IMG/VR virus record: IMGVR_UViG_3300049027_000140
Span: 34,116 to 98,115 of that record
DNA from: a virus
Reading direction: 5' to 3' (one strand)
Length of the DNA stretch: 64,000 nt
In this document: piece by piece, positions 1 through 64,000 of the stretch
Numbering within the stretch: the stretch's first letter is position 1
How the letters are laid out: each line of letters opens with the position of its first letter
Program-made: the position numbers and the translations under genes
Notes under the pieces: generated by a model
The model's database searches: none
Seen by the model: the letters and a program-made list of their open reading frames with translations, nothing else
Told to the model about the DNA's origin: nothing

Positions 1-86
1 CGGCGTGGTGCCTCGGCGTGCTGCTGGCCGATGCGGTGTGGGCGGCGAGACGGGTTGTGCGGCGGTGGCGGCAGAATGGCCGCTGA
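1..86 (+). CDS. C-terminal fragment of a small membrane-like protein (cut by window edge)
   Basis: The frame starting at base 3 reads 27 residues and stops at 84-86. The visible part is hydrophobic (WCLGVLLADAVW) followed by a basic tail, as in a single-pass membrane protein with a cytoplasmic positive end. The start lies outside the window, so length and function are unknown. It lies nine bases upstream of the next gene on the same strand. Confidence 0.5.
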   Translation, partial: AWCLGVLLADAVWAARRVVRRWRQNGR

Positions 87-95
87 GGAGGAGCG

Positions 96-338
96 ATGGC
101 GACGAAGAAGATGACGGGCAAGGACATCTCGACGGAGCAGGTGCTCGCCGCGGTGGGCGACGGCGCGACGTTCGGGGACATGTGCGCGAAGCTCGGACTG
201 CCGTGCGACTCGCGCGCGCTCGACCAGGCGCTCCAGCGGGAGAAGCGCGCGGGGCGCATCCGCCTCGGCGAAAAGCGGCGGTGGGTCAAGGCGGATGCGC
301 CGCCAGCGGCGAAGGCGAAGCGCGAGAGGTCGGCGTGA
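96..338 (+). CDS. Small basic protein, possible winged helix
   Basis: An 80-residue protein of unknown function, preceded by a GGAGGAG ribosome binding site six bases from ATG. Residues 13-52 look like two or three helices, and GRIRLGEKRRW (53-63) looks like a two-stranded wing, so a small winged-helix DNA-binding fold is plausible. The end (65-80) is Ala/Lys-rich and probably disordered. It overlaps the next gene by four bases. Confidence 0.75.
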   Translation: MATKKMTGKDISTEQVLAAVGDGATFGDMCAKLGLPCDSRALDQALQREKRAGRIRLGEKRRWVKADAPPAAKAKRERSA

Positions 339-1141
339 CAGCTCCGAAGCTGTTCGCGCTCGCGACGCTGGTCGATTCTGGCGACCGGTTCGTCACGGTC
401 GACGCCGGCCACGCTGGTCACTTCGACCTGCACTTCAACAACCTCGTGCCGGCGGAGATCGCGGCGCTGAACGGGAAGCATCGTGCGCTCCGCGTCACCA
501 TCGAGCCCGCCTCCCCCGCCCCTTCGCCGCCTCGCTCCGCCGAGGAGATCGCGCGGGAGATGGTTCAGCCGATGACGCGGGAGGATCGCGTCGACGGCGA
601 GTTTCGCATGCTGGTGCGGGCCGGAGGCTGGCAGACCGAGGTGTCGACGCGCGCGCCAGACACGCTCGTCTGCGTCGTCGCCCGTGCCATCGAGCAGGCC
701 AACGTTGACGGCGCCGCGGCGGAGCGCGCAGCGCAGAACGAGCGACTGACTGCGCAGATTCGCGACGACTGGAAGATCCCCGCGGTCGACCATTACCGCG
801 AAGGCTTGCACCGCATATGGCGGGGCGAGCCGAACCCGCAGGCAATCGCGTGCTCGTACCTCGGCGAGGACGACCCGTCGCAGCCCCGCGACCTCGCCGG
901 CCGCATCCGCGCGCTGGTGATGGAGTACGCGGGGCGGTGGTGCGACGCAGTTGGCGATGCGGACGTGGGCGTCGAGAACGCGCTGGCCGCGCTCCGGTTT
1001 GCTCTGGCGGCTCACAACAGAGGCGGCGACGTCCAGAACCACATTCTCTGGATGAAGCAGCGAACGTGCCAGTACACGCGCAGAGCAGCCGACGAGCTCG
1101 AGGCCATCGTGCGCGAGTGCGGGGAGGAGAAGCGGTCATGA
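335..1141 (+). CDS. Hypothetical protein, 268 aa
   Basis: I do not recognise this family. The start is GTG at 335 inside the upstream stop (GTGA); the longer reading of this frame from base 5 only shadows the previous gene. The protein has an N-terminal beta-rich part (about 1-55), a Pro-rich linker (about 57-66) and a helical C-terminal half with several Trp and Cys residues. No membrane segment or catalytic motif is obvious. It is the largest product before the recombination genes and overlaps the next gene by four bases. Confidence 0.75.
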   Translation: MTAPKLFALATLVDSGDRFVTVDAGHAGHFDLHFNNLVPAEIAALNGKHRALRVTIEPASPAPSPPRSAEEIAREMVQPMTREDRVDGEFRMLVRAGGWQTEVSTRAPDTLVCVVARAIEQANVDGAAAERAAQNERLTAQIRDDWKIPAVDHYREGLHRIWRGEPNPQAIACSYLGEDDPSQPRDLAGRIRALVMEYAGRWCDAVGDADVGVENALAALRFALAAHNRGGDVQNHILWMKQRTCQYTRRAADELEAIVRECGEEKRS

Positions 1142-1479
1142 AGCTCAAAGTCGGCCAGACGGCGACGTGGACATCCCAGGCCGGCGGCATCGCCCGCGAG
1201 AAGACCGGGAAGGTGCTCGCGATCGTCACCGCGGGGGAGAGCCTCGGGATCGTGCGGCGGCGACTCAGGCTCGACGTGCTCCGCCGGGACGTGAAAGCGG
1301 ACGCCGACACGTCGATGTTCGATCGGTACCTCATTGAGGTCATGGTCGATCGCAAGCGCGGCGGCCCGAAGCCGGTGCTCTACGTGCCCAAGTGCTCGGT
1401 GGTCGACGCGCAGGTGGCTGCCGCGCCGGAGGCGAAGGCGCGCCAGGAGTCGTTCCGCCTCATCACGGAGGCCCTGTGA
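1138..1479 (+). CDS. Hypothetical protein, SH3-like barrel pattern
   Basis: A 113-residue protein starting at an ATGA overlap. The opening MKLKVGQTATWTSQAGG followed by KTGKVLAIV resembles the short beta strands of small SH3-like barrels that many phages carry in early operons. The C-terminal third is helical and ends with KARQESFRLITEAL, a pattern I have often seen at the end of such phage proteins. Function is unknown; the position argues for an early role. Confidence 0.75.
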   Translation: MKLKVGQTATWTSQAGGIAREKTGKVLAIVTAGESLGIVRRRLRLDVLRRDVKADADTSMFDRYLIEVMVDRKRGGPKPVLYVPKCSVVDAQVAAAPEAKARQESFRLITEAL

Positions 1480-1694
1480 CCGCGGCCGCCCAGCTCTGCC
1501 GCTGCTGCCGCGGCGTCGGCGCCGTCGTGGAGGAGCTCCGCGCCCGCGGCTGGCGCGCCCGGCGAACGGTGGCCTGCGAGGCGCCCGGCTGCGTGGGCGG
1601 CGTCGTGACGCCCGCGGCGCTCGGGCTGAGGCTGGCGGTGAGCTGGGATGGGCTCGTGGGCGTGTGCAGGGTTGTGGAGGTGGGGCTTTGCTGA
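1476..1694 (+). CDS. Small Cys-rich zinc-ribbon-like protein
   Basis: A 72-residue protein from a GTG overlapping the previous stop. LCRCCRG near the N-terminus and CEAPGC about 25 residues later give two Cys pairs that could bind zinc. The C-terminal half is hydrophobic and Gly/Val-rich. Function is unknown; it is one of several tiny zinc-type proteins in this early operon. Confidence 0.65.
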   Translation: MTAAAQLCRCCRGVGAVVEELRARGWRARRTVACEAPGCVGGVVTPAALGLRLAVSWDGLVGVCRVVEVGLC

Positions 1695-1704
1695 GGAGGA
1701 TGTG

Positions 1705-2139
1705 ATGGACATCGACATTCGCATCGGTCGTTTCAGGCTCTCATGGTCGTCGCGCTCATCGCTCATGCCGGAGAGCGCCCGGGAGATGGAGCAGGAACTC
1801 CTGAGCCTCCGCGCTCGGAACCGGCACATCGAGCTCAAGGAGATGGACATGCAGGACCTCCTCCGGCGCGAGCTCCGCGGCGAGCCCGAGGACGAGCCGA
1901 GCCCGCACGCGGCGAAGTGCGCGGCCGACCTGATCCGGCGCCTGAAAGAGGAGCTGGCCGAGGAGCGCTCCGGCGCGCGCGAGCTCCTCACCGGGCTGAT
2001 GAAGCGCGGAGCCACGCTCGCCCAGGTCGCGGACGCGGCCGGCGTCGAGTTGGACGAGCACCTCGACGACAACCAGATCGTCGGCGCGGTCCGGAGCCTG
2101 CGGGCGCGCACGGCGCCGCTGGTGCGGAGCGCGGCGTGA
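1705..2139 (+). CDS. Hypothetical helical protein, 144 aa
   Basis: ATG at 1705 follows GAGGAGG; a GTG three bases upstream is possible. Residues 24-100 are charged and helical, with heptad-like spacing (EMEQELLSLRARNRHIELKE), suggesting a coiled coil. Residues 104-120 (TLAQVADAAGVELDEHL) look like a short HTH-like bihelical unit. No family is recognised. It lies immediately upstream of the exonuclease gene and is translationally coupled to it. Confidence 0.75.
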   Translation: MDIDIRIGRFRLSWSSRSSLMPESAREMEQELLSLRARNRHIELKEMDMQDLLRRELRGEPEDEPSPHAAKCAADLIRRLKEELAEERSGARELLTGLMKRGATLAQVADAAGVELDEHLDDNQIVGAVRSLRARTAPLVRSAA

Positions 2140-2858
2140 TCCTCGCCCTCGACATCGAGACCATCCGTCACCCGGACGTCCCGGCGCCGGAGGCCGACGA
2201 GCAGGAGGACCGCTGCCCGGCGGCGCCGCATCACCGGATCGTCGCGGCGGCTGGAGTGGTGCTGGAGGAGCAGCACAAGCCGCTCTGGTACGAGGCTGAC
2301 CGCGCCGTGACGTTCGGCGAGGGCAGCACGGAGGAGCCCGTGATACTGGAGCACCTCGCGCGCGCCTTCCGGAACCGGCCGCAGCTGCTCACCTGGAACG
2401 GCGACGGCTTCGATCTGCGCGTGATCATCGCCGCGGCGATGGAGCACGGCATCCCGGTGCCGTGGCTCCTCTCCCGCGAGGTGACCTATCGATACGGCTG
2501 TGACGGCCACGAGGACCTCTGCGACACGCTCTCGCAGTACGGAGCGGCGAGGCGTGCCAAGCAGGACGCTTACGCCCGGCGGATCGGCCTGCCGGGGAAG
2601 ATGGGCGTGGATGGCGGAGACGTGGCCGCGATGGTTGCCGAGGGCCGCCTGGAGGTGCTGCGAGAGTACAACCTCCAGGACTGCGGCCAGCTCGCGGGGG
2701 TGTTCATCCGGCGCGAGTACGTGGCCGGGCGGCTGACGCTGGAGGGGTACCGGCAGAGCGCGGCGTCGCTCGTGGGCTTGATGGAGAGAACGCCGGGGCT
2801 TCGGCCGATCGTCGAGCACGAGCGGTTCAACCGGAAGCGTTTTTTGCTGGAGGGGTAG
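2136..2858 (+). CDS. PolB-type 3'-5' exonuclease (DnaQ-like fold)
   Basis: Likely a stand-alone 3'-5' exonuclease related to the exonuclease domain of B-family polymerases. The three metal-binding motifs are visible: LALDIET (Asp6, Glu8), LTWNGDGFD (Asp93) and YNLQDC (Tyr178, Asp182). At 240 residues there is room only for the nuclease domain. It starts at GTG inside the previous stop and runs directly into the YqaJ-type nuclease, followed by RecT, so it belongs to the DNA recombination or replication module. A role in trimming 3' ends during recombination or repair is inferred from position. Motif-based family assignment is strong; the substrate is unknown. Confidence 0.88.
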   Translation: MILALDIETIRHPDVPAPEADEQEDRCPAAPHHRIVAAAGVVLEEQHKPLWYEADRAVTFGEGSTEEPVILEHLARAFRNRPQLLTWNGDGFDLRVIIAAAMEHGIPVPWLLSREVTYRYGCDGHEDLCDTLSQYGAARRAKQDAYARRIGLPGKMGVDGGDVAAMVAEGRLEVLREYNLQDCGQLAGVFIRREYVAGRLTLEGYRQSAASLVGLMERTPGLRPIVEHERFNRKRFLLEG

Positions 2859-3713
2859 ATGCTGACGGAATCCCAACGCGCAGCCAGGATGGCGGGGCTC
2901 GGCAGTTCGGATATCGCTGCGGTGGCCGGCGAGCACCCGTACAAGAACGCGCACGCCGTCTGGCTGGAGAAGCGCGGGCTCGTGGATCCGCAGCCCGAGA
3001 CCGACGCGACGTGGCTGGGCCACCAGATGGAGCCCATCATAGCTGCCCGGTACGCGCAGGAGATGGGCGTGCGCATCGTTCCAGGACCCGGCACGGTCGC
3101 GCATCCGGAGCACCCGTGGGCGCTCGCGACGACCGACTACGAGCATGCGGACGGCGCGCGCGTGGTCGAGTGCAAGTGGGTTGGAATGCGGCCTATGGCA
3201 CACTGGTCAATGGATGCGGACGGAGCGCCGATCTACGTGAATCTGCAAATGCAGCATCAGATGTTCGTGCGAGGCATCAACCGCGCCGACTGCGCTGTCA
3301 TCTTCGGCGCAACTGCCGAGTTCAGGATCTACGAGTTCACGCGGGACAACGGGATAATCGATGCTATCTTCCGCATCGGCCAGCGCTTCTGGCAGCGAGT
3401 GCTCGACGGCGAGCCGCCGCCCATCGACGAGACGGAGGAGGCGCGGCAGACGCTGCTCGCGCTCTACCCGACGAGCTACGCGCCGCTGAAGCCGGCGCCG
3501 CCGGAAGCTGACCGGTGGTTCCAGGAGCACGAGGCGGCGGACGCCGATGCGGAGGCGGCGCTGGCGAGGAAGAAGCTGGCGGCGAACAAGCTGCGTGAGG
3601 CGATCGGGGATGCCGTGGGGATCGAGGGTCCCTTCGGCAAGGCGACTTGGAAGGCGGACAAGAGGGGCGTGCGCACGCTGCGCACCTACCCGAGGAAGGA
3701 GCGCGCCGCGTAG
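2859..3713 (+). CDS. YqaJ-type viral recombinase exonuclease
   Basis: Expected to resect double-stranded DNA ends 5'-3' to produce 3' overhangs for the RecT annealase. This is the lambda Exo/RecE role, carried out by a PD-(D/E)XK nuclease. Visible hallmarks are GLGSSDIAAVAG (13-24), LGHQMEPIIA with Glu58, the metal-binding Asp93 in ATTDYEH, and VECKW with Glu104 and Lys106. Length (284) is normal for the family. The C-terminal 80 residues are helical. It begins one base after the upstream exonuclease and precedes recT, the usual exonuclease-annealase pairing. Confidence 0.93.
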   Translation: MLTESQRAARMAGLGSSDIAAVAGEHPYKNAHAVWLEKRGLVDPQPETDATWLGHQMEPIIAARYAQEMGVRIVPGPGTVAHPEHPWALATTDYEHADGARVVECKWVGMRPMAHWSMDADGAPIYVNLQMQHQMFVRGINRADCAVIFGATAEFRIYEFTRDNGIIDAIFRIGQRFWQRVLDGEPPPIDETEEARQTLLALYPTSYAPLKPAPPEADRWFQEHEAADADAEAALARKKLAANKLREAIGDAVGIEGPFGKATWKADKRGVRTLRTYPRKERAA

Positions 3714-3727
3714 GCGCGGAGGACGAG

Positions 3728-4603
3728 ATGGCGAATCAGGCACCGGCGAACATGACGACGACCAACGGCAACGGCAGCGCGGCTGTGGTGAGGGGGCCGC
3801 AGGCGCGGCTCAAGGCCATCAAAGAAGAGCTGGCCAAGGCGAGCAAGACGCTGGCGGTGCTGCTGCCGAAGCACGTCACCATCGACCGCATGGTCCGGAT
3901 CGTGACGTCATCGGTCAGCAGGACCCCTGCCCTACTCGACTGCACGCCGCAGTCGATCGTCCTCGCGACGGCGCAGGCGTGCGCGCTCGGTCTGGAGCCG
4001 GGGACCGCGCTCGGGCTCGGCTACCTCGTGCCCTTCAAGAAAGAGGCGCAGTTCATCCCAGGTTACCGCGGCCTGGCGAAGCTCGCGGTGCAGAGCGGCG
4101 AGGTGCAGTGGATCCAGTCGCGTGTTGTCTACGAGAAGGACACTTTCTCCATCGACTACGGCACCGAGCAGAAGATCGTCCACGCTCCCTTCCTCGCCGA
4201 GGAGGACGCCGGCAAGGTCATCGGCGCCTACGCGGTCGCGGAGATGAAGAACGGCGCGAAGCTGTTCGAGTTCATGACGATCGCTCAACTGGAGGGCATC
4301 CGGCGCCGCTCGAAGTCGGCGGACGACGGCCCGTGGAAGACGGACACGGAGGAGATGTACCGGAAGACGACCGTCCGCCGCCTCTGCAAGTCGCTTCCGC
4401 TCTCCGAGGAGCGCCTGGAGCGCGCACTTCACCATCAGGCGGTGGCCGAGGCCGGCGAGGCGCCCGACTACGGCGACGTGATCGAGGTGCTCGGCGACGT
4501 GGCCGAGGACGCGACGAACGGCGGCGACGGAGCGCCCGCCCCCGAGCCATCCCGCACGGACGCCGCGCGTGACCGTCTCCAGGCGCGGGCGGGCCAGTCG
4601 TGA
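3728..4603 (+). CDS. recT: RecT-family single-strand annealing protein
   Basis: RecT anneals complementary single strands and promotes recombination or concatemer formation with its partner exonuclease, here the YqaJ-type protein just upstream. The 291-residue product has the family core: KHVTIDRMVRIV (about 52-63), a run around LATAQACALGLEPGT and a conserved QFIPGYRGLAKLA segment near residues 110-122. The C-terminal 45 residues are acidic, Gly/Pro-rich and probably disordered. ATG at 3728 follows GAGGACGAG; a longer in-frame reading only overlaps the nuclease gene. It overlaps the SSB-tail gene by four bases. Confidence 0.95.
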   Translation: MANQAPANMTTTNGNGSAAVVRGPQARLKAIKEELAKASKTLAVLLPKHVTIDRMVRIVTSSVSRTPALLDCTPQSIVLATAQACALGLEPGTALGLGYLVPFKKEAQFIPGYRGLAKLAVQSGEVQWIQSRVVYEKDTFSIDYGTEQKIVHAPFLAEEDAGKVIGAYAVAEMKNGAKLFEFMTIAQLEGIRRRSKSADDGPWKTDTEEMYRKTTVRRLCKSLPLSEERLERALHHQAVAEAGEAPDYGDVIEVLGDVAEDATNGGDGAPAPEPSRTDAARDRLQARAGQS

Positions 4604-5124
4604 GCCCGGACCAGCGCGTCCAGGCTGAGCTGACGGCGATCCGGCGCGAGCTGGCCGAGATCAAGGCGCTCCTCCTGGGTGGATCGGGTGCAGCAGCGGC
4701 GCGTGGAGGGTCCGGCGCCGGCCGCGGCGGCGCGGTAGCCGACGACCGCGACCTCGATAGCGACTACGGCAACTTCAGCATCAAGCGCGATCCACCGCGC
4801 TGGGACGGGCAGAGCTACGTGGGCTACAAGCTCAGCGAGACGGAGCCCGCATACCTCGACGTCCTCGCCTCGTTCAAGGACTGGCAGGCGGACAAGGACG
4901 AGCAGCAGGACAAGCGCGACGCGAAGGGGCGGCCTACCGCGCCCATGAACCGCAAGGACGCGGCCCGCGCTCGCGGGTGGGCTACGAGGCTGCGGAATGG
5001 GTGGGCGGCTGGCGGCGGGGGCGGCGGGCACGCGAACGGTCACGGCGCCCCGTCTGGGGGCGGCTATGAGCAGCACGCGAACGGCTTCAGCGGCGGCGAC
5101 GCCGATGACGGGATCCCGTTCTGA
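4600..5124 (+). CDS. Protein with SSB-like acidic C-terminal tip, possible ssDNA-binding accessory
   Basis: A 174-residue protein directly after RecT, starting at GTG in the overlap. It ends DADDGIPF, which closely matches the acidic tip of bacterial SSB proteins (consensus DDDIPF) that docks repair and replication proteins. A Gly-rich linker (about 135-165) precedes the tip, again as in SSB. The central part (about 55-125) does not look like a classical OB fold and is Asp/Lys/Trp-rich. I infer an SSB substitute or an adaptor that borrows the host SSB interactome. Function is not proven by the sequence. Confidence 0.75.
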   Translation: MSPDQRVQAELTAIRRELAEIKALLLGGSGAAAARGGSGAGRGGAVADDRDLDSDYGNFSIKRDPPRWDGQSYVGYKLSETEPAYLDVLASFKDWQADKDEQQDKRDAKGRPTAPMNRKDAARARGWATRLRNGWAAGGGGGGHANGHGAPSGGGYEQHANGFSGGDADDGIPF

Positions 5125-5420
5125 TGCTCACCGCCCTCGACCTCGCCACCATCGACGCCTCCTGGGACGAGGAGCCCAGCGGCGTCCGCGCCCGCCCGCA
5201 GCGCAAGCCGCCGCTCCCGGTCCAGGCGATGCCGACCGAGGCCGTAGCGGCGCTCTACCTGCTCACGCGCTTCGAGCTGGAGGACCGCCTCGACTCCGGG
5301 CAGCGCCTGCGGGTCGAGCTCGACGGCGACGTGTTCGAGGTGGTGCGGGTGGCCGACCGGTTCGACGCGGAGGGCAGGTTCGTGGCGAAGGGCGGGCTGC
5401 GGGTGGAGAGAAAGCGATGA
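5124..5420 (+). CDS. Hypothetical protein, 98 aa
   Basis: ATG shares its A with the upstream stop (TGATG). Residues 45-98 read as an amphipathic helix and then beta hairpins (RVELDGDVFEVVRVADRF), compatible with a small barrel. No family is recognised. The protein sits between the SSB-tail protein and a series of micro-proteins. Confidence 0.7.
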   Translation: MLTALDLATIDASWDEEPSGVRARPQRKPPLPVQAMPTEAVAALYLLTRFELEDRLDSGQRLRVELDGDVFEVVRVADRFDAEGRFVAKGGLRVERKR

Positions 5421-5488
5421 TCTGGGCGGCTCTGGTGGCGTTCGGGTGGCTGGTCGCGGCCGACGTGGCCGAGAGGAGGCGGCGATGA
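5417..5488 (+). CDS. Micro-protein, 23 aa, hydrophobic
   Basis: MIWAALVAFGWLVAADVAERRRR begins at ATGA overlapping the previous stop and ends at ATGA of the next. It is a short hydrophobic helix with a basic tail. Coupled overlaps on both sides support translation, but no function can be assigned. Confidence 0.5.
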   Translation: MIWAALVAFGWLVAADVAERRRR

Positions 5489-5562
5489 TCTGGGTGGTGG
5501 CGTGGCTGATGGTATTCCGCCTCGGCTCGGCCGTGGGCGGCGATGTGGAGTGGAGGAAGTGA
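5485..5562 (+). CDS. Micro-protein, 25 aa, hydrophobic
   Basis: The second of three chained micro-ORFs. It starts with MIWVVAWLMVFRLGSAVGG, almost the same opening (MIW) as its neighbour, and again has a basic end. GAGAGGAGG upstream is a good ribosome binding site. Probably a single membrane helix; function unknown. Confidence 0.5.
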   Translation: MIWVVAWLMVFRLGSAVGGDVEWRK

Positions 5563-5672
5563 TGAAACCGATCTTCTCGATTCAGGGCATTCTCCACCGG
5601 GACGCGCTCTCGGTGCTCGCCGGGTGCTTCTGCCTGCGGGCGATGCAGCGCCGGGACTGGGGGAAGGCGTGA
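5562..5672 (+). CDS. Micro-protein, 36 aa
   Basis: Starts at an ATG sharing its A with the previous stop, with GTGGAGGAAG upstream as ribosome binding site. It contains a short hydrophobic Cys-bearing stretch (LSVLAGCFCLRAM). No family is recognised. It overlaps the next membrane protein by four bases. Confidence 0.45.
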   Translation: MKPIFSIQGILHRDALSVLAGCFCLRAMQRRDWGKA

Positions 5673-5887
5673 CGCTGGGCCAGCTCCTCTGGCTGGTCGC
5701 ACGCGGGCTCGGTATCGCCCTACTGGGAGTGCTGTGCCTGCTCCTCATCCCGGCGCACTGGCTGCTGGACCACGGCGGCCGCGGGCTCGCGCGGATGGCA
5801 GACCGCATCGTCGCGTTCGTGGCCTGGACCATCGAAGCCTTCGAGGCCTGGAAGCGCGACGTGCGGGCGACGGAGGCAAGCCTGTGA
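5669..5887 (+). CDS. Small membrane protein, 72 aa
   Basis: GTG start in the upstream stop. Residues 4-30 form one long hydrophobic helix (LLWLVARGLGIALLGVLCLL) followed by an amphipathic region with several Trp residues (AWTIEAFEAWKRDV). It is likely a single-pass inner-membrane protein. The chain of tiny membrane proteins here resembles early phage operons that modify the host envelope, but nothing more specific can be said. Confidence 0.65.
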   Translation: MTLGQLLWLVARGLGIALLGVLCLLLIPAHWLLDHGGRGLARMADRIVAFVAWTIEAFEAWKRDVRATEASL

Positions 5888-6657
5888 CCGCGCCCCTTCC
5901 CTACGTTGGTATCTCCGGCCTGACGACCCGCACCGAGGTCCTCGCCGCCCGCTCGGTCTTCCCCGCGTGCGGCCGGCAGCTCATGGTCGGCGTTCTCGCC
6001 AGCGAGAAGACGCTCGCCGGCCAGCAGAACCGGTGGCACCGGCGCTATCCCCGCATCGAGAGCATCGCCGGGATCTTCAGCGACGACCCGCGCTGCCTCA
6101 ACCTGGTTCACTTCGGCGCCGACACGCCGCCAGACGCCGCGACGCTGCTGCGCCTGTTCGAGCTGGCGGGGCATCGCTGCCACGGGTTTCAATTCAATGG
6201 CGCCTGGCCCTACCGCTCGGACCTTTTCCGCCTCCACGAGGCAGCGGCGCACCGCGGGCGCGATCTGCGCGTGGTGCTCCAATGCCGGTGCGCGGGGCCC
6301 AGCGATCTCGTCTGGCTCACGGTGCCGTCGGTGGCGCACTACGGCGGGGCCATCACGGACGTGCTCGCGGATGCGTCAGGCGGCACCGGCAAGCCGCTGG
6401 AGCGCCACCACGTGGACGCGTGGCGGCAGAACGTCGCCAAGATCTGGCGCGATCGGCCGCTCGGCATCGGCATCGCCGGCGGGCTCTGCGCCGAGGCGAT
6501 CCCCGGGGTGGCCGACCTGCTGCGCGCCGGCGCATCGTGCGATGCGGAGGGCCGGCTGCGCGATGACGCCGACGGCGGCGGGCGGCTGGTGCAGGAGAAG
6601 GTCGAGGCGTACCTCGAGGCGGCAGGAGAGGCGGCCACGTCCACGCCGACCCCATGA
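5884..6657 (+). CDS. Hypothetical protein, possibly TIM-barrel-like
   Basis: A 257-residue protein from GTG at 5884. Alternating strand and helix segments and the phrase GIGIAGGLCAEAIPGVADLL near residues 198-217 recall beta-alpha barrels such as phosphoribosylanthranilate isomerase, where a GGL loop binds phosphate. Strands LMVGVLASE and LNLVHFGAD fit the same pattern. The family is not recognised with certainty and no catalytic residues can be named. It overlaps the STAS-like gene downstream by four bases, so the two may act together. Confidence 0.6.
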   Translation: MTAPLPYVGISGLTTRTEVLAARSVFPACGRQLMVGVLASEKTLAGQQNRWHRRYPRIESIAGIFSDDPRCLNLVHFGADTPPDAATLLRLFELAGHRCHGFQFNGAWPYRSDLFRLHEAAAHRGRDLRVVLQCRCAGPSDLVWLTVPSVAHYGGAITDVLADASGGTGKPLERHHVDAWRQNVAKIWRDRPLGIGIAGGLCAEAIPGVADLLRAGASCDAEGRLRDDADGGGRLVQEKVEAYLEAAGEAATSTPTP

Positions 6658-7094
6658 CCTCCTCCCGCCCGCCGCGCTCCCCTTCCCCGCCGCCTCCTGG
6701 CACCTCGGCCACGGAGCTCCGCGAGGGCGTGCCGTGGACGGTGCTGACCGGCTGCATCACGCCGGAGGGGCTGCGCGCGTCGGCGGAGGCGTACCGGCGG
6801 CTTGGCGGCGGGGCGATCTGGGTGTTCGACACGCTCGGGGCCACGCGGTACACGCGGCCGGCGATCGGCTGCGCGCTCGACATCGCAGAGCGGGCGAGCC
6901 GCGAGCACGGGCTCCGGGTGGCGATCGTGGGCGTGCGGCCGGCGTCGGCGCTGTCGATGGGTCTCGCGGTGCTGCGGCTGCGCGGGCACCTGTTCGAGCA
7001 GCCGGTGGAGTACCTGGGCGCCGCGTCGGAAGACGAGATGCTGGCCGAGGTGCGGTGGTGGCAGGCGAAGCTGGCGGGAGGAGATGGGCGATGA
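6654..7094 (+). CDS. Hypothetical protein with STAS-like pattern
   Basis: A 146-residue protein. After a Pro/Ser-rich start (1-20), residues 28-115 alternate strands and helices: WTVLTG, GLRASAEAYRRL, AIWVFDTLGATRYTRP, LDIAERASREHG and LRVAIVGV. This resembles the anti-sigma-antagonist STAS fold. The assignment is tentative. It is coupled to the barrel-like protein upstream and to a zinc protein downstream. Confidence 0.55.
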   Translation: MTSSRPPRSPSPPPPGTSATELREGVPWTVLTGCITPEGLRASAEAYRRLGGGAIWVFDTLGATRYTRPAIGCALDIAERASREHGLRVAIVGVRPASALSMGLAVLRLRGHLFEQPVEYLGAASEDEMLAEVRWWQAKLAGGDGR

Positions 7095-7312
7095 ACGACG
7101 AATCGAAGCGGTGCCAGTGCGGCGGTGTTCCGTACAAGCACCCTCCTCACCTGGAGGCGAAGCGGAAGGCGATGTGGGCCAAGAGCGTGGAGGAAGGCCG
7201 GCGTCGCCCTGACGAGGAGATGCCCGCCCTGTGCGCGGCCTGCATCTGGCGGCGCCTGACCGACGGCCTCGACGCGCGACACGACGTGAACGCCAGCGGC
7301 GGCAGCGCCTGA
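7091..7312 (+). CDS. Small zinc-ribbon-like protein, 73 aa
   Basis: CQCGGVPYKHPPH near the N-terminus and CAACIW later could form a four-Cys or Cys/His zinc site. The middle is a charged helix. ATG follows GGGAGGAGATGGGCG. No family is recognised; it belongs to the group of small metal-binding proteins in this operon. Confidence 0.65.
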   Translation: MNDESKRCQCGGVPYKHPPHLEAKRKAMWAKSVEEGRRRPDEEMPALCAACIWRRLTDGLDARHDVNASGGSA

Positions 7313-7770
7313 TGTCCTGCGCCGCCGTCGACCCCTTCGCCTGGCTCCCGCCGCACCTGCGCTCCGCCGGCGAGCGCTGGGCCTTCGGCTTGCGGCCGGG
7401 CGCGACCTGGTGCGTGTTCAGCATCCGCGGCGCGCTCTGGTACGGCGACGGCGCGTGCCTCGTGAGCTCGGGGCTGCCAGCGCATGGGCCGCAGTCCGCG
7501 ACGGCGCGGCTGCTGGAGGAGTACCTCGACACGGCTGCGGGCGAGCTGGCGATACCGGTGGTGCGTGGCGGCCCGGTGCGCGTGGGCGATGCGTGGATTC
7601 CGGAGGCGCATCACGGGCTGGTAGCCGAGCTCTTCCCTGGGGCGACGTGGAGCAATCCGCTCTGGTGGAGCGACTGGGAGCGAGATGCTGTGCCAGCGGC
7701 GCTCGCCAGATGCGATGGTGAAGCGGTGGCGTTGGTGCTTCCGCTGACTGGCAGTCTCGACAAGGTGTGA
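7312..7770 (+). CDS. Hypothetical protein, 152 aa
   Basis: A Trp-rich globular protein (WCVFSIRGALWYGDG, NPLWWSDWERD) without membrane segments or known motifs. ATG shares its A with the previous stop. It is followed by a 42-base gap, the first break in this overlapping run. Function unknown. Confidence 0.65.
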   Translation: MSCAAVDPFAWLPPHLRSAGERWAFGLRPGATWCVFSIRGALWYGDGACLVSSGLPAHGPQSATARLLEEYLDTAAGELAIPVVRGGPVRVGDAWIPEAHHGLVAELFPGATWSNPLWWSDWERDAVPAALARCDGEAVALVLPLTGSLDKV

Positions 7771-7812
7771 TAGGCTGTGCGGACTGACGGCGCCGCGAGG
7801 CGCGCTGGAGAG

Positions 7813-8037
7813 ATGATGAACGACCCGATTCCAATGCTCATCTGGTGTCCGCTATGCAAGGAGCGCCACATCGACCGCGGCGAGTTCGCCACGAAGCCGC
7901 ATCACACGCATTCGTGTCAGGGCTGCGGGCTGACGTGGAGACCGGCGGTCGTGGCGACGGTGGGCGTCCAGTACCTGCCAGGCTTCAAGGACGAAGATTG
8001 GCACACGGAGAAGAAGCCGGCCGCGTCGGAGACGTAG
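7813..8037 (+). CDS. Zinc-finger protein (CPLC...CQGC type)
   Basis: A 74-residue protein with WCPLCKERHID (about residues 11-21) and HSCQGCGLTW, giving two CxxC pairs separated by a GEFATKPHHTH segment. I have seen this arrangement in small phage zinc-finger proteins with RHID and HHTH elements, usually of unknown function in replication regions. ATG at 7813 follows GGAGAG. DNA or RNA binding is inferred from the motif only. Confidence 0.75.
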   Translation: MMNDPIPMLIWCPLCKERHIDRGEFATKPHHTHSCQGCGLTWRPAVVATVGVQYLPGFKDEDWHTEKKPAASET

Positions 8038-8078
8038 AACAAAAAAATGAGCGCGTCGCGAGTCGCTACGGAGCCAAG

Positions 8079-8303
8079 ATGGCAATCGTCGTGAAGTGGC
8101 GCAAGGACGGGACTTACCTCAGCGGTTTCTACTCGTCGCGCAAAGGTCCGCGCTTAGCCTGGAGCCGAAAGCAGTCGGAGGCGATGCTGTTTGCGACCGC
8201 CCAAGGCGCGAAAGACTGCGTGAAGGGACACCTGGGACGGTGGGGATTCATGCGAGCGCAGGTCGCGCTCGTCCGCCTCGTGCCCAAGAAGCGCGCCGCG
8301 TGA
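8079..8303 (+). CDS. Small basic hypothetical protein, 74 aa
   Basis: Very Lys/Arg-rich with an N-terminal beta segment (MAIVVKWRKDGTYLSGFYSS) and a helical C-terminal half ending KKRAA. Start ATG at 8079 has only a weak upstream purine stretch. The composition suggests nucleic acid binding, but no fold is recognised. It overlaps the next gene by four bases. Confidence 0.6.
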   Translation: MAIVVKWRKDGTYLSGFYSSRKGPRLAWSRKQSEAMLFATAQGAKDCVKGHLGRWGFMRAQVALVRLVPKKRAA

Positions 8304-8503
8304 CCCTCCTCGCCTCGCGCTACCCGCACCTCTCCCCTGCGCACCTTGCCGATGCGGAGGAGCAGTTCCAGGCGATGCGGGCGGCGCTGAACGAGCGGAA
8401 CGGCCGCGGGCTCGGGCCGAGGCGGAGCGACGGGTGGCTGGCGGAGATGGCGGTGGATGCCGCGTTGCGGGGTGTGAAGGTGGGGTGGTTGTGGGGCGGG
8501 TGA
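8300..8503 (+). CDS. Small hypothetical protein, 67 aa
   Basis: GTG start inside the previous stop. A helical protein with SRYPHLSPAHLADAEEQFQAMRAAL and a Gly/Trp-rich end (VKVGWLWGG). No family is recognised. Confidence 0.55.
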   Translation: MTLLASRYPHLSPAHLADAEEQFQAMRAALNERNGRGLGPRRSDGWLAEMAVDAALRGVKVGWLWGG

Positions 8504-8508
8504 GGAGG

Positions 8509-9081
8509 ATGATCGTGAGACACAAGGAGTTCATGGTGTCGCTGGTAGACGGCTCGCACTTCACGACGCGCGAGGTTGAGCCCCGCATCCGGACGGCGTT
8601 CGGGAAGGAGTTCGTCCCAGCAATCGAAGCCGCAAACCCGGGTGCAATCCAGGTGCTCGCCGACGAGCTGACCAAGCTGATTCAGCGCAAAGGTCGCGCG
8701 GTGGCCGAGGCCGGCGTCAACGAGTACGTCAAGGAGGCGTGCTCAGACCTGCGCGATCGGTACAACCGGGCGATCGAGGAGGCCGACGCGGAGCGTGCTG
8801 CGCTCGCCGCGGAACGCCTCCGCCTGAGCCAGTCCGACCCGCGGTTCGCATGGGCGGAGGAGCGGATCGCTGCGCTCATGGAGGAAGCGAAAGGCTCGCG
8901 CGACCGATACGCACTCCAGCAGGCAATCCGTAGCTCTGGCCTCATTGCCTTCGCTGCACTCGGGGGCACGTCCGTCGGGGCACACGCCCCGCAGCCGACC
9001 CAGGCGAGGTCCTCGTACGAGGACGATGAGGACTGGGGGAGCGAGTCGCCCAACGGCTCTTGCTGCCCGGGGGACGCATGA
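8509..9081 (+). CDS. Hypothetical helical protein, 190 aa
   Basis: GAGGAGG lies directly before ATG 8509; the in-frame GTG at 8515 has the better spacing and may be the true start. The central 100 residues are charged helices (for example EEADAERAALAAERLRLSQ), followed by a short hydrophobic stretch (SSGLIAFAALGGTSVGAH) and an acidic Ser-rich tail ending SCCPGDA. It could be a coiled-coil scaffold or an adaptor. Function is unknown. Confidence 0.7.
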   Translation: MIVRHKEFMVSLVDGSHFTTREVEPRIRTAFGKEFVPAIEAANPGAIQVLADELTKLIQRKGRAVAEAGVNEYVKEACSDLRDRYNRAIEEADAERAALAAERLRLSQSDPRFAWAEERIAALMEEAKGSRDRYALQQAIRSSGLIAFAALGGTSVGAHAPQPTQARSSYEDDEDWGSESPNGSCCPGDA

Positions 9082-9617
9082 AGAGCGCCCACGCCGACCC
9101 CCTCGCCCCCTCCCCCGCGGCCTCGCCGGAGCAGCGGGAGGCGTGCCCTCCTCCGGACGACCCCCGGTTCGTCGAGTTCGACCGGATGGCGACGATGGCG
9201 CTGGCCGAGCCGGATCCAGGCGGCGACTGCCTCCGGTGCCACCTGCCGATGCGGCGACCGGACCGCGGCGACGGCGAGGATGCGACGCCGCTGTGCCACG
9301 CCTGCGCGCAGGAGGTCCTCGCGACGCTCGCGACGGCGGTGCTCGCGCTGTCGGCCGAGGTGCGGAGGCTGAGGGAGCGGGAGACGACGGCCGCGCGCGA
9401 TCGGGCGATCGGTTTGCTGGTCAGACATGGGTGGCTCGCGGCGGCTCAAGCGCTGGCCTCGGGCGCGGCTTCCGCGGCAACGATCGCGCGGCGGCTGAGG
9501 CGCAGCGAGCTGCTGCTCTGCGAGCCGGGGAACGAGGACCGCGCGTGCATTGCCGCAGTGGAGGCGCTGGCGTCCGTGGAGCCGCCGCAGGCGGGAGAGG
9601 AGCGGGAGGATGGTTGA
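9078..9617 (+). CDS. Zinc-ribbon-containing hypothetical protein, 179 aa
   Basis: Residues about 50-76 carry CLRCHLPM and CHACAQ, two CxxC pairs with a Gly/Asp-rich loop, a plausible zinc ribbon. The rest is Ala-rich helix, including an HTH-like run (HGWLAAAQALASGAASAATIARRLRR). The gene overlaps the next by eight bases. A nucleic-acid-binding role is possible but not shown. Confidence 0.65.
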   Translation: MKSAHADPLAPSPAASPEQREACPPPDDPRFVEFDRMATMALAEPDPGGDCLRCHLPMRRPDRGDGEDATPLCHACAQEVLATLATAVLALSAEVRRLRERETTAARDRAIGLLVRHGWLAAAQALASGAASAATIARRLRRSELLLCEPGNEDRACIAAVEALASVEPPQAGEEREDG

Positions 9618-10251
9618 TGTGCGAGCTGAACCGATCGGGCTGCTGGCCACGACAACAGGGAAGGTCGCCGGCTTCGTTTGCGGCGCATGCCGCTGCACCA
9701 CCATGGGCATGTTCCCGAGCGGCTACCTCGGCACCGAGGATGAGCGCCTCGCCGCCGCGCGGCAGACCGCCGTGGAGCACTGCGAGCCGAAGCTCTGCCC
9801 GTGCGGTGCCGAGCGCGAGCGGAACTACACGGTGTGCGCCACGTGCCGGCAGCAGCAATGGGCGGCGGAGCACGAAGCGAAAGAGGTGGCCGCCTTCGAG
9901 CGCGCCGAGAAGGTCAAAGCCTCGGACTGGACCGGCGAATACGTGTGGAGCGAGCGCTTCGAGGAGATCTTCGACAGCATCTCCGAGCTGCTCGGCCGGT
10001 ACGAGGACGAGGGGGAGGAGCCGCCCGACTACGTGTGGGAGTGCGAGGAGGAGGTGCTCGCGCTGGACGCCGAGGACATCCTCCACAACGCGCTGGAGCG
10101 GGAGGGCGCGACCTACATGATGGAGCACATCCCGCCCGTGGTGCTCGACGACCTCAAGAAGGCGCTGGACGACTGGGCGAAGAAGCACCCGGTGAAGTGG
10201 TGGGTCGAGGCGAACCGGCGAGCGGTGGTGCTGATCACGGAGGAAGGGTGA
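9610..10251 (+). CDS. Cys-rich hypothetical protein, 213 aa
   Basis: ATG at 9610 follows GAGCGGGAGG. The N-terminal third has three Cys clusters (CGACRC, CPCGAERE, CATCRQQ), which could bind two zinc ions. The C-terminal two thirds is acidic and Trp/Glu-rich (YVWECEEEVLALDAEDIL). Function unknown. Confidence 0.7.
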   Translation: MVDVRAEPIGLLATTTGKVAGFVCGACRCTTMGMFPSGYLGTEDERLAAARQTAVEHCEPKLCPCGAERERNYTVCATCRQQQWAAEHEAKEVAAFERAEKVKASDWTGEYVWSERFEEIFDSISELLGRYEDEGEEPPDYVWECEEEVLALDAEDILHNALEREGATYMMEHIPPVVLDDLKKALDDWAKKHPVKWWVEANRRAVVLITEEG

Positions 10252-10496
10252 TGGCGAGCAACATCCAGTCGTTCTTCGGGTTCCCCGCCGCCGACCCGTG
10301 GCCTCGGACGTGCGGCGTCCCCGGCCCGCGCGGCCTCACCTGCGTCCGGCCGCACCGTCACCGCGGCGATCACCGGGTCGAGGTGGAGGGCCCGCCGCTC
10401 GCCTGCGACGTGTGCAGCGCCCGGGCCGGCGAGGACTGCGCCGACCCGAAGGCGTGCCGCGCGGCTCGCGAGCAACTGATGGCGGTGGCCACGTGA
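10251..10496 (+). CDS. Small zinc-binding-like protein, 81 aa
   Basis: Residues 52-69 read CDVCSARAGEDCADPKAC, a four-Cys cluster. The middle contains a His-rich loop (RPHRHRGDHR). TGATG coupling to the previous gene supports the start. Function unknown. Confidence 0.65.
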   Translation: MASNIQSFFGFPAADPWPRTCGVPGPRGLTCVRPHRHRGDHRVEVEGPPLACDVCSARAGEDCADPKACRAAREQLMAVAT

Positions 10497-11065
10497 CGAC
10501 CGATCTCCTCCCCGAGCTCCGCTCCCTCCTCGCCGCGCAGCCGCCCGGCTCTGGTGCCCACGACACGCTGGAGAGAGCCGTCGCTGAGATCGAGCGCCTC
10601 CGCTCCCGCCGTAGCTTCCAGGAGCAGGTAGCCGAGTTCCACCGCGCGCTGGACTTCCCGGTGCGGGAGACGCCGACGGTGCCCGGGGACGACGAGGTGC
10701 GGCTGCGGGCGCGGCTCATCGCTGAAGAGGCCTTCGAGGTGCTAGCGGCGATGTTTCCGAAGGAGCGCTGGATCTCGTGGTACCGCGGCGTGCGCGAGGT
10801 CATCGATCGGGCGCACGTCGACGTGTACCTCCCCGCGCTGGCCCACGAGCTCGCCGATCTCCACTACGTCACGAGCGGCACGGCGGTGCAACTCGGGATC
10901 GGCGAGGGCGCCGTGCTGGCCGAGGTCCACCGCGCCAACTGCGAGAAGCGCGGAGGCGGGAAGGATGCAGGGGGCAAGGCGCTGCGCCCCGCGAACTGGC
11001 GCCCGGCCGACGTTGCCGCCGTGCTGCGCGCGCAGGGGTGGGACGGCGGCGAGGAACCGCGATGA
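10493..11065 (+). CDS. MazG-like nucleotide pyrophosphohydrolase
   Basis: The all-alpha NTP pyrophosphatase pattern is visible. AEEAFEVLAAM supplies the first acidic pair of the EExxE type and HELADLHYVTSG supplies the ExxD metal ligands about 50 residues later. Proteins of this family hydrolyse nucleoside triphosphates to monophosphate and pyrophosphate; phage versions are proposed to alter nucleotide or alarmone pools. The 190-residue length fits one catalytic unit with an N-terminal helix. It starts at GTG overlapping the upstream gene. The substrate cannot be inferred. Confidence 0.8.
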   Translation: MTTDLLPELRSLLAAQPPGSGAHDTLERAVAEIERLRSRRSFQEQVAEFHRALDFPVRETPTVPGDDEVRLRARLIAEEAFEVLAAMFPKERWISWYRGVREVIDRAHVDVYLPALAHELADLHYVTSGTAVQLGIGEGAVLAEVHRANCEKRGGGKDAGGKALRPANWRPADVAAVLRAQGWDGGEEPR

Positions 11066-11319
11066 GCGAGCCCCGTTGTTCTTTCTGCGGCGTCACCCCG
11101 TCCTTCCCGCATCGCCGCCGCCCGTTCGTCTGGCAGGACGTCGCTGGCCGGCTGGTCTGCGACGAGGACTGCGCTGGGCTGGAGCGGGCGCGGCAGCCGG
11201 CTCAGCCGGTGCTGCTGGAGTACGCCGAGGTGGACGGGTGGTGGGGTCTACGGGGTGGCGTCGAGTACGTCGGCCCGTTCGAGAGCCGGGAGCGTCTACA
11301 GGACGTCATCGCGTGGTGA
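11062..11319 (+). CDS. Small zinc-type protein, 85 aa
   Basis: CSFCGVTP near the start and CDEDC at about 34 make a possible zinc site with a beta strand between them (VWQDVAGRLV). The C-terminal half is beta-rich (VEYVGPFESRERLQDVI). ATGA overlap with the MazG-like gene. Function unknown. Confidence 0.65.
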   Translation: MSEPRCSFCGVTPSFPHRRRPFVWQDVAGRLVCDEDCAGLERARQPAQPVLLEYAEVDGWWGLRGGVEYVGPFESRERLQDVIAW

Positions 11320-11330
11320 GGAGCAAGGAC

Positions 11331-11687
11331 ATGACCGAGCAACAGCGGATCGAGGCGACGGAGGCAGCGCTGCGGGCGGCGTGCGTGGAGGCGCGGGAGC
11401 AGGGGCTCGTGCTGGTGCGGGAGTCGCCCGGCGTGACGGTGGCCGGCGTCTTCGTCGGCTGCTGCGCGTGGACCGCGCTCGGCCTGACCGCGGACGCAGA
11501 GGCGGAGCTTCCGGAGGTCGACGCGCCCGAGTATGACGCCATCGAGCACGGCTGGGACGGGGAGCGCGCCATCGCCGAGCGCGACGGGTTGCCCATGCCC
11601 TGGTTCGGCATCGGCGCGAGGCTGGCGGCGGAGTTCCAGCCGGTGGCGGCGAGCGCGCTGGAGGCGGGGCGATGGCGAGGCCGCTGA
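11331..11687 (+). CDS. Hypothetical protein, 118 aa
   Basis: ATG follows GTGAGGAGCAAGGAC. Composition is acidic, with a predicted helix (1-33) and a beta-rich segment (VLVRESPGVTVAGVFVGCCAW). No family is recognised. It overlaps the next gene by sixteen bases. Confidence 0.65.
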   Translation: MTEQQRIEATEAALRAACVEAREQGLVLVRESPGVTVAGVFVGCCAWTALGLTADAEAELPEVDAPEYDAIEHGWDGERAIAERDGLPMPWFGIGARLAAEFQPVAASALEAGRWRGR

Positions 11688-12037
11688 GCACGGACCCCGA
11701 TGTGCTGAGGATGAAGCCGATGGTGCTGCGCCTGCTGGAGGCGACGCCCGGAGCTTGGATGTCATACGGGGAGATCGACCGGCTGCTGCCGTCGTCCGGG
11801 CATAGGGAGTCCGCCGACGTACTCCTCGCCATCTGCGACCTCGCCGACGAGGCGAAGATCGAGCACCTGCGCCGCCCTAGCGACGGCGAGGACGTCTACC
11901 GTGCGCTGCGCCCGAACCCGGACGCGGACATGTCGAGGCGGGTGAGCGTGCTCGAGGCCGAACTCCAGAGCGCGCTGAAGCGGCTCGCGGATCTGGAGCG
12001 CGAGGTGGAGCACCTGACGACGCCGAGGAGCGGGTGA
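11672..12037 (+). CDS. Winged-helix-like protein with C-terminal coiled coil
   Basis: A 121-residue protein. Residues 17-80 follow a winged-helix order: MVLRLLEATPGAWMSYGEI, a recognition-like helix, then IEHLRRPSDGEDVYRAL as a wing. Residues 86-115 form a coiled coil (LEAELQSALKRLADLEREVE), suggesting a dimeric DNA-binding regulator. Its target is unknown. It lies just before the macro-domain gene. Confidence 0.65.
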   Translation: MARPLSTDPDVLRMKPMVLRLLEATPGAWMSYGEIDRLLPSSGHRESADVLLAICDLADEAKIEHLRRPSDGEDVYRALRPNPDADMSRRVSVLEAELQSALKRLADLEREVEHLTTPRSG

Positions 12038-12549
12038 TGCCCGAGATCCTCCTCTCCCCCGGCGACATCTTCGCCAGCGGCTGCGAGGCGCTGGTCAACC
12101 CGGTCGACACCACGGCCGCCATGGGTGCCGGCCTCGCGCTGGCGTTCACCAAGCGCTTCTCGCAGCAGACGACGTGGTACCGCGAGCACGCCCGCCGCGG
12201 GTTCGCTGAGGCCGGCAGCGTCTACCACGTGCTGCCGCGCCGAGACGAGGAGAGGCTCTCCGCCGCGCGCTGGGTGCTGGAGCGGCACAGGGCCGGCGGA
12301 CGCGCGCAGCCGCTCGTGCTGTTCGCCACGACCAAGGCGTCGTGGAAGAAACCCTCCGACCTCCGCTGGGTCATCGGCTGCTGCCAGGCGCTCGTGGACG
12401 TGGTGGCCGAGCTCGGCATCCGGTCGATCGGCATCCCGGCGCTGGGCTGCGGCGAGGGAAAGCTCTCCTGGACCGACGTGCGCCCGCTGCTGCTCGGCGC
12501 GGCGCAGCAGATGCAGTGCGAGCGCGTGGTGGTGTTTGAGCCAAGGTGA
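12037..12549 (+). CDS. Macro domain protein (ADP-ribose-binding)
   Basis: A 170-residue single macro domain. Signature pieces are LSPGDIFASGCEALVNPV (6-23, ADP-ribose adenine loop), MGAGLALAF (substrate loop, about 29-37) and IPALGCGEGKLSW near the end (distal phosphate loop). Family members bind or hydrolyse ADP-ribose adducts or ADP-ribose-1''-phosphate. In a phage this could remove ADP-ribose from targets modified by host toxins or defence enzymes, which is inference. ATG 12037 was preferred; GTG at 12034 is in frame and also possible. Confidence 0.88.
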   Translation: MPEILLSPGDIFASGCEALVNPVDTTAAMGAGLALAFTKRFSQQTTWYREHARRGFAEAGSVYHVLPRRDEERLSAARWVLERHRAGGRAQPLVLFATTKASWKKPSDLRWVIGCCQALVDVVAELGIRSIGIPALGCGEGKLSWTDVRPLLLGAAQQMQCERVVVFEPR

Positions 12550-12578
12550 TTGCGGATCTGCCCGACAGACATCATATT
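12550..12578 (+). promoter_or_regulatory. Candidate promoter of the sigma factor gene
   Basis: TTGCGG (12550-12555), a 17-base spacer and CATATT (12573-12578) stand in an AT-rich patch that is rare in this sequence. An AGGA follows at 12580-12583, just before the ATG at 12588. It would give the sigma gene a separate transcript start. Confidence 0.4.
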
Positions 12579-12587
12579 AGGATATCG

Positions 12588-13412
12588 ATGCAGCTGCCAA
12601 TTGGACGCCGGTTGAAGCACAGCGACATCACGCCGGAGATGGAGACCGAGCTTGCGCGCCAGTGTCAGGCTGGCGACACGCGAGCCGGTGCCGCTCTGGT
12701 CATGGCGAACGAGCCCATGATCTACAAGTTCGTGCGGCGGTACTTTCGCAAAGGCGTCCGGACCGAGGACATCATGCAGGCGGCGCGGTTTGGGTTCTAC
12801 CGCGGGATCTTACGATTCGACCCGGCCGTGGGCGCTCGGCTCACGACCTATGCGCTCTACTGGGCGAGGAACGAGGCGGTCGACGCACTCCAGGGCGAGG
12901 GGCCCACGATCCGCATCCCGCGGCACGTCTTCGACGCGATCTACAAGTCGGCGAAGACCGGAGAGGCACTGGATGAGGAGACGGCCGAGGCGGCGCGGCT
13001 GCTGACCACGCCGAGCCTCGACATCCCGGTGCGCAGGGACGGGTCCACGCGCGGCGACCTCGAGGTGAACCCGATGCCGGGCCCAGAAGCATCGGCCGAG
13101 GCCGACGACGCCCAGCGACGCCGCCGGGAGCTCATCCAGCGGGCGCTGACGTGGCTGACCGATCGGGAGCGCGAGATCGTCGAGCGTCGGTTCTGCGAGG
13201 AGCCGGAGAGCTACGAAGCGATCGGCGCCTCGCTCGGCTTCACGAAGCAGAGGACCGAGCAGATCATGAAACGCGCGCTGCCGAAGCTCGACCGGGCCGT
13301 GCGGCGCGTGATGGCGAAGGACGACTGGATGCTCTGGGGCGCGCGCGGGCCGCTGAAGCCGCTTGGGGAGACGGCGAGGGGCGAAGCGGAGAGCGTGGAG
13401 GTGGCGAGGTGA
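12588..13412 (+). CDS. Sigma-70 family RNA polymerase sigma factor
   Basis: Expected to direct RNA polymerase to phage promoters. Region 2 spans about residues 37-101, with FDPAVGARLTTYALYWARNE matching the core-binding and -10 recognition helices. Region 4 spans about 182-240 (LTDREREIVERRF, then ASLGFTKQRTEQI as the -35 HTH). Region 1.1 is absent; the 274-residue length is like alternative factors. I chose ATG 12588, which has AGGA upstream and an AT-rich promoter-like patch; GTG at 12546 overlaps the macro gene and would add 14 residues. The next gene is also sigma-like. Confidence 0.9.
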   Translation: MQLPIGRRLKHSDITPEMETELARQCQAGDTRAGAALVMANEPMIYKFVRRYFRKGVRTEDIMQAARFGFYRGILRFDPAVGARLTTYALYWARNEAVDALQGEGPTIRIPRHVFDAIYKSAKTGEALDEETAEAARLLTTPSLDIPVRRDGSTRGDLEVNPMPGPEASAEADDAQRRRRELIQRALTWLTDREREIVERRFCEEPESYEAIGASLGFTKQRTEQIMKRALPKLDRAVRRVMAKDDWMLWGARGPLKPLGETARGEAESVEVAR

Positions 13413-14173
13413 GCGACGACGAGCAGCAAGACAGCGACCTCCCGCAGCGCCCCCGCGCGCGCGGCGACTGCGCCGGCGGTGCGCGCCCGTGTCCGTACGT
13501 CTCGTGCCGGCACCACCTCTACCTGGACGTGCCGCGCGGTGGGAGCGGCTTCCGGTTGACCCACCCTGACCTGGAGCCGTGGGAGCTCGAGGAGACGTGC
13601 TCGCTCGACGTGGCCGATCGCGGCGGTGGCACGCTGGAGGACGTGGCCGCGGTGATGAGCGTGACCCGCGAGCGCATCCGCCAGATCGAAGAGCTGGCGC
13701 TGCGTCGGCTCCGTCCGATCGCGAACAGGGCGCTGAGCGACGATCTGCCAGCTCCACGCCGGGCGGCTCCCGTGGTGGCCCCGGTGCGACGCCTGCCGGT
13801 CCTCGCCCCGCCTCGGCCGCGCCCGGCCCTCATCGAAGCTCCGCGCGCTGAGCCGGTGGCGCCTCCGGTCGCGCCCGTTGAGGTCGAGGGTGCCCGCGAG
13901 GCGCCGCCCGCGCCTGTGGCCGAGCCGGAGCCCGTCAGTGCGCCGCTCCTGCCTGCGCCCCCTGCGGCCGTCGAGCCGCCCGCGCGCCCCGTTGTCCGGC
14001 GGCAGGTCTTCGGCACCATCGACGCCATCCCACCTGCTCCACCGGAACCGCCGCCGACAGGGCTGACGCCCGCCGAGATCCAGGCGGCCCGGATCGCGCG
14101 GATGCGCCCGCTGCGGCCACCGACGCGGAAGCCCGCCGGCGACGACGCATGGCCGCTCCGGGAGCGCGCATGA
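13409..14173 (+). CDS. Sigma-region-4-like DNA-binding protein with Cys/His segment
   Basis: A 254-residue protein. [14 protein letters not shown] (about 28-41) is followed by a helical linker with [12 protein letters not shown] sigma-region-4 type HTH comes next ([20 protein letters not shown], about 75-94). The remaining 150 residues are Pro/Ala-rich and probably disordered, ending in a basic region. I have seen the first two parts joined in myxobacterial proteins, where the role is unclear. It lacks region 2, so it is unlikely to be a full sigma factor. It may modulate the adjacent sigma factor or bind -35 elements on its own. GTG start overlaps the sigma gene. Confidence 0.8.
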
Positions 14174-14397
14174 CCGACCAGAAGAAAGCTTCCGACGACC
14201 AGAAGGATCTTTCTCCCGTGCTGGACGCCGCTCGGCGTCGCCGGATGCGGGAGGCCGCGGAGAGGACGCGGTTCTTCAGTGACTGGAGCGGCCAGCTCGG
14301 CGGCATGCTCTCGTCCTGCCTCGACGCGCTGGAGCAGACGGAGCGGGAGCGCGACGTGCTGCGGGAGAGGCTCGCGGCGGCGGAAAGGGGCGCCTGA
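14170..14397 (+). CDS. Small helical protein, 75 aa
   Basis: Highly charged and helical; residues 49-75 form a coiled coil ([19 protein letters not shown]). ATGA overlap with the upstream gene. No family is recognised. Confidence 0.6.
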
Positions 14398-14398
14398 G

Positions 14399-14818
14399 AT
14401 GCCCTGCTATCGCGTGAACGTGAAGCCGATGACGCTGTGGGACGCGAAGGAAGCGGCCGGCTCCCAGCATGGCTGGAAGCGGAAGCGCCCCAAGCCAGGG
14501 CAAGGTCACCCGGGGCACCCGGACCTGTGGCCGGAGGAGGTCGCGACAGAGCGATCCGAGATCCTCCCGGGCGGGACATTCATCATGTGCGGCGATCTCG
14601 GGCCACACTGCTCCGATCCGTCATGCGGCGCCGTCGGCGACAACCTCTGCGACTGGCCGATGGGCCGCGGGAAGACGTGTGACCTGCCGCTCTGCGACGA
14701 GCACGCGCGCGAGATCGGTATGGACCGGCACCTGTGCCCGGTTCACCACCCGATGTGGGTCAAGGCGGCCGGCGTCGAGCGCGTGAACCCGTGGCCGCCC
14801 CCGCCGAGGAAGCGATGA
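14399..14818 (+). CDS. Multi-zinc protein, 139 aa
   Basis: The C-terminal two thirds contain a series of Cys and His residues: [29 protein letters not shown] and CPVHH. This could hold two zinc ions. The segment [23 protein letters not shown] is shared in style with small phage and plasmid proteins of unknown function. The N-terminal part starts with [23 protein letters not shown] or RNA contact is possible but unproven. Confidence 0.7.
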
Positions 14819-15135
14819 CCCGCACGCTCGACTGGAGCACCGGCACCTTCAGCAACTTCGCGGGCGAGCCACTCACCATGGAGAAGCTCGCGGCCCCGAT
14901 CGAGGCCTTCCGCCCGCCGGAGCCGTCTGTCGAAGCGCTGGAGCAAGCCTCTTTCCTCGGCTTCTTCGCCTTCGGCGTCCCCTGCTGCGCCGGCTGGGAT
15001 GGTCGCCGCATCCGCGTGGTGGCGCTTGAGCCCGTCAGCCGGCTCGACCTCAACGTCGCCCGGATGAAGCTGCGGCGGTGGTACCCCGAGCTGGCCGAGG
15101 TGGTCGAGCTGGCGGCGGCGGGGAGGTGGCGGTGA
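14815..15135 (+). CDS. Hypothetical protein, 106 aa
   Basis: ATGA overlap start. Globular, with a hydrophobic core segment around FLGFFAFGVPCCAGWDG and a C-terminal helix (LNVARMKLRRWYPELAEVVEL). No membrane anchor is convincing and no family is recognised. Confidence 0.6.
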   Translation: MTRTLDWSTGTFSNFAGEPLTMEKLAAPIEAFRPPEPSVEALEQASFLGFFAFGVPCCAGWDGRRIRVVALEPVSRLDLNVARMKLRRWYPELAEVVELAAAGRWR

Positions 15136-15830
15136 GCCAGCTCGACCTGTTCGGCCTGACCGTCCGCGTCCCGCCGGCCCTGTGCCCGCCTGCGCTGAGA
15201 GCTGCCGAGCGGCGCCCCGTCCCCGCACCGCCACCGGAGACATCCGTTGCCACCTCGCCCGCCGTAGCGCTCGCGCTCGATCTCCGGGAGAGCCTCGACT
15301 ACAACGACGGGCCGGGGACCACGGTCGCGAGCTACAGCCTGACCCTGCGCAACCCGCACTGGGGCGAGTGGTGCCGCGCCGGCTTGTGGGTCTCGGTCGA
15401 GCGGCATTTCGGCACGCGCCCCCACCGCTGGATGGCCGAGGTGTACCTGGAGCTCCCGGACGAGGCCCGCACGTGGTGGAAGGCGCACGAGATCTTCGCC
15501 AGTCAGGACGAGGCCGCGGCGGAGGCGGCCGCGATGGCGCTGGCGGCGCGCGCGATGCTGGAGGCGGCGATCCGCGGCGAGCCGGTGGAGACGCCAGGGC
15601 GGCGACGGCAGCGGGCCGCGGAGGCCCACGCGGGCGCCCTGCCAGAGGTCCAGGCGGCGGCGAGGAAGGTGGCCGCGGAGCGCGCCGCGCGGGACGCGAT
15701 CGGCGCTGGCAACGACGGGTACCCCGAGGCACACCGACGCTACCTCGCCGCGAAGGACGCCGTCGATGGGCTGCGACGTCGCGCCGTGCAGGCGTTCTGC
15801 GAGGCGCACACGTGGCGGGAGTTCGTGTGA
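15132..15830 (+). CDS. Hypothetical protein, 232 aa
   Basis: GTG start. An N-terminal Pro-rich segment contains SQLDLFG, a short motif of the QxxLxLF type that can bind the sliding clamp; this is a suggestion only. The middle (about 50-130) is beta-rich with Trp residues (VASYSLTLRNPHWGEW), and the C-terminal third is a long Ala-rich helix. It is coupled to the next gene, whose QQLSLFS is another clamp-motif-like string. Confidence 0.6.
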   Translation: MSQLDLFGLTVRVPPALCPPALRAAERRPVPAPPPETSVATSPAVALALDLRESLDYNDGPGTTVASYSLTLRNPHWGEWCRAGLWVSVERHFGTRPHRWMAEVYLELPDEARTWWKAHEIFASQDEAAAEAAAMALAARAMLEAAIRGEPVETPGRRRQRAAEAHAGALPEVQAAARKVAAERAARDAIGAGNDGYPEAHRRYLAAKDAVDGLRRRAVQAFCEAHTWREFV

Positions 15831-16042
15831 TGGGAGGGCAGTTGTTGCGGAACGCGCAACAACTCAGCCTCTTCAGCGCCTCCAGCATCGGCCACCTGCT
15901 GGTCGAGCCCATCGACGGCGTGCCTGGCTGGCCGTGGTGCGTCCACGGCTCGGCGCCGCACTCGGCCTGGATCGAGCTCTACAAGAGCCGCGAGGAGGCC
16001 GAGGCGGACGCGCGGGCGATGCTGGAGCGCGGGCGGAGGTAG
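15830..16042 (+). CDS. Small hypothetical protein, 70 aa, last gene of the rightward operon
   Basis: ATG overlaps the previous stop (TGATG). The sequence begins MGGQLLRNAQQLSLFSASS; QQLSLF fits the QxxLxLF clamp-binding consensus, as does SQLDLFG in the gene upstream. The C-terminal part has a beta hairpin and a helix. It faces the leftward genes and ends about 210 bases before a terminator-like hairpin. Confidence 0.6.
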   Translation: MGGQLLRNAQQLSLFSASSIGHLLVEPIDGVPGWPWCVHGSAPHSAWIELYKSREEAEADARAMLERGRR

Positions 16043-16049
16043 AGCCGGT

Positions 16050-16238
16050 CTACCCGGCGGCCCACAACCTGGAGAGCGCCGCAGCCACGGCGCAGGCCAG
16101 GACGAAGACGGCGGGTCCGGTCACCTTCAGCTCAAAAGAGCTCTTTTGGGCTGGAACTGCCCCGAGTTCCAGATGGCGGTTGTCAACCGGAACGACGGCG
16201 GGTACCTTCTCATGCGGAAGACGTTCGTGATTCGTCAT
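16050..16238 (-). CDS. Small membrane protein, 62 aa
   Basis: ATG at 16238 has a perfect GGAGG five bases upstream, which argues for translation. A soluble N-terminal part (about 1-36) is followed by one hydrophobic helix near the end (VFVLACAVAAALSRLW). It is the last leftward gene before the convergent rightward operon and could be a small envelope protein. A 16-base palindrome lies inside its reading frame (16133-16148). Confidence 0.55.
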   Translation of the reverse strand: MTNHERLPHEKVPAVVPVDNRHLELGAVPAQKSSFELKVTGPAVFVLACAVAAALSRLWAAG

Positions 16239-16479
16239 GGATGCCTCCACGAGCCCGGTCCCCCATCTCCGCCAAGAGCATGGGACCGGGCTTCTGCTTT
16301 CAGGCGCACGAACCCAGCGCCACGCACACCGGTGCGTGAGCCGTGTTCGCTGACCTGGGCAGGAGCATGCCATCGAATCCGCGAAACCCAAAGCGCGGGT
16401 GTAGGTCCAACGTCGCGCGGATGCACATTTCCGTGTCGGCGTCGTGGTTCACGTGGCGAAGGGCCGCCTTTTGCAAAGA
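16239..16479. other. Gene-free interval between convergent regions
   Basis: No credible gene is seen in these 241 bases. They contain the hairpin at 16252-16292 and a weaker palindrome around CACGCA-N6-TGCGTG near 16322. The leftward frame here reads as Arg/Pro-rich low-quality protein and lacks a ribosome binding site. Confidence 0.5.
16252..16300 (+). terminator. Terminator-like hairpin after the rightward early operon
   Basis: AGCCCGGTCCC (16252-16262) pairs perfectly with GGGACCGGGCT (16282-16292) across a 19-base loop, followed by TCTGCTTT. The stem is strong; the T-run is interrupted. It would stop rightward transcription that ends with the gene at 15830-16042. Confidence 0.55.
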
Positions 16480-16683
16480 TCACCCCTCCACCACCTCGAC
16501 CGCTCGCCACCACCCTCCACAGCGCCACGTCGCCGCGACGATGCCCCCGCCGTCGTAGGTCACGTCGAGCAGCACGCCCGGCGCGGCCGGGTGCGGCACC
16601 GTGAGCGTCCCGACGGGCTCGTCGAGGGCGGCTTCAGCGATGGCTGCGAGGTCTTCGAGATCGTCGGGGGAGAGGTCGTCCAT
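16480..16683 (-). CDS. Small acidic hypothetical protein, 67 aa
   Basis: An acidic N-terminal helix (MDDLSPDDLEDLAAIAEAAL) is followed by beta strands (VLLDVTYDGGGIVAATWRCGGWW). No known family. It is the gene downstream of the XRE regulator in the same leftward unit and might be a small partner of it, on position alone. Confidence 0.6.
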   Translation of the reverse strand: MDDLSPDDLEDLAAIAEAALDEPVGTLTVPHPAAPGVLLDVTYDGGGIVAATWRCGGWWRAVEVVEG

Positions 16684-16732
16684 GCCCGGAAGGTCGACGC
16701 GTGCGCGGGGCGGGTTGCGTCGGAAGTGTGCG

Positions 16733-16969
16733 CTACGGGCCGTCGCCTACGCGCTCGACGCGCAGCCTGCACCCTGCCGCCGACAGCAGCCGCACGACCG
16801 TCGACAGCGACGGATCCGCGGCGCCGGTGAGCGCCCGGCTGATGCTGCTCTGGGCGATGCCGGTCGCCACCTTCAGGTCGCGCTGCGAAAATCCTGCCGC
16901 GTCGATGGCGGCCGCGATCTGCTGGCGCAGTTCGGCGGTGAGGGTCGCGGGGTCGTCCTGGGGCATCAA
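16733..16969 (-). CDS. XRE/Cro-family helix-turn-helix regulator
   Basis: A 78-residue single-domain DNA-binding protein. Residues 28-62 match the five-helix XRE/lambda-Cro core: FSQRDLKVATGIAQSSISRAL is the HTH, with TGIAQSSISR the recognition part, followed by SLSTVVRLLSAAG. It lies second in a leftward unit whose promoter carries a 22-base dyad at 17516-17537, so autorepression is a natural guess. It is the only classical phage repressor-like protein in the window. It starts in an overlap with the gene upstream. Confidence 0.85.
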   Translation of the reverse strand: MMPQDDPATLTAELRQQIAAAIDAAGFSQRDLKVATGIAQSSISRALTGAADPSLSTVVRLLSAAGCRLRVERVGDGP

Positions 16970-17478
16970 GACCAGTTTCCTGAGAAGCCCGGGTTCTCAT
17001 CGCGCCACTCGGACACGATCTTCTCGTGGAGCGCGCGGTCCTCATCGTTGCCGCGCGCGAGGTAGCCCGCCCGCCGGCAGAGCGCCGTGTAGAGCTCGGC
17101 CTGGTCCTCGCCGTCGGTGCGGCGGAGGCGTTCGGCCGTGCCATCCTCCACCAGGCTTCCCGCAGCGCCCAGCAGGGCATCGGGTCGGCACGTCCAGAGG
17201 CAGGTGCCGTCGTTGACCACAACCCCGGCCTCGAACAGCGTGATCTTGAGGCCGGTGATGCCGGCCTCATTGAGAGCCGCCTTGATCTGCCGAACCGACG
17301 GCGCCGGGGCCTCGACCGAGATGAGCGACGGGTCCTCGGCGGCCACAGCGCGCGCCTCCTCGACGGAGAGGCCCTCGCGGGCGCCCTCGGTCGGGTCCGC
17401 CGCCTTGCTCAGGAGGAGCCCGCTGCGCTCCGCCACCTCGATCGCCGTCCACCCCGTCAGCCGCACCGTCGTCGCCAT
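16966..17478 (-). CDS. Hypothetical protein, 170 aa, upstream partner of the XRE regulator
   Basis: First gene of the unit transcribed from the dyad-bearing promoter at 17516-17544. ATG 17478 has a GGGAGGGAG ribosome binding site. It is acidic and mixed alpha/beta, beginning MATTVRLTGWTAIEVAERSG and ending WRDENPGFSGNWS. No family is recognised. The two-gene arrangement with a small XRE protein resembles toxin-antitoxin or repressor-antirepressor pairs, but nothing in the sequence proves either. Confidence 0.7.
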   Translation of the reverse strand: MATTVRLTGWTAIEVAERSGLLLSKAADPTEGAREGLSVEEARAVAAEDPSLISVEAPAPSVRQIKAALNEAGITGLKITLFEAGVVVNDGTCLWTCRPDALLGAAGSLVEDGTAERLRRTDGEDQAELYTALCRRAGYLARGNDEDRALHEKIVSEWRDENPGFSGNWS

Positions 17479-17515
17479 GATCGTCTCCCTCCCGGCGCCG
17501 CGCGCCGATGGTCTA

Positions 17516-17537
17516 CTGATATCGTATACGCTATCAG
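17516..17537. promoter_or_regulatory. 22-base operator-like dyad
   Basis: CTGATA (17516-17521) and TATCAG (17532-17537) are perfect inverted repeats around a central CGTATACG (17523-17530). Twenty of the 22 bases are symmetric. The dyad covers the -10 box and most of the spacer of the leftward promoter, the usual place for a repressor site. The XRE protein two genes downstream is the obvious candidate ligand. Confidence 0.65.
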
Positions 17538-17544
17538 CTGTCAA
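17516..17544 (-). promoter_or_regulatory. Leftward sigma-70 type promoter
   Basis: Read on the minus strand, a perfect TTGACA (17539-17544) is followed by 17 bases and TATCAG (17516-17521). The -35 box overlaps the stop codon of the upstream gene (17541-17543). It gives a leader of about 30 bases with a good ribosome binding site before ATG 17478. Confidence 0.65.
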
Positions 17545-17915
17545 GGGGCGTGCGCTGACGAGGTCACAGTAGCCGGCGCCATCGGGTGGACGCGCCTCCA
17601 CCACCGGCGCCACAGCGGGTAGGCCGCGAACACGGCGCAGCCGACGAGCGCGGCGTAGGTGCCGGACCACACGAAGTAGAGCGCCCAGCAGAGCTCCTTG
17701 CCGATGAAGTACCACGTCGATGCGCGGTGGCACTCGACCGACGGCACCGCACGGGCGGCCTCGCGCTCTCGCAGCCGCTCGGACACGGAGGCGTGCCCGA
17801 AGCTCAGGTAGACGGCGAGCGACCCGGCGAGCTCTCGCAGCTCGTGTCCGGTCGCCAGCCAGACGCCGAGGAGAACCGTCACCACCACCGCATGCTCGAA
17901 GTGCCAAGTCTTCAT
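17541..17915 (-). CDS. Membrane protein, 124 aa
   Basis: ATG 17915 is preceded by GGGAGGC. Two or three membrane helices are visible: HAVVVTVLLGVWLATG (residues 8-23) and the pair ALYFVWSGTYAALVG / CAVFAAYPLW (about 82-107). The segment between is charged and the end is short. Its stop codon lies within the -35 box of the next unit. The function is unknown; it could be an accessory envelope protein. Confidence 0.7.
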   Translation of the reverse strand: MKTWHFEHAVVVTVLLGVWLATGHELRELAGSLAVYLSFGHASVSERLREREAARAVPSVECHRASTWYFIGKELCWALYFVWSGTYAALVGCAVFAAYPLWRRWWRRVHPMAPATVTSSAHAP

Positions 17916-18103
17916 CCTCTGCCTCCCAGGGCTCTCGCCCTCTCGTCCGCTATCCGCGACGCGCCCGTCGCCCCCAGCCTTCGGTACTCGCCGCACCACC
18001 GCTCGTGCTCGGCGTCCCGCGCGCCGCACGGGCAAAGATCCCGCCGCGGGTCGGCCCCGCGCTTCTGCGCCGCCTCCCAGTCCTCGAACGTCCGCTCCCG
18101 CAT
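17912..18103 (-). CDS. Small Cys-containing protein, 63 aa
   Basis: ATG 18103 has AGGAGGG upstream. MRERTFEDWEAAQKRG is followed by CPCGARDAEHERWCGEY, a possible zinc site with Cys and His ligands. No family is recognised. Overlaps the membrane protein gene by four bases. Confidence 0.6.
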   Translation of the reverse strand: MRERTFEDWEAAQKRGADPRRDLCPCGARDAEHERWCGEYRRLGATGASRIADERARALGGRG

Positions 18104-18167
18104 CGGGCCCTCCTGATAGAGAGGACGCCATCCAGCGGCGGATCGATCGCGGGCCGCGTCGATTTCT

Positions 18168-18602
18168 TCAGCCGCCGGGCGCTGGCCGGATCTCGTACTC
18201 CGGCCACGGCTCCAGGCCGCTCTCCTCGCGCCCGCGCATCCACCACTCGGCCGCGTCGCGCGACGGGAAGATGAAGGCCCGCTCGATGGGGCCGAAGGCC
18301 TCCTCGTCGAGCCCGTTGCGGACGAGCCCTGAGAGGTAGGCGAGCGCCTCGTCGTCCTCGTCCTTGACGCGCAGGACCACGCCGCCCGGTGCAGGACCCG
18401 CCATGCTGTGCTCGGCCAGCCACTCCGTCTTCGCGCGCTCCGCATGCTCCAGCCGCACGCCTGCGCCGAGGAGCGCGGCCATGGCCTCGCGCTCGGTCTG
18501 CACGTGCTTTGCGGCGTCGTAGAGCCAGCTCGGCCCGGGGATGTACGCCTGACGCTCCTCGTGGAACCAGCGCAGGAAGTCGGCCCACGCCGGTGCGCTC
18601 AT
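18168..18602 (-). CDS. Hypothetical protein, 144 aa
   Basis: Mostly helical and acidic, with several Trp residues (PAWADFLRWFHEER at the start, DAAEWWMRGREESG near the end). Central beta segment GGVVLRVKDEDDEAL. No recognisable domain. It is coupled by a four-base overlap to the gene upstream; the 64 bases downstream hold nothing clear. Confidence 0.65.
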   Translation of the reverse strand: MSAPAWADFLRWFHEERQAYIPGPSWLYDAAKHVQTEREAMAALLGAGVRLEHAERAKTEWLAEHSMAGPAPGGVVLRVKDEDDEALAYLSGLVRNGLDEEAFGPIERAFIFPSRDAAEWWMRGREESGLEPWPEYEIRPAPGG

Positions 18603-19009
18603 CGGAACCCCAGGATGCGCGCGAGGTCCTCGACGCGCCGCTGTCCCGCCTCGACGGTGGCGCGGAGCTCCTCCGCCGTCTGCGGCAGCGGCTCCCCGCG
18701 CGCGGCGATGTTGTAGACGGTCTGCACGTAGGCATCGACGCGGTCCGTTGCCGCGGCGACTGGGGACCGCGCCGCCTCCTCGATGCCGACACGCTCGGCG
18801 AGTTCGACGGCCCGCTGCGCCTCACCGCGGTCGCCGACGATGAGCGCGAGCCTGGCGATGGTCTCCTCGCGGGCCTGTGCGCGCTGTGCCGAGGCGGCCA
18901 GGATGGGGTGCGTGGCGAGGGAGGGGAGGAGGGGCGTGAGCTTGAGCTTCGGCCGTTTCCCGGTCGCGGCGAGGCGCAGTGCGTGGAGCTTGGAGGGAGG
19001 CGCCCTCAT
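18599..19009 (-). CDS. Hypothetical helical protein, 136 aa
   Basis: A basic N-terminal third (MRAPPSKLHALRLAATGKRP) precedes a long helical region with charged heptads. ATG 19009 was chosen because it overlaps the stop of the upstream gene; the frame extends further but only as a shadow. Function unknown. Confidence 0.65.
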   Translation of the reverse strand: MRAPPSKLHALRLAATGKRPKLKLTPLLPSLATHPILAASAQRAQAREETIARLALIVGDRGEAQRAVELAERVGIEEAARSPVAAATDRVDAYVQTVYNIAARGEPLPQTAEELRATVEAGQRRVEDLARILGFR

Positions 19010-19317
19010 CGGAGCGCCTCGATCCTCGCAGCAAGGTCGATGACGCGGCCGTAGAGCTCGTGGACGCGGCGCGCGTCGGAGGGCGAGAGCCCCACCGCCT
19101 CCACATTGACCCGCGCCGACATCGACGCCGTTTGCCGCAGCACGACGAGTTCGACCGCTGGGTGTCCACCCCGCGGGCACGGCGGGCGCCACGTCAGCAT
19201 CATCCGGTCCGCGCGGAGTCCTTCCTCCCGCACGTCGCCGGCCGTCATGCCGGCGTGCTCCAGCCCGAACTCGATCACGAGCTCGGCGGCGCGCTGGATG
19301 AGGGCGACGGAGGTCAT
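19006..19317 (-). CDS. Hypothetical protein, 103 aa
   Basis: Helix-strand-helix pattern with a Pro/Gly-rich loop (TWRPPCPRGGHP). The last 25 residues form an amphipathic helix. No family is recognised. It is part of the overlapping leftward accessory unit. Confidence 0.6.
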   Translation of the reverse strand: MTSVALIQRAAELVIEFGLEHAGMTAGDVREEGLRADRMMLTWRPPCPRGGHPAVELVVLRQTASMSARVNVEAVGLSPSDARRVHELYGRVIDLAARIEALR

Positions 19318-19496
19318 TGCGGGCCGTCCTTCGGACGCTTGAACAGGTACACGTCGGGTGCGTCGCCGGACGTGATGACCTGCACGAGTTCCCAGCCAAC
19401 GCCACCGAGTTCGTCCAGACCCGTGTCCAGCTTCCAGTCAGCGGTCTCCTGCATGATCTCCACTTCGGTCGCCCTGAGATATTCCCACTTGGTCAT
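19314..19496 (-). CDS. DUF4177-like protein, 60 aa
   Basis: MTKWEYLRA, LDELGGVGWELVQV and VYLFKRP reproduce the DUF4177 pattern: a first strand with W-E-Y, a short helix with G-W-E and a final strand ending in F-K-R. The biochemical role of the family is unknown. ATG 19496 was preferred over the longer frame. A second, diverged copy is encoded at 31320-31574 on the other strand. Confidence 0.7.
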   Translation of the reverse strand: MTKWEYLRATEVEIMQETADWKLDTGLDELGGVGWELVQVITSGDAPDVYLFKRPKDGPQ

Positions 19497-19897
19497 CACG
19501 CCTCCTCCTCGTCCTTCGGTTCCGGCTCCTCGTCCCTGAACTCCTGCACGAGTCCAGGGCTCACGTACGCCCGGATGACCCGCCACGCCCACGCCAGCCG
19601 CCGCGCAGCAGCCATGTGGAGGCGGAAGTGCCGCGAGGCGAGTCTGTGCGAGCGCTCCGCCTTCTCCTCGGCCGCCCGCGACCGCGCCTCTGCTGCGGCC
19701 TCCCGAGCCTTCAGCGCCACGATCTCGGCCTGCGCGTTCATGAGTTCAGCTTGAAGACGCGCTCGCTCGTCGCTCCAGTTGAGCGGCTCCGCACCATTGA
19801 TCCGCGGCGAGGTCGTGGAGTAGCCGCGCTGGGCAAGGTCTGCGGCCACCCCGCGCGCGACCGAGACGCTGCCTCTTCTGTATGCCGCTGCACCCAT
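19496..19897 (-). CDS. Hypothetical coiled-coil protein, 133 aa
   Basis: A basic N-terminal part (1-35), a coiled coil across about 44-85 (LQAELMNAQAEIVALKAREA) and an acidic end (DEEPEPKDEEEA). It may oligomerise. No family is recognised. TGATG coupling links it to the DUF4177-like gene. Confidence 0.65.
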   Translation of the reverse strand: MGAAAYRRGSVSVARGVAADLAQRGYSTTSPRINGAEPLNWSDERARLQAELMNAQAEIVALKAREAAAEARSRAAEEKAERSHRLASRHFRLHMAAARRLAWAWRVIRAYVSPGLVQEFRDEEPEPKDEEEA

Positions 19898-19898
19898 G

Positions 19899-20105
19899 TT
19901 ACGCCTCCTCGAACCCCTGCATGATGGCGAACAGCCTCTCCGCCTCCGCTGTCACCGCCTGCGCCAGATCGGCCGGCGTCGTCGGATTCACCAGCTTTAG
20001 CGCCGCTCGGATGTGCCGCACCGCGCGGTCCAGCAGCTCCGCGGCGGCGACTGGGTCCTTGATGGCGCCCGCGATGCAGCGGCGCGCGGAGATGAGGTGT
20101 TGCAC
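19899..20105 (-). CDS. Small helical protein, 68 aa
   Basis: GTG at 20105 is the first start after the upstream gene ends; a longer frame overlaps that gene and is unlikely. The protein is a two- or three-helix bundle (AAELLDRAVRHIRAALKLV). The ribosome binding site is weak (AAAGG nine bases upstream). Function unknown. Confidence 0.5.
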   Translation of the reverse strand: MQHLISARRCIAGAIKDPVAAAELLDRAVRHIRAALKLVNPTTPADLAQAVTAEAERLFAIMQGFEEA

Positions 20106-20128
20106 GGAGATGGCCTTTCGTCGAGTGA

Positions 20129-20647
20129 TTAAGCAGCTCGGACACGCACGCTGACCGACTCCGCGCCCGCGTCCCACGCCTCGCGCTTCAGCTGCTCGCA
20201 CAGCTCCTCGGCGCCCTGCCGGTCAGCGGGCACCTTGCGGCAGTAGGCCAAGCGGCGCACGCCGTCACTGCCCGAGCTGTCGAGGATCACCTGGTCGGCC
20301 GGGTAGAAGCCCGGCGCGCCGTGGACCTCGACCTCGAAGGCGTACTCCGTGCCGTCCGCCACGCCGCGCATCTCGGCCGCCTGCTCCTGGGTCAGCACCT
20401 CGGAGAACGCCCGCTTGATGGCGCGGCGGCTGCCCTCCGGCGCGGCCGCGCAGAGGACACCGAGCTTGCGAGGGTACGAGCCCGGGATCGAGCGGAGCCA
20501 GCGCGCGTGGACCGCGTGGCGGCGGAGCTCAGTGCCGAGCAGCCGCATCGCCGGAGCCGCGAGTAGGTAGGAGAGCTCGACCCGGAGGAGGGCGAGAGCC
20601 TGAGCCGGGGTGCCGATCCAGTCCTGGGCAGCGGGGCGACGGGGCAT
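20129..20647 (-). CDS. Hypothetical protein, 172 aa, first gene of the leftward accessory unit
   Basis: Helical N-terminal half (PAQALALLRVELSYLLAAPA) and a mixed C-terminal half. ATG 20647 has no ribosome binding site, and the proposed -10 box ends six bases before it, so the mRNA would be leaderless. The product is the first of eight or nine leftward accessory genes. No known domain is visible. Confidence 0.7.
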   Translation of the reverse strand: MPRRPAAQDWIGTPAQALALLRVELSYLLAAPAMRLLGTELRRHAVHARWLRSIPGSYPRKLGVLCAAAPEGSRRAIKRAFSEVLTQEQAAEMRGVADGTEYAFEVEVHGAPGFYPADQVILDSSGSDGVRRLAYCRKVPADRQGAEELCEQLKREAWDAGAESVSVRVRAA

Positions 20648-20652
20648 GTCTT

Positions 20653-20681
20653 ATTAGTAGCGCTTCGCTCTGTTAAGTCAA
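20653..20681 (-). promoter_or_regulatory. Leftward promoter with dyad in the spacer
   Basis: On the minus strand TTGACT (20676-20681), a 17-base spacer and ACTAAT (20653-20658) form a good sigma-70 promoter. TAGCG-N3-CGCTC (20658-20670, plus strand) lies in the spacer and touches the -10 box. Only five bases separate the -10 box from ATG 20647. Confidence 0.6.
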
Positions 20682-20716
20682 CGGCAGCTCGGTGGGAATC
20701 GGCCGACTCCACGCCG

Positions 20717-20744
20717 TTGACATCCTAGCGCCCGTCGCTACCAT
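20717..20744 (+). promoter_or_regulatory. Rightward promoter with dyad in the spacer
   Basis: TTGACA (20717-20722), a 16-base spacer and TACCAT (20739-20744). The dyad TAGCG-CCCGT-CGCTA (20726-20740) lies in the spacer and overlaps the first bases of the -10 box. It diverges from the leftward promoter 36 bases away and would serve the gene at 20781. Confidence 0.55.
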
Positions 20745-20780
20745 TGGCACGCGAGGTGCTATGAGGGAGCGAGGACGAGG

Positions 20781-21128
20781 ATGGTGAAGGGCGTGATGGG
20801 TCGGCCGCGTGGAGCTCCGCTGCCGGCGAGCGAACTGGCCGACGTAGGCGAAGGCATGGTGCGCGTGTTCCTGCGGGTGCCGCCGCCGCTCGCGGAAGGG
20901 ATGGGCAAACCGAGGCAGCGGCCGGTCCACCTGGCGATCGCGGTCGAGCGGCTGCTGCTGACCGAGCCGCGGCCGCGCATCCCCGAGGTGATGGCCGAGG
21001 GGCCCGGTGCGCAGTGGACGGTCCTGCGCTGGCAGGCCGAGCGAATGGAGGAGCGCTTCGGGCTCGCAGATCGCGACCGCGCCTTCCTCCTGGCGATCGA
21101 GCGGTACATCTCAGAGATAGACCAGTAG
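20781..21128 (+). CDS. Hypothetical protein, 115 aa, in the control region
   Basis: ATG 20781 has GAGGA five bases upstream. The protein starts with a basic segment (MVKGVMGRPRGAPLPASE), then a strand (MVRVFLRVPPPLAEGM) and two helices. I see no definite HTH. It sits between two promoters that carry the same dyad, so an autoregulatory role is conceivable. An 8-codon frame (20761-20787) overlaps its start. The family is unknown. Confidence 0.65.
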   Translation: MVKGVMGRPRGAPLPASELADVGEGMVRVFLRVPPPLAEGMGKPRQRPVHLAIAVERLLLTEPRPRIPEVMAEGPGAQWTVLRWQAERMEERFGLADRDRAFLLAIERYISEIDQ

Positions 21129-21174
21129 AGACGCTGCGTTAGGCGGCCCCCCGCAAGAACCGAATCACGGCCCG

Positions 21175-21202
21175 TTGACATCGTAGCGCCATGCGCTACT
21201 AT
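21175..21202 (+). promoter_or_regulatory. Rightward promoter with dyad in the spacer, leaderless start
   Basis: TTGACA (21175-21180), 16 bases, TACTAT (21197-21202). The spacer contains TAGCGC-CAT-GCGCTA (21184-21198). Six bases after the -10 box comes ATG 21209, so the predicted transcript begins at or within a base or so of the start codon. Confidence 0.65.
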
Positions 21203-21208
21203 GTCGAC

Positions 21209-21790
21209 ATGAGCAACGGTGCTGCGGCGGTCTTCGGTGAGGTGGCGGCGAACGACGTGTGTGCGACGGTCTCCGAAGACCGCGCTCGCCGGCTGGAGCC
21301 TGAGTACGCGCGGCTCCGCGAGGTGGCGAAGGGGCACTGGACGGGCGCCAAATACGACAAGGAGCGGCCGTTCACGGAGACGGCGAAGCTCATCCGCAAA
21401 GAGCTCGCCGCGGCGTCGAAGGCTGACGGCGTGCTCCGCGGCGTGAAGTGCACCGTGAAGTCCGGGTGGTCGACGTACAAGCGGTCGCTCGACATCAAGA
21501 TCGTCGAGGTCGCCACCGGGGACAAGATGCCGATCATGAACCCGGCCCGTGTCGAGCGCGAGATGCGGAACCCGCACGCCGCCGTGCTCGGCTGCTGGCT
21601 CTCGAAGCGCGGGAAGGAGATCGAGAAGGCTGTCGAGACGATCGCGCGTCAGTACAGCTACGACAAGAGCGACTCGATGTCGGATTACCATGACACCGCG
21701 TTCCACATCTCGGTGACGTTCGCGAGTGATGTGCAAGCGTCGCACCGCGCCGAGGTCGAGGCCGCCGTGCGGATGGCCGGCCGGGTCTGA
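21209..21790 (+). CDS. Protein with LPD29-like pattern, 193 aa
   Basis: From about residue 60 the order TETAKLIRKELAAA, a strand pair (KCTVKSGW and SLDIKIVEV), then a C-terminal VETIARQYSYD with DTAFHISVTF recalls the LPD29 domain. That domain is known from polyvalent proteins of phages and conjugative elements. Those proteins are often delivered with the DNA and are suspected anti-defence factors; their chemistry is unknown. ATG 21209 is preferred to ATG 21191, which lies inside the promoter. There is no ribosome binding site, consistent with a leaderless message. Confidence 0.6.
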   Translation: MSNGAAAVFGEVAANDVCATVSEDRARRLEPEYARLREVAKGHWTGAKYDKERPFTETAKLIRKELAAASKADGVLRGVKCTVKSGWSTYKRSLDIKIVEVATGDKMPIMNPARVEREMRNPHAAVLGCWLSKRGKEIEKAVETIARQYSYDKSDSMSDYHDTAFHISVTFASDVQASHRAEVEAAVRMAGRV

Positions 21791-21820
21791 CGCGAGCCCA
21801 CCGACAACCCACCACGCCGC

Positions 21821-21850
21821 GCCTGCATCCGGTCCGCCGGTGCGGGCTTT
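21821..21850 (+). terminator. Terminator-like hairpin
   Basis: GCCTGCA (21821-21827) pairs with TGCGGGC (21841-21847) with an inner CC/GG extension, followed by TTT. It lies between the stop at 21790 and the next gene at 21869 and would end or attenuate the upstream transcript. Confidence 0.5.
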
Positions 21851-21868
21851 CGGCGTCGGGAGGGGGCC

Positions 21869-22081
21869 ATGGTGGTGCAGTGGAGCTTGGAGATGCTCGA
21901 GGCGACGTGGCGGCGGCAGGGGCTCGCGGTGGAGCGCGGCGGCATGGTGCGGGCGCGCTGCCGCGGCGAGGTGGTCGAGATTCCGTGCGAGCTCGTGGGC
22001 CGGGCGGCGAGCGGGCGGACGGTGATCTGCGTGGCCGGGCGGCTGGAGCAGTTCGACCCGGAGGAGGTCGTCGATGGGTGA
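21869..22081 (+). CDS. Small hypothetical protein, 70 aa
   Basis: ATG follows GGGAGGGGG. The sequence alternates short strands (MVRARCRGEVVEIPCEL, TVICVAGRLEQF) and could be a small beta barrel with two Cys residues. No family is recognised. Overlaps the next gene by eight bases. Confidence 0.6.
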   Translation: MVVQWSLEMLEATWRRQGLAVERGGMVRARCRGEVVEIPCELVGRAASGRTVICVAGRLEQFDPEEVVDG

Positions 22082-22361
22082 GCAGTACTGGGCCGAGGTG
22101 ACGGGGGAGAACGAGACGTACGTGATCGCCACCGGGGACGCCGCGCCGGTGGCCGAGATCGTGGCGCACTGGACCCGGGAGCGGGAGCGTGCGATCGACA
22201 TCTACACCGGGGAGAGCCTGCCGACGGCGCGCCGGGTCGACCAGCTCATGAGGGCGCTGGACGGCACCCTGCGGCGGACGCAGCACGGGCGGGAGCTCGT
22301 GGCGCGCGGGAGCGACGCGGGGTGGCTGGAGGCGATTCGGGCGACGGGCGCGGTAAAGTAG
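22074..22361 (+). CDS. Hypothetical protein, 95 aa
   Basis: Mixed fold with a strand-rich start (YWAEVTGENETYVIATGD) and helices after residue 25. Last rightward gene of the control region; the next 20 bases lead into a strong hairpin that separates it from the late operon. Function unknown. Confidence 0.6.
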   Translation: MGEQYWAEVTGENETYVIATGDAAPVAEIVAHWTRERERAIDIYTGESLPTARRVDQLMRALDGTLRRTQHGRELVARGSDAGWLEAIRATGAVK

Positions 22362-22379
22362 GGCCCATGGAGCGCGAAA

Positions 22380-22402
22380 ACCGCCGGGACGTGCCCGGCG
22401 GT
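22380..22402 (-). terminator. Terminator of the late operon (probably bidirectional)
   Basis: ACCGCCGGG (22380-22388) and CCCGGCGGT (22394-22402) form a perfect nine-base stem with a five-base loop. On the minus strand the stem is followed directly by TTTTCG, a typical intrinsic terminator for the leftward late genes ending at 22426. On the plus strand it also lies just after the stop at 22361. Confidence 0.8.
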
Positions 22403-22425
22403 CTCGCTCTGCGACTCGGCGGAGG

Positions 22426-22734
22426 CTAACCTCCCGGCGCGCGGCCTCCAGGTGGACCACCGCCGCCGCCTCCACCCTGCCCATCCTCACGCGGCCGCCC
22501 CTTGAATCCGGTGTCCTCGGCATGCGCAGCTCCGCGAGCATCCCGCTCGTCTCCGTGCCGGCCGAGGTCGGACTGGTAGCCGACGAGGTAGGCGCCGTTC
22601 TGCGGGCGCTGGCCGTTGCGCGCTGTCTCCCAGCGGTCCACGCCGATAACGGCGAGGCATTCCTCCGGCGTCGGCGTCCGCTCCGGGTCGGCGTCGGCCA
22701 CGCGGATCACGAGGTGCAGGGTGCGGATGGCCAT
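22426..22734 (-). CDS. Last gene of the late operon, 102 aa
   Basis: A beta-strand opening (AIRTLHLVIRVADADPE) and a Gly/Pro-rich disordered tail (QGGGGGGGPPGGRAPGG). Residues around CLAVIGVDRWETARNGQRPQ suggest a small globular unit. It follows the repeat-bearing virion protein and may be a minor structural or assembly protein. No family is recognised. Confidence 0.65.
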   Translation of the reverse strand: MAIRTLHLVIRVADADPERTPTPEECLAVIGVDRWETARNGQRPQNGAYLVGYQSDLGRHGDERDARGAAHAEDTGFKGRPREDGQGGGGGGGPPGGRAPGG

Positions 22735-22736
22735 GG

Positions 22737-23756
22737 CTACACCGCCCTCTCGTGGACCTTGAAGCTGCCCGGCTCCGCGGCGCGCGCGCCTGTCGTGACG
22801 ACGGTGTACTCGTACACGCCGGCGCCGCGCTCCTCGGTGATCTCGACCTGCACGTCGAACGTCCCCTCCCCGGTACGGATCACGGCATCGCCATCCCCGC
22901 TGGTGGGCGCGACCCCATAGACCAGATCGAAGCTATCCCCGAGCGGGGTGCGCACGCTGACGGTGAGCGACGACGGGTCGACGAACTCGCCGGCGCGTGT
23001 GCGGACGGTGATGCCGGGAATGACGGCGGTGTCGCCGATGTGGAGTCTGGCCATGGGCCTCGTCAGGGTGATCGTGTGGGTGGAGGCGACCGCGGGCAGC
23101 GCGAGCTCGTAGAGGGCGCCTGCGCGCGGCAGCGTGAGAAAGGCGGGCTCGTCGTCTTCGCCGGAGGTGACCAGCGAGCCGGTCGCGTCGGCGGTGAGCG
23201 CCGGGAGCGCGGCGGAGCCGGTGCCGACGAAGCGGAGCGCGCCCGTCGCCGCGGCGACCATGGCTGGCAGCGAGACGGCCGCCGTGCCGGCGAAGACCAG
23301 CGTGATGGTTCCGGCGCCCGCGGCGGCGATACCCGGGAGCGCGGCCGCTCCGGTCCCGGCGAAGCCCAGTGCGCCGGCGGCGTCGCTCTCCAGCACGCCC
23401 AGAGCGACCGCGGCGGCGCCGAGGAAGACCTGCAGGCCGTCGCCATCGGCGGCGGGCGCCGGCAGGGCAGCGGCCCCGGTACCGGAAAACCCCAGCGCCC
23501 CGTCCCCCTCGCTGGCGACCGTCGGGAGCTCCACATCGGCCGTGCCGGCGAAGGTCTGGCTCCCCTCGCCCGCGGCCCCCAGCGCAGGCAGCGCCACGGC
23601 CGCGACGCCCACGAAGACCAGCTGGCCGACGCCGGCGGCGGTCAGGGTCGGGAGCTCAGCCTCGGCCGCGCCATCGACCGGCGGCGGCGCATCGCCGAGC
23701 GGCAGGTCGAGCGGCCCCGCGCCGGGACCGCGGAGAGCGATGTCGAGCGCGGCCAT
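22737..23756 (-). CDS. Repeat-containing virion (fibre-like) protein, 339 aa
   Basis: Residues 29-197 are built from eight repeats of about 21 residues, each reading roughly GTAAVALPAL-AAGXGXLXF, a regular two-strand pattern expected to form a beta solenoid or stacked beta sheet. Residues about 225-339 form a separate Ig-like or carbohydrate-binding-like beta domain (TITLTRPMARLHIGDTAV, TVRTRAGEFVDPSSLTVSV). The gene is next to the 648-residue virion protein near the distal end of the late operon. A fibre or decoration role is inferred from repeats and context. Confidence 0.7.
   Translation of the reverse strand: MAALDIALRGPGAGPLDLPLGDAPPPVDGAAEAELPTLTAAGVGQLVFVGVAAVALPALGAAGEGSQTFAGTADVELPTVASEGDGALGFSGTGAAALPAPAADGDGLQVFLGAAAVALGVLESDAAGALGFAGTGAAALPGIAAAGAGTITLVFAGTAAVSLPAMVAAATGALRFVGTGSAALPALTADATGSLVTSGEDDEPAFLTLPRAGALYELALPAVASTHTITLTRPMARLHIGDTAVIPGITVRTRAGEFVDPSSLTVSVRTPLGDSFDLVYGVAPTSGDGDAVIRTGEGTFDVQVEITEERGAGVYEYTVVTTGARAAEPGSFKVHERAV
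23166..23672 (-). repeat. Eight tandem 21-residue coding repeats
   Basis: Within the gene at 22737-23756, units start near residues 29, 49, 70, 91, 112, 133, 156 and 177. Each carries a Gly-Thr/Ala-Ala-x-x-x-Leu-Pro core and ends in a hydrophobic Phe or Val. Most units are exactly 21 residues (63 bases); one has a two-residue insertion. Confidence 0.75.
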
Positions 23757-23759
23757 CGC

Positions 23760-25706
23760 TCAGCTCGGGGTGAACGGCAGGGTGCGACCCGACTTCGTGC
23801 CGTACTCCGTCTGGGCGTACAGCTCCAAGGTGTCGCTGTAGAAGGTGAACGAGTATCCGCCGCCGACGGCGCTCGTGGTCTGGTAGAGGAGCTCGTCGTT
23901 GTCGGCCCGGTGGACCTTGATCACGGCGCCGGACCCGTCCCCCTCGCTGGCGAAGTCGGAGAGCGTCCCACTCTCGCTGACCGTGATCGTGTGATACGTG
24001 ATGCTCGCGACGAACGACGAGAAGCCGCCGTGGCTGTTGGTGCCGTCCAAGAATCCAGAGATGCGCCACGTGCGCGAGGTCTCCAGCTCGAGCCGGTTCG
24101 GGTCAGGGTCTACCGGGTGCCGGTAGAAGTGCGCTGAGGCGTTGCACCACGGCGTGTTCACCGAGGTCTCGTTCGACACGCAGAAGCCGTTGGTCAGCAG
24201 CGTCTCCCACCCGTCGCCGATCCCCTCTCCGCTCTGGCGCTCGGCCAGGAGCGCGAGCATCCCGCGGCCGGCCTGCAAAAAGTCGATCTTGAAGCCGAGG
24301 CAGGTGACCCAGTATTCGCTCTCTGGGATCGCCGGCTGAAACGTGTAGTCCCGGACCGTGGACGAGCCCACCGCATCCGTCCCGCCGCCCCACAGATCGA
24401 TCGTGTGGTTGTGCGCGCCGGCGCCGTCGGCTGCCAGATCCGACACGTAGTTGAGGATGAGCATCGAGGTCCAGCCGTAGCCGGCGCCGCCGCTGCCCGT
24501 GCTGGTCCGGTACCAGGCCAGCGTGATCTCGTTCTCCCCGCGCGCGAGCGTCACGCCGCTGCCCGCCGCGGCGCCGGAGTCGAACCGGTGGCACACCGTC
24601 TGCTGCCCGGCAGGGCTGTTGTACAACGTGCTCGGCGTGTAGGTCCTGTGGCTTTGCGAGCCGACAGCGATATTGAGGCCGGCGAGCGTGCTGTTGGGCA
24701 TGTTGTAGGCTGCCACCACCCCGCTCTGCTTCAGCGTGATCGTCCCCGGCTCCTCAATGGGCACCACCATCGAGACCTTGGACTGGAGCCCAGATGTGGC
24801 CCCGCCGAAGTTGCCCGGCTCGGTGGGCATCGGCATCTGGAGCGAGTTCAGAAGCTGCGTCGTCGTGTCGTGGTCGTAGGTGTAGGTGACGTAGAGCAGA
24901 GCGAACAGCTGCGGGAACTTCCCTGTCGCGGTGCCGCGCGCCTTGAAGGCGTGCGCGGTGGACGTGGCCATGTCGGTCCGCTTCCAGACGGCCTCCAGCC
25001 ACGGCGACGAGTCGAGCGCCTGCTCGCAGACGCCGAGCGTCACCTCGCTCTCCGCATCGAGCGAGACCGCGAGCGAGAAGTCCGTGGTCCCCGAGGCGTG
25101 GCCCTCGTTCGCCATCACCACGAAAAAGATGTCCCGGATGGTGATGCCCGCCTCCGGGAGGAGCCCGCCGACGCCGGTGAGCTGCGGGATCTGGTTCGTC
25201 CCGATCTCCGCGAGCGAGTCGGTCAGCGTGCTCGCCGCACTCTCCAGCGGGATGCAGACGCTCTTCGTGCGGGTGCTCGCGCTCGCGTCGTCGTAGCTGT
25301 ACGTGATGACGAGCCGCGCGCTGTGGTTGATGGTCGGAAGCGTGCCGAACTGCACCGCGACCTGGACCGAATGCGAGGTGCCGGTGAAGTTGGTCTGGAG
25401 GTAGCTCGTGACGTCGCGGCGGAACCTGAACGAGTCCTGGTCGCCGCTGGTGCCGATGGTCTCGACCTTCGACTCGTCGTTCCACGCGACGGCATCGACT
25501 CGGATCCCGATGAGCCGGCTGGTCATCGACGTGGCCGCGGTCTCGTTGCCTCGGCAGGCGACCTCCAGGTACGCCGACACGATGGTGCGGCTCGACGTCT
25601 CCGCGATGGCGACGGTGATGGCGCCGAACTCCCGGCGCGTGGCCGCGGCGAGCGCGGTGGCGTCGGTGGTCCAGCCGTAGGTGACGGTGCTGGTGCGGAT
25701 CGCCAT
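23760..25706 (-). CDS. Large beta-rich virion protein, 648 aa
   Basis: Almost entirely beta-strand and Ser/Thr/Gly-rich, without membrane segments or enzymatic motifs. Short recurring phrases (HSVQVAVQFGTL, ARLVITYSYDD, ALLYVTYTYDHD, SMLILNYVSDL) suggest three or more related beta-sandwich domains. The C-terminal 100 residues (about 560-648) resemble a small carbohydrate-binding or adhesin domain (SGAVIKVHRADNDELLYQTT). It is the largest product in the distal late operon, so a surface or fibre component is likely. The family is not recognised. Confidence 0.7.
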   Translation of the reverse strand: MAIRTSTVTYGWTTDATALAAATRREFGAITVAIAETSSRTIVSAYLEVACRGNETAATSMTSRLIGIRVDAVAWNDESKVETIGTSGDQDSFRFRRDVTSYLQTNFTGTSHSVQVAVQFGTLPTINHSARLVITYSYDDASASTRTKSVCIPLESAASTLTDSLAEIGTNQIPQLTGVGGLLPEAGITIRDIFFVVMANEGHASGTTDFSLAVSLDAESEVTLGVCEQALDSSPWLEAVWKRTDMATSTAHAFKARGTATGKFPQLFALLYVTYTYDHDTTTQLLNSLQMPMPTEPGNFGGATSGLQSKVSMVVPIEEPGTITLKQSGVVAAYNMPNSTLAGLNIAVGSQSHRTYTPSTLYNSPAGQQTVCHRFDSGAAAGSGVTLARGENEITLAWYRTSTGSGGAGYGWTSMLILNYVSDLAADGAGAHNHTIDLWGGGTDAVGSSTVRDYTFQPAIPESEYWVTCLGFKIDFLQAGRGMLALLAERQSGEGIGDGWETLLTNGFCVSNETSVNTPWCNASAHFYRHPVDPDPNRLELETSRTWRISGFLDGTNSHGGFSSFVASITYHTITVSESGTLSDFASEGDGSGAVIKVHRADNDELLYQTTSAVGGGYSFTFYSDTLELYAQTEYGTKSGRTLPFTPS

Positions 25707-25709
25707 GGG

Positions 25710-26015
25710 TCAGCGGGGCGGCTCGACGTGGCCGATGGCGCGGAAGACGATGCCGGGGAGCGCGCGCGGGACGCTCGGCACCGGCGTAGCGGCCTGCTCC
25801 GGCGGGGGCGCCAGGCGCGCTGCGAGGTCGGCGTGCTCGGGCGCGAGCTCCACGGCGACGGGCACGACGCGAAGCCAGCCCGGGCCGTGCAGCCGGTCGA
25901 GGCGCGCCTGCTCGGCAGCGAGGCGCTCGTCGGACGGCGGCGCCGAGAAGAGCGGGGCGAAGATGGTCCCGCCGCGCTGGTGACGGAGGGCGAAGAGGCC
26001 AGCCTGCGCGCTCAT
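25710..26015 (-). CDS. Hypothetical protein, 101 aa
   Basis: ATG 26015 overlaps the upstream gene (ATGA); a longer frame is a shadow. The sequence is Pro/Ala-rich in the second half and begins MSAQAGLFALRHQRGGTIFA. It probably accompanies the neighbouring virion proteins. Function unknown. Confidence 0.6.
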   Translation of the reverse strand: MSAQAGLFALRHQRGGTIFAPLFSAPPSDERLAAEQARLDRLHGPGWLRVVPVAVELAPEHADLAARLAPPPEQAATPVPSVPRALPGIVFRAIGHVEPPR

Positions 26016-26410
26016 GAGCCGATCGGCTGCGAGACGGTGAAGGACGAGATGGATATCTCGGCGCCGACGTCCCAGAGCAGGCCGGGGAACTCGATGTCCC
26101 CACCGCCGCCCGTTGCCGTGACGGTGAGGTCGGCAACCGCGGTGCCGCCGCTCGTGACCGCGCGCGCCCACGCCACGGTCCCCTGGGTGCCGACGGTGCC
26201 GGCCACGATGGCGTTCGCAGTGGCGCTGGCGCTCGCAGCGGCCGCGAAGGCATCCGCGTTGAAGTCGAGGGTGACGAGCAACTCCTGGGTGGAAATCGCC
26301 GTCTCCGGCGTCGCGGGCCTCGATCCGTCGTAGAAGCGGAGCTCGCCGCCATCCAGCAGCGCCGTGAAGACGTTGATCATTGCGTTGCGAGAGGCGACAG
26401 ATGCACGCAT
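26012..26410 (-). CDS. Beta-rich virion-associated protein, 132 aa
   Basis: Contains INVFTALLDGGELRFYDGSRPATPE, a phrase I have seen in small phage structural proteins of unknown role, then Ala/Thr/Gly-rich strands. A second ATG eleven codons in (before INVFTALL) is an alternative start. The position next to fibre-like genes suggests a minor tail component. Confidence 0.65.
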   Translation of the reverse strand: MRASVASRNAMINVFTALLDGGELRFYDGSRPATPETAISTQELLVTLDFNADAFAAAASASATANAIVAGTVGTQGTVAWARAVTSGGTAVADLTVTATGGGGDIEFPGLLWDVGAEISISSFTVSQPIGS

Positions 26411-26424
26411 GCGTGTCCTTTCGA

Positions 26425-26480
26425 GCCGGCTCGGCCGGCGTGAGGCGATGGGGGGCGCCGACGCGAGAGGGCGTCAGCGC
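26425..26480. other. Two GC-rich hairpins between lysis and distal virion genes
   Basis: GCCGGC-TCG-GCCGGC (26425-26439) and GCGC-C-GACGC / GCGTC-A-GCGC (26455-26480) fold into adjacent stems in the 98-base gap. Neither has a T-run, so they may be RNA processing or attenuation elements rather than terminators. Confidence 0.35.
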
Positions 26481-26508
26481 GAGGAGGCTTGATGGTGGCG
26501 AGCGGCGC

Positions 26509-27222
26509 TCAGCCCGGGAACGAGCGGTAGACGCCCGTCATCCGGTGGGCGTACTGGTCCGGCGTTTCGGTGAACCACACGAGTTCGCCGAGCTTGAGCG
26601 CGGCGTCGTATGGGCGGCCTGCGTCGAAGAGGGGCAGCGCGTCCTCGTAGGTCTTCGACATCACGCGCCAGTAGTCCGCCGAGCCGGCCTGCGGCGTCCC
26701 GTGCGCGCGAAACAGCATGTCGCGCCACTCCCACCGATCCGGGTTCTGCTCGATGCGCTCCTGGACGCGGATGACGTACACCGAGCCCTGCCAGCGGAAG
26801 CCAGTGATGTTGCCGAAGTTGTTGCAGTAGACGTGTTGCCCGCGGCCGTTCTCGAGCGCCACGTGGGCCCAGGCGACGGCGAGGCGCGACCGTGTCGGCT
26901 GCGCACCGAAGACCGCTTCGTGGCCCCGGGCGAGAGCGTTGGCGAGGCCGACCTCGGAGAGCGGCGTATGCACCTTCTCGACACGGCGGCGCTCGGCCTG
27001 CGGCGGCGTCGCCTCGTCGGCGAGCTCGGCTCGGGTCTGCGGCCCGACGATGCCGTCGGCGTGGAGGCCGCGGGCTGCCTGGAAGGCGCGCGCGGCGGCC
27101 TCGGTCTTGCGGCCGAAGATGCCGTCGCTCGGACCAGGGTCGTGCCCGCGGGCGCGGAGGAGGTCCTGGACGGCGGCGACGTCCGCGCCGGAGGAGTCAC
27201 GGCGAAGGATGCGCGGCCTCAC
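26509..27222 (-). CDS. Glucosaminidase/lysozyme-like murein hydrolase with N-terminal peptidoglycan-binding domain
   Basis: Residues 4-68 are a PG_binding_1 domain (VAAVQDLLRARGHDPGPSDG, HADGIVGPQT). Residues about 100-237 resemble GH73-type glucosaminidases: VALENGRG with Glu124 as likely acid, followed by CNNFGNITG and a long helical lobe. It would cut glycan strands of the host wall. GTG 27222 overlaps the upstream stop (GTGA). Together with the endolysin at 28052-29470 it forms a two-enzyme lysis set; a virion-borne entry role is an alternative. Confidence 0.8.
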   Translation of the reverse strand: MRPRILRRDSSGADVAAVQDLLRARGHDPGPSDGIFGRKTEAAARAFQAARGLHADGIVGPQTRAELADEATPPQAERRRVEKVHTPLSEVGLANALARGHEAVFGAQPTRSRLAVAWAHVALENGRGQHVYCNNFGNITGFRWQGSVYVIRVQERIEQNPDRWEWRDMLFRAHGTPQAGSADYWRVMSKTYEDALPLFDAGRPYDAALKLGELVWFTETPDQYAHRMTGVYRSFPG

Positions 27223-28055
27223 GCGGCCCCCTTCTGCCGCAGCGCGCAGTTCGGCGGGCACGTCCGGTGGCACGCTCCCGCGGGCGCGCCCTCCTTCTCG
27301 GCCAACCGGTGGCGAGCCTTCTCGAGCGCCCCGTTGAGGCGCGTGCGGTCCGCCTCCACCGTGTCGATCGCGTAGAGCAGATCCCGGAACTCGGCCTCGT
27401 GGTGCTCGTGCGGGACCTCGAGACGAGCCTGGATCACACGGGCCCACGTCTCCCCGTCGTGTGTCGCGTGCAGGTGCGCGGTCAGCGCGAGGACGACGGA
27501 CTCGAGCGCGGCTACCTCGCGAGAGACACGGCGGGTCAATGCGTCGAAGCTGCGACCCCCGCGCTTGAACGAGATGGCCGCCGGGAAGAAGTCCCGGATG
27601 TCGCGCTCGGGAATCCGCGTAGCCCTGACCGTCGGCGTGCGGCCGGGTCCCGTGCGGACGAGACCGAACATCGCCTCGATCTCCCACAGCCCGAAGTCCT
27701 CGGTGTGCGAGATGCACACCCGATCGAAGCGCTCGGTGAAGCGCGCGGCCTCCTGAAGACCCGTTGCGATCTTGACCACCGCGTCGCCCAGAAACCGCCA
27801 CTCCCTGAACTGGGCCATGTACTGGCCAGGCACCTCGCCGTCGTAGAGGTCGTGGCTGATCTGGACGAGTTCAGCCCGATCCCCCTCTGTGGCAGCGATC
27901 ATGATGGCACGCCGCCCGGGGTGCTCGATGCGCCAGAAGGCGGCGCGAACGAGGATCTCCCGCTTCCGACGGCTGCGCTCGCCTTCGAGCATGAGGCATT
28001 CCTCGTCCCCCTCCACGAAGCGCGCCTCGAAGCTCTCGAGCGTGGCGTCGGTCAT
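27219..28055 (-). CDS. Unknown protein in the lysis cluster, possible relic P-loop fold
   Basis: A 278-residue protein starting at an ATGA overlap (28055). The first 150 residues follow the strand order of a terminase-type ATPase: CLMLEGERSRRKREILV where a P-loop would be, RRAIMIAATEGDRAEL as the next strand, and FDRVCISHTEDFGLW at the Walker B position. Both catalytic motifs are missing, and no sequence identity is strong. The last 60 residues are helical and end with a Cys cluster (CHRTCPPNCALRQ). The function is unknown, and its place between two murein hydrolases is odd. Confidence 0.6.
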   Translation of the reverse strand: MTDATLESFEARFVEGDEECLMLEGERSRRKREILVRAAFWRIEHPGRRAIMIAATEGDRAELVQISHDLYDGEVPGQYMAQFREWRFLGDAVVKIATGLQEAARFTERFDRVCISHTEDFGLWEIEAMFGLVRTGPGRTPTVRATRIPERDIRDFFPAAISFKRGGRSFDALTRRVSREVAALESVVLALTAHLHATHDGETWARVIQARLEVPHEHHEAEFRDLLYAIDTVEADRTRLNGALEKARHRLAEKEGAPAGACHRTCPPNCALRQKGAA

Positions 28056-29470
28056 CCGTCGAGCCATCCAGCGCCGCGGAATTTCGGGTCCCGGAGATCA
28101 CGATCCATCTCGGCCACGCGGTCACCCTTCGCTCCGCTGTTGCCCTCGACCGTTTTGACCTTCGTGCCGCTGACGGTCCGGCGCTTGATGCCGACGTGGC
28201 CGCGCCAATCGTCGCGCGTCGTGCGGTCCCAGAATATGAGCATCCCGTCGCGGAGTTTGAGCGGGTCCTTGAGCAGATCGTCGGCGTCGATGAAGCGCCC
28301 GGCGCGCCGGAACTGCGCCTCGAGCGTCTTCGCGCCCGCGCTCCCGATGACGGGCGCCACGGTACCAATCGCCTCTGCCGCGTCGAGGATCCACGAACTC
28401 GCCGTGACGGAGCACCAGTCAGCAGGCGGCTCGATGTCGAAGCGGCGGAGATATTGCCCGATGCGCTCGCCGTCGTTGGGCCGCTCCTCGCAGACGCCGG
28501 CCTCGAGGTCGGCCACGGCGCGCGCGAGCGCGGCGGCCGCGAGTCCATCGGGCGGCGCCGCCGGCTGCGGCCGAGGCCGCACCATCTCCGCGGCGGCCCG
28601 CGTCTTCGGCCCGACCACACCGTCGGCCTTGAGGTGTGCGTCGCCCTGGAACTCCTTCGTGGCGCGCTCGACCAGCGGCCCGAACGCGCCATCAGGCGCG
28701 CCGGGGTCGTAGCCCAGGGCGATCAGGCGCTCCTGCCAGGCGAGAACGTCGGGCCCCTTCGCGCCGCGCTTGAGCGCCCGCGGCGGCTCGCGCTCGGTCG
28801 AGGGTGGCTCCGGCGTGTCGCGGCTCTCGGTCGGCGCTGCGCCCCCGCTCGCCATGGCGTCCGCCGCGAACGTGGGCCCCCACCCATCGCGCGCGGCGAC
28901 GTGCTCGGCCTTGTCGTCTGTCGCGACGTTGTGCGCGCGCACGAGAAAGCGCCCGCCCTGCCCACCGGCGAGCTTCAGGACCTCCTCGGCGACCTTCGTC
29001 GTGCTCGCTACGTTGCCGTAGGTCCGGACGTCCGTGTGCCCGATCCAGAGCGTCGAGCGCCCCGCCTTCGCCTCACGCGCCCAGTCGACCAGCCACTGCA
29101 CGCCCGCGTCGCTCGCGGTGTTGTCGCGGTCCAGCGTCGTGTGCCCGCCGTCGAGCAGCACGAGGCCGGCGAGCTCGGCGCGGTCGGCCGGCCGCATGGC
29201 GCGTGCGAGGGCGTAGGAGCCCGACCAGCAGACGAGCCACGTCGAGGCGTAGCCCTGCCGCGGCGGCTTGTACTTCGCGAGAAGGCCGGGTAGCACGCGG
29301 CCGTTCTGGAGGCAGGCGTGGGCCAGCGCGTCGTAGGCGGCGCTCATGCCGGCGTACGGCGAGCGGATCGGCACGACGTCCACGTCGAGACCACGAGCCG
29401 CGGCGGCAGCGCCGAACATGGGCGCGACGTCCGGCGTGGCGTGCGCGAGGAGGATGAGGTGGTGGCTCAC
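28052..29470 (-). CDS. Multidomain endolysin: hydrolase-like domain, peptidoglycan-binding domain, CHAP/NlpC-like amidase
   Basis: Three regions are visible in 472 residues. Residues 1-200 look like an alpha/beta hydrolase: a first strand LILLAHA, a nucleophile elbow CWSGSYALAR (Ser83), a strand GLVLLDGG and a late His in DDKAEHVAARD. Residues 232-293 are a PG_binding_1 domain. Residues 330-472 resemble CHAP/NlpC peptidases, with DWCSV (Cys353), RGHVGI (His425) and VEGNSG (Glu442). It should cleave peptide bonds of peptidoglycan, and the first domain may add esterase activity. GTG 29470 is the start, in the overlap. It lies beside holin-like and spanin-like genes. Confidence 0.8.
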   Translation of the reverse strand: MSHHLILLAHATPDVAPMFGAAAAARGLDVDVVPIRSPYAGMSAAYDALAHACLQNGRVLPGLLAKYKPPRQGYASTWLVCWSGSYALARAMRPADRAELAGLVLLDGGHTTLDRDNTASDAGVQWLVDWAREAKAGRSTLWIGHTDVRTYGNVASTTKVAEEVLKLAGGQGGRFLVRAHNVATDDKAEHVAARDGWGPTFAADAMASGGAAPTESRDTPEPPSTEREPPRALKRGAKGPDVLAWQERLIALGYDPGAPDGAFGPLVERATKEFQGDAHLKADGVVGPKTRAAAEMVRPRPQPAAPPDGLAAAALARAVADLEAGVCEERPNDGERIGQYLRRFDIEPPADWCSVTASSWILDAAEAIGTVAPVIGSAGAKTLEAQFRRAGRFIDADDLLKDPLKLRDGMLIFWDRTTRDDWRGHVGIKRRTVSGTKVKTVEGNSGAKGDRVAEMDRDLRDPKFRGAGWLDG

Positions 29471-29802
29471 GGGGTGGCTCTTGGCGGCGGGATGGTCAGC
29501 GCGTCCGGCTCGGTCGGGTCGGGGTCCGGCGGCTCCTCGCCACGCAGGGCGGTGCCAGGGAGCGGCCGCGAGGGAGCGCTCGCTCCCGGCGTAGCTCGGC
29601 TGAGCCGCTCGTCGATGCCGGCGTGGCCCCGCGCCGTGATGTCGGCGTCGGCGCGCTTGGGGAAGTTGTCCGTCCTGCGCGGCGTGGGCGTGGCCGGTTT
29701 CGGGGTCGGCTTGGCGGCCACGCGGTTCACGAGGAAGGCGCCGATCGCGGCGACAGCGACCTCGGCGAGGAGCGTGCCCAGTTTGTCCCAGGGGAACTTC
29801 AC
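29467..29802 (-). CDS. Small membrane protein of the lysis cassette, 111 aa
   Basis: GTG 29802 overlaps the lipoprotein gene upstream. Residues 5-25 form one membrane helix (KLGTLLAEVAVAAIGAFLV) followed by a basic Pro/Thr/Lys-rich tail. It could be a second holin-like or antiholin-like protein, or an inner-membrane spanin partner for the lipoprotein upstream. The evidence is position and the single helix only. Confidence 0.6.
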   Translation of the reverse strand: MKFPWDKLGTLLAEVAVAAIGAFLVNRVAAKPTPKPATPTPRRTDNFPKRADADITARGHAGIDERLSRATPGASAPSRPLPGTALRGEEPPDPDPTEPDALTIPPPRATP

Positions 29803-30305
29803 GAGCAGGCCTCCATTGCGCCCTGGTTGGGCGTGATGGCGGCTTGCCGCGGCGCTGGCGCCCGCGGCTGCCCGAGCGTCTCGATGGCGCGCCAGAGGTC
29901 CTCGCTCGCGATCGCGAGGCGGACGACGGCCTGCCCGAGCACCAGCGCGTTGGGCCGGCGCCCTGCTGCGACGGCGGCGCGCGCGGTCTCCGCGGTGGCC
30001 TTCGCGACGAAATAGGCGGCCTTGATCGCGTCGTAGGCGTCCCAGGCTGGCAGGTAGCGGGCGTGGAGTTCGGCGATCTGGCGGTGGCCCGTCGCGGCAT
30101 CCGGCGCGGTCGCCTCGATCCGCTCGCGCTCGGCGTCGTGCATCGCCTTGAGCACGCGGTGCCCCTCGGTGATGGCCACGGCGGCGGCGTCCAGTGCGTC
30201 GTCCACGTCGGCGAAGGCGTCGGCGGTCTGCGCCTGGCTCTGGCTGCCGGCGCACCCCGAGAGCAGCGCCAGCGCGAACACGGCGAGCAGGACGAGCGCC
30301 TTCAC
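29799..30305 (-). CDS. Lipoprotein of the lysis cassette, possible outer-membrane spanin
   Basis: The start MKALVLLAVFALALLSGCAG is a textbook lipoprotein signal with the lipid-modified Cys at residue 18. The mature part (about 150 residues) is mostly helical, with long Ala-rich helices. Location among holin and endolysin genes suggests an Rz1-like role in disrupting the outer membrane. The size is larger than most Rz1 proteins, so the call is tentative; a periplasmic accessory lipoprotein is the alternative. Confidence 0.7.
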   Translation of the reverse strand: MKALVLLAVFALALLSGCAGSQSQAQTADAFADVDDALDAAAVAITEGHRVLKAMHDAERERIEATAPDAATGHRQIAELHARYLPAWDAYDAIKAAYFVAKATAETARAAVAAGRRPNALVLGQAVVRLAIASEDLWRAIETLGQPRAPAPRQAAITPNQGAMEACS

Positions 30306-30724
30306 CGCGGCTCCTTGCCGGGCAAGGACATCGCCACCGGAGGCGCCTCCGGGATCGTGTCCTGCGGCGCGCCAGGCTCCAGCGAGAGCGGCACGTCGAG
30401 TTCGGGGATGGGCGACGGCGCGGCGGCGGGTGGCACCGCGGGCGCGTTCGCCTTCGCCGCCTCCGCCTGCGCGAGCATCGCTCGGACGTCAGCGACCGCC
30501 TTCGCCAGGTTCTTGAGCTCGGCGATGAAGCGCACGTGGTCTCCGGAGAAGAACGCGGCGAGCGCCCCGCATACGGCGCCGACAACGAGCGACCACAGCT
30601 TCACCGACGGGTGCGCGCCAGCCGCTTCCGCGACGGCGTAGGCGATGAAGCCGAACGCGCTGAAGAAGCCCAGGAGCGACGAGCGCCAGGACTGCGTGAT
30701 CGAGCCGTTGAACTTCAGGTCCAT
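30302..30724 (-). CDS. Holin-like protein, 140 aa
   Basis: Two membrane helices are clear: LLGFFSAFGFIAYAVAEAAG (about 17-36) and LWSLVVGAVCGALAAFFSG (about 43-61), followed by a charged helix (IAELKNLAKAVADVRAM) and a Pro-rich tail. This hairpin topology with a soluble C-terminus fits holins that open the inner membrane for the endolysin. It overlaps the downstream lipoprotein gene by four bases and shares one base with the gene upstream. Confidence 0.75.
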   Translation of the reverse strand: MDLKFNGSITQSWRSSLLGFFSAFGFIAYAVAEAAGAHPSVKLWSLVVGAVCGALAAFFSGDHVRFIAELKNLAKAVADVRAMLAQAEAAKANAPAVPPAAAPSPIPELDVPLSLEPGAPQDTIPEAPPVAMSLPGKEPR

Positions 30725-31242
30725 CACTTCACCCTCGGCAGCGGCATCATGGGCGCGGCCGCCGCCGACGACGCCTCCGCCGGCGGCAGGATTCCCGGCG
30801 GGCAGCAGACGCCGCTGCGGCAGCTGTCCGAGCCGTCGCTCACATCGCACGGCGTCCCGTCGGCCAGCACCGTCCAGCGGCACGTGCCGCGCCGGCCGTA
30901 CGGGTCCGGAGGGCTGTGCGGCTCCGCGAGGTCGCAGACGTCCTGGCTGCACTGGCTGCCGTCGAAGCAATCGGAGTCGTTCTCGCAGGTCGTGTGCTTC
31001 GGCGCGCGGACCTCGCAGCCGCCGGGCTCACGCGGGCCCTCCGAGGCGCCCGCAGACGTCGAGGCGACGCTCGCGGCCGCGCTCTCAGCGGTCTCCGCGG
31101 CGCCGCCAGCACCGGAGGCGCCGACGCTGGTCGAGGTGGTGGCCTCCGGCTGCGGGCCGGGCTCGGGGCGGCAGGTGGCGATCAGGGCGCACAGCGCGAG
31201 CGTCGCCGCCCCGCCGATGGGGTACAGGGTGGATCTCTGCAT
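30724..31242 (-). CDS. Secreted Cys-rich protein of myxobacterial style, 172 aa
   Basis: An N-terminal hydrophobic signal (PIGGAATLALCALIATC) may be a signal peptide or a non-standard lipobox ending at Cys24. A Ser/Ala/Gly-rich spacer follows (about 30-72). The folded part contains CENDSDCFDGSQCSQDVCD and, later, PCDVSDGSDSCRSGVCC, the dense Cys/Asp pattern common in secreted proteins of myxobacteria. It is the first gene of the lysis block, immediately left of a rightward island. An envelope role or host-derived cargo is inferred. Confidence 0.7.
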   Translation of the reverse strand: MQRSTLYPIGGAATLALCALIATCRPEPGPQPEATTSTSVGASGAGGAAETAESAAASVASTSAGASEGPREPGGCEVRAPKHTTCENDSDCFDGSQCSQDVCDLAEPHSPPDPYGRRGTCRWTVLADGTPCDVSDGSDSCRSGVCCPPGILPPAEASSAAAAPMMPLPRVK

Positions 31243-31296
31243 CAGGTCTCTGTGAGGTTGGTTTCAAAGAGCGGAGGCGCGACTGGGCGAACCCGG

Positions 31297-31313
31297 CAGC
31301 GCCGTGCTATCGG
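31297..31313 (+). promoter_or_regulatory. Candidate extended -10 promoter with degenerate dyad
   Basis: CAGCG-CCG-TGCTA (31297-31309) resembles the dyad of the control-region promoters with two mismatches. It overlaps TATCGG (31308-31313), which is preceded by TG at -15/-14 as in extended -10 promoters. ATG 31320 follows six bases later without a ribosome binding site. The -35 box is not recognisable. Confidence 0.4.
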
Positions 31314-31319
31314 TCGGGG

Positions 31320-31574
31320 ATGACCGAGAAAAAGGCTCAATATGCAGGAGTGCGGTGGCAGTACGCTCTGTTCGCCCAGCTGGGCGACACGATCGCGACC
31401 ACGAAGGAGCTGAATAGACTGGGCGCAGATGGCTGGGAGGCCTACGCCGTTCTGCTCGACAACAACGGTGAGCGCGTCCACTTCTTCAAGCGCCCCATCG
31501 CCATCGATCCGCCCCCGGATGGCGGCCGCGCCGCTCGTCCTGCTCCCATCGACCCGCCGCCCGATGGCGGCTGA
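31320..31574 (+). CDS. DUF4177-like protein with duplicated tail, 84 aa
   Basis: VRWQYALFAQ, LNRLGADGWEAYAVL and VHFFKRP (11-59) match the DUF4177 layout seen also at 19314-19496. The tail carries two copies of an 11-residue unit (PIAIDPPPDGG at 59-69 and PAPIDPPPDGG at 74-84), the product of a short DNA duplication. The gene opens a rightward island within the leftward late operon. Role unknown. Confidence 0.7.
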   Translation: MTEKKAQYAGVRWQYALFAQLGDTIATTKELNRLGADGWEAYAVLLDNNGERVHFFKRPIAIDPPPDGGRAARPAPIDPPPDGG

Positions 31575-31595
31575 CCGCGCCCGCAGCGCCATGCC

Positions 31596-32276
31596 GTGGT
31601 AAGCCTCGGCGGCGTGACGCCGCTCTCCCCGCTCACTCTCATCCTCGCCGCCTGCGTCGTGCTGGCGTGGGCTCTCGCCCGCGGCTGGCGCGGACGCCCG
31701 CAGTGGCCGTTCTATCGGCCCGTGGCGCTGCTGCTCTCGTGGGCGCTCGCGACGTCTATCGCCCGTGGCGCCATCCAGCACTGGGCGCTGAACCCGGCGC
31801 GTGAGGCGATCGGGCCGGAAGCGCCGTACAGCGGCCAGGGCCACGCCTGGTACCTCGCCGAGGTGGCCATCCGGCTCTCGTGGCCCTTCGCGATCTTCGG
31901 CGCGACGCTGGCCGTGTACCTGCGGCGCCGGCCGTGGTGGCTTGTGCCAGCGTGGGCGGTCGCCGCCGCGGCGCTCTGCTGGAGCTACCCGGAGGTCCGC
32001 CGAGAGCTCCAGTGGCACCTCGAGGCCGGCGTGGCCTCCGCCTGCTGGTTGGCCTCAGCGTGGGCCGTGTGGCGCTGGTACGCGGGCGACGAGAGTGCGC
32101 CAGTGGCCTCGCACACGGCCATGATCCTCGTGCTCGCGGCCCAGCTGTCGGTGCTCGCCGTGACGCAGTGGAGCGGCAATCCGGTGGAGCACTGGACGAG
32201 CGCCCGTGTCACACACGGCGTCATGTACGCGGCCGTGCTAGTTTACCAGGCGCGGAAGTTCTGGGGGGAACGCTGA
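31596..32276 (+). CDS. Polytopic membrane protein, 226 aa
   Basis: Six hydrophobic helices are visible, for example LSPLTLILAACVVLAWAL, VALLLSWALATSIA, WPFAIFGATLAVYL, AWAVAAAALCWSY and TAMILVLAAQLSVLAV. Charged loops separate them. GTG 31596 is the longest start; GTG 31614 is also possible. It lies in the rightward island and is coupled to the next small membrane protein. A superinfection exclusion or conversion function would fit such a position but is inference. Confidence 0.7.
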   Translation: MVSLGGVTPLSPLTLILAACVVLAWALARGWRGRPQWPFYRPVALLLSWALATSIARGAIQHWALNPAREAIGPEAPYSGQGHAWYLAEVAIRLSWPFAIFGATLAVYLRRRPWWLVPAWAVAAAALCWSYPEVRRELQWHLEAGVASACWLASAWAVWRWYAGDESAPVASHTAMILVLAAQLSVLAVTQWSGNPVEHWTSARVTHGVMYAAVLVYQARKFWGER

Positions 32277-32554
32277 TGGATGTACAAGCCCAGATCGCCG
32301 AACTGCTCAACACCGTCAGGATCGGAGGAGGCGTCGCGCTCGCGGTTCTCGCGGCCACGGCTGGCGCCAACTTCCTGACCTTCCGGCGGCTTCGACGACT
32401 GGAGGACCGTCAGGAGCGCCTCGTGCAATGGCAGGAGCAGCACCGGCCGGCCCTCGAGCGCCTCGCTCTGGAGCAAGACGCCTCCTCCGACCCCGCGCGC
32501 GCGGCCGCGGTGAAGCGTCCGCAGCGCGGCGGCAGCCGAGAAGCGCCGCTCTAG
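32276..32554 (+). CDS. Small membrane-anchored protein, 92 aa
   Basis: An N-terminal amphipathic stretch, one membrane helix (IGGGVALAVLAATAGANFL, about 16-34) and a charged helical tail (LRRLEDRQERLVQWQEQH). The end is basic and disordered. It ends the first island and overlaps the convergent gene by four bases. The helix-plus-coiled-coil design is common in small phage membrane proteins of unknown role. Confidence 0.65.
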   Translation: MDVQAQIAELLNTVRIGGGVALAVLAATAGANFLTFRRLRRLEDRQERLVQWQEQHRPALERLALEQDASSDPARAAAVKRPQRGGSREAPL

Positions 32555-32727
32555 CCCGGCGGCGCCGACGGCGCTGGGTCGCGGAACGGCGGCGGGCGGC
32601 GCGCAGCGAGACGCAGCAGCCCGTCGAGGCTGCGGTTCATCTTGCGGAGCTCGGCCTCGATCTCGTCGATGCCGGCCTCCTCGGGCGCGGGCGGCTCGCT
32701 GGGCACGGCAGGCTTCTCGTCCGGCAT
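32551..32727 (-). CDS. Small hypothetical protein, 58 aa
   Basis: ATG 32727 overlaps the stop of the gene upstream (TGATG). An acidic helix (GIDEIEAELRKMNRSLDGLL) is flanked by Pro-rich ends. Function unknown. Confidence 0.55.
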   Translation of the reverse strand: MPDEKPAVPSEPPAPEEAGIDEIEAELRKMNRSLDGLLRLAARRPPPFRDPAPSAPPG

Positions 32728-33275
32728 CAGCGCCTCCGGCTCCCGGGGCCGCCGCCGTTGATCCAGCCGTCGAGCCACCCCTCGAGCTTGGCCAGGCGCT
32801 CGGCGAAGTCCTTGATCCCGCGCAGCACCGTGGCCTTGAGCCGCTCGAAGGCGCGCGCGAGTCGGTCGAGGCGCTCGGCGAGTCGGGTGGTCTCCGCCTT
32901 CGCCTCGGCCACCTCGCGCAGCACCTCGGCTCGCAGGTCGGCGATGCGGGCGTCAACCTCGGCGCGGCTCGGCACATCGCCGGGGATCGACGGCGCCGGC
33001 GCGCGCTGGGCCTGCGCGGGCCGCAGCGCCGCGGGCTCACGCTGCGTGGCCGGCTCGTCGGTGGCCTCCGGGAGCGCCGGCGGCGGGGCCACGGGGTGCT
33101 GGCGCTCCAGCTTCCTGGACTCGCGGCGATCGGCGGAGATCTTGAGGTACATGTCGACCACCAGCGGACCGTACTTCGCGACGACCGCTCCGGCCGCCGA
33201 GGTGACCGCGAGCCAGAAGGGGAACCAGCCGTACGAGTCCTGCGCGATGGGCTTCAGCGGCTCGATGGGGCTCAC
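32727..33275 (-). CDS. Membrane-anchored coiled-coil protein, 182 aa
   Basis: Residues 15-35 form a membrane helix (YGWFPFWLAVTSAAGAVVAKY), a Pro-rich linker covers about 58-95, and residues 104-170 form a long coiled coil (AEVDARIADLRAEVLREVAE, TTRLAERLDRLARAFERL). It resembles i-spanin or tail-associated tether designs but is not next to the other lysis genes. Function unknown. Confidence 0.65.
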   Translation of the reverse strand: MSPIEPLKPIAQDSYGWFPFWLAVTSAAGAVVAKYGPLVVDMYLKISADRRESRKLERQHPVAPPPALPEATDEPATQREPAALRPAQAQRAPAPSIPGDVPSRAEVDARIADLRAEVLREVAEAKAETTRLAERLDRLARAFERLKATVLRGIKDFAERLAKLEGWLDGWINGGGPGSRRR

Positions 33276-33312
33276 GCTGGCGGCGCCGCCGCGCGCTGGC
33301 TCGGGGTGAGGC

Positions 33313-34407
33313 TCACGAGCCTTCCTCCCACGGCTCGAGCGTGATCACGAGCACTCCAGCCGGCATGATCACGCCTGTCCCCACCTTGGTGAGGCTGAAG
33401 CTCAGGTAGTAGTTCTCGTCCAACGGCAGCTCCGCCATGAACTCCTGGAGAGTCAGCGTGGCCGGGAGAAACGCCGTCCATGTCCCCGTCGAGTTGCTTC
33501 CTGACGGAGTCGTGCTGCCAATGGCGGCGTACGTAAGCGCTGAACCGTCGAACACCTGCCGGACGCGCACAGACAAGGTGGCGTAATTGGTGGCGTTGGC
33601 GGCCACCCCTGAGCGTGGATAGAACTTGGCGCCAACGAATCGCCACTGCCCCGTAAACACACCGCAGATCGGGTATTCGACGGTTTCATCCCCCGCCGCC
33701 GTGTCGCTGTGCTCCTTGTGGACGCGGATCTCTTGGGTGCGGAGGGTCTCCAGCAGCGGGCTCGACACAGTGACCTCGCCGCCGGTCTCCTCCGCCACGA
33801 TCTCGCCGGAGCCAACGACGGAGGTGACGCCGCCGCCTCCTCCGCCCAGCCCGGCCTCGATGATCCGCAGGTTCGCGCGCTGGTGCTTCGCCCACTTCTC
33901 GGCGCTCCCGCCGAACTGCCCCGCCTCGCGATGCCCTAGGTCCAGCAGCCCGCTCGGGCTCGGCACGGAGATCGCGGTGGCCTCGTCCACGGCAGCCCCG
34001 CCGTTGACGATGAGCCTGGTCATGTACTTGCCCCACAGGCTCAGCGTGACGGGCTGAGGCGCCGTGCGACCGAGGACGTAGAAGACCGTGTGGCCGTCGA
34101 CCGTGGAACTCGTCCATCCGGTAGGCGTCGGGTAGCCCGGCGGCGCGGAGAGCTCGAGCCTCGCGCCGCTCCAGCCGGTCGTGTTGAGGAACGAGAACTG
34201 CACCTCGTCGTCGAGGGCCGCGGTGATGCCGCCGGTCGTCGGCGCGCCGCCGTTCACGCTGGCGAGCAGCGTGGCGTTCAGGTTGGGCATGTGGTGTCCG
34301 GGTCCGAAATGCAGGCGGCCCGCGCTCCGGAGAGGCGGGCCGCTGGGGGGGGGCGTTGGAGGTGGAGGCTGGTTCGCCAGATACTGAACGCGCGTCACGT
34401 AGACCAC
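33313..34407 (-). CDS. Tail fibre or receptor-binding protein, 364 aa
   Basis: After a Pro-rich start, residues 40-140 and 220-364 are beta-rich and Ser/Thr/Gly-rich, joined by a short helical link (AEKWAKHQRANLRIIEAGLG) and a poly-Gly hinge near 190-195. Such hinge and trimer-like organisation is typical of fibres. It starts at GTG 34407 without a clear ribosome binding site; ATG 39 codons in is an alternative. Located in the fibre region after gp48-like and fibre genes, separated by a rightward island. Confidence 0.65.
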   Translation of the reverse strand: MVYVTRVQYLANQPPPPTPPPSGPPLRSAGRLHFGPGHHMPNLNATLLASVNGGAPTTGGITAALDDEVQFSFLNTTGWSGARLELSAPPGYPTPTGWTSSTVDGHTVFYVLGRTAPQPVTLSLWGKYMTRLIVNGGAAVDEATAISVPSPSGLLDLGHREAGQFGGSAEKWAKHQRANLRIIEAGLGGGGGGVTSVVGSGEIVAEETGGEVTVSSPLLETLRTQEIRVHKEHSDTAAGDETVEYPICGVFTGQWRFVGAKFYPRSGVAANATNYATLSVRVRQVFDGSALTYAAIGSTTPSGSNSTGTWTAFLPATLTLQEFMAELPLDENYYLSFSLTKVGTGVIMPAGVLVITLEPWEEGS

Positions 34408-34429
34408 GCCTGGCGGGCGTCGCTAGTCT
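34400..34429 (+). promoter_or_regulatory. Rightward promoter of the second island, with dyad
   Basis: TAGACC (34400-34405), 18 bases, TAGTCT (34424-34429). TGGCG-GGCGT-CGCTA (34411-34425) is the control-region dyad with one mismatch and the same five-base spacer as at 20726-20740. Six bases after the -10 box comes ATG 34436, and no ribosome binding site is present. Confidence 0.5.
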
Positions 34430-34435
34430 GCGGAC

Positions 34436-35455
34436 ATGACCGGCCGCGTGATCCTCGGAACGGCGCTATTCGGGACAGTCGCCGCGTTTCTAGGTGCGGC
34501 GGTCGTCACAAGGACGCTCAGCCCCGAGCCTACCCGCAACGCCTACGTCGAGCGCGAGGTGTCGCCGCCGACCAGCGCGGCACCACCTTCGCCGCCAGCA
34601 CCCACCCAGGACCCGGCGATCGCCGTCAGCGCCACCTACGAGGCGCAGTACGCCGGTGCGAAGCCCGAAGCCCGGGCGTCCGCCGTCCGGGCGTGCATCC
34701 TGGGCTCAACGTGCCCGCAGGCGCAGCTCGACGGCATCATCGCCGCCGGCGCCCATGAGCGCGAGCGGGAGGAGCTGCGCCGGCTGAGTCACGCGTGGGG
34801 CGCGCACGTCGCGGCCAAGGGCGGCACGGACGGGGAGCAGCTCAGCGCCCTCGCTGTCACGACCGCTGCGCTTCAGCTGGAGGAGTGCGGCATCGCCGAG
34901 CTGAAGAAGCTCGACTGGACGACCCAGGGCGAGGCCGACAAGGACATCGGCGGCGCCCGCGGGAAGATGATCAACGTCTACGGCCGCGTGAACCAGATCA
35001 GGAAGGACGGCGACCTCCACTGGGGCACCATGGGCACCTCCGCCGGGTGGGTCTATTTCGTTGTAGTTGGCCTCACCAATGGCGTGGTCGCCGGGCGATC
35101 CGCGGAGATCGCCGGCATGGTGGTGCAGCGGTACAACTACGCGAACACCATGGGCGGGCTCACCGATTCGATCCTTGTCGTAGGCCGCGTCCGAGGCCAG
35201 TCTGACAACGACAAGCCGCTGCCGCCGGCGCCATCACGAAGCGCCGCGCTTGCATCGGCGCCGACGGGGCCGCGGAAGGCAACCGCGCCGCCGAGCCCTG
35301 CCGTTTCTGCGCCCCCGGCCGCGCCGGCGGCGCCTCCTCCCGAGCGACGGTCCGGCGTACTCGACGATCGCCCGCCGCCACCGCCCAAAGCCCAGGCGCA
35401 GCCCGAGGCAGCCACAGCGCCGGCAGGGGCAGCTACCGCTGCCGCTGAAAACTGA
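34436..35455 (+). CDS. Membrane-anchored protein with a beta domain and Pro/Ala tail, 339 aa
   Basis: One membrane helix (ILGTALFGTVAAFLGAAVV, 6-24) is followed by a Pro-rich linker and a soluble domain. Residues 80-140 are helical. Residues 145-240 form a beta-barrel-like unit (KMINVYGRVNQIRKDGD, WVYFVVVGLTNGVVAG, GMVVQRYNYANTMGG) of OB-like look. The last 85 residues are Pro/Ala-rich. It is probably exposed to the periplasm or cytoplasmic face. It is independently expressed within the late operon, so a lysogenic-conversion or exclusion role is possible. Family not recognised. Confidence 0.65.
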   Translation: MTGRVILGTALFGTVAAFLGAAVVTRTLSPEPTRNAYVEREVSPPTSAAPPSPPAPTQDPAIAVSATYEAQYAGAKPEARASAVRACILGSTCPQAQLDGIIAAGAHEREREELRRLSHAWGAHVAAKGGTDGEQLSALAVTTAALQLEECGIAELKKLDWTTQGEADKDIGGARGKMINVYGRVNQIRKDGDLHWGTMGTSAGWVYFVVVGLTNGVVAGRSAEIAGMVVQRYNYANTMGGLTDSILVVGRVRGQSDNDKPLPPAPSRSAALASAPTGPRKATAPPSPAVSAPPAAPAAPPPERRSGVLDDRPPPPPKAQAQPEAATAPAGAATAAAEN

Positions 35456-35532
35456 GCGCACACACGCCCACGTAACAGGCGGCCAGCGTGGCGGCCCTCG
35501 CCGCTCATGCGTATCCTGACGCCCGAGGTCCG

Positions 35533-35967
35533 ATGCTCGCCCTGCTGTTCACCCTGCTGCTCCTGGGCCCCTGCGCACCCTCCGAGGAGGAGCTCCTGTT
35601 TTGCGAAGGCTGCGCGGCGCTGGACCTTACCGAGGCGGAAGGCGGCGCAGGTGGCGACGCCGGGGCCGACCAAGGGGGCAGCGGCGGGGACCCGGGCGGG
35701 GCTGGGGGCGACGGCACGCCGCCGTGCGAGTGCGACGACGGCAACAGCTGCAACGGCGCGGAGACGTGCGCCGCCGATGGGTCCTGCGTCACGACCGGAG
35801 CACCGGTGCCGGCCGATGACCGGGATGCTTGCACCGACGATTTCTGCGACAACGGCGCGCCGGTGCACCAGGAGATCCCCATCGACGATGGGGACCCGTG
35901 CACCAAGGACTACTGCGATCACGACTTGGGGGTTCTCCACTACCCCATCGCCGCGTGCAGTGATTAG
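35533..35967 (+). CDS. Secreted Cys-rich protein of myxobacterial style, 144 aa
   Basis: ATG 35533 has GAGG seven bases upstream; a longer frame from 35488 lacks the signal-peptide start. MLALLFTLLLLGPCAPS is a strong signal peptide, with Cys14 as a possible lipid-modified residue though the preceding Pro is unusual. A Gly-rich spacer precedes Cys/Asp motifs: CDDGNSCNGAETC, DACTDDFCDNG and DGDPCTKDYCDH. These match the repeat style of surface proteins in myxobacteria. It converges on and overlaps the fibre gene by four bases. Confidence 0.75.
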   Translation: MLALLFTLLLLGPCAPSEEELLFCEGCAALDLTEAEGGAGGDAGADQGGSGGDPGGAGGDGTPPCECDDGNSCNGAETCAADGSCVTTGAPVPADDRDACTDDFCDNGAPVHQEIPIDDGDPCTKDYCDHDLGVLHYPIAACSD

Positions 35968-36845
35968 CCGCGGATTTGCTCGATAGCGATCGACGACTGG
36001 AAATCCAGTATCCGCATCGAGGCGGCTACGCTGGCGTGGTACGGCGCTCGCACCTGCACACCGTAATGGTACTGCTTGTCGATCGTGACAGGCGCATCTG
36101 GCGTGAGCACCGTGTCCACCTCGGCAGACCACGATGCTGGGTCGTGCGCGTCCTCGACGTCGCCGAGCGGCACCGGGGTCTCCCCCTTCCCCCATCGGTA
36201 GAGAGTGTATTCCGGCAACGTCAAGCTGCTATTGCCGGCTACGCCCTGGGTCGTGATCGTGACGCTATTGATCGTGCCGCTATCCGGCAGCTCCAGTAGC
36301 TCCACGAAGAAAAACCGAGCGGTCGTCTCGTCGCTGGTTTTTATAGACGGGCCGTCGAGGCCAGTTTCCAGCCACGCGCGCGGTGACTCCGGAGCCGTCC
36401 CGCTGTACGTCACAGAGGCCAGCCTCCAAGCGCAGCGATGCACGTTCCGGCTGGTGACCAGAGGCCACTTGTTATTCTGCCACGTCGCGTCGCCGAAGAT
36501 GTTCAGTTCGGCGCCAGAGCTGATCTGGAGCAGGCTCCCGAGTTGGAAGACGTGCGACGAATTGACCTTCATCCGCAGCAGCGAGCCGTCCTCCATGGAC
36601 ACCTCGCCATGCATCTCGAAGAGGCTCGCCGCGTCCTGCTCCAGATCGCCGTCAACATCGAGGAGACCGGTCACATTGAGGCCGGCTCCGCCGAGGATAA
36701 TCGGCGCGGTCGGCGCATGCGTGCTCCCGTCCGCCGCATTGATGAGCTTCGGCCAGCGCGAGTCGATCTCCTCCATCTCGGTCGAGAGCAGCGCGCTATT
36801 GCCCGCCCAGACCCCGCCGACGCGAACCGTTACGAAGTTTGCCAT
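35964..36845 (-). CDS. Tail fibre-like protein (Mu gp49 position), 293 aa
   Basis: Residues 30-110 describe a repetitive beta segment (LNVTGLLDVDGDLEQDAASL, GSLLQISSGAELNI) typical of trimeric beta-helical fibres; the C-terminal 180 residues form a beta-sandwich-like tip. It directly follows the gp48-like gene, as fibre genes do in Mu-like phages. It probably helps bind the host surface. Confidence 0.75.
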   Translation of the reverse strand: MANFVTVRVGGVWAGNSALLSTEMEEIDSRWPKLINAADGSTHAPTAPIILGGAGLNVTGLLDVDGDLEQDAASLFEMHGEVSMEDGSLLRMKVNSSHVFQLGSLLQISSGAELNIFGDATWQNNKWPLVTSRNVHRCAWRLASVTYSGTAPESPRAWLETGLDGPSIKTSDETTARFFFVELLELPDSGTINSVTITTQGVAGNSSLTLPEYTLYRWGKGETPVPLGDVEDAHDPASWSAEVDTVLTPDAPVTIDKQYHYGVQVRAPYHASVAASMRILDFQSSIAIEQIRG

Positions 36846-37805
36846 TTACAGCGTCACAGCCTCAAAGGGTGTCACGTCCATCGGCGACTCATCCAGGAGG
36901 AACGGCCCGGCTTGCCCAGGTTCCGACTCGGCCACGATGTCCCAGGTGCTCACGGCGCGCGCGATGCGCCTCATGAGGTCGTGAACGCGTCGGCGCTTCT
37001 CCGGGTCGGCCGCTGCCACTGCGGTGAGCACGACGAGCGAGTGCCGCTTCGTGCTCATCCACATCGGGTAGGGCGCCGTGATAGCGAGCGTCTCAGGCGG
37101 GTGCGGCTTCGTGAACGTGGCGGTCAGGTACTCGGCGTCCACGGCCGAAGTGACCGCGGTGACCGTGACCCGCTCCTCGGTGGAGGTGCCTGGGCCGACC
37201 ACGAGTACGTCGCCCACGTGCGCCAGCAGCTGCGCGTCCTCCGCCTCGGTCTTCGTCTCGATGTACTCGACCTGCTGCGGCGCCCCGAGCCCGGTGGAGA
37301 TGGCCGGCGTGATGACCAGGCGCTTCCGGACCACCTCGGGCGGCGCCAGGTTCATGGGGCTGTCGCCGAGGTTCGCCGGGTAGAGGACCATCTCGGTCGT
37401 CGTCGTGGGCCTGTACGCCACGAAGTCCTCGCCGAGCAGCTCAGCCAGCGCGTTCTCCACGTTCGTCTGCGAGGCCCCGCCCGGGAGCAGCTGCCGCGCC
37501 TTGAGTTCGGCGGTGCGCTCCGCCATGGTGTCCTCGGCGCGCGGCGTAATGCCGTGCTCGCGCTCGAGGATCTCGAAGAAGTCGGTGGCGCTCTCGGGGA
37601 ACTGCTGGTTGCCAGCCCGCTCCAGCGCGTACTGCCCGCGGGCGAGCCCCATGGCCTGCGCGTAGAGCTTCGCCTCGTGGGGGCCGCCGCTCGCGTAGGC
37701 GTCGCCCTGGCTGCGCTTCAGGGCGCGGAAGATGGTCTCGGCGTGGGACGGCCGGCTCGACAGGGAGAGCATCCCCATCGGCGTGAAGCGCGACAGCAGC
37801 GGCAT
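36846..37805 (-). CDS. Mu gp48-like baseplate/tail protein, 319 aa
   Basis: Located after the baseplate J-like protein and before a fibre gene, the position of Mu gp48 (DUF2313). The N-terminal half has the helical pattern of that family (ALERAGNQQFPESATDFFEI, LEREHGITP); the C-terminal half is beta-rich with a long extra region. It should link baseplate wedge and fibres. Identity rests on order plus partial motif match. The 319 residues exceed Mu gp48, so an added domain is likely. Confidence 0.65.
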   Translation of the reverse strand: MPLLSRFTPMGMLSLSSRPSHAETIFRALKRSQGDAYASGGPHEAKLYAQAMGLARGQYALERAGNQQFPESATDFFEILEREHGITPRAEDTMAERTAELKARQLLPGGASQTNVENALAELLGEDFVAYRPTTTTEMVLYPANLGDSPMNLAPPEVVRKRLVITPAISTGLGAPQQVEYIETKTEAEDAQLLAHVGDVLVVGPGTSTEERVTVTAVTSAVDAEYLTATFTKPHPPETLAITAPYPMWMSTKRHSLVVLTAVAAADPEKRRRVHDLMRRIARAVSTWDIVAESEPGQAGPFLLDESPMDVTPFEAVTL

Positions 37806-38302
37806 CAGCGACGCGTGGCCGTGAAGTGCAGATCGACAGCGCCTGCGGCCTGGTAGGTCCGGACGCGCACCCCGTTGGTCACGGCCACGACGGTGCCGCC
37901 GACGATCGCTCCGATGTCCTGATTGATGGTCAGCTCCGGCCGCGTGAGCTCAGGCGGGAACGTGTCCGCGGGCCAGGTGATCGTCGTGTCGCCGGTGCCG
38001 TTGTCGGTCACGGTGAAGTCGTCGATCCCCATGCCGGTGCGCGGACAGGTGAACGCGACCACCGCCGGGGCGCCGCCCGAGAACTCGACCGAGAGGACCA
38101 GCGACTCGACGACCTGCCCCTGCGCGGATGCCTGCTTCTGGAGCTGGTTGAGCTGCGCCGCGTACGGCATCCGCGAGCGGTCCGGCTCGAACTCCGTGTC
38201 GTCGACGAGCGTGGCGCCGCCCATGTCCTCGAGCGACGGGCGCCGGGGGCCGCCGTCTGCCGCTTCGAGGTCCCAGGAGAGTTCTTCGAGTGCTCGTGTC
38301 AT
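37805..38302 (-). CDS. Baseplate-region protein, 165 aa
   Basis: An insertion between the J-like and gp48-like genes relative to Mu. The N-terminal third is charged and helical. Residues 65-165 are beta-rich (GGAPAVVAFTCPRTGMGIDD, GTVVAVTNGVRVRTY) and may form a small beta sandwich. It could be a baseplate adaptor. No family is recognised. Confidence 0.65.
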   Translation of the reverse strand: MTRALEELSWDLEAADGGPRRPSLEDMGGATLVDDTEFEPDRSRMPYAAQLNQLQKQASAQGQVVESLVLSVEFSGGAPAVVAFTCPRTGMGIDDFTVTDNGTGDTTITWPADTFPPELTRPELTINQDIGAIVGGTVVAVTNGVRVRTYQAAGAVDLHFTATRR

Positions 38303-39810
38303 GTGGTCTGTTTCAGGATCGCCAGGTCGGACAGCGACATCAGGTACGACTCCACGCCCGGCGTGCCGACGGTCGTCACGTGCGGGATCTCAGGCGATGT
38401 GAGCTCCACGTCGGACACGGCCGAGATCGAGAAGATGGGGGAGATGAGCCGGTTCGTGATCTCGTTCGGCCACTCGGCGCTCGTCTCCGGCTGCCGCTTC
38501 TGCCGCCGGCCGGAGTCGTAGAACGTCGACACCTGCTCGCCTGGCCCGAGGCGGTCGAACTGCGACACCACGGAAGCGGCCACGAGGTTCGACGACCCGC
38601 TCCACGGAGAGGCCATCTGCTCGGCGACGGGCACGAAGCTCGTGTCGCTCACGTTGTTGGTCGTGTCGCAGGTGATGGCCCAGCGCGTCTCGGAGCCGAC
38701 GACCGAGGCGGACACGGTGCGGATCCGCTTCCGGACGAAGCGCCCACTGGCCGCGTTGTAGAAGGCGATCGTCTGCCCAACGGCCGGCGCCGGAGGCGAG
38801 ACCGCCGTGGTGTAGAGCCTGAAGGTCGTCGCCGTCGGCGTCGCGCTGGAGGACACGCGCACCGGGTCCGAGAGCGGCGGCGGCCACGGGGAGGTGTCGA
38901 CGAAGCCCGCGGCGGTGGGAGCCCACTTCACCTCGAGGGCCACGCTCACCGGATCGTCGAGTAGCGCGCAGACGAAGATGCCGTCGTCGGCCGGGAACAG
39001 CGCCTTGAGCCGCGCCTCGACGATCGCGAGCTGCGCGTCGTTCGGGATGCGCGAGCCACCCGGGCGCGCCGGCCGGAGCGTGAAGGCGATCCCGGTCGTG
39101 CCCGGACCGCGGATCGCCGGGTAGGTGAAGACCTGCTGGACGGCGAGCCCGGGCGTCTTTCGGACGGCCTCCTGGTACTCGGCGTCGTTGCCGCTGGCGG
39201 GGGGCTCTGCCCGGCGCCGTCGTAGCTCCTCGCGGTACTCCTCCGGGGTCTGCCGAGCGTGGCCACCGGTGAGCCCGGTGCCGTCCCCCGCCTCGAAGAC
39301 GGTCGCGGTCGGGTAGATGCCCTCTGGCGGGTTCGGGAGCTCGAGCACCTCGCCGGGACCGAGGTTCGTCTCGGCGCCGGTGTCGATGCCGATCACCGGC
39401 ACGAGGTCGCCATCGACGTAGGTGTCGGCGACCGCGCACTGGAACCGGAGCCGCGACGTCTTGTGCCTGAAGACGACGCCCTCGTCGATGTAACCGCCGC
39501 CCGTGGAGGCTCCGATCACGGCGTACCCGCTCGCGCCGGTCGCCTCGCCCCACTCCACCCGGATGGCGGCGCCGCGCCGCTCCAGCCACTCGCCCGAGCT
39601 GAACTCGTCCGTGGTGCCGTTGGCGATGACCTGGGCGTTGTGCCCGACCACCACGAGCTGGTCGGCGAGCGTCGACGCGTCGTTGTCTGGCTGCGTCCCC
39701 GGGCCCGTCTCTGCGTTCGGGTCGACGAGCCGGTAGTCGCGGAGGTAGTTCTGACGGTGCTGCTCGCGCGTGAAGAGGAGCAGTTCGCCGGGGAGTGAGT
39801 CTGTCGCCAT
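38299..39810 (-). CDS. Baseplate J-like protein (Mu gp47 / P2 gpJ)
   Basis: Main wedge protein of contractile baseplates. Recognised by the central region about 195-330: HARQTPEEYREELRRRRAEPPASGNDAEY, VQQVFTYPAIRGPGTTGIAF and a strand-rich segment with LLDDPVSVALEV, all typical of the family. The 503 residues are longer than Mu gp47, with extra domains at the C-terminus (about 345-480). It lies between the gp46-like and gp48-like genes, as expected. Confidence 0.88.
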   Translation of the reverse strand: MATDSLPGELLLFTREQHRQNYLRDYRLVDPNAETGPGTQPDNDASTLADQLVVVGHNAQVIANGTTDEFSSGEWLERRGAAIRVEWGEATGASGYAVIGASTGGGYIDEGVVFRHKTSRLRFQCAVADTYVDGDLVPVIGIDTGAETNLGPGEVLELPNPPEGIYPTATVFEAGDGTGLTGGHARQTPEEYREELRRRRAEPPASGNDAEYQEAVRKTPGLAVQQVFTYPAIRGPGTTGIAFTLRPARPGGSRIPNDAQLAIVEARLKALFPADDGIFVCALLDDPVSVALEVKWAPTAAGFVDTSPWPPPLSDPVRVSSSATPTATTFRLYTTAVSPPAPAVGQTIAFYNAASGRFVRKRIRTVSASVVGSETRWAITCDTTNNVSDTSFVPVAEQMASPWSGSSNLVAASVVSQFDRLGPGEQVSTFYDSGRRQKRQPETSAEWPNEITNRLISPIFSISAVSDVELTSPEIPHVTTVGTPGVESYLMSLSDLAILKQTT

Positions 39811-40265
39811 CAGGCTCTCAGCTGGACCTCGCGCGGCTTCTCGTCGCGCAGGAGCAGGTTCACGTAGAAGACGGTCACCAGCAGCTTCCCGCGCGCCGGC
39901 ATCTGGACATCGACCCGCACGAGTTCGATCTCGCGAGCGTCGATCATCTGGGAGAGCGCGAGTCGCACCGCGTCCTCGGCTCCCGTCTGGAGCTTCAGCC
40001 GGCTGCCGCGCGTGAGGCTGCGCAGGCGCGAGCCCAGCGTCGGGACGGCCGAGACGTCGCGCTCCTCGATGACGAGGGCCAGCGCGACCTTCTGGTCGAC
40101 CCAGTGGAGGGTCTTGTACTGGCCGTTGGCGTCGAGCACGTAGTCGCGCCGGGCGCCGTCGTAGAGGATGGCCCCGGTGGCGCGCCGCTGCGCCGCCGGC
40201 CCAGGGTCGGCCACGGCGTCATGGCCGGCCGGGCTGTCCCCCGCCGGGTCGTCTCCAGCGCCCAT
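39810..40265 (-). CDS. Mu gp46 / gp25-like baseplate wedge protein, 151 aa
   Basis: ATG 40265 overlaps the spike gene upstream. TGAILYDGARRDYVLD, a middle LALVIEERDVSAVPTLGSRL and a last strand LLVTVFYVNLLL follow the gp25-like fold that joins sheath and baseplate. The order spike, gp46-like, J-like matches Mu. Confidence 0.8.
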   Translation of the reverse strand: MGAGDDPAGDSPAGHDAVADPGPAAQRRATGAILYDGARRDYVLDANGQYKTLHWVDQKVALALVIEERDVSAVPTLGSRLRSLTRGSRLKLQTGAEDAVRLALSQMIDAREIELVRVDVQMPARGKLLVTVFYVNLLLRDEKPREVQLRA

Positions 40266-40828
40266 CAGGCCGCCCGCGTGGTGGTGGTGGTGACGCTCTC
40301 CGGGGGGTCGACCTCGATCGGACCCCCCGGGGCCAGGGCGAGCTTCGGCAGGAGCTTCGCCATGATCCACGTGATCAGGTCCTGGTTGACCAGCGTCTTC
40401 GCGCCGGCGCCGCCGAGTTCGATGCTCGCGTCGTCCACGACCACGGTGTTGCCGCCGACCTTGAGCGTCCACGAGCCGTCGTCCCCGTCGAACAGCGCGT
40501 AGGCCACGTCCGTGCCCGTGTCGGCGTACTGCATCGAGCCGCCGCGCTTCACCTCAGGGAGCCGCCCGGCAACCCGTGGGTCGCTCAGCACGAGCGCGTG
40601 GCGCTGGTTGCCCTCGTAGCCGTAAAGCACCGTCGGGCCGAGCCGCGCGGCGCCCTCCGGGTCCACGTCCGGGTCGCGCGGCCGACCGAGGAATCCGGCC
40701 GGGTGGTACGTCTCGACAGGCTGGGAGCCGCCGGACCCGAACTCCGAGATCTGCACGCGGTAGAAGCCATCGGGGTCGCGCACGGTGTACGCGCACATCC
40801 CGAGGTCGAACGCGATCGCGCCGGTCAT
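40265..40828 (-). CDS. Mu gp45 / gpV-like baseplate spike protein, 187 aa
   Basis: Central membrane-piercing spike of contractile tails. A beta-barrel region (FYRVQISEFGSGGSQPVETY, TVLYGYEGNQRHALVLSDPR) is followed by a beta-helical segment (GSWTLKVGGNTVVVDDASIEL) and a Thr-rich end (VTTTTTRAA). This layout is that of gp45-like spikes, which pierce the outer membrane. Context with hub and wedge genes supports the call. Confidence 0.82.
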   Translation of the reverse strand: MTGAIAFDLGMCAYTVRDPDGFYRVQISEFGSGGSQPVETYHPAGFLGRPRDPDVDPEGAARLGPTVLYGYEGNQRHALVLSDPRVAGRLPEVKRGGSMQYADTGTDVAYALFDGDDGSWTLKVGGNTVVVDDASIELGGAGAKTLVNQDLITWIMAKLLPKLALAPGGPIEVDPPESVTTTTTRAA

Positions 40829-41976
40829 TCGCTGTCTCCGCCGAACACGAGGTCTTCTGGTCGCATCAGGTTGATCACGGTGTCAGTCTGCGGCCCGCGC
40901 GAGAACTCGACCGACTCAACCCAGAACGACCCCTGCACGCCGAGGTCGTAATCGTCCACCTCGACGACGGTATCGACGGCCCAGACGATGCGTTCGCGCC
41001 CGCCGAGTCGCTGCGTGGTGTGGCCGGCGAGCGTGTAGCTCAGGGACCATCCAGAGCGCCGCGCCTCCGCGACCTTCCGCCGGGCGATCGTGTCCGCCTG
41101 CCCTGGCGTCGAGCACTTCGGGTCTCGGATCACGAGCGGCCGGTTGATGCCCCACCGGACGAGCTCCTCGTCGGGGCACTCGCCGGTGAAGTTCTGCCGC
41201 CCATCCTTGCCTCCGCCGCCGCGCCCGTGAATGACGCAGCGGGAGTAGCGGCCAGAACTCCCGTTGCGGTAGCGGAAGCTCTTGACGTTGCCGGCGCGGT
41301 TCGACTCGCCGCGGCCCCGCACGATGCGCGCCACCGGCCGCTGGGAGGCGTTCGGCGCGGTGATAATCACCTCCCCCTTGGCGCCGGCCAGCATGAACAG
41401 CCCCGCGCGATCAAACTGGTCGCGCAAGAACTTGAACCACGAATCGCCCGCCTTCGCCTGGAACGGCCGGTCCTTCGACGCGGTGGTCTTCATGCCGGAC
41501 GAATCGACCGGCAGGTCCGACTGGATGACCTCGCCGCCGACCTGGATCGTGCGATTCCGCTCGTTCGTGTAGGCGATCGCGGTCTCCGGCCCGATGACCT
41601 CGGCCACGATGTCTCGTGCCAGCTCGGCGAAGGTGCCGTTGGTGAAGCTGCGGTCCGCCTCGATGCGGGAGTCCACTAGCGCAGCCAGCAGGTCGCGCCC
41701 GGAGAGGCTCACGGACGAGCCGTTCGCGTCGCCGTTGGCATCCTGGTCGTCCACGCGCCCGGTCTGCTGTAGGACGTTGCCGATCGACAACGTGTAAGGC
41801 GTGCCCGGCTGGAAGCGTTGAAGAAGCTCGCGGACCGCGCCGGCGTGCCCGATGCGCAGAGACCACGTGGACGGCTGCGTGAGGAAGCTCTGCCGGACCG
41901 TGTACGTCTCGACGACGAGCGCCTCCGCTCCGCCGAGTGTGATGCGCACGCGGTCGTCGATGCTGCCTGTGGCCAT
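40825..41976 (-). CDS. Mu gp44 / gpD-like baseplate hub protein, 383 aa
   Basis: Trimeric hub that connects tail tube and spike. ATG 41976 overlaps the gp43-like gene; the longer frame is spurious. The beta-domain opening (VRITLGGAEALVVETYTVRQ, STWSLRIGHAGAV), GRDLLAALVDSRIE and a C-terminal HTTQRLGGRERIVWAVDTVV with FWVESVEFSRG are characteristic. Position between gp43-like and gp45-like genes agrees with Mu. Confidence 0.85.
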   Translation of the reverse strand: MATGSIDDRVRITLGGAEALVVETYTVRQSFLTQPSTWSLRIGHAGAVRELLQRFQPGTPYTLSIGNVLQQTGRVDDQDANGDANGSSVSLSGRDLLAALVDSRIEADRSFTNGTFAELARDIVAEVIGPETAIAYTNERNRTIQVGGEVIQSDLPVDSSGMKTTASKDRPFQAKAGDSWFKFLRDQFDRAGLFMLAGAKGEVIITAPNASQRPVARIVRGRGESNRAGNVKSFRYRNGSSGRYSRCVIHGRGGGGKDGRQNFTGECPDEELVRWGINRPLVIRDPKCSTPGQADTIARRKVAEARRSGWSLSYTLAGHTTQRLGGRERIVWAVDTVVEVDDYDLGVQGSFWVESVEFSRGPQTDTVINLMRPEDLVFGGDSE

Positions 41977-42968
41977 CAGGCTGCGGCCCTGGGCTCCGGG
42001 CGGTACATCCGCAGCGCGGACTCGCGCGGGATGTTGAATGGGTCGCGGAGCGCGTTCAGGCGCAGAATCTCGACCGCGCGCGACTGGTCGCCGTACACGG
42101 CCCGCGAGACGTCGTGGACGCTCATCCGGTCGAGCGGCGTAACGTAGAGGATCACGCGCTCGCGCTTCCGCTCGATGTCGCGGCGCCGGTCGTCGGCCGC
42201 CGCCCAAGCGGCCAGCGTCGCCTGCCGGAGGCGAGCGTTTCGCGCGTCCTGCATCGGAGCGCGGCTCGCCACCTCCTTGGACAGCGAGATGATGCGTTGG
42301 ATCTTCAGGTCGAGCTGCGTGTTGTAAAAGTCGGCCTGGTCGTCGATGGCCAGCAGCGCGTTGAAGGCGTCGTCCAGCGCGCCGAGCAGGTCCAGCACGT
42401 CCTGCTTCGCTGCGTCCGGCGGCGGGACGTTGGGGGCCAGGAGCGGGTCCGTCGGCGGCGCCTCGAGGATGACCTGGCCCGGCGGCGTCTGCCGGTACCG
42501 CTCCGTCACGTAGGCGAGCCGCTGCTGGGCCTGCTCCACGGCGGCGGGAGCGGTCACGTCGAGGAGGCCGTTCAGGAAGAGGGTGTCGACGTACTCGCGG
42601 AACGTGAACTCGACGGTCACCCCACTGCGCTGGCGCGCCGTCATGGTCTCGGGCCAGTTCACCGCGTAGGCGGTCAACATTCCGAGCGTGGGGACCACGA
42701 GTTCCTCAGGCTTCCCGGCCTCGCAGATGTTTCGAAGGCGGTTCCACCGGCGCGGGTAGAGGTCCGCGGGCCACCCGAGAAGGGTATTGTGGAACTTCGC
42801 CCGCATCCTGAAGCTGTAGAGCTTCCGACCGAGGAGCTCGGGGGCACCTCCTGGCGCGTGCGGGTACTCGTGCACGTGGTCGCGCAGGCCACCGTCGATG
42901 CTGACCTCCTCGACGGGGAACTCGAGGCCCGCGAACGAGGCGCGCTTGAGGCGGTCGAAGGCAGCCAT
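41976..42968 (-). CDS. Mu gp43-like (DNA circularisation N-type) tail protein with LysM-like end, 330 aa
   Basis: The first 110 residues match the DNA_circ_N family: DRLKRASFAGLEFPVEEVS, RDHVHEYPHAPGGAPELLG, and strands with FRMRAKFHN and LVVPTLGMLTAYAVNW. The middle is helical. Residues about 275-325 resemble a LysM-like motif (MSVHDVSRAVYGDQSRAVE, ILRLNALRDPFNIP), known in gp43/gp53-type tail proteins. Despite the family name it is a tail-initiator component. Confidence 0.82.
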   Translation of the reverse strand: MAAFDRLKRASFAGLEFPVEEVSIDGGLRDHVHEYPHAPGGAPELLGRKLYSFRMRAKFHNTLLGWPADLYPRRWNRLRNICEAGKPEELVVPTLGMLTAYAVNWPETMTARQRSGVTVEFTFREYVDTLFLNGLLDVTAPAAVEQAQQRLAYVTERYRQTPPGQVILEAPPTDPLLAPNVPPPDAAKQDVLDLLGALDDAFNALLAIDDQADFYNTQLDLKIQRIISLSKEVASRAPMQDARNARLRQATLAAWAAADDRRRDIERKRERVILYVTPLDRMSVHDVSRAVYGDQSRAVEILRLNALRDPFNIPRESALRMYRPEPRAAA

Positions 42969-45439
42969 CAGGGAGTCGGAAAGCCGATGTAGTCGCCGGA
43001 CATGTCGACGCGCGGACCGGTTGGCTGCGGGCGCGCGGCCTCGGCGATGTTCATCACGTTGACGTTGAGCGTGCCGTTTGCGAGGCGGTTCAGGACTTCA
43101 TTGTTGCGCTCGAGTTGCGCGACCATCTCCTCGAGCTGCGCCTTGTCGCTCTCCATCTGCGACTGCGCGTCGAGGCTGGTGCCGACCGACCCGCCGGAGA
43201 TGTAGTTGGCGATCGCGGAGATGCCGCGGCCGATCGTGCCTTGCGTGAGCGAGGTGGTGAAGACCCCCGTCTCCGCGTCCTTCGCCGCTTCGATGCGTGC
43301 GGCGAGCTTCTCCTGCTGCGCCTGGAGCTCCTTGATGGCTGCGGGGTCGGCCTGACCGAGCGCGGCCATGCCCTCTACGCCGCCCATCACGCCCTTGGCC
43401 ATGTCGACCGGGCCTCCCAGCTTGCCCGCGGTGGCCACGGCGTTGGCGCGCGCGACGGCGGCGCCGGTGAGCGCGTCCTGCGTCTTCGACGTCGCCTCGT
43501 CCTTCGAGTTCATCACCCTGTCGATCACAAGCTCGCCGACCTGCTCGATGGTCACGGCAGTGGCTGCGATCGCGAGCGCTGCTCCAGCAGCACCGATGGC
43601 GCCGCCGGGGCCGAGGAACTTGCCTCCCTTGCCGGGCTGCCCGCCAGCGGCAGCGGGAACGAGCACAGAGCCAGCGCCGCCTGCCGCAGCGCCACCGGCC
43701 GTGAACCCGGTCTTGATCGCGCTCTCGATGCCTGCGCGGATCGTCGCCTCACCAGCGGCCCGGATGATGCTCACTCCGAGCACCGCAAACGCTGCCTTGA
43801 GCGGGTTGTCGGACACCCATACGGCCAGCTTCCCCAGTGCATCGACCGCGTCGATGGCGACCGGTCCGAGCCTCTCCAGCTTCGGCAGTACCTCTTCCGT
43901 GAACCGCCCGCCCGCGCTGGCGACCGCGTTGTTGAAGAGCTGGACCCGCGCCTCGCTGCCGGCCATCGACCGGTTGAACGACTCGGTGATCTCGCCCTGG
44001 GCCATGGCGATCTTCTTGAACTTGTCGAACTCCGCACGAACCGCGGCGAGCCCGGCGTCCCCGCCGCCCGCCTGCCGGTACGTGTTTGCGAAGCCTTCAA
44101 CGGCGCGGGCGCCCTGCACGTTGGCGAAGATCTTCTTGAACGCCGCGGGGTCACCTTTCGTGGCCTCCAGCGACTTGAGGATGATCTCCTCGGGGTTCTT
44201 GAACATCCCCGTCTTCTCGTTGTAGACCTTCTCCCCGGTCGCAGCCTCGAAGGCCTCCATGCGCGCCGGCGTGCGGAGGGTGTTCACGAACGACGCGACG
44301 CTCGTGGCGGCCTGCGTGGCGCTGGCGGAACCGCCCTTCGCGCGGCTCATCTGCACGAGCGCGCCCATCATTGTCAGGTTCTCCATCGGGTCGCCCTCGA
44401 AGGCGGTCGCCGACGTGCCGAGCTTGGCCATCTGCGTGGCGAGGTTCTTGATCTCGACCGCGCCGATCTTCCCCTGGCCCGCGATCACCTTCATGATCGC
44501 GCTGACCTTGCCGCCCTTGTTGTCGGTATCGCCGAGTGCGTTCGCGACGTCGCCGGCGGCATCCACCATGTCCTCGAGCTCTGCGCCCGTGGCGCGCGCG
44601 AGCTGGGCCATGTCCTTAAGCGAGTCGCGTCCGGCCTGGAGGTCGCCGGTCTTGGCCACGAACGCCTGGAGGCCCTGGAGGACCTTCGCGGGGTCGAACG
44701 CGGCGAAGTTGGCGACCTCGGTCGCCTGCGACATGAGGGCGCGCGGGTCCTGTCGGACGCCCGCCGGCCCCGTCGCGCCCGGCATGAAGCCGGCGTTCGA
44801 CAGGTCCGTGGCGCGCTTCTCGAGTTCGACGGCGCCGCCTACGATCGAGCCGATGTCCGTCTTGACGCCGGCGCCGCGGGCGATGTCCTGCGCCACCTGG
44901 GAGCCCGCGCGGACCATCCCGCCGACGTGGTGGATCGCGCGGTAGCTGGTGCGCCGCCCGAAGCTCTCCTGCTCTCGGTCCTCACGGGCGGCCGCGTGCG
45001 CCTGCTGACGCTCGAACCGGCGCCGGAAGGCCATCGCCGCGCGCCGGGCCCGCAGTTCCTCGTTCGCCGACCTGATGGCCTCGCGCTCTGCGTTCCTGGC
45101 CGCCTGCGCCGCCTCGGCGTCCGCCTTCCGCTGCGCGGCCGCGTTGCGCTCGATCCCGCGGCGCTCCTCTTCCTGGGCCGCGCGCTTGATGCGGGCGATT
45201 CGGTGGACCTCTGCGGCCTGGCGGGAGAGCTCTCGCTGGGCGACACGAGCGGCGCGCGCAGCCTCGTCCGACTCGCGCTTCGGTCCGCCGGCGCCGCCAC
45301 CTCCGCCGCCACCGCGGAGCGGCTTGCCGAGTTCTGCTTCGATCTGCCGGCGCGCGATCTTCGCGCCCTCCACGAAGGGCCGGTACAGCCCCGCGACGTT
45401 CGCGTCGAGCGCGGCGCCTACGCGAATGCGAATGTCCAA
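42968..45439 (-). CDS. Tail tape measure protein, 823 aa
   Basis: Sets tail length and is ejected before the DNA. The first 150 residues are charged coiled coil (AARVAQRELSRQAAEVHRIA). About 225-450 is the phage minor tail core with ATGAELEDMVDAAGDVANAL and MENLTMMGALVQMSRAKGG. Hydrophobic Gly/Ala helices at about 555-650 (VLGVSIIRAAG, GAIGAAGAALAIAATAVT) could insert into the host membrane. At about 1.5 angstrom per residue the tail would be near 120 nm, which is inference. It follows the two chaperone genes. Confidence 0.92.
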   Translation of the reverse strand: MDIRIRVGAALDANVAGLYRPFVEGAKIARRQIEAELGKPLRGGGGGGGAGGPKRESDEAARAARVAQRELSRQAAEVHRIARIKRAAQEEERRGIERNAAAQRKADAEAAQAARNAEREAIRSANEELRARRAAMAFRRRFERQQAHAAAREDREQESFGRRTSYRAIHHVGGMVRAGSQVAQDIARGAGVKTDIGSIVGGAVELEKRATDLSNAGFMPGATGPAGVRQDPRALMSQATEVANFAAFDPAKVLQGLQAFVAKTGDLQAGRDSLKDMAQLARATGAELEDMVDAAGDVANALGDTDNKGGKVSAIMKVIAGQGKIGAVEIKNLATQMAKLGTSATAFEGDPMENLTMMGALVQMSRAKGGSASATQAATSVASFVNTLRTPARMEAFEAATGEKVYNEKTGMFKNPEEIILKSLEATKGDPAAFKKIFANVQGARAVEGFANTYRQAGGGDAGLAAVRAEFDKFKKIAMAQGEITESFNRSMAGSEARVQLFNNAVASAGGRFTEEVLPKLERLGPVAIDAVDALGKLAVWVSDNPLKAAFAVLGVSIIRAAGEATIRAGIESAIKTGFTAGGAAAGGAGSVLVPAAAGGQPGKGGKFLGPGGAIGAAGAALAIAATAVTIEQVGELVIDRVMNSKDEATSKTQDALTGAAVARANAVATAGKLGGPVDMAKGVMGGVEGMAALGQADPAAIKELQAQQEKLAARIEAAKDAETGVFTTSLTQGTIGRGISAIANYISGGSVGTSLDAQSQMESDKAQLEEMVAQLERNNEVLNRLANGTLNVNVMNIAEAARPQPTGPRVDMSGDYIGFPTP

Positions 45440-45445
45440 GGCGGA

Positions 45446-46057
45446 TTATTCCTGCGTCGTCTCGTCGTCGTCCGCCGCTTCGTCCGTATCAGCGACGCGC
45501 GCGCGCCCGGCGCCGATGCGGTCCAGCACGACAACGAGCAGCCGTCGCGTTCCGCGCTGCTCCGCCTCGCTCATGCCCACGAACGGCGCGTCGCTCTCCA
45601 GGATCGCTGCGAGGTCGAGGAGTTCGTCGTCGGAGATCGGCTTGTAGAGCGGCGAGGTCTCGAGGTCGAAGACCTCGATCTCGAAGGCGAGGAGCTTCAC
45701 GCCCTCGGTCGACAGCGCCATCCGCACGGTATCCTCGGCGGCCCGGAACCACGGCTTGCGCTGGTCGTCCGGCTGGCAGGTCGTGCGCGCGATACGGTGC
45801 CTCAAAAGCGCGTCGTTGAAGCAGTCGACCGCCTCCGGGGTGTTCCACCGGTCGCCGTAGCGCGCGAACACGAACCGCGCCGACTCGTCCCGCGCGGCCT
45901 GAATGTCCTCGTCGGGCACAATGCGCAGGCCCATCTCGACGGGCTGCTCGGGGCGCTCCGGCCACTCCCACGAGAAGGCCTCGGGCGGGACCGTGATGAC
46001 CTTCGGCGGCCGGTGCTTCTCGGCGTCGTCCGGCTGATGCGCGGCAAACGTCGACAT
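45446..46057 (-). CDS. Second tail assembly chaperone-like protein, 203 aa
   Basis: Acidic and helical with a variable acidic end (VADTDEAADDDETTQE). The context between the first chaperone-like gene and the tape measure gene is where phages encode chaperones that wrap the tape measure. It starts at an ATG sharing one base with the upstream stop. Its frame is -1 relative to the upstream gene, but the -1 product of that gene ends at 46061, just before this start, so it is not a direct fusion. Confidence 0.65.
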   Translation of the reverse strand: MSTFAAHQPDDAEKHRPPKVITVPPEAFSWEWPERPEQPVEMGLRIVPDEDIQAARDESARFVFARYGDRWNTPEAVDCFNDALLRHRIARTTCQPDDQRKPWFRAAEDTVRMALSTEGVKLLAFEIEVFDLETSPLYKPISDDELLDLAAILESDAPFVGMSEAEQRGTRRLLVVVLDRIGAGRARVADTDEAADDDETTQE

Positions 46058-46644
46058 CAGCTATTCAACGGCTTTGCGGCGGAGCTCGTAGTTGTATCGG
46101 AGCCCCATCCAGAGTGCGACTTGAGCTCGAGTGAGCTCATGCACTGGGCGGCAGTAGTACGCATGAAGATCCACCGCAAACCTGGCCGCATCCTCAAGAA
46201 AGGGCGCTCGTCCTCGGACGTGGCCACCTCCACGACCTTCGCGACGAACTCGTCGCCCGTGAGGGTGAGCTGCTGCGGGGCGCAGCGGTCCTGCCAGATC
46301 TGCTGCGCCTCGAAGAGGTAGGCGATGCGGTCGCGGTCGAGCCCCAGCCGGATCTCCTCCTCGCTGGAGAAGAACGGCACCGGCGCCTCGTCAGGCGATT
46401 CAGGGTCGCTGTACGAGAGGAGGATCGTGAAGCGGGCGAAGGCGCGGTCGTAGAGGGTGTTGCCGGGCTTCGGGTCCTCCACGCCGAGCTTCTTCGCGTG
46501 CTCACGCGCGAGCCGGTCGATCTCCTCGTCCTCGTCGTCGAGGAGCGCGCGCACGGCCACATTGGTGACCTCGCCGCTGGCGAGCGGCAGGTCAACCGGG
46601 TGCCGCCCCCGCGTCCCTCTCGCGATATCTCGAAACCTCGGCAT
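46057..46644 (-). CDS. Tail assembly chaperone (gpG/Mu gp41-like) with -1 slippery site
   Basis: ATG 46644; 195 residues in the zero frame. The first 145 residues are typical of Mu-like tail chaperones (PGNTLYDRAFARFTILL, FVAKVVEVATSEDERPF). The minus strand reads C-CCT-TTC at 46204-46198, the X-XXY-YYZ heptamer for -1 frameshifting. The zero frame ends at 46057 with RPGLRWIFMRTTAAQ. The -1 frame stays open to 46061 with ARFAVDLHAYYCRPV and ALWMGLRYNYEL. Third-position GC drops in both frames here, so dual coding is possible. Confidence 0.8.
   Translation of the reverse strand: MPRFRDIARGTRGRHPVDLPLASGEVTNVAVRALLDDEDEEIDRLAREHAKKLGVEDPKPGNTLYDRAFARFTILLSYSDPESPDEAPVPFFSSEEEIRLGLDRDRIAYLFEAQQIWQDRCAPQQLTLTGDEFVAKVVEVATSEDERPFLRMRPGLRWIFMRTTAAQCMSSLELKSHSGWGSDTTTSSAAKPLNS
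46061..46204 (-). other. Predicted -1 frameshift product tail of the chaperone gene
   Basis: Starting at the slippery heptamer (46204-46198), the -1 frame encodes about 45 further residues and stops at TAG 46063-46061. The tail reads as a normal helical protein (VHELTRAQVALWMGLRYNYE). No ATG in this frame lies close enough upstream for an independent gene. Confidence 0.55.
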
Positions 46645-47018
46645 CAGGCGAACTCGGGCTCGCCGCCCTCGGCGGTGAACGCGCCCTTCACCGTGCCGGC
46701 GCGGGAGTCGAAGTTGTACGAGCGGCTCATGATGCGCATCGTCAGGAGTTCGGCGCGGCCGTCGATGATGACGGCGACCTGTGCGTACTCCTTGTTCTTG
46801 ATGATGTTGCTGAAGGTAATCTCGTGGCCCACGGCTGGCACGACCGTGTTGAAGGTGAGCCGCGTGATCCCGGCGCCGTCCGAGTGGCCCATCCAGCCCT
46901 CGGAGCCGAACTGCGCCTCGTCGCCGGAGTTGTGCTCGTACGTGCCGCTCTCGATCTCCGCGACCTTGCGGCTGTTGATGTAGACCGAGGCGTTCCTGAA
47001 CGTCTTGGGGGCTGCCAT
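46644..47018 (-). CDS. Tail tube protein (Mu gp40 position), 124 aa
   Basis: Forms the inner tube of the contractile tail. Strands TFRNASVYINSRKVAEIESG, GHEITFSNIIKNKEYAQVAV and LTMRIMSRSYNFDS, plus one small helix, give the tube fold, and SGDEAQFGSEGW fits the tube-to-tube loop. Mu-type tube proteins are 110-130 residues. It follows the sheath gene directly. Confidence 0.85.
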   Translation of the reverse strand: MAAPKTFRNASVYINSRKVAEIESGTYEHNSGDEAQFGSEGWMGHSDGAGITRLTFNTVVPAVGHEITFSNIIKNKEYAQVAVIIDGRAELLTMRIMSRSYNFDSRAGTVKGAFTAEGGEPEFA

Positions 47019-47026
47019 GGGCTACC

Positions 47027-48523
47027 TCACGCCGCCATCTGGCGCACGGAGACGCCGATCTGGTGCTGGCTGGGAGCGACGACGACCGGGCAGATCGACA
47101 TGATCCGCTTCGCCGCGCTGTTGTACTCGCTGGTGGGAAGGTGCGTGTCGACGTCGATGATCTGCGGCGGGCTCGCGCTCTCGAGGTCCTTGAGGTACTT
47201 GACGGTGCGCTGCGTCCACCGCTTCGGGGTCGCCACGCCGGCGGGCCGTTCCTTCCCGTCGGGCAGGTCGTCCGCGACGCGCGGGTTCGCAGGCTTGAAC
47301 TCACTGAGCCAGACGAGACGCAGCCCGTCGCGCACGTAGTCGGGCACCACCGCCTCGCTCGTGTCGAGGGTGTTGTAGTCCGGCGTCGTGCCGTTCAGGC
47401 AGCGCGTGGTGATCGAGCGGCAGACGACGACGCGCCCGTCGTTCGTGGTGAGCAGCGGCGTGACGCCGTTGTCGAGGCACGCGCTCTGCGTCGACACGCT
47501 CGGCCAGTCGGCCACGAAGGCCTGCGGCGCTATGCCGAGGAGCTGCTTGTCGTCGTACGAGGCGCCCGGGTCGTCGCCCTCGGTCGCGGCGCGCAGCGCG
47601 GCCATGGCCGCCGCCGTCTCGCTCGGGTGCGACTCGCCGTTTAGCTGCCAGAGGTTCTGGAAGCGCGGGTCGTTGAGCGTGGCCGTGGAGAGCGACGCCG
47701 CGGCCGACTGCGTGCCGTTCGTCGCGACGACGACGTGCTCCATGCGACCCTCGGTGGGGCCCGCCTTCGCGTTGATGTGCGTGCGCCAGCGACCGAGGTT
47801 GGTCGCGTCGTTCTGCGCGATCGCGATGCGCTGGTACCAGCCGGAGTAGATCGCCGTGAGCAGGGTCGTGACGTCCGTGGTCCCGGTGCCGCCGGTGAAC
47901 TTCACCCCGCCGCCTGTGACCGAGGCGCCGCCTGCCAGCGTGACGGTGACGCCCGCCGCGAGCAGCGTCTCGTCCTTGTGTAGGACGTACTGGTTGCCCT
48001 CGACGCCAGCGCTCTTCACCTCGAGGGTGACCTCGCCGGCATCGTTCACCGCGGTGACCGGCAGCCACGGCTTCTCCGAGAACGCCGTCACGGTCGCGTC
48101 GCCAATATCGGTCGCGGTGTCGCCGCTCGAGATGGTCACGGAGACGGTCTCGCCGCCGACGCGGAAGAACACCTCGCCAGAGCTCGACGCGGGGCCGGCG
48201 AACGTGATGGTCGCCGAGGCGCCCACCGCGCCGCCCGCGCGGGCCGGCGCCGCGAGCCAGATCCGGACGTTGGGCACCCTGGACGCCGCGGCGAACATGC
48301 GCGCGAGCTGGCTGCCCTCGCCGGCGTACGCGTTGGCCTCGTCCTGGTCGAAGGCCTGCACGGGGCTGCCGTTCTCGGTCATCGTGCCGTCGTCGCTGAT
48401 GAGACCGACGAGAAGTAGGTTGATGGGGATCGACCCCTGCGCGAGCGCCCCGGCGCCGAAGATGGTCTCCGCGGCGAACATCGGGACCTTGAAAGACGAG
48501 CTGAAGCCGACGATTTGGATCAC
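47027..48523 (-). CDS. Mu gp39-like tail sheath protein, 498 aa
   Basis: Contractile sheath subunit. The N-terminal opening (VGFSSSFKVPMFAAETIFGA), a central beta-rich insertion (about 100-230) and a C-terminal region with TTRCLNGTTPDYNTLDTSEA and LVWLSEFKPANPRVADDLPD match Mu-like sheaths. The end (SAAKRIMSICPVVVAPSQHQ) carries the extended arm used in sheath interlocking. This gene establishes a myovirus-type virion. Confidence 0.93.
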   Translation of the reverse strand: MIQIVGFSSSFKVPMFAAETIFGAGALAQGSIPINLLLVGLISDDGTMTENGSPVQAFDQDEANAYAGEGSQLARMFAAASRVPNVRIWLAAPARAGGAVGASATITFAGPASSSGEVFFRVGGETVSVTISSGDTATDIGDATVTAFSEKPWLPVTAVNDAGEVTLEVKSAGVEGNQYVLHKDETLLAAGVTVTLAGGASVTGGGVKFTGGTGTTDVTTLLTAIYSGWYQRIAIAQNDATNLGRWRTHINAKAGPTEGRMEHVVVATNGTQSAAASLSTATLNDPRFQNLWQLNGESHPSETAAAMAALRAATEGDDPGASYDDKQLLGIAPQAFVADWPSVSTQSACLDNGVTPLLTTNDGRVVVCRSITTRCLNGTTPDYNTLDTSEAVVPDYVRDGLRLVWLSEFKPANPRVADDLPDGKERPAGVATPKRWTQRTVKYLKDLESASPPQIIDVDTHLPTSEYNSAAKRIMSICPVVVAPSQHQIGVSVRQMAA

Positions 48524-49230
48524 TTCGTCCCTCCGTGCGCCTCAGCGGGCGTGGTGTCCGTGCTCGCGTTCGCGAACGCATCGGTCGCCTCTCGGATCGG
48601 CTGAAGGTCGCCGGTCCTCTCGACGAACTCGGGCGCTTCCGGCCCCGCGCTGTCGGCCGGCGGCGCGCCATCGGCCTCAGGAGCAGTGGCCGGCAGCGTC
48701 GGGATGTGAGCCGGCGTCTCCGCGTCAGCCGTCGTCGCAGCCTCTGCGACCTGCGGCGCCTCCTCGCGCGTGAACGCCGGGTCCTTGCCGGTCGCGGCCT
48801 TGTACTCGTCGAAGGCTCTGCTCCGCGCGTCGGCCAGCGCCTGCGCGGGCTCCACGTACTTCGCGCGCCCGCCGAACACCTTCGCGAAGGTCTCCTCGTT
48901 CGCGGCGATGAGCGACCCCTCGCGGATGCGGTCGAGGTAGTGCGCGGTCGACGGGATATCGACAGACTCTTTCGCGAACGTGAACTTCACCGTCTGCGGC
49001 CGGGGGCGCGGGTCACCGGTCCACGCCGTGTCGCGGCCGCCCCGGCGCACCTTGGGCCGATCGGCGTAGTCGGCCTGGAACTGCGTGCGCTTCGGGTCGA
49101 GCTTCGCGCCGACCCACATGCGCTTTCCTGCCGCATGGCCAGGGTCCGCAGGGCATGCCCCCTGCGGCTCGCCGTCCCCGTCGATGAACGTGTACGGGTT
49201 CGGCAGGACGAGCAATCGCTCCTGCTGCAT
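48520..49230 (-). CDS. Protein at the Mu gp38 position, 236 aa
   Basis: The N-terminal 20 residues (RLLVLPNPYTFIDGDGEP) recall the small DUF2635 (gp38) family found just before sheath genes in Mu-like phages. Here about 200 extra residues follow: a basic mid-section and a long Ala/Pro/Glu-rich disordered tail. It may be a tail initiation or neck component with an appended region. It overlaps the sheath gene by four bases. Confidence 0.6.
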   Translation of the reverse strand: MQQERLLVLPNPYTFIDGDGEPQGACPADPGHAAGKRMWVGAKLDPKRTQFQADYADRPKVRRGGRDTAWTGDPRPRPQTVKFTFAKESVDIPSTAHYLDRIREGSLIAANEETFAKVFGGRAKYVEPAQALADARSRAFDEYKAATGKDPAFTREEAPQVAEAATTADAETPAHIPTLPATAPEADGAPPADSAGPEAPEFVERTGDLQPIREATDAFANASTDTTPAEAHGGTK

Positions 49231-49249
49231 ATGCTGTCTCGCTTTCGGG

Positions 49250-50347
49250 TCAGTCGTAGAAGGCGCTGTCGATCACAGAGCCGTCACGGCGGACGAAGGT
49301 CTGGTTGGCGCCGGCGTTCACGCCGTCGGCGCCGTCGCCGTCATCGAGGAGGTCGTACTGCTCCAGGTCGGGCACGAGCCGCTCCTCGACCTCGAGGATC
49401 ACCTCGAGCGCGTCGTAGGGCTCCACGTTGCCCTGGCCCGCTGGCATGTTGACGGTCTTGGGCGTCGGCCGGGTCGCGCGGATCTCCTGGAGACCTGCGG
49501 CGGAGAGAACGTGAGTCCCGAGCCCGACGCGCGCAGCCAATCCGAGCTGCATCGTGAGCCCGGTGCCCGTCTGCGCCCCGATGGCGACCGACGTCACGCG
49601 GGCGAAGTCGTAGTGGGCGTGGACGATGCCCGTGCCGGCGATCTCTTGCTCGACGGCGATCTCCTGGCCGAGCACGTTGAGCCCGGTCCAGGTCACGGTC
49701 GAGCCGACCGCCACGTCGGTGCCCGGGCCGGAGATGGTGATCGTCGGGCTGCGCGGCGGGGTCATCTCGGCGCCGCCCACCTCGCCGTCAAGGTCCGCGC
49801 CGGAGAGCTCCACAGGGTCCGTCGAGCTCGCAAACGCTGTCGCGATCGCGTCCGGGTCCGCCTCGAAGCTCGGCGCGAACGTGTCGGTATCGCCCTCCTG
49901 GACGTAGGCCGGGTGACGACCTGCATCCAGCGCGGCGTCGATGATCTTGCCGATGGCGTTCGCGAAGGGGGCGCGCACGGCGGACTTCGGGTCCGTCGTC
50001 TGCCGGAGGAGCCACCAGACGGTCCATGTCGACCTGGCTGTCCGGTAGTCGGCCGCGGCGTCCTCGAAGGTGCCGCCCTGGCTCCGGAACACGTAAAGTG
50101 CCGGCAGCGGCGTCTCCGAGAAGGCGGTGTTGACCGGGTCGGCCCAGAGGGCCCGGTTGACCGGCGCGTCCTTGGTGCCCTTGCCGATCAGCGTCGCGAT
50201 CGACCGCCACGCCGCGCCGGCTCGCGCGTTGATGACGGCCATGAGGAAGTCGGCGATGACCTTGAGCGCCGGGTCCCCGCAGGGCTCCTGGCGCCCGTCC
50301 TCGACCGCGGGGATGTCGAGCGGGATGGCTCCGTAGCGGTCGGCCAT
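49250..50347 (-). CDS. Mu gp37-like tail terminator with appended beta domain, 365 aa
   Basis: Residues 20-140 show the DUF1834/gp37 pattern (ALKVIADFLMAVINARAG, TLIGKGTKDAPVN, LPALYVFRSQGGTFEDAAAD, TWTVWWLLRQ). This is a tail terminator-like fold. Residues 190-365 are a beta-rich extra domain with an Ig-like start (SPTITISGPGTDVAVGSTVT). Mu gp37 is much shorter, so the second half is an insertion or fusion. Order between gp10-like and gp38-position genes is correct. Confidence 0.7.
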   Translation of the reverse strand: MADRYGAIPLDIPAVEDGRQEPCGDPALKVIADFLMAVINARAGAAWRSIATLIGKGTKDAPVNRALWADPVNTAFSETPLPALYVFRSQGGTFEDAAADYRTARSTWTVWWLLRQTTDPKSAVRAPFANAIGKIIDAALDAGRHPAYVQEGDTDTFAPSFEADPDAIATAFASSTDPVELSGADLDGEVGGAEMTPPRSPTITISGPGTDVAVGSTVTWTGLNVLGQEIAVEQEIAGTGIVHAHYDFARVTSVAIGAQTGTGLTMQLGLAARVGLGTHVLSAAGLQEIRATRPTPKTVNMPAGQGNVEPYDALEVILEVEERLVPDLEQYDLLDDGDGADGVNAGANQTFVRRDGSVIDSAFYD

Positions 50348-50886
50348 CAGTACCTGTCCGCGATGCTCTGGGCGCGCGCGACGGAGACGCCGATCTCGCG
50401 CAGGAACGTCCGCTCGATCTGGTGGACGCCCGCCGCCATGTATCCGGTCGCCTGCGTCCCAGGGTGGTTCACGACGCGCGCGAAGTGCACCTGGCCGCCG
50501 GCGTCATGCCAGCGGAGCGCAACCCGGTGCGTGCCGATGTCGGTCTCGCTGCGTCGCCCCTGGCCGGACCGGACCGGACCCCTGAGCCCGCTCTCTACCT
50601 TCGGGCGGATCTGGTGCGGCCGCGTCCCCGCCTCGAGGAACGAGGCATGCGGCACGAGGCTGTTGAGCGTGCCGGCACCGCCGGTCGCCGTCGTGAAGTC
50701 CACCGTGCCGCGGGTGTTACGCCTGGTCTCGCCGGTCCGGTCCTTCCAGCGGCCGGTGGACAGCGCCGCGGCCTCGCCCTCGGCGAGGCCCATGACGAAG
50801 CCGCGCACCGTGCCGCGCGCGAGCTCCGCCACGATGTCGCGCCAGGCGTGCTCGATGTCGCTGGTGTCGAGGGCGATCGCGAACAT
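50347..50886 (-). CDS. HK97 gp10-like tail completion protein, 179 aa
   Basis: ATG 50886 shares a base with the gp36-like stop. VPHASFLEAGTRPHQIRPK and VHFARVVNHPGTQATGYMAA are the signature pair of the HK97-gp10 family of head-tail joining proteins, here with a short N-terminal helix. The role is to finish the tail or join it to the head. Context between gp36-like and gp37-like genes supports it. Confidence 0.85.
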   Translation of the reverse strand: MFAIALDTSDIEHAWRDIVAELARGTVRGFVMGLAEGEAAALSTGRWKDRTGETRRNTRGTVDFTTATGGAGTLNSLVPHASFLEAGTRPHQIRPKVESGLRGPVRSGQGRRSETDIGTHRVALRWHDAGGQVHFARVVNHPGTQATGYMAAGVHQIERTFLREIGVSVARAQSIADRY

Positions 50887-51362
50887 CAGAAGAACCCCCA
50901 CTTGCCGCGGCCGCCGGAGAAGATCGGGCCGAGGTTGCCGGTGAGCCGCCCGGGCGTCGGGTAGACGGCGCCGCCGTGGTTCGCGGCCGGGTCCGGGGGC
51001 CGTTGGCCGAGCGAGCGCTTCGCCGTCCGCACCCGGTCGAGGTCCTTGTCGAGGGCCTCTTTCAGCTCCAGCCAGTTCATCCGGATCACCGTCGGGTGGC
51101 GCTTCGCGAGGAACATCTCCGCGGCGTCGAGCGAGAGCCTGATGCACTCGTTAGGAACCGCGTTGGCCGCGAAGGGGTAGTTCGGGTAGACGTCCGCGAG
51201 CGCCGCGCCCACGTAGCTGTCCGAGTCGCGCTGGAGGCGCTCCAGGGGGCCTGGCTTGACCGCTCCGGCATCGGCCGTTCCCTCGTTGTCGTCGTCGAGA
51301 AGCTCGGCGACCCGGTACTCGGAGAGGCGGTCTTGCAGGTCTTCGAGTGTCCACCAGGGCAT
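50886..51362 (-). CDS. Mu gp36-like head-tail connector, 158 aa
   Basis: Helical connector adaptor. WTLEDLQDRLSEYRVAELLD opens the protein as in DUF1320; AADAEMFLAKRHP-like text near the middle (LSLDAAEMFLAKRHP) and WLELKEALDKDLDRVRTAKR follow. The last 30 residues are a Gly-rich tail. It begins the connector block that leads to the sheath. Confidence 0.85.
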   Translation of the reverse strand: MPWWTLEDLQDRLSEYRVAELLDDDNEGTADAGAVKPGPLERLQRDSDSYVGAALADVYPNYPFAANAVPNECIRLSLDAAEMFLAKRHPTVIRMNWLELKEALDKDLDRVRTAKRSLGQRPPDPAANHGGAVYPTPGRLTGNLGPIFSGGRGKWGFF

Positions 51363-51365
51363 GGG

Positions 51366-51566
51366 TCACCTCGACGCGGTGTCGGAGCGCTGGAGGGCGC
51401 GAGAGGTCAGCCGCGGCACCCGCCGTGTGAGGGCCATGAGGAGGGCCGCCGCGAGCTGGAGACGCGCCCAGAGCGCCACCAGGCAGACGCGTGTCGCCTC
51501 CCACCGGCCCGGCCGAGGCGGGGGCCATGGTCCACGCCCGTACCAGGCACTCCAGTCGAGCGGCAT
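51366..51566 (-). CDS. Small protein between capsid-region and connector genes, 66 aa
   Basis: ATG 51566 shares a base with the stop of the gene upstream, which supports translation. A Trp-rich start (MPLDWSAWYGRGPWPPP) precedes one hydrophobic helix (VALWARLQLAAALLMAL). No family is recognised; a membrane or head-tail role cannot be told. Confidence 0.5.
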   Translation of the reverse strand: MPLDWSAWYGRGPWPPPRPGRWEATRVCLVALWARLQLAAALLMALTRRVPRLTSRALQRSDTASR

Positions 51567-52249
51567 CAGAGCCGGCGGAAGGCGCGCGGGTGGGCGTCCA
51601 CGTCGCGGCTGCGGAACTCGCCGGCCCGGTTGGGCTTCCAGCTCCGGGCGGCGGCGCCCTCCACGTCGAAGCCAGCCGCCTCGACGTTGTGTCGCGTGAC
51701 GGCCCAGACGTAGCCGAGCCGGGCGCGCCGCGGGGGCTCGAAGCCTTCGGCGACGGGCGCGTCGACCTTCGGCTCCGGCACGGGCGGCCTGAACTCGCGG
51801 TCGAACTCCTCGTTCTCGCCCTGCGGCGGGTAGTCGCCCGGGTCGTGGATCCACCGGTCGCCGGTGATGTGCTGCGTCTGGATCGGCCAGTTGCGGCCGA
51901 GCGCGGGGATCCAGAGCAGCGCCTGCGTCCCCTCCTCGCGGATCTCCCGCACCTCGGCGCGCACCGAGAGGTTGCCCTCGAAGTGCTCGCAGCGGAGGCG
52001 ATCGCCCACCGCGAGGCCGGGAGGCCCGTGCGGCACCTCGGCCGCCGTGGGACCGATGAGGGGCGGGCTGCTCGGGGGCAGCGCCTCGGTGGCGGCGTCG
52101 GGGGCGCCCGCCATCTCCCCCGCCGTCGGCTCCTCGAACGGCGCATCGCCGTCCGCGCCGTCATCGAACGCGTCGCCGAGGAGATCGGCGCCGCCGGTCT
52201 CGGAGGCCGAGGGTTGCCCGACGCCTCCCCTGCGATGACGGCGGCTCAT
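51566..52249 (-). CDS. Hypothetical protein after the major capsid gene, 227 aa
   Basis: An Asp/Glu/Pro-rich disordered first third is followed by a compact beta region from about 84 (LRCEHFEGNLSVRAEVREIR, QALLWIPALGRNWPIQTQHI) and a basic end. The location downstream of the capsid gene is typical for head completion proteins. No family is recognised. Confidence 0.65.
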   Translation of the reverse strand: MSRRHRRGGVGQPSASETGGADLLGDAFDDGADGDAPFEEPTAGEMAGAPDAATEALPPSSPPLIGPTAAEVPHGPPGLAVGDRLRCEHFEGNLSVRAEVREIREEGTQALLWIPALGRNWPIQTQHITGDRWIHDPGDYPPQGENEEFDREFRPPVPEPKVDAPVAEGFEPPRRARLGYVWAVTRHNVEAAGFDVEGAAARSWKPNRAGEFRSRDVDAHPRAFRRL

Positions 52250-53403
52250 CAGATCGGGGTGTTGATGAGGAAGGCGGTGTCGGCCGCGACGATCTTGCGA
52301 TCCTCGAAGTGGGACCGCTTGTAGGTCCAGCTACCGATCGGACCCTCCTTCGGGTCGAACCAGAGCTGCTGGAAGACGCCGTTGACGAAGCCGGGGGCGG
52401 TCGCGGCGGACGCCCCCGTGCCGGTCCAGCGGAAGGTGTAGCCGAGGCTCGCGTTGCGCTGCATCGGCGCATCCGACACGTGCGCGATGACGAAGGCGTT
52501 CCCCCAGATCCGCTCGTAGTCGGCCGTCTGGCCGATGTTCGCCGTGTCGGTGCGGGCGTCCGAGACGAGGAGGCCGTCGAGGCCGGTGATCTCGAGGAAC
52601 GCCGCCGGGCTCACGGCCCCGCGCTCGTTCATGCCGAGCATGCCCAGCAGGCCGGTGTTCAGGGCGATCTGATTCCAGACCTCGAGGCTGGTCGCCGCGA
52701 CGAGCCGCGTGTTGCCGCGCCCGGGCCACATCGCCGCCTTCGCGGTGAGGATGTTCGCCAGGATCGTGGCGGTGTCGGTGTTCCACTTATCGTCGCCGGT
52801 CAGCGTCATGACGTTGCTGGCGCTGTAGTTGTCCGGGTCGGTGACCATCTCGGCGATCTCGCGCTCGCGGTTGAGCGCAAGGTCGTGGTTCACGTCCTCC
52901 TGGAGCTGGAGGAGTTCGTTGAGCGGCTGCGGCGAGTTCAGGATGACCTGCGCCTCGACCACGCCCTTGAGCTGGTCGTCCTTGACCGAGTAGGTCGAGG
53001 TCGAGAGACGCCGGTTGATCTCGTTCGCGTCGCCGCGCTGGCCGCGCCCCTTGGTCTTCGGCTTCTGGAGGCGGTCGCGCCGCTCCCACACGTTGAACTG
53101 CGCGCTCATCGCCTCGACCGGGACGACGGGGAAGAGCTCGAGCCCGATGAGGTCCTCGGCGGCGTAGGCGATCGACAGGTTGTTGAGCACCGGGACGCCC
53201 TGCATGTCGCCGGGCGACATTTCCCTCTTCTTGAGGGCCATGTCGGTGCTCCGCTGGACGAGCGCCTTCATGCGCGGATCGCCGGCCTGGGCATCCTCGA
53301 GCATGCTCGTGAAGCCCATCTTCTTCGCTGCGTACTTGCTCGCGAGGCTGGTGCCGTCGCGGTTCGGGCCCTTGCCGGCCTTGTAGTGGACGATCGTGGA
53401 CAT
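52249..53403 (-). CDS. Major capsid protein, 384 aa
   Basis: Principal head protein of the HK97-fold type. The N-arm region (1-70) is charged. The central part shows the expected order: LIGLELFPVVPVEAMSAQF, a spine-helix region with LNELLQLQEDVNHDLALNRE, and a C-terminal beta region with DAPMQRNASLGYTFRWTG and SWTYKRSHFEDRKIV. Size and place after the decoration and protease genes agree. Its ribosome binding site lies partly inside a perfect hairpin (53409-53427). Expression is probably tuned relative to scaffold and decoration proteins. Confidence 0.93.
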   Translation of the reverse strand: MSTIVHYKAGKGPNRDGTSLASKYAAKKMGFTSMLEDAQAGDPRMKALVQRSTDMALKKREMSPGDMQGVPVLNNLSIAYAAEDLIGLELFPVVPVEAMSAQFNVWERRDRLQKPKTKGRGQRGDANEINRRLSTSTYSVKDDQLKGVVEAQVILNSPQPLNELLQLQEDVNHDLALNREREIAEMVTDPDNYSASNVMTLTGDDKWNTDTATILANILTAKAAMWPGRGNTRLVAATSLEVWNQIALNTGLLGMLGMNERGAVSPAAFLEITGLDGLLVSDARTDTANIGQTADYERIWGNAFVIAHVSDAPMQRNASLGYTFRWTGTGASAATAPGFVNGVFQQLWFDPKEGPIGSWTYKRSHFEDRKIVAADTAFLINTPI

Positions 53404-53408
53404 GACAC

Positions 53409-53427
53409 CTCCGCCGTCGCGGCGGAG
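53409..53427 (-). promoter_or_regulatory. Hairpin covering part of the capsid ribosome binding site
   Basis: On the minus strand CTCCGCCG-CGA-CGGCGGAG forms an eight-base stem with a three-base loop. The final GGAG of the stem is the first part of the GGAGG ribosome binding site five bases before the capsid ATG (53403). Such a structure can restrict or protect translation initiation. Confidence 0.55.
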
Positions 53428-53494
53428 CCGCGCGTGCGTGTGAATCCTTGTTGGAGCTGCTGTGGAGTCGGCGACGGGTGGCCGCCGTCAGAGG

Positions 53495-53935
53495 TCAGGC
53501 GGTGGAGAGAGACGAGGGCGCGATACCGATCGCCACGAAGTCGCCGGCCACGCCGGTCGCGAGGAAGATCCCGGGGCTGTGGACGCGGGCGGCGGTGCCG
53601 TGGGCGGCCGCGTTGGTGAGGCCGTCGGTCGTGGCCACGGCGCGCGAGCCGCGCGTGGCGCCGCCGGTGCCGACGCGCGCCCACTGCACGACGCTGAAGA
53701 TATGCAGCGCGTCGAACTGCTCGCCCGCGGCGTAGGACGTGCCGGGGTCGCCCTTGGCGATGGCGAACACGACGGACGTGGCCGCCGTCGCCTCGCGCGC
53801 GTTGACGTAATCCTCGCTGCCGTTCGTGTCGGTGGCGTCGAGGACAATGGGCATGCCGGCTCGGACGGTCTGCCCGGCGGGCACGGTGTACCGGCCCCAG
53901 TCGGCGAAGTTGAGCCTGCGCTCCGGAGTATGCAT
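53495..53935 (-). CDS. Head decoration protein, 146 aa
   Basis: ATG 53935 with AGGAG seven bases upstream was chosen over an ATG five codons further up. The beta-rich sequence (VRAGMPIVLDATDTNGSEDY, VVFAIAKGDPGTSYAAGEQF) resembles lambda gpD-like or DUF2190-like decoration proteins that brace the capsid. It lies between the protease-scaffold and capsid genes, their usual place. Confidence 0.8.
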   Translation of the reverse strand: MHTPERRLNFADWGRYTVPAGQTVRAGMPIVLDATDTNGSEDYVNAREATAATSVVFAIAKGDPGTSYAAGEQFDALHIFSVVQWARVGTGGATRGSRAVATTDGLTNAAAHGTAARVHSPGIFLATGVAGDFVAIGIAPSSLSTA

Positions 53936-53948
53936 GGAGGTCTCCTGC

Positions 53949-53968
53949 ACGGGGCGCAGCGGCCCCGT
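53949..53968. other. GC-rich hairpin upstream of the decoration gene
   Basis: ACGGGGC (53949-53955) pairs with GCCCCGT (53962-53968). It lies in the 80-base gap after the protease gene. There is no T-run; it may be an mRNA processing or stabilising element for decoration and capsid messages. Confidence 0.4.
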
Positions 53969-54015
53969 TCACGTGATCTGGTTGTGGTCGGGAGGTGCGA
54001 GCGCCGGGCGGCGCG

Positions 54016-55434
54016 TCAGCGGGTGAGCGAAGTGGCGGTGTTGTTCGCGGCGCGGGACTTCTGGAGCTCCGCGGTGCGCTTCTCCATCTCGGCGAACAGC
54101 GCGGCATCGTCGCCGACGCTGCTCAGCTGCTGCACCGGCGGCTTTTCGTCGGGCTTGGAGGTGTCCGGCGTGCGCTCCACGACGTCGCTCCGGAGGGCCC
54201 CGGCGGCGACGCCCTTCTGGCGGGTCTCGGCGACGTCGGCGGCGTAGCCATCGGGGTCGGTCGCGGCGCGCTTCGCGAGGCGCTGCGCCTGGGCCGGCGA
54301 GAGCTGCCACGGGTCGAGCCCCGTGAGCGGCCCGAGCTCCAGCGCGGCCTTGGCCGAGATCGCCTCGTCCGCCTTCTTCTTCTCGTCGTCGGCGCGCTTC
54401 GCGGCCGCGTCGCGCTCCTGGGTGAGCGTCGTCTTCGCGCTCTCCGCCGCGGTCGCGCGCTCCTCGGCGCTCTTCGCGCGGGTCTCCGCCTCGGCCTTGG
54501 CCTGCTCGGCGGCCTTGGCGCGCTCCTCGGATGCCTTCGCGCGGGCGGAGAGGTCCTTGTGCTCCTGGGCGAGCTGCACGACGCCCGGCGCCTCGAGCAC
54601 CATCACGCCCTTGCACTCCTCGCACTCGTGCGTGATCACGCCGCGGCGCCCGAGGTCCTCGTGCTGCTCCTGGGTGAGCTTCCTGATCTTCATGACGTTC
54701 TTCCTCATGCCGGCAGCCGCCGGGTTGTTGTTTTGACCCCGCTGGCTGCGGGCGGTCGGGATGGAGTGCACCGCGTTCTTGGCGCGCTCCTCCAGCATCT
54801 TGGACATGCGCTCTTCGGTCGACTCGATCACCAGCGCATCGGGGTTCGCCCCCATGGGGCAGATCGAGAACTCGTAGAGTTCGTTCTGGTCGCAGACCGT
54901 GCGCTCGACGCCGTTGATCGTCTCGCGAGAGACCTTGTGCGGCTTGAAGCCGACGCTGCCCGCCTTGAGCATCCCCTCAACGAGCATGTCGAAGACGATG
55001 ACCGCGAACGGGTTCTTGACGCTGAACTGCGGCGTGATCAGGAGCTGGTCGTTCTCGACGACGTGGCGCACCGACCGCCCGACGGGCAGCGTGGGGACCG
55101 CCCAGTCGTTGTTGTGCGCCCACAGGATCACGGGGTTCCTGTCGAACCGGGTGAAGATCCAGTTCTGGCGCAGCACCTCGCCGTAGGAGTCGACGGCCTC
55201 GGTGGACGCTACGTAGTCGACCTGCCGCTCTGCCTCGCGCACCGCTCGCACGTGGACCGCCCGCATGTGCAGGCCATCCGGTCCCTTCGCGGGATCTCGT
55301 CTCTTCGCGGCGCCCGCGTCGGAGGCGACGGAGAGGAGGTCGGCTCGGGTGTCGTCGTCGAGCCCTCCCGCGTTGAGGGTGAAGACGGCGATGGCGCGCG
55401 CGAGGGCGTCGAGTCTGTGCTCATGGGTCTTCAT
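54016..55434 (-). CDS. HK97-type prohead protease fused to scaffold domain, 472 aa
   Basis: Residues 70-200 carry the serine protease of HK97 prohead type: VILWAHNN with His107 and KAGSVGFKP with Ser160, in the expected spacing. Residues 262-275 have a CxxC pair (HECEECKGV). Residues about 285-365 form a long coiled coil (AKASEERAKAAEQAKAEAE), and the final 100 residues are disordered. This is the layout of a combined protease and scaffold, as in Mu gene I with Z. It should shape the prohead and then degrade the scaffold. Confidence 0.88.
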   Translation of the reverse strand: MKTHEHRLDALARAIAVFTLNAGGLDDDTRADLLSVASDAGAAKRRDPAKGPDGLHMRAVHVRAVREAERQVDYVASTEAVDSYGEVLRQNWIFTRFDRNPVILWAHNNDWAVPTLPVGRSVRHVVENDQLLITPQFSVKNPFAVIVFDMLVEGMLKAGSVGFKPHKVSRETINGVERTVCDQNELYEFSICPMGANPDALVIESTEERMSKMLEERAKNAVHSIPTARSQRGQNNNPAAAGMRKNVMKIRKLTQEQHEDLGRRGVITHECEECKGVMVLEAPGVVQLAQEHKDLSARAKASEERAKAAEQAKAEAETRAKSAEERATAAESAKTTLTQERDAAAKRADDEKKKADEAISAKAALELGPLTGLDPWQLSPAQAQRLAKRAATDPDGYAADVAETRQKGVAAGALRSDVVERTPDTSKPDEKPPVQQLSSVGDDAALFAEMEKRTAELQKSRAANNTATSLTR

Positions 55435-55474
55435 GGTGGCTCATCGCCCGGCGCGCGGCTGGGCTGGTTGTGGT

Positions 55475-56170
55475 CTACGCGGCGCGGCCGCTCTCGAGCG
55501 GGAAGAGGCCGAGCACGCGCGAGCGGTAGAGAGGGTGGCTCGCGTAGTCCGGTCCCCATTCGCGCCGCTTCTCATCGATCCACGCGCGCGTCGCGAGGCC
55601 GTGGATGACCCTCTCGCCGGTCTGCGCGTTCGGTGTGTCCTCGCTGTTGAGGCGCATGGTCGACCAGCGCGGCTCGTGCGCGCCGTGGTGGATCTGGTGC
55701 CAGAGCGTGCCGGGCTCGGCCTTGGCGAGGCCGAACATGATGGCGCGAGCGCCGGCGTCCGTTGCCTGGTCGATCGCGCGCAGAGTCTCGTCGCTCAGAT
55801 GGTCCGCGTTGTCGACGACGATCAGCTCGGTCCTGCCGACCACTTCGAGCGGATCAGGTCTCCACCATGAGAACTCCGACGAGCAGAAATAGATCTTGCT
55901 CTCCGCGGCCCGACCCGGCAGCAGGTTCAGTACGTCGTTCACCAGAACGATGCCTGGTGACACCAGGTGCACACGTGACCATCGCGTCGCGTAGAACCAG
56001 AGCGCCGCCGCTGCTGCGGCGGTCGTCATGCCGGTCTTGTGACCGGACACGACTGCGAGCCGCGGCGCCTCGGCAGCCGCGCGCAGGACGTCCTCCTGCC
56101 CACGCCAGAGCGTGAGCCCGAGGTCCTCGCGGGCGAACTCGCTGGGAGACACGTTCGACTGGTCGCTCAT
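55475..56170 (-). CDS. Truncated TerL paralogue with lost catalytic residues
   Basis: A 231-residue protein that aligns with the ATPase half of TerL (58160-59794). LWRGQEDVLRAAAEAPRLAV matches LWRAQRRICKAI, and VSGHKTGMTTA (42-52) matches KSGHKIGKS. The segment GLATRAWIDEKRREWGPDY (191-209) is nearly identical to GLATLGWIEEKRKEWGPDY of TerL. The Walker A Lys is Met48 and Walker B Asp-Glu is Asp120-Asn121, so ATP hydrolysis is not expected. The protein ends before the nuclease domain. It lies between portal and protease genes. A packaging regulator or motor partner is inferred; it could also be decaying. Confidence 0.85.
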   Translation of the reverse strand: MSDQSNVSPSEFAREDLGLTLWRGQEDVLRAAAEAPRLAVVSGHKTGMTTAAAAAALWFYATRWSRVHLVSPGIVLVNDVLNLLPGRAAESKIYFCSSEFSWWRPDPLEVVGRTELIVVDNADHLSDETLRAIDQATDAGARAIMFGLAKAEPGTLWHQIHHGAHEPRWSTMRLNSEDTPNAQTGERVIHGLATRAWIDEKRREWGPDYASHPLYRSRVLGLFPLESGRAA

Positions 56171-57696
56171 GACATCTCCGCGGCTCTCCGCCGCTCGCGG
56201 CGCCGCTGCGCGTCCTCGATGGCGCGCGCCTCAGCTTCGGCCTCCGCGTCGAGGTGGTCGGCGAGGTCGTCGCCTTCGAGCATCCGGACCCGTCCGGGCT
56301 CCGGGAGCGCGATGCGGGCGCCCTCGCTGGCGATCCGCATGCGAGCGATGCGCGCGCGGTCCGCCTCGGCGGGCACGAGCGCCGGGACCGGGTTGCCGAT
56401 CACGGCCTCGCCCGTCTTCGGCGTCGGCATGCCGTAGAGCTTGTAGATCCAGGGGATCGACACCGGCAGCCCGAGCCTCACGAGCCGCTCGATGGCCTGC
56501 GCGAGCGCCGCGAGGTCCACGTCGTCGCCGCCGGCGAGGTGGATGCTGGGCACTGCCGCGTCGGCGCCGAAGTTCAGCCGGACCGCAGCGGCCACGAGCT
56601 GGCGCTGGAGCACCGAGGCGATCGCGCGCGCAGCAGCGTTGCGCCGGTCGTTCTGCACCTTCCGGTGCACCTGAGCCTGCGACAGGCTCGAGCCGTCCTC
56701 CGTGGTCATCGTCTGACCGAGGACAGCCTTCGACATCTCCGCCGCGAGGAACGCCGCCAGGGAGCCGTGGGCGCCTCCGCCGTTGCTCCCCGTCTGACCG
56801 CCATTCGACTTGGCGAACACGACGTCCAGCGCCACCGTGTCCGGCAGCATCGTCGCCCCGTTGGTGACGAGGTACTGGAGCGCGTTCTCGAGCGCCGCGA
56901 TGTCCTTGTCGCTGGCGAACTCGTCCTTCTTGTACTTGCCGATCCGCCAGGGCTTCCACGCCAGCTCGGCGAGGGCGAGCCAGTCCTTGACCGTCCAGTT
57001 GCGGAACAGCGCCGCCCACGTGAGCGGCCGGATGAGGCCCTCCCGGGAGGCGATCGCGCCTGTCACGCGCGGCCTGAACTGCACGAAGCGGTTCGGGTAC
57101 TTCGTCGGCAGGTGGATGCCGCTGGTAGCCCCGAACCCGCTCACGTCGAAGTGGAGCTCCGACGTGGCCTGGTCGTAGAGGAAGCGCCGCGGCATGATCG
57201 GCTCAGCGCCGATCGGCACGAGTTCGAGGCCGCGCTTCTCCCAGATGACCTCGGCGACCGCGTGGCTGTAGGTGTAGCCACCGGCCAGGTGCGAGATCAG
57301 CGTGGAGAGGTCGTAGGCCCTGTCGCTCTCGACGCGGCTGCCGAAGCTGCGGAGGAAGGACTCGACCCAGGCGGCGATCTTGAGGTCCCGGCGCCGCGGG
57401 CTCGCCGGGACGACCTGCACCTCAAGGAGCGCGAGGGCGAGTTCGAAGGTGCTGAGCACCGCGTGGAGGTGGCAGTCCTTCTGCCGGCTTTCGTCGAACA
57501 GGTCGACGAGCTGCCAGAGGTGCCCCTGGTCCGCCGCGGCGAAGATGTTGCTGACGGCGCGGGGGGTCAGCTCGCCGCCGATGCGGCCCGGGTTAAACCA
57601 GAGCGGCAGTTCGTCGACGACGCCGACGCGCTCCGTCATCGCTCGCCGCCCGACGGCACGGGCGAGCATGCCGCTCAGGGAGGCGAAGATGCCCAC
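56167..57696 (-). CDS. Portal protein (DUF935, Mu gp29-like), 509 aa
   Basis: Dodecameric channel at the capsid vertex. The DUF935 family is recognised from LTPRAVSNIFAAADQGHLWQ, HLHAVLSTFELALALLEVQV, VRPRVTGAIASREGLIRPL-like text near 205-230, and a C-terminal region with AAARAIASVLQRQLVAAAVR and VSIPWIYKLYGMPTPKTGEA. The last 60 residues are charged. It overlaps the TerL-paralogue gene by four bases and lies downstream of TerL. Confidence 0.93.
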   Translation of the reverse strand: MGIFASLSGMLARAVGRRAMTERVGVVDELPLWFNPGRIGGELTPRAVSNIFAAADQGHLWQLVDLFDESRQKDCHLHAVLSTFELALALLEVQVVPASPRRRDLKIAAWVESFLRSFGSRVESDRAYDLSTLISHLAGGYTYSHAVAEVIWEKRGLELVPIGAEPIMPRRFLYDQATSELHFDVSGFGATSGIHLPTKYPNRFVQFRPRVTGAIASREGLIRPLTWAALFRNWTVKDWLALAELAWKPWRIGKYKKDEFASDKDIAALENALQYLVTNGATMLPDTVALDVVFAKSNGGQTGSNGGGAHGSLAAFLAAEMSKAVLGQTMTTEDGSSLSQAQVHRKVQNDRRNAAARAIASVLQRQLVAAAVRLNFGADAAVPSIHLAGGDDVDLAALAQAIERLVRLGLPVSIPWIYKLYGMPTPKTGEAVIGNPVPALVPAEADRARIARMRIASEGARIALPEPGRVRMLEGDDLADHLDAEAEAEARAIEDAQRRRERRRAAEMS

Positions 57697-57725
57697 GGGA
57701 GATCAGGAGGCCGGAACGGCCTCGA

Positions 57726-58163
57726 TCACGACCTGACGGTGTAGAACAGGTTCACCTTGACGCTGCCCGCGGTCGCGGTGTTCAGGTCCTCGCTGCTCGT
57801 GATGACGACCTTGTACGTCTCGTTCGCCAGCGGGCGCATCAGGACCGCCTCGACGCCCGCGGTCCCCGTCTTCGGGAACCCGGTCTGCCCGGCCGCGACG
57901 TTGACCGTCGTAACGATCGAGTCGTCGTCGCTGTCGCTCCCGACCTTGAGCACGTAGGTAGCGGTCGCGCCGTCGGAGAAGCCCGTGAAGCTCTCGCCGA
58001 TCGTGTGGCCGAGGTAGCGCGCGTCATCGGGCAGGACGGCGCCAAGGTCGACCTCGTGGCTCGTCACGCCCTCCGCCAGGTCGGCGAAGTCCGTGAAGGC
58101 GATCGTGACGGTGCGCTTCTGGAATGCGGCGCTGGGAACGCCTGCGGGGGTCATGCCTCTCAT
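57726..58163 (-). CDS. Small structural protein between TerL and portal, 145 aa
   Basis: Beta-rich (TVTIAFTDFADLAEGVTSHE, ATYVLKVGSDSDDDSIVTTV, VKVNLFYTVRS), with no enzymatic motif. The position suggests a minor head, decoration or neck component. ATG 58163 overlaps the TerL stop; a second ATG three codons later is possible. No family is recognised. Confidence 0.65.
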   Translation of the reverse strand: MRGMTPAGVPSAAFQKRTVTIAFTDFADLAEGVTSHEVDLGAVLPDDARYLGHTIGESFTGFSDGATATYVLKVGSDSDDDSIVTTVNVAAGQTGFPKTGTAGVEAVLMRPLANETYKVVITSSEDLNTATAGSVKVNLFYTVRS

Positions 58164-59794
58164 CCGAATCCTCTTCCGGGCTGGTCCGCGTAGCGGAGCG
58201 GTGTCTGCTTCTTCGGCAGGTGGACGGTGCGGCGCTTGACCACGCCGTCGAACACGGCGAGCCCGGCCCCGTCGCCATGGTCGGGGGAGCGGCCGATGCG
58301 CTTCTTGAGCTTGTCCTTGCTCTCGATCTGGACGCGGCCTACGCCGTCCAGGAAGTACTTCGGGGCGAGCAGGTCATCCTGGAGCCGCTGGTCGGGCTCG
58401 AAGCCACCGCCGGCGCGGATCCAACTCCGCACGCCCAGGCCGATCTCGGCGCGGAGGTTGACGTACTCGTCCTCGTTGCCGTCGGTCGGGCTCTCGCCGG
58501 AGTTCACCGCGATCACCTCGACGCCGCGCTTGTGCTTCAAAAAGTCGTAGGCGGAGGCGCCGATGCCGATCGCGTCGATGAGCACCAGCGGCCGCTCGAC
58601 GCCGACCACGTGCTCCTCGATGCAGGTCATCACCTCGTCGGCCACTTCCTGCCCGTCGCAGAACTTCAGCACGCGAGGCTGGAAGAGCCGTAGGCCGCGC
58701 CGCGGGTAGATGACCGTGAGATCGTCGCCGTACCTGGCGGGGTCGACGCCGATCTGGAGCCGCTCTGTCGGCTCGCGCCAGGCGCCGCGAACCACCGCGA
58801 GTTCGCCTGGGGTGCGGATGATGCCGCGCCAGTTCTTGGGGTCGTCGAGAAGCTCTCGTCGCCCGAGCAGCTGCGCGGCGAACGTGTACCAGACGCGGTG
58901 GGCCCGCTCGATGTCCTTGAGCGAGACGACCTGGTCGGCTGCCTGGAGCGGAAACTCGCCGAGGACGCGCACGCGGTACCGCGGGTCGTTCTCGTAGTCG
59001 GGGCCCCACTCCTTGCGCTTCTCTTCGATCCAGCCGAGCGTGGCCAGGCCGGGGAGGACCTTCTTGCCCGCCCGGACGTTGGGCGTCTCCTCGCTGGAGA
59101 AGCTGAAGCAGATGTAGAGGTCGCGCTTCGAGTTGAAGGCGTCGTAGAACTCGCCCGACGTCTGCGTCGGGTTGCTGAACATCAGCACGGAGGCGCCGCC
59201 GGCTCGGTTGCCGTCGATCGCCTCGAAGATCGCCGCGCCGACGCCGCTCGCCTCGTCGATGAGGTAGAGGATGTTCTCGCCGGAGATGCCGGCCATTCGC
59301 TCGGGCTGCTTCGTGCTGAAGCCGAGGACCTCGCTCTGCTGCCCTGACTCAAGGTGCTGGAGCCCGAGCTCGGGCACCTCGTGCAGGCGACCACCGAGAC
59401 CACCGAGGACCTTGAGCCGATCGGCTGCGAGCCCCCAGAGCTTGCGGATCTCCCTCCACAAGATGCTGCGGATCTGCCGCGCCGTCGGAGCCGTCATGAT
59501 GACGCGGGCGGCGGGTCGCGTGACCCACCACCACAGCGCCACGACGGCGATCACGAGGCTCTTACCGATCTTGTGGCCGCTCTTGACCGCGACGCGGACC
59601 GGCCCGCGGGAGCTCCGCGCGATGGCCTTGCAGATCCGCCGCTGGGCTCGCCAGAGCTGGACGCCGAACACGTCCCAGGCGAACCGGACCGGGTCGTTGT
59701 ACCAGCGCGCGATGAGCTGCGCGGCCAGCTCGCGGGCTTCGCCGCTGTCGCCCGGGGCCTCGGAGGCTCCGGCGTGGTCTGCTGCGGCCTGCAT
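58160..59794 (-). CDS. terL: Terminase large subunit, ATPase and nuclease
   Basis: The DNA packaging motor. ATG 59794 follows the small-subunit-like gene; the longer frame is spurious. The ATPase half has Walker A GHKIGKS (73-79, Lys78) and Walker B ILYLIDEAS (Asp180, Glu181). A C-motif-like FSNPT is at 206-210. The RNase H-like nuclease half shows IGVDPARYGDD (Asp351), LVLIDAIG (Asp407) and SPDHGDGAG (Asp505, Asp508). The 544 residues are normal. A truncated relative lies at 55475-56170. Confidence 0.95.
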   Translation of the reverse strand: MQAAADHAGASEAPGDSGEARELAAQLIARWYNDPVRFAWDVFGVQLWRAQRRICKAIARSSRGPVRVAVKSGHKIGKSLVIAVVALWWWVTRPAARVIMTAPTARQIRSILWREIRKLWGLAADRLKVLGGLGGRLHEVPELGLQHLESGQQSEVLGFSTKQPERMAGISGENILYLIDEASGVGAAIFEAIDGNRAGGASVLMFSNPTQTSGEFYDAFNSKRDLYICFSFSSEETPNVRAGKKVLPGLATLGWIEEKRKEWGPDYENDPRYRVRVLGEFPLQAADQVVSLKDIERAHRVWYTFAAQLLGRRELLDDPKNWRGIIRTPGELAVVRGAWREPTERLQIGVDPARYGDDLTVIYPRRGLRLFQPRVLKFCDGQEVADEVMTCIEEHVVGVERPLVLIDAIGIGASAYDFLKHKRGVEVIAVNSGESPTDGNEDEYVNLRAEIGLGVRSWIRAGGGFEPDQRLQDDLLAPKYFLDGVGRVQIESKDKLKKRIGRSPDHGDGAGLAVFDGVVKRRTVHLPKKQTPLRYADQPGRGFG

Positions 59795-60651
59795 CAGCGC
59801 CTCGGCGGCTGCCAGATGAACGGCCGCTTGGGCGCCGGGCCTGCCATGGCGGGCTCGGGAGCGCGCGGCGTGGGGGAAGGTTGCGGCGCCGGTGGGGTCT
59901 CCTCGACCGGCCCCTCCACCACCTCGCGGTCGGGCTCGCCGTCCGGTTCGCCATCGGCCCAGCGCGGTGGGGGCCTCAGGTACTCGTCCTCGTCCTCCTC
60001 GCCGTCGGGCTCGTCGCCCTCGATGGCGGGCGGAGGGCTGTTGCCCACGAGCGCCTTGAGGCCGTCGGCGGGGGTCTCCTTCTTCTGGCCCGGCAGCCCG
60101 CCGCCGGTGACCATGTTCCGGATCTGGACGAGCTTGCCGAGCTCCCTGGCGAGCCCTGCCATCAGGGTCGACTGCGGGAACGTCATCTCGTCGGGATTGC
60201 CACGGACGGTGCGCCCGACCGCCTGGACCGTCTGAAATAGCTCGAGCGCCAGCTCGTCCAGCCCGGAGAGGTCCGGCTTCCAGACGTGGACCTCGGTCGC
60301 GGGCTCCGACGCGTCGGGCCTGCTGTCGGGCCTCGGCGCCGCCTGTCGGGCCTGCTGTCGGGGCTGGCCGGGCCGGAGCGGGGTGACCGTCGCGACGCGG
60401 GCAGAGGGCGGTGGGGGCTTCTGGGCGGGCTCCGGCGCGCCAGCCCGGTGCAGCTTCCAGTGCCGGCCGAGGGCGTCGTGGCGGATGTGCTCGCCGTGCT
60501 CCGCCTCCAGCCAGACCGAGATCCCCCGCGCCGAGTCCCCGCGCGCCAGCCGCGCCTCGATCTCCGCCCGCCACGGCGACGTGCAGGTCTTGCAGTCGTG
60601 CCTGAACTTGGCGGGGCTGTTGTCGGGGCTGGCGGGCCTGTCGGCGGCCAT
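59794..60651 (-). CDS. Terminase small subunit-like protein, 285 aa
   Basis: Directly upstream of TerL and coupled to it (TGATG). Residues 20-68 have CKTCTSPWRAEIEARLARG and GEHIRHDALGRHWKLHR, the Cys-pair and HTH style seen in small terminase-like DNA-binding proteins. The middle is helical and acidic and the last 90 residues are Pro/Glu-rich and disordered. It probably recognises the packaging site. The identity is inferred from position and the HTH pattern. Confidence 0.7.
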   Translation of the reverse strand: MAADRPASPDNSPAKFRHDCKTCTSPWRAEIEARLARGDSARGISVWLEAEHGEHIRHDALGRHWKLHRAGAPEPAQKPPPPSARVATVTPLRPGQPRQQARQAAPRPDSRPDASEPATEVHVWKPDLSGLDELALELFQTVQAVGRTVRGNPDEMTFPQSTLMAGLARELGKLVQIRNMVTGGGLPGQKKETPADGLKALVGNSPPPAIEGDEPDGEEDEDEYLRPPPRWADGEPDGEPDREVVEGPVEETPPAPQPSPTPRAPEPAMAGPAPKRPFIWQPPRR

Positions 60652-60684
60652 GGCGGGCCTGTGCTGCGGCGGATGCCCGACGGC

Positions 60685-60957
60685 CTACGGGGTCGCGATG
60701 GGCTTGGCGGCGGTCTCGCTGTTGGGTGTCGGGGTGGTCGTGTCGGGTCTGGCGGGCCCGCTGTCGGGGCGGGCGCCGGAGTGCTCGGGGCAGAGGCAGC
60801 GGGCGGTCCGGCTGTGGCCGTCCGTCTCGACGCGCCAGTCGATGCTCTGGAGCGCCGCGACGAGATCACCGTAGGTCTCGCCGAGGCCGTCGAAGCCGGC
60901 GCTCGTGGCGGTGCTGCAGTCGGGCGCATCGCAGGTGATGCAGATGTGGATGGGCAT
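60685..60957 (-). CDS. Small Cys-containing protein upstream of terminase, 90 aa
   Basis: ATG 60957 shares a base with the upstream stop. CITCDAPDCSTATS (7-20) and CLCPEHSG (53-60) could bind zinc; FDGLGETYGDLVAALQSIDW is a helix between. The tail is Thr/Pro-rich. Similar small zinc proteins occur in phage late-operon heads, but no role is known. Confidence 0.6.
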   Translation of the reverse strand: MPIHICITCDAPDCSTATSAGFDGLGETYGDLVAALQSIDWRVETDGHSRTARCLCPEHSGARPDSGPARPDTTTPTPNSETAAKPIATP

Positions 60958-61298
60958 CAGCCGAACGGCGTGTGAGCCGGTCTCCCGCCCACCCGGAACG
61001 AATGACGGCGTGAGCGGCCACCGCGTCCGCGACACGGACACCGCCGGTGGTGAGCCCGCGTCCGCCCGTCTGCGCACTTCCAGCAACGGATGCTCCGCCC
61101 GAGGAAGAGGCGCCCGACCTGGTGAGCGAGGCCCTTGATGCCGACTGCGCCGACGCGCGCCTCGCTGGCGAGCGCGCCCAGCGCGAAGGTCTCGCCGAGG
61201 ATGAGCTTGCGGAACAGCGGGCCGGGCGGAGCGTCCGGCGGCCGTACCAGCAGGTGGTCCGCGGCGGCCTCGGTCGTGGAGTCAGCGTGGGGCTGCAC
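60957..61298 (-). CDS. Small basic zinc-ribbon-like protein, 113 aa
   Basis: The frame shows the strong G/C third-position bias of real genes here. Start GTG 61298 is a guess without a ribosome binding site; the only longer start (TTG 61385) lies inside a large hairpin. Residues about 70-90 read IRCWKCADGRTRAHHRRCPC, a Cys/His cluster, followed by a basic tail. It might bind nucleic acid. Family not recognised. Confidence 0.45.
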   Translation of the reverse strand: MQPHADSTTEAAADHLLVRPPDAPPGPLFRKLILGETFALGALASEARVGAVGIKGLAHQVGRLFLGRSIRCWKCADGRTRAHHRRCPCRGRGGRSRRHSFRVGGRPAHTPFG

Positions 61299-61530
61299 GG
61301 TGGAAGAGGGAGCGGCCCGATGACAGCAGTCACCTTTGCAACCGGTCCAGCCGGATGCGGCGCAGGCCTGGCGCCGATGTGCCAACGCCGGCTCACCGCT
61401 GGGCAGCGGGCCGGCGTTGGGTTGCTCGGGCGCCCGGTGGGGACGCCTCTCGCGAGCGTGAGCGGATTCTGCAAGATGCTGTGGCGTCAGCGCTACCGAA
61501 TTCGACGCGCGAGAAACAGCCTGTTCACTG
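61299..61530. other. Gene-poor interval with large hairpin
   Basis: Other than the hairpin at 61382-61420, nothing convincing is seen. Possible frames on both strands lack ribosome binding sites and G/C third-position bias. Confidence 0.4.
61382..61420 (-). terminator. Large hairpin after the HTH gene
   Basis: CCAACGCCGGC (61382-61392) pairs with GCCGGCGTTGG (61410-61420), and an inner stem CCGCT-GGGC-AGCGG (61396-61409) stacks within. No T-run follows on the minus strand, so it may attenuate or stabilise mRNA rather than fully terminate. Confidence 0.4.
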
Positions 61531-61947
61531 CTATCCCGCGAGCCTATCCGTCAGCCACACCGAAACAGCGGGCTTGTCCTGCGCGTCGAACCAGTCGATC
61601 AGGGCGTCCTCGTAGACCCAGGGGCTGCGTCCGCCGAGGCCGAAGACGGGGAGCGGGTCCTCCCTCCTGCTCGCGTAGGCCTTCACGGTGTTCACGCTGC
61701 ACCGGAGGCGCTTCGCCATCGCGCGGAGTCCCACGATGCGCGGGCAGTCGTTGTCGGGCCGCTGACGGGCCTTCCAGCGGTCGACCCGCTCGGCCTTCAT
61801 CCAGTGCTTGCCGAGGATGTACCGCACCCGGAGCGGGTCCCGTGTGCGCATGGCGTACCCGACCACAGTCTCCTCCTCGGCGACGCCGAGTCGCCGCTTC
61901 AGGGCGCGCATCGTCCAGATGACGTGGGGCGTGGCGAGCGGCGTCAA
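61531..61947 (-). CDS. MerR/excisionase-like HTH protein, 138 aa
   Basis: TTG 61947 overlaps the previous stop (TTGA); ATG 61911 twelve codons later is an alternative. Residues about 72-122 read as a winged HTH of the excisionase or helix-turn-helix-17 type (IVGLRAMAKRLRCSVNTVKA, then SPWVYEDALIDWFDAQ). The N-terminal half is basic and helical (LGVAEEETVVGYAMRTRDPL). Located before the terminase genes, it could be a packaging or late regulatory DNA-binding protein. Confidence 0.65.
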   Translation of the reverse strand: MTPLATPHVIWTMRALKRRLGVAEEETVVGYAMRTRDPLRVRYILGKHWMKAERVDRWKARQRPDNDCPRIVGLRAMAKRLRCSVNTVKAYASRREDPLPVFGLGGRSPWVYEDALIDWFDAQDKPAVSVWLTDRLAG

Positions 61948-63074
61948 CCGAGGAGCGCCTCCGACGCGGAACCCGACCCCGTGCCTGGGTGGAAGTCGTG
62001 CCGCGGCGAGCGCCGCTCCCCCCTCGGCCTCGCCGCCGGCGTCAGCGGCGCCAGGAACGCCTTGTCCCCGGTCACCAGGGCCATCTCCTCGGCCCGGGGC
62101 GCGAGCCGCCGCAGGTGCCGCTCCAGCGCGCCCTTGGCCTTGGTGAGCCTGCCGAGGATCTCCTGGTCGCTGAGTTCGGCGGTCGCCGCGGCCGCCTCGG
62201 CATCGCTCACCGAGACGTCGAACGTTCCCCGCCCCCACCGGATGCCGTATCCGCGCGTCGCGGCCAGCCTGCGCCGGTAGCGCGCCACCCGGGTCGCAGG
62301 ACTCGCGCGATCCCGCAGCCAGTCGTTCAGGCCGGCGCGGTCCACGGGGTCGAGCTTCGCGCCCGCCGTGCTCCGCTGGGCGTCGATGGTGCGCTCCACG
62401 GCCCCGAGGTTCTTCACGTGGCCGGCCGTGACGTGGGTAGCCTTGCACTCCACCTCGTGCCAGTGGGCCCGGGTGCGGCCGCGACTCTCGGCGACCTGGA
62501 GGCTCTGCGACCCAGCGCCGAGGCGCCGCCCCTCGCCGTCCTCTGACGCCACCGCCAGCACGTGCCCCGCGCCTCGGAAGAGCGGTTGCTCGGGATCCTC
62601 CCGCCGCTGCCGTCCCACCACCTCGGCGAGCGCCACCGTCGCGGCCGCCCAGGGCTCGTCGGTGTCCGGGTAGAAGAGCAGGTCGCCGAGTGCTTGGACG
62701 ATGCCCACCATCGTCAGCGCCACGGGACGCGGCAGGTGCTCCGGCGGGCTCCTGGGGTCCAGCCGGTCGACGGCGGCCCGGACGACCTTGGCCACCTGCT
62801 CCACGCTCCGCCGGTGCCGCGGAGGCGGGATCCAGCCTTGATCCTCCGGCTCCTCGCCGGCGGCGCTGCGCTCGTCTCGGTGGCTCCAGCCAGCAGCAAG
62901 GAGCCGCTGGGCGTGCTCCGCGCCGGCCCTCGCGAGCCCGCCGCCCGGGAAGCGCCCCAGCGACTCATCCCACGTCTCCCACTCTCGCCCCGGGCTCGGG
63001 TAACGCGCAGAGTCGAGCCAGTCGATCTCGCGCGTGCCGCCCCACGTCCTGTCGATGATCTGCACGTCGCCCAC
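61944..63074 (-). CDS. Hypothetical protein, 376 aa
   Basis: A large protein of unknown family. The N-terminal 100 residues are Trp/Pro/Arg-rich. Residues 105-260 contain helices and strands with Cys207 (HWHEVECKATHVTAGHV), and 260-345 are long basic helices (RVARYRRRLAATRGYG). No metal or nucleotide motif is evident. It precedes the HTH gene in the late operon and follows a strong hairpin. Confidence 0.65.
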   Translation of the reverse strand: MGDVQIIDRTWGGTREIDWLDSARYPSPGREWETWDESLGRFPGGGLARAGAEHAQRLLAAGWSHRDERSAAGEEPEDQGWIPPPRHRRSVEQVAKVVRAAVDRLDPRSPPEHLPRPVALTMVGIVQALGDLLFYPDTDEPWAAATVALAEVVGRQRREDPEQPLFRGAGHVLAVASEDGEGRRLGAGSQSLQVAESRGRTRAHWHEVECKATHVTAGHVKNLGAVERTIDAQRSTAGAKLDPVDRAGLNDWLRDRASPATRVARYRRRLAATRGYGIRWGRGTFDVSVSDAEAAAATAELSDQEILGRLTKAKGALERHLRRLAPRAEEMALVTGDKAFLAPLTPAARPRGERRSPRHDFHPGTGSGSASEALLG

Positions 63075-63148
63075 AGCGTTCCTCCTCGACAGCGCCCGGC
63101 CGTCGTGGTAGTTCTTGCGTGGGACGAGCCCGCCCGGCGATGTCCAAG

Positions 63149-63180
63149 ACGCCCGTCACCTGGCCAGAGGTGGCGGGCGT
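63149..63180 (-). terminator. Strong hairpin between late-operon genes
   Basis: ACGCCCGTCACCT (63149-63161) pairs with AGGTGGCGGGCGT (63168-63180) along 13 base pairs including one G-T pair, with a six-base loop. It lies in a 119-base gap after the gene at 63194. A short TCTTGG follows on the minus strand. It would separate the upstream genes from the 376-residue protein and the terminase block. Confidence 0.6.
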
Positions 63181-63193
63181 TGTGCTGTGAGGG

Positions 63194-63676
63194 CTACGTG
63201 GTGCCCTCCGAGCGTGTCCACCCGGTCCAGCCAGGGCCCATGTGCGTCGCTCCGCACGTCAGATGCCCACTCGGGCAACGGTAACCGACATCCTGCTCGC
63301 GGTCGTACGCTGCGCCATCGGCCGACACGATGCCGAATCGTCCGACGGCGACGGGCTTCGCATCGTCACCGCAGCTCCGGCATTGGATGGGCGGGAAGTG
63401 CTCTGCACAGGCCCATACATCGCCCAGGCGAGCGACGCGGCGCACCTGCTTGCCGCAGACGTCACAGGTCGACACGCGATGCACGCTGCTGGGCTCCGCC
63501 TCCACCACGCGCACCCGCAGCGGCACCTCGGTCCACCCGCCGGCCTCTACGCCATGCGCCACCAGCACCATCCGCCGCGTGAGGCGGTCGAGAAGCAACC
63601 ACCGCGCACGAGCGAGCGCGAGGAAGGCCTCCGTGCTGCCGAAGCGCTCCAACTCGGCCTCGATGTCAGCTCTCAT
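63194..63676 (-). CDS. Zinc-finger hypothetical protein, 160 aa
   Basis: ATG 63676 overlaps the upstream gene (ATGA). Residues 72-150 contain three Cys sites: CDVCGKQ, CRSCGDD and CPSGHLTCGA, which could bind two zinc ions. The N-terminal part is an amphipathic helix (IEAELERFGSTEAFLALARA). Function unknown. Confidence 0.65.
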   Translation of the reverse strand: MRADIEAELERFGSTEAFLALARARWLLLDRLTRRMVLVAHGVEAGGWTEVPLRVRVVEAEPSSVHRVSTCDVCGKQVRRVARLGDVWACAEHFPPIQCRSCGDDAKPVAVGRFGIVSADGAAYDREQDVGYRCPSGHLTCGATHMGPGWTGWTRSEGTT

Positions 63677-63999
63677 CCGTCCTCCCAGTTGAACCACACC
63701 ATCTCGCCGTCGTCGCCCATGAAGCCAGTGAGCGGGCGGTCGACGCCGCGGAGCTGCTCGGGGCCCCAGCCTGCCGCCTCGCGCACATCCGCGGCCGGCC
63801 AGGTGGCGCACGCACCGTACACGACGTCGGGCCCGTCCCAGGACGCCAGCATGCGCGGCGGCGCCACCGGGTCGGGCGCCTTCACGAGCGCGATGGGCGG
63901 CGGTGGGGCAGCGGCGAGCGCCTCGAGGATCTCCCGCAGCGGGCTCCCGAGGTCCACCGGGTCCACCGGCGCGCCGGTCCGGGCGCAGACGATGGGCAT
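63673..63999 (-). CDS. Hypothetical protein at the right window edge, 108 aa
   Basis: ATG 63999 is the last possible start within the window, so an upstream extension cannot be excluded. The protein is Pro/Ala-rich with a C-terminal Trp/Gly/Asp segment (LTGFMGDDGEMVWFNWEDG). No domain is recognised. It is part of the leftward operon that continues to the right. Confidence 0.55.
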   Translation of the reverse strand: MPIVCARTGAPVDPVDLGSPLREILEALAAAPPPPIALVKAPDPVAPPRMLASWDGPDVVYGACATWPAADVREAAGWGPEQLRGVDRPLTGFMGDDGEMVWFNWEDG

Positions 64000-64000
64000 C

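Follow-up and report, generated by a model that had tools for sequence, protein, structure and literature searches.

A putative promoter-embedded operator cluster around a candidate tandem ribbon-helix-helix repressor gene in a contractile-tailed phage

Are the short dyads at promoters of phage accessory genes operators of one regulon spread over the genome, or do they belong to a local switch, and which protein would bind them? A preliminary description of the DNA studied here had listed five such dyads at -10 boxes (20658, 20726, 21184, 31297, and 34411) and had assigned them to a single repressor regulon over scattered accessory genes. We found all five strings at these positions. The first three form a set, the dyad at 34411 is a possible addition, and the dyad at 31297 is at chance level. 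Because 31297 is at chance level and 34411 is unproven, the one-regulon reading is not supported as it was worded; the reliable sites lie within 550 bp, and our analysis points to a genetic switch that is local and specific to this virus, not to genome-wide control.

The window is the whole stretch analyzed, 64,000 nucleotides corresponding to positions 34116-98115 of a 98,115-bp virus record (G000); window coordinates are used unless "record" is stated. The G000 sequence is 71% G+C, and matches to terminase, portal, major head protein, and tail sheath identify it as a contractile-tailed phage. Two relatives were compared: G001 (101,652 bp), which is syntenic with G000 across most genes, and G002, a 34,245-bp fragment with a few genes in common. 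As G001 has an integrase gene, the phage group is probably temperate. No DNA resembling G000 was found in the phage records searched, and neither the 21209-21790 protein nor the tail sheath had relatives in GTDB genomes.

Dyad-bearing promoters in the window

The dyads at 20658, 20726, and 21184 flank the gene 20781-21128 and sit in the spacers of TTGAC promoters, with the right arm within the -10 box (Table 1). The -35/-10 spacer is 16 nucleotides long at all three promoters, and in each of them CGCTA lies 14 nucleotides past TTGAC, and the -10 box begins with the TA of this arm. Two of the three promoters (20726 and 21184) carry a perfect TAGCG-N5-CGCTA. The dyad at 20658 is weaker, with one mismatch if the arms are read with N3 and two mismatches in the N5 register, where the left arm is CAGAG. 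A role of the dyads as transcription terminators was ruled out, as they lie upstream of the start site inside the promoter and have no T-run.

Table 1. Positions of the genes, promoters, and dyads discussed in the text (window coordinates)
Feature	Position	Strand	Description
Separate promoter upstream of 17478-16966 and the XRE gene	17516..17544	-	Spacer dyad GATATCGTA/TACGCTATC, 17518-17535
Leftward target	20129..20647	-	172 aa, first gene of the leftward accessory unit; orthologue in G001
Promoter-operator of 20129-20647	20648..20681	-	-35 TTGACT 20681-20676; -10 TACTAA 20659-20654; dyad 20658-20670
Promoter-operator of the RHH gene	20717..20744	+	-35 TTGACA 20717-20722; -10 TACCAT 20739-20744; perfect TAGCG-N5-CGCTA, 20726-20740
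Candidate regulator	20781..21128	+	115 aa, predicted single-chain tandem ribbon-helix-helix (RHH), N-terminal MGRP segment
Promoter-operator of 21209-21790	21175..21202	+	-35 TTGACA 21175-21180; -10 TACTAT 21197-21202; dyad GTAGCGC-N3-GCGCTAC, 21183-21199
Rightward target	21209..21790	+	193 aa; 70% identical to G002 31851-32435
Candidate further member	34411..34425	+	TGGCG-N5-CGCTA; -10 TAGTCT; weak -35 TAGACC; ATG 6 nt downstream

A motif scan of the whole record, as proposed in the preliminary description, placed the full promoter pattern far above chance. TTGAC-N4-TAGCG-N5-CGCTA occurs twice against 7e-5 expected, and TTGAC-N14-CGCTA three times against 0.073 expected, both expectations being independent-base estimates from the base composition of the 98,115-bp record. 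TTGACN{10,14}CGCTA gave three matches versus none for the reversed control pattern, and exact TAGCG-N5-CGCTA is present twice in the record versus zero times across 12 first-order Markov genomes. Looser dyads, in contrast, are not enriched in the record: with one mismatch there are 7 versus 5.7 expected (for N5 alone, 1 versus 2.8), and with two mismatches at N3-N5 there are 120 versus 145 expected. From the sequence, the dyads at 20658, 20726, and 21184 are a real set of putative promoter-embedded operators.

The ATGs at 20647 and 21209 begin 7 nucleotides past the -10 box, leaving no space for a ribosome-binding site, and both starts are kept in relatives; the RHH gene does have a leader. 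The position of the ATG in two of the three genes implies that the mRNAs of 20129-20647 and 21209-21790 are leaderless. An alternative start of the latter gene at the ATG at 21191 is unlikely, as this ATG falls inside the dyad. Neither target product matched an antirepressor family; that of 21209-21790 matched phrog_1926 ("released from the phage upon host infection", E 5e-7) and phrog_10415, both weakly.

Beyond the cluster, the dyad at 34411 has one mismatch and shares with 21184 both the register and the 6-nucleotide gap to the ATG, and for this reason we keep it as a possible member. Within the record, this geometry, TANNNT closely followed by ATG, has just 10 occurrences. CAGCG-N3-TGCTA at 31297..31309 (+) was rejected, since it has two mismatches, is at chance level, and lacks a TANNNT -10 box at the position where one would normally lie. 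The product of gene 31320-31574 matches the NCBIfam Sp36 family (E 6e-8, below the family cut-off); in G001, the counterpart has just the C-terminal tail in common with it and carries a perfect promoter dyad, GCACGGC-GCA-GCCGTGC.

One dyad-bearing promoter, with its dyad at 17518-17535, was absent from the earlier list. This dyad is more likely the own operator of the XRE module than a member of the TAGCG set. The module (16733-17544) is a two-gene unit encoding a 170-aa protein and an XRE protein that resembles addiction-module antidotes, with an 18-bp promoter dyad, and its genes have no homologue in G001 apart from a 21-residue chance-level match.

The candidate regulator and an HTH alternative

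In the AlphaFold model of the 20781-21128 product (pLDDT 81.3), a strand-helix-helix unit occurs twice in one chain. The top fold match was the F-plasmid TraY (Z 9.0, 3.3 A, 95 residues), followed by DndE (Z 6.9) and VirC2 (Z 3.4). Because the fold aligner used often gives Z values of 7 to 8 by chance, we put weight on the highest-scoring matches (TraY and DndE, Z 6.6-9.0) belonging to one fold class and lying well above the unrelated matches (Z <=3.2). A sequence profile search of the PDB gave the CopG-family RHH protein 6xrw_B (E 0.0096), and no Pfam match was obtained up to E 5. The product is thus predicted to have the RHH (MetJ/Arc/CopG) fold, doubled in one chain.

A similar arrangement is found in G001, where three TGGCCA-N5-TGGCCA spacer dyads (2859, 2942, and 3366, within 0.55 kb) surround a tandem-RHH gene and precede the orthologue of 20129-20647, one of the dyad promoters driving the RHH gene. 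For the G001 RHH protein, BrnA_antitoxin_add was matched at E 0.014, which falls far short of the cut-off, and PF01402 was found in neither G000 nor G001. The model of the G001 protein is weak (pLDDT 67) and gave the same order of matches, TraY first, with a lower Z (7.5); the models of both proteins were each built from a two-sequence alignment. The two proteins are 24% identical and gave no mutual tblastn match, so that they are taken as putative orthologues from their position, their MGRP start, and the predicted fold. No other relative of the RHH proteins was found in phage records or in IMG/VR, and the 34-kb G002 fragment yielded no identifiable RHH gene.

The motif itself cannot name the binding protein, because in unrelated temperate phages TAGCG-N5-CGCTA forms the apparent operators of an HTH+S24 repressor. 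Among the 59 viral contigs of our scan for the TAGCG promoter pattern, one group represents CI-type operator sets: G004, G005, G006, G009, and G012 (L086, L079, L083, L094, and L093, respectively) carry TAGCG-N5-CGCTA in TTGAC promoters around genes for an HTH+S24 repressor and a Cro-like protein, in several cases as pairs with spacings of 31-32 and 58-59 bp. PF01402 gave one match in the other TAGCG-bearing phages, in G007. For this reason, the main rival explanation assigns the dyads, as operators, to an HTH repressor of the XRE/CI type, which could be the XRE protein (16733-16966) or the product of the HTH gene at record 30487-31032; the RHH gene would then be just a target. That the promoter of the XRE module carries a related dyad fits this explanation, but that dyad differs from the TAGCG one, and the XRE gene is without a homologue in G001, which keeps the architecture. 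The main HTH control region of G000 (record 31588-31616) and its G001 counterpart (37491-37519) have other promoter dyads, GTATTG-N9-CAATAC and CTTAAC-N4-GTTAAG, respectively, the former next to the HTH gene of record 30487, and G000 has no paired or tandem operator arrangement. On this evidence we regard an HTH binder as unlikely. The preliminary description had named both the XRE protein and the 20781-21128 product as candidate binders; the latter, a predicted tandem RHH protein whose gene is located between the sites and has a positional counterpart in G001, is the better candidate. The same description had seen no dyads at the early operons, which holds for the TAGCG motif, although the early control region has the GTATTG-N9-CAATAC spacer dyad of its own.

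We consider it probable that the locus is that of an autoregulated RHH repressor, with the three TAGCG dyads as its operators, separate from the main HTH lysogeny switch. The cluster lies about 23 kb from the main HTH repressor region in the record. The parts of the earlier proposal that are supported are that the operators are embedded in promoters, that the regulator is local, and that the system is separate from the lysogeny switch, whose dyad differs. We infer binding, repression, autoregulation, and a role in lysogeny for the 20781-21128 product as follows. The predicted single-chain tandem RHH repressor would bind the three dyads, and each bound dyad, filling the -35/-10 spacer and reaching the -10 box, would keep RNA polymerase off the promoter. 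Repression would act on the repressor's own promoter, on the divergent leftward unit (20129-20647 onward), and on the rightward gene 21209-21790, two of the three promoters yielding leaderless mRNAs. The locus would then be a second, moron-like control region, with an operator sequence specific to each phage.

Comparison with known systems

In phage P22, the RHH repressors Arc and Mnt control immI, a moron-like island near the late genes (PMC2629481), and Arc autoregulation is reported in work cited there. Arc contacts TAGA boxes via strand residues, and its operators consist of TAGA-type half-sites (PMC12645479). As in immI, the G000 locus would place an RHH repressor in a second control region that adjoins late genes and is distinct from the main lysogeny repressor. 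The G000 dyads lie between the -35 and -10 elements of three promoters, where the RHH protein would bind, and the Arc and Mnt operators occupy the same interval. By analogy, the G000 locus may work like Arc in immI. Unlike that system, G000 has an RHH protein predicted to be doubled in one chain, has no identified ant or sar counterpart, and is a G+C-rich phage with several dyad codes in one genome. Because no antirepressor was identified and the repressor is in tandem in one chain, we do not take membership in the Arc/Mnt type as shown.

F TraY is a monomer that holds a whole RHH dimer fold (PMC12117103), and this protein (PDB 9F0X-9F12) is the best fold match of both the G000 and G001 models, which are likewise predicted to be single-chain tandem RHH proteins. 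TraY acts at oriT in the relaxosome, whereas the 20781-21128 gene, whose product has no Pfam match, is in the genome of a contractile-tailed phage. The product is a candidate phage repressor of the single-chain tandem RHH type, its best structural matches being proteins of conjugation (TraY), of DNA modification (DndE), and of T-DNA transfer (VirC2).

The stoperators of Cluster A mycobacteriophages, bound by the phage repressor, have a phage-specific motif that diverges with the repressor among related phages (PMC6550527, PMC9283540), and the motif here likewise differs between related phages. Stoperators, however, are asymmetric, number 20-30 per genome, and lie mostly outside promoters, whereas G000 has two perfect and few one-mismatch sites, which are dyads, local, and, where reliable, inside promoters. 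The five CI-type phages with HTH+S24 repressors share with G000 the same dyad in TTGAC promoters. Their loci have paired operators and a divergent Cro-like gene, and no RHH protein was identified there; in G000, neither an HTH+S24 gene nor site pairing was found at 20.6-21.2 kb. A literature search for this exact motif, or for accessory operators at scattered positions, returned nothing matching.

Different dyads at orthologous promoters

In G001, TTGACTTTGTCCATTACGTGGCCAAAGTAGAGGCATG lies upstream of the 20129-20647 orthologue, which is itself frameshifted (L006 3393-3907). In G002, the orthologue of 21209-21790 (31851-32435) has the promoter TTGACAACGTTCTACGATCGTATATACTGCTCTGTATG, which retains the -35 element, the 16-bp spacer, a dyad, and the leaderless start, the dyad being TATACGATCGTATA. 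At orthologous promoters, therefore, the promoter, the symmetry, its position, and the start codon persist and the dyad sequence changes. This fits a phage-specific protein and would not be required by a host sigma factor. The uncultivated phages thereby offer a testable case of repressor-operator divergence.

These data also bear on the explanation that the dyads are a mere feature of strong promoters (an extended -10 or a spacer element) or chance symmetry in G+C-rich DNA. As this explanation would have it, some spacer dyad is present in most of the exact TTGAC promoters of the three records. A sigma-factor element would, however, be constant at orthologous promoters. Spacer-dyad promoters number 3 in G000 (including the early-region promoter and excluding 20658, whose arms are weaker), 2 in G001, and 8 in G002, whereas Markov-shuffled genomes mostly gave 0 or 1 per 98-kb genome. 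We judge this explanation to be very improbable.

About 12 near-identical TATACGATCGTATA promoters are scattered at small genes over 24-34 kb in G002 (L015), most of them preceding leaderless-looking small genes; a scattered regulon with another dyad thus exists in this relative. This observation, together with the register, ATG spacing, and single mismatch of 34411, favors one repressor coordinating scattered accessory islands across the phage genome. Against it, 31297 is at chance level, the reliable sites of G000 and G001 are restricted to about 0.55 kb, and the G002 dyad resembles a second dyad class at other G000 and G001 loci; we hold such a regulon to be decidedly improbable.

This second class comprises ATACGTCGCGACGTAT at G000 record 4403-4577 (upstream, outside the window) and GATACGCCATGGCGTATC at G001 64343-64960. 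Its dyads are in divergent promoters with -35 TTGCGC/TTGCCA, several with leaderless geometry. By sequence resemblance, TATACGATCGTATA may belong to this class; if it does, the 21209 gene would answer to one regulator in G000 and to another in G002, instead of to a single regulator that has diverged. TAGCG, ATACG, and the HTH switch dyad occur side by side in G000. In a tentative reading, which we find possible without favoring it, the accessory genes of this phage group share a standard promoter cassette that is leaderless and has an exchangeable operator slot as its spacer, so that orthologues keep the promoter but swap the dyad and hence the repressor between phages, with several dyad codes per genome. 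If so, accessory genes would shift between regulons with the promoter unchanged.

The product of G001 64521-64820 has a weak HTH_26 match (E 0.045), and the G002 promoters at 24078 and 25998 carry CACGTG dyads.

Follow-up and report, generated by a model that had tools for sequence, protein, structure and literature searches.

Does a tail assembly chaperone gene in which ribosomes may slip back one base near the 3' end carry a single functional C-terminus, reached by the shift, or two, written over the same nucleotides in different frames? The question is raised by the window (the whole stretch of 64,000 nucleotides analysed here, part of a 98,115-base IMG/VR virus record), whose minus strand carries a contractile-tail cluster, including baseplate hub genes. 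In the order of that strand, the tail sheath gene (47027..48523; phrog_165, E 1.3e-64) is followed by a tube-size gene for a probable tail tube protein of 124 residues (46644..47018; named from its position and size, without a family match), the chaperone gene (zero-frame ORF P0001 of 195 residues, 46057..46644), gene B (203 residues, 45446..46057) and the tape measure gene (42968..45439; phrog_794, E 2.6e-5). The chaperone gene is placed between the tail tube and tape measure genes, with gene B as the one additional gene in between. The initial annotation had put a slippery heptamer, C-CCT-TTC, at 46204-46198 of the minus strand, and it was located there (46198..46204), in the correct X-XXY-YYZ register with the ORF starting at 46644. 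The ends it had predicted were also found: translation terminates at TGA 46059-46057 in the zero frame and at TAG 46063-46061 in the -1 frame, leaving after the Pro-Phe pair a zero-frame tail of 46 residues (46057..46197, minus strand) and a -1 tail of 45 residues (46061..46198, minus strand; LEDAARFAVDLHAYYCRPVHELTRAQVALWMGLRYNYELRRKAVE).

The assignment of the gene as a tail assembly chaperone draws on its position between tube and tape measure and on a predicted fold like that of the HK97 chaperone 2ob9. The window chaperone has no Pfam family, and its sole match in PHROGs is one weak family of unknown function (E 0.26); phrog_508, a tail assembly chaperone family, was matched by one of seven members (E 0.0027). 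AlphaFold2 models were obtained for the window zero-frame product (mean pLDDT 78.9) and for the second chaperone copy of L007, a sister phage described below (mean pLDDT 85.9). Foldseek placed 2ob9 first and second among the matches of the L007 copy (probabilities 0.99 and 0.97, with weak E values of 0.04 and 0.07) and at ranks 2-3 for the window product (0.94 and 0.97, with weak E values of 0.17 and 0.23), for which yqbN 3klu was the rank 1 fold; besides these two, probabilities were at most 0.15 among the matches listed for both models. The -1-type tail of the L007 model comprises helices 149-154, 156-163 and 172-194, and the zero-frame tail of the window model comprises helices 154-170 and 172-178 followed by disorder, residues 150-170 having a pLDDT of about 73-77. 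Gene B is probably a diverged paralogue of the chaperone, as suggested by profile comparison (E 7.8e-4, probability 24.9) and by the match of the L007 gene B to the chaperone profile at E 2.2e-8, and the phage may therefore carry two chaperone-like genes in tandem.

Elsewhere in the window, a 231-residue gene at 55475-56170 is related to a longer ORF of the same phage, 58160-60574, which we take to be large-terminase-like, with 37-42% identity in two stretches. Its P-loop, compared by eye, reads GHKTGMT instead of the GHKIGKS of the larger ORF, so that its product may be ATPase-dead. The gene was present in one of the seven records searched, the window's own alone, and a Pfam search with it gave no match.

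Viral contigs were searched for relatives of the chaperone by protein similarity and by pattern, and 11 of the records so obtained also with a profile, which brought to 13 the other contigs encoding it, or 14 with the window (W). Three were left out of the tests: L010 and L013, whose contigs break off within the chaperone, and L012, which does not differ from L011 at this gene. The frameshift arrangement is found in 11 of the 12 assessable contigs, representing 10 distinct sequences, and is absent from one, L007 (G001); tests on eight representatives use the ten distinct sequences minus L004 and L011. Identity between chaperone bodies falls to about 27% among these relatives, and the substitution counts of close pairs were too small for use. 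No cultured relative was found by tblastn in a phages collection (E up to 1 for the chaperone, up to 1e-10 for the sheath), and a sheath-profile search of genome contigs gave no match.

The bare heptamer is not rare, with 2 occurrences in the window against 4.0 expected; it is its conservation, not its mere occurrence, that exceeds chance. CCCTTTN stands at the same, shared Pro-Phe codon pair in all ten distinct frameshift genes, N being C in seven, T in two and A in one. Three of them (L025, L026 and L032) lend no independent support to the heptamer, since they were found with a search pattern containing CCCTTT together with -1-frame Leu-Thr-x-Ala-Gln and Ala-Ala codons. The other seven were retrieved without use of the heptamer, which is present in all five lineages found by protein similarity (the window, L005, L008, L009 and L014). 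Given Pro-Phe, the probability of C-CCT under contig codon usage is 0.027-0.083 per lineage, and the product over the five lineages, multiplied by hand, is about 2e-7. A Shine-Dalgarno-like motif lies within 22 nt upstream of the slip in 7/10 sequences, at varying distances; such motifs are ambiguous here because codons for the acidic residues encoded there tend to produce GAGG-like sequences. Past the slip, both frames are open for at least 40 codons in the 11 assessable contigs (10 distinct), so that stops breaking one of the frames, which were sought among the relatives, do not occur in the first 40 codons of either. The claim that the two tails are nearly equal holds for the window, but not for the relatives, in which the stops lie -35 to +109 nt apart; across the ten, the -1 tails have 41-70 codons and the zero-frame tails 40-83. 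The zero-frame tail of L008, after position 8314, has 83 codons, with an acidic end past the -1 stop, and extends precisely to a GTGA shared with the following gene.

The C-terminal domain reached solely through the shift is more conserved than constraint from the zero frame would explain: over a null in which the zero-frame protein is fixed, the -1 frame has a conservation z of 17, and its tail carries the strongly conserved motif AYFGxPxxELTRAQVALWxGLR. The drop in third-position GC noted in the initial annotation is seen in the window, where 0.93 in the body becomes 0.71 in the zero-frame tail and 0.63 in the -1 tail, and recurs throughout the ten sequences, the -1 tails having 0.53-0.67 against 0.77-0.90 predicted from contig usage (z -3.4 to -7.6). 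The A/T third bases of the tail fall at particular codons, for example 3, 7, 11, 12, 18-20 and 23-25, and many of them yield hydrophobic residues in the zero frame.

Is the zero-frame tail then a second protein sequence, or merely an open one? In an ordinary programmed frameshift, the -1 tail alone would be functional and the zero-frame sequence irrelevant, its frame staying open through stop-poor, GC-rich DNA or for termination at the start of gene B. The openness agrees with this explanation: when the -1 protein is fixed and synonymous codons are redrawn from the usage of each contig, a zero frame free of stops over its first 38 codons has a chance probability of 0.40-0.62 per sequence. The joint probability is 0.0022 for the ten sequences and 0.0068 for the eight representatives (0.0015 and 0.0050 when the full overlaps are used), and a long open zero frame is by itself weak evidence of selection. 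Termination at the next gene would also account for the overlap of the zero-frame stop with the gene B start in six of the ten (TGATG in W, at 46055..46059 of the minus strand, and in L004; ATGA in L005 and L025; GTGA in L008 and L026) and for the L008 zero frame, which continues 36 codons beyond the -1 stop to the next start. In L011 and L014 the stop lies a few bases short of that start, but in L009 and L032 the zero frame does not reach it. The low complexity of the zero-frame end likewise favours an irrelevant sequence.

The beginning of the tail argues against irrelevance. Over zero-frame codons 1-24, the share of the residues VILMFWY is 0.38 against 0.12 expected, about threefold (z 11.7), and over codons 25-36 it is 0.17 against 0.12 (z 1.6). 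As a control within each genome, segments as hydrophobic as the tail or more so were counted: there are 11 in W, lying in three stop-to-stop ORFs that extend upstream of the listed starts, stretches that were kept in, and 0, 0, 6, 0, 0, 0, 0, 1 and 3 in the other nine contigs. In a position-wise test (BLOSUM62, 33 ungapped codons, eight representatives), the similarity of the zero-frame tails has a z of 2.5 over a null built on contig codon usage, 9/1000 simulations being as high, and a z of 11.2 over a null that keeps the third-base composition of the tail. Of the two frames, the -1 frame is the better conserved. The zero-frame constraint is strong only over the first ~24-28 codons, and what lies beyond looks like open, disordered filler. 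The dual-coding stretch (codons 1-24, 46126..46197, minus strand) corresponds to the predicted helix 154-170, and the prediction of a helix followed by disorder agrees with the location of the selection signal. The constraint on both frames proposed in the initial annotation, followed here through codon-level conservation in relatives, is thus borne out for the -1 tail and for zero-frame codons 1-24, with little signal in the zero-frame codons past ~24-28.

The split genes of the sister phage L007 (IMGVR_UViG_3300037510_000353, whose best sheath segment is 91% identical to that of the window) are stronger evidence than anything inside the window. This phage lacks a chaperone gene at the site between tube and gene B; instead, at 1737-3522, gene B precedes two tandem chaperone genes (2357-2935 and 2935-3522, overlapping where the stop of one meets the start of the next), which are followed by the tape measure. 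Both copies keep Pro-Phe and are without the heptamer. The end of copy 1, LELSPGLLWSVLRALGGYVL..., resembles zero-frame tails such as LELRPGTRWNFTRTLAFQYV in L026 (z 6.3, 0/5000 shuffles, versus z 1.4 with -1 tails), and copy 2 ends in frame with AYAARMSSDLQSYYGRPVCELTKAQIALFMGLRAEY, resembling -1 tails (z 11.5, 0/5000 shuffles, versus z 0.7 with zero-frame tails). The third-position GC of the two tails, 0.86 and 0.89 respectively, is at genome level: in separate genes both tails persist with normal third positions, and the codon compromise would therefore be gone. The separate genes suggest that both versions of the chaperone are needed. The split pair comes from one 13-kb contig. Nearest body identities are 56% between copy 2 and W and 51% between copy 1 and L005; the tree of chaperone bodies, mostly without resolution, fits one duplication or a recombination with a related phage, and is compatible with either the split or the frameshift arrangement coming first. 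Taken with the hydrophobic pattern and the third-position GC lowered in 10/10 sequences, a separate gene with normal codon usage and a zero-frame-type tail makes an ordinary frameshift, with the -1 tail alone functional, unlikely.

Could the third-position bias be the mark of an RNA element that stimulates frameshifting, and not of a second protein sequence? A downstream stem is often present at bacterial -1 sites, the conserved third positions start directly after the slip, and the L004 and L008 sequences fold slightly better than their shuffles (z about -2). The folds taken together disfavour such a stimulator as the source of the bias: the consensus of the ten sequences reaches -1.5 kcal/mol with 4 pairs, eight single 105-base folds give z from -2.0 to +1.3, and neither analysis, both directed at stems, reveals a conserved RNA stem after the slip. 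L007 copy 1 would moreover be left unexplained, and we regard this explanation as very improbable. As for an error in sequencing or assembly, or a gene in decay, a short C/T run is a place where errors plausibly arise, but both explanations, including the one-base error considered in the initial annotation, are excluded because the run and its register are identical in 10 distinct sequences whose bodies differ so widely.

The heptamer, the two frames and the L007 genes all support the conserved -1 frameshift with alternative C-termini first proposed for this chaperone. The model we favour, with a probability of about three in four, is a programmed -1 frameshift of the G/GT type in which the unshifted product would possess its own selected C-terminus, ~24-28 codons being dual-coding because the zero-frame helix overlies the codons of the -1 domain. 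Most ribosomes would stay in the zero frame and produce a chaperone whose C-terminus is a short hydrophobic helix with a disordered segment after it, and a minority would slip back one base at C-CCT-TTC, giving the same body a different C-terminal helical domain. By analogy with lambda, the -1 domain would be the probable counterpart of the T domain and may recruit tube subunits, and both forms would bind the tape measure, as PMC5009743 describes for lambda. The zero frame, usually open to the start of the next gene, may in addition couple the translation of gene B. In the sister phage, two chaperone genes do without the frameshift, one keeping the zero-frame-type tail and the other the -1-type. 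We also consider it likely that both C-termini over these codons are functional, that the frameshift chooses between them and that in at least one phage the conflict has been resolved by two genes, each with one of the tails and no frameshift.

If this model is true, the unshifted chaperone of an uncultured lineage of contractile-tailed phages needs a C-terminal helix of its own, and the coat of the tape measure may use two different C-termini instead of one that is present or absent. L007 and its relatives would offer what looks like a natural instance of overlapping frames resolved into two genes, and, since a split pair lets the isoforms be expressed singly and at chosen ratios, the reason why phages keep the frameshift becomes testable.

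Frameshifted tail chaperones are already known, their main survey reportedly being that of Xu et al. 2004, and, as far as our searches go, what is new is that an extended zero-frame tail is under selection and that, in one phage, the two tails occupy separate genes. Neither a split pair nor an extended zero-frame tail under selection was found described in the accessible portions of PMC5009743, PMC2628397, PMC3931495, PMC3091744, PMC3711429 and PMC10885494, a literature including few subscription papers. The PRFect study counts 342 genomes in SEA-PHAGES in which two chaperone genes occur without a joined gene, and presumes that the joined gene should exist (PMC10885494). Some of these genomes could be true split pairs.

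Systems of the G/GT type are characterised by two products in a fixed ratio, both needed and both absent from the virion, the body binding the tape measure and the -1 domain the tube. Lambda G/GT resembles the present gene in its position between tube and tape measure, in an X-XXY-YYZ slip near the 3' end and in two products with a common body (see also PMC5009743), but its zero frame stops 5 codons after GGGAAAG and its -1 extension has 144 codons, compared with 46 and 45 here, where, unlike in lambda, the zero-frame tail is under selection. P2 E/E+E' shares the contractile tail, the gene between tube and tape measure and the short -1 extension (57 codons in P2), but slips at TTTTTTG in place of CCCTTTC and leaves E only 6 codons past the slip. 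The HK97 chaperone fold (2ob9; HK97 gp13/gp14) is among the top three matches of both of our models, at weak E values; in HK97 and in Mu gp41 the shifted product is annotated in the record and the zero frame ends, by eye, about 5-7 codons past the slip, compared with 40-83 here, and the Mu shift is -2 instead of -1. An early zero-frame end, typical of lambda and P2 though no strict requirement, is therefore replaced here by a long double-open stretch, which sets this lineage apart from lambda, P2, HK97 and Mu, the four systems compared: the unshifted chaperone of lambda and P2 terminates almost as soon as the slip is passed, and that of these phages continues into a selected end.

Follow-up and report, generated by a model that had tools for sequence, protein, structure and literature searches.

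In descriptions of viral packaging motors, the ring consists of identical copies of the terminase large subunit (TerL), and how strictly these subunits must cooperate is debated. The window that we analysed, a stretch of 64,000 nucleotides (bases 34116–98115 of a 98,115-base virus record), encodes one full-length TerL and one shorter, TerL-like protein (PAR), and raises the question of what the shorter protein does in a phage that has a complete motor subunit. An earlier note had read PAR as a catalytically dead, nuclease-less TerL paralogue retained as a packaging component. Our best reading is that PAR is a TerL-derived pseudo-ATPase that acts, if at all, through contact with the TerL ring. 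Specifically, we propose, with a probability of roughly 0.4, that PAR is a lineage-specific TerL duplicate that was cut down to the ATPase domain and lid, lost hydrolysis, and was kept as a binding protein. A young relic is a serious rival to this pseudo-ATPase reading.

PAR is encoded within a head operon with the order TerL, 145-residue protein, Mu-like portal, PAR, protease, small head protein, and major head protein (Table 1). The PAR reading frame is intact, comprising 231 codons from an ATG start that overlaps the portal stop codon by four bases (ATGA, positions 56167–56170) and is preceded by a GGAG Shine-Dalgarno sequence, in agreement with the earlier claim of an in-frame gene coupled to the portal. 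The accompanying claim of normal codon bias is right in part: the GC content of third codon positions (GC3) is 0.87 for PAR versus 0.92–0.97 for most of the head genes around it, and PAR has a codon score of 0.33 bits per codon where the other head and packaging genes that we measured have 0.45–0.83.

Table 1. Features of the packaging and head region, in window coordinates
Feature	Position	Strand	Evidence
Possible TerS	59794..60651	−	Weak match (E 2e-9) to the gene preceding TerL in L092
TerL, full length, ATPase and RNase H-like motifs	58160..59794	−	Start codon inferred; open frame continues to 60574
145-aa protein, TerL–portal interval	57726..58163	−	ORF
Mu-like portal	56167..57696	−	PF06074, E 2e-65
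GGAG Shine-Dalgarno, 5 nt 5′ of PAR start, within portal gene	56176..56179	−	Sequence
PAR, ATPase-only TerL paralogue, 231 aa	55475..56170	−	ORF list, blastp, clade alignment, predicted fold
Degenerate Walker A of PAR, SGHKTGMT, Lys>Met48	56024..56047	−	Clade alignment, codons
Degenerate Walker B of PAR, LIVVDN, Glu>Asn121	55808..55825	−	Clade alignment, codons
Lost motif III of PAR, GLA (aa 147–149) replacing SNP	55724..55732	−	Clade alignment
Conserved C-terminal (lid/linker) segment of PAR	55493..55666	−	DNA and protein comparison
Head maturation protease	54016..55434	−	phrog_80, E 4e-16
Major head protein	52249..53403	−	phrog_1005, E 3e-49

Comparison of PAR with the TerL of the same phage establishes it as a nuclease-less paralogue of that protein. 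PAR matches the TerL ATPase domain with 32–37% identity (blastp: 32% over 253 columns, E 8e-33), and all of the shared motifs named in the earlier note are present in both proteins: the LWR-Q start, the SGHK loop, the GLAT..WI.EKR.EWGPDY segment, and the FPL end. TerL-family profiles phrog_5902 and phrog_2 (terminase large subunit) match PAR; searches of Pfam and NCBIfam assigned no family, with weak Pfam matches to nSTAND and AAA_22 below the cut-off. The nearest sequences are those of a TerL clade of Myxococcota phages and prophages and related viral contigs (phrog_5902/phrog_2). Like a TerL ATPase domain, PAR has the ASCE P-loop core and lid, the Q motif, the SGHK loop, and the GLAT...RVLG.F block; unlike TerL, it lacks the Walker A Lys, the catalytic Glu, motif III, the nuclease domain, and about 37 residues that are deleted. 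The ORF stops 6 residues past the FPL motif, where the nuclease domain would begin, and contains no RNase H region, as had been noted. A full-length TerL with all motifs is present, which led us to reject a split motor in which PAR would supply the ATPase half.

The residues lost from PAR are those of the catalytic centre. Codon 48 is ATG (Met) and codon 121 is AAC (Asn), at positions that are Lys and Glu, respectively, in all TerLs of the clade, confirming both substitutions proposed previously; since the change from Glu to AAC takes two base changes, one sequencing error cannot explain Asn121. Motif III, the PERMAGISG loop before Walker B, and the Q/W/E helix that follows strand 2 are gone as well, losses that the earlier note did not list. 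In an alignment with about 30 TerLs from its clade, PAR retains 13 of 15 strongly conserved residues in its N-terminal part (aa 1–75; 39% identity), 7 of 31 conserved residues in its catalytic middle (aa 76–168; 19% identity), and 11 of 15 strongly conserved residues in its C-terminal part (aa 169–231; 53% identity). In the alignment, the damage thus sits in the catalytic centre, and both ends are conserved. That PAR is still an active ATPase, firing through neighbouring TerL subunits or by means of an unusual active site, is very unlikely. Walker A motifs do differ among TerLs, the critical lysine of HK97 TerL being an unusual one (PMC9410871), and K45 in the GHK of PAR occupies a position where all TerLs of the clade likewise have Lys; however, the Walker B Glu is also gone from PAR, as are motif III and the conserved loop that precedes Walker B, and K78 and E181 are kept in every TerL of the clade alignment. 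The packaging ATPases of phi29-type phages, reported to have a vestigial nuclease domain (PMC7672431), resemble PAR in being TerL homologues lacking an active nuclease. They differ from PAR in being the active and only motor of their phage, whereas in PAR it is the ATPase side that is lost, and a full TerL is present alongside it.

Structure prediction of PAR alone, a check proposed in the earlier note, returned a confident TerL-ATPase fold (AlphaFold2; pLDDT 85.6, pTM 0.84), with low confidence confined to the region around residues 99–112 and the last residues. The top Foldseek matches of the model in the PDB are to the ATPase domain of P74-26 TerL (E 1e-6), and the nearest solved structures are those of P74-26 TerL (4zni–4znl), D6E TerL, T4 gp17, and Sf6 gp2. 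Judged by alignment and predicted fold, PAR combines a kept fold with lost catalytic residues, which is one mark of a pseudoenzyme. We favour a retained binding protein because the catalytic middle is eroded, the flanks are kept, a fold is predicted, and the frame is intact.

The same observations bear on the possibility, to our mind somewhat less probable, that PAR is a relic: a duplicated or recombined TerL fragment, perhaps once functional, now under little or no selection. The eroded middle fits such a history, as do a codon score and GC3 below those of the neighbours. The absence of stop codons is by itself weak evidence to the contrary because the GC content is about 70%: in a simulation of neutral decay that started from the TerL domain and was mutated to the identity of PAR (1,600 runs, four base compositions), the frame stayed open in 1–26% of runs. 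The simulation did not, however, reproduce the contrast between codon positions (GC3 minus GC2), which is 0.359 in PAR versus 0.23 ± 0.03 under neutral decay and was reached in 0 of the 1,600 runs. Because neutral decay misses this contrast, PAR appears to have been a coding gene for most of its divergence. Further points against a relic are the intact 231-codon frame with its Shine-Dalgarno sequence and portal overlap, the stable fold predicted, and the orderly loss of catalytic residues with both ends kept. The sequence, the fold prediction, and the simulation together support the proposal that PAR is something other than a fresh pseudogene; a recent loss of function, in line with the lower GC3 and codon score, may still be compatible with the simulation.

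Searches for orthologues identified none in 77 related portal–protease junctions, about 200 TerL loci, and more than 1,200 genomes and records. In particular, none of the 77 viral loci with a related portal and protease carries PAR between these genes, and PAR is absent from the closest relatives, L184 by TerL (57%) and L215 by portal (45%). Only full TerLs were found in whole-record searches of 40 related viral records and in overlapping sets of 379 Myxococcota genomes and 318 genomes of one class; the tblastn matches inspected in phages and plasmids were likewise all full-length TerLs, and a first scan of genome contigs with PAR plus TerL gave no match. With one exception, in an alphaproteobacterial metagenome-assembled genome (L126), all PAR homologues inspected in phages, plasmids, viral contigs, and genomes are full-length TerLs. 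Several other candidates were rejected: short frames in L164 and L181 lie at contig ends, and a match in G822 is spurious. L205 carries a same-clade TerL with a frameshift, through error or decay, at the ATPase–nuclease junction (266–1833). L178 carries a distant alphaproteobacterial terminase whose ATPase part seems to lie in one ORF and whose nuclease-like part seems to lie in two others (84–2142). The absence of orthologues, even from the closest relatives, counts against a retained binding protein, and the singleton status of PAR across the searches is what a relic would show. It would also fit an assembly or sequencing artefact that placed a piece of a foreign TerL in the head operon, PAR coming from a single metagenomic record and no second record having the same arrangement. 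We consider such an artefact extremely improbable: the frame, Shine-Dalgarno sequence, portal overlap, and GC profile fit the operon, and the catalytic sites carry several independent multi-base changes.

In the 77 related loci, portal and protease are mostly direct neighbours, with other genes in the gap in a few cases. L215 has an S49-type peptidase in this gap (7398–8570), and the L184 phage (L184/L342) has a long additional coding region ahead of the protease (about 594–1700 in the reverse complement of L342). Among related phages, the content of the portal–protease interval thus varies, with genes that come and go. This variability is one point in favour of an unlikely alternative, namely that PAR is a TerL fold repurposed outside the motor, as a decoy or dampener of TerL-sensing defence of the Avs1–3 type or in a new, enzyme-free structural role in the head. 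Other points are that, by alignment and model, the motor chemistry appears to be gone and the fold kept, and that Avs3 binds phage TerL (PDB 8dgc). Against it, no defence model matched PAR, in a library mainly of defence and not counter-defence proteins, and a fragment of TerL might switch an Avs-type sensor on instead of blocking it.

The exception in L126 (contig JAJFGV010000094.1) is an extra ATPase-only TerL of 254 residues (2331–3095), located directly upstream of the TerS and TerL genes, within a module that has a related portal and major head protein. Like PAR, it is an additional TerL whose packaging module includes a Mu-like portal, and it ends at the same domain boundary; unlike PAR, it lies upstream of TerS/TerL and not after the portal, and it keeps most catalytic residues, among them the Lys of Walker A and the Glu (SGHKVSKT for Walker A, LLEE for Walker B, TGTP for motif III). 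AlphaFold2 predicts a fold with pLDDT 95.6 that resembles the T4 gp17 ATPase domain. Searches of 385 alphaproteobacterial genomes, and of 142 genomes from the order of L126, turned up no ATPase-only relative of the L126 copy. The second ATPase-only TerL of L126, cut at the same boundary, is a further point in favour of retention of PAR as a binding protein. The earlier interpretation is supported in part, with the role as a retained packaging component a hypothesis: orthologues of PAR are absent from the genomes and records searched, a finding that had been set out in advance as pointing to decay or sequencing error, although a separate ATPase-only copy is present in the packaging module of L126.

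In a maximum-likelihood tree, one TerL clade (32 rows, support 100/98) contains both PAR and the L126 copy, each on a very long branch (1.92 for PAR versus a median of 0.37). The long branch and weaker codon bias of PAR fit relaxed constraint, which counts against a retained binding protein and in favour of a relic. Approximately unbiased (AU) tests reject neither a shared origin of PAR and the L126 copy (PAR held with the L126 copy, p 0.42) nor an origin of each from its own TerL (PAR held with its own TerL, p 0.10; L126 copy held with its own TerL, p 0.32). Nucleotides 525–686 of PAR have 75% DNA identity to the resident TerL, above that to any other TerL, which hints at an origin from, or exchange with, the resident gene.

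How might such a TerL fragment act? The parts that PAR retains are the lid segment and the N-terminal scaffold of the nucleotide site. Through these surfaces it would bind other motor subunits, joining or capping the TerL ring as a subunit unable to fire, and in the ring it could tune motor assembly or speed. The T4 motor still packages, at reduced speed, with one to three inactive subunits (PMC8589836), so that a dead subunit could serve as a governor; this tolerance, together with the isolated D6E ATPase domain, which is released from the restraint that its nuclease domain imposes (PMC5727402), makes ATPase-only subunits in a ring physically plausible. By analogy, the motors of lambda and phi29, which unlike that of T4 hardly tolerate dead subunits (PMC8589836), would argue against a retained binding protein of this kind. 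Docking on the portal is attributed to the C-terminal nuclease part of TerL (PMC5727402; PMC9410871). Because PAR lacks this part, a partner of the TerL ring is likelier than the portal-bound adaptor suggested earlier, a suggestion that is thereby weakened.

The literature on TerL paralogues, pseudoenzymes, and Avs3 structures yielded no direct precedent for a pseudo-TerL. If our reading is right, PAR would be, as far as the literature searched shows, the first known natural pseudo-TerL, and a phage-encoded dead, nuclease-free subunit would be a natural experiment on subunit cooperation; if PAR is instead a relic, it still illustrates cleanly the duplication of TerL domains and their loss of functions. 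A broader proposal, which we regard as doubtful, is that some phages add an ATPase-only TerL paralogue, here non-hydrolysing, to form a mixed ring in which a dead subunit sets speed, start, or stop, with the window phage and the L126 prophage as two cases. Elsewhere in the window, judged by sequence alone, an ORF at 12546–13412 (+) reads like a phage sigma-70-family factor, with a sigma region 4-like stretch in an ORF that overlaps and follows it, and ORFs at 2859–4603 (+) resemble a YqaJ-type exonuclease and a RecT-type annealing protein.
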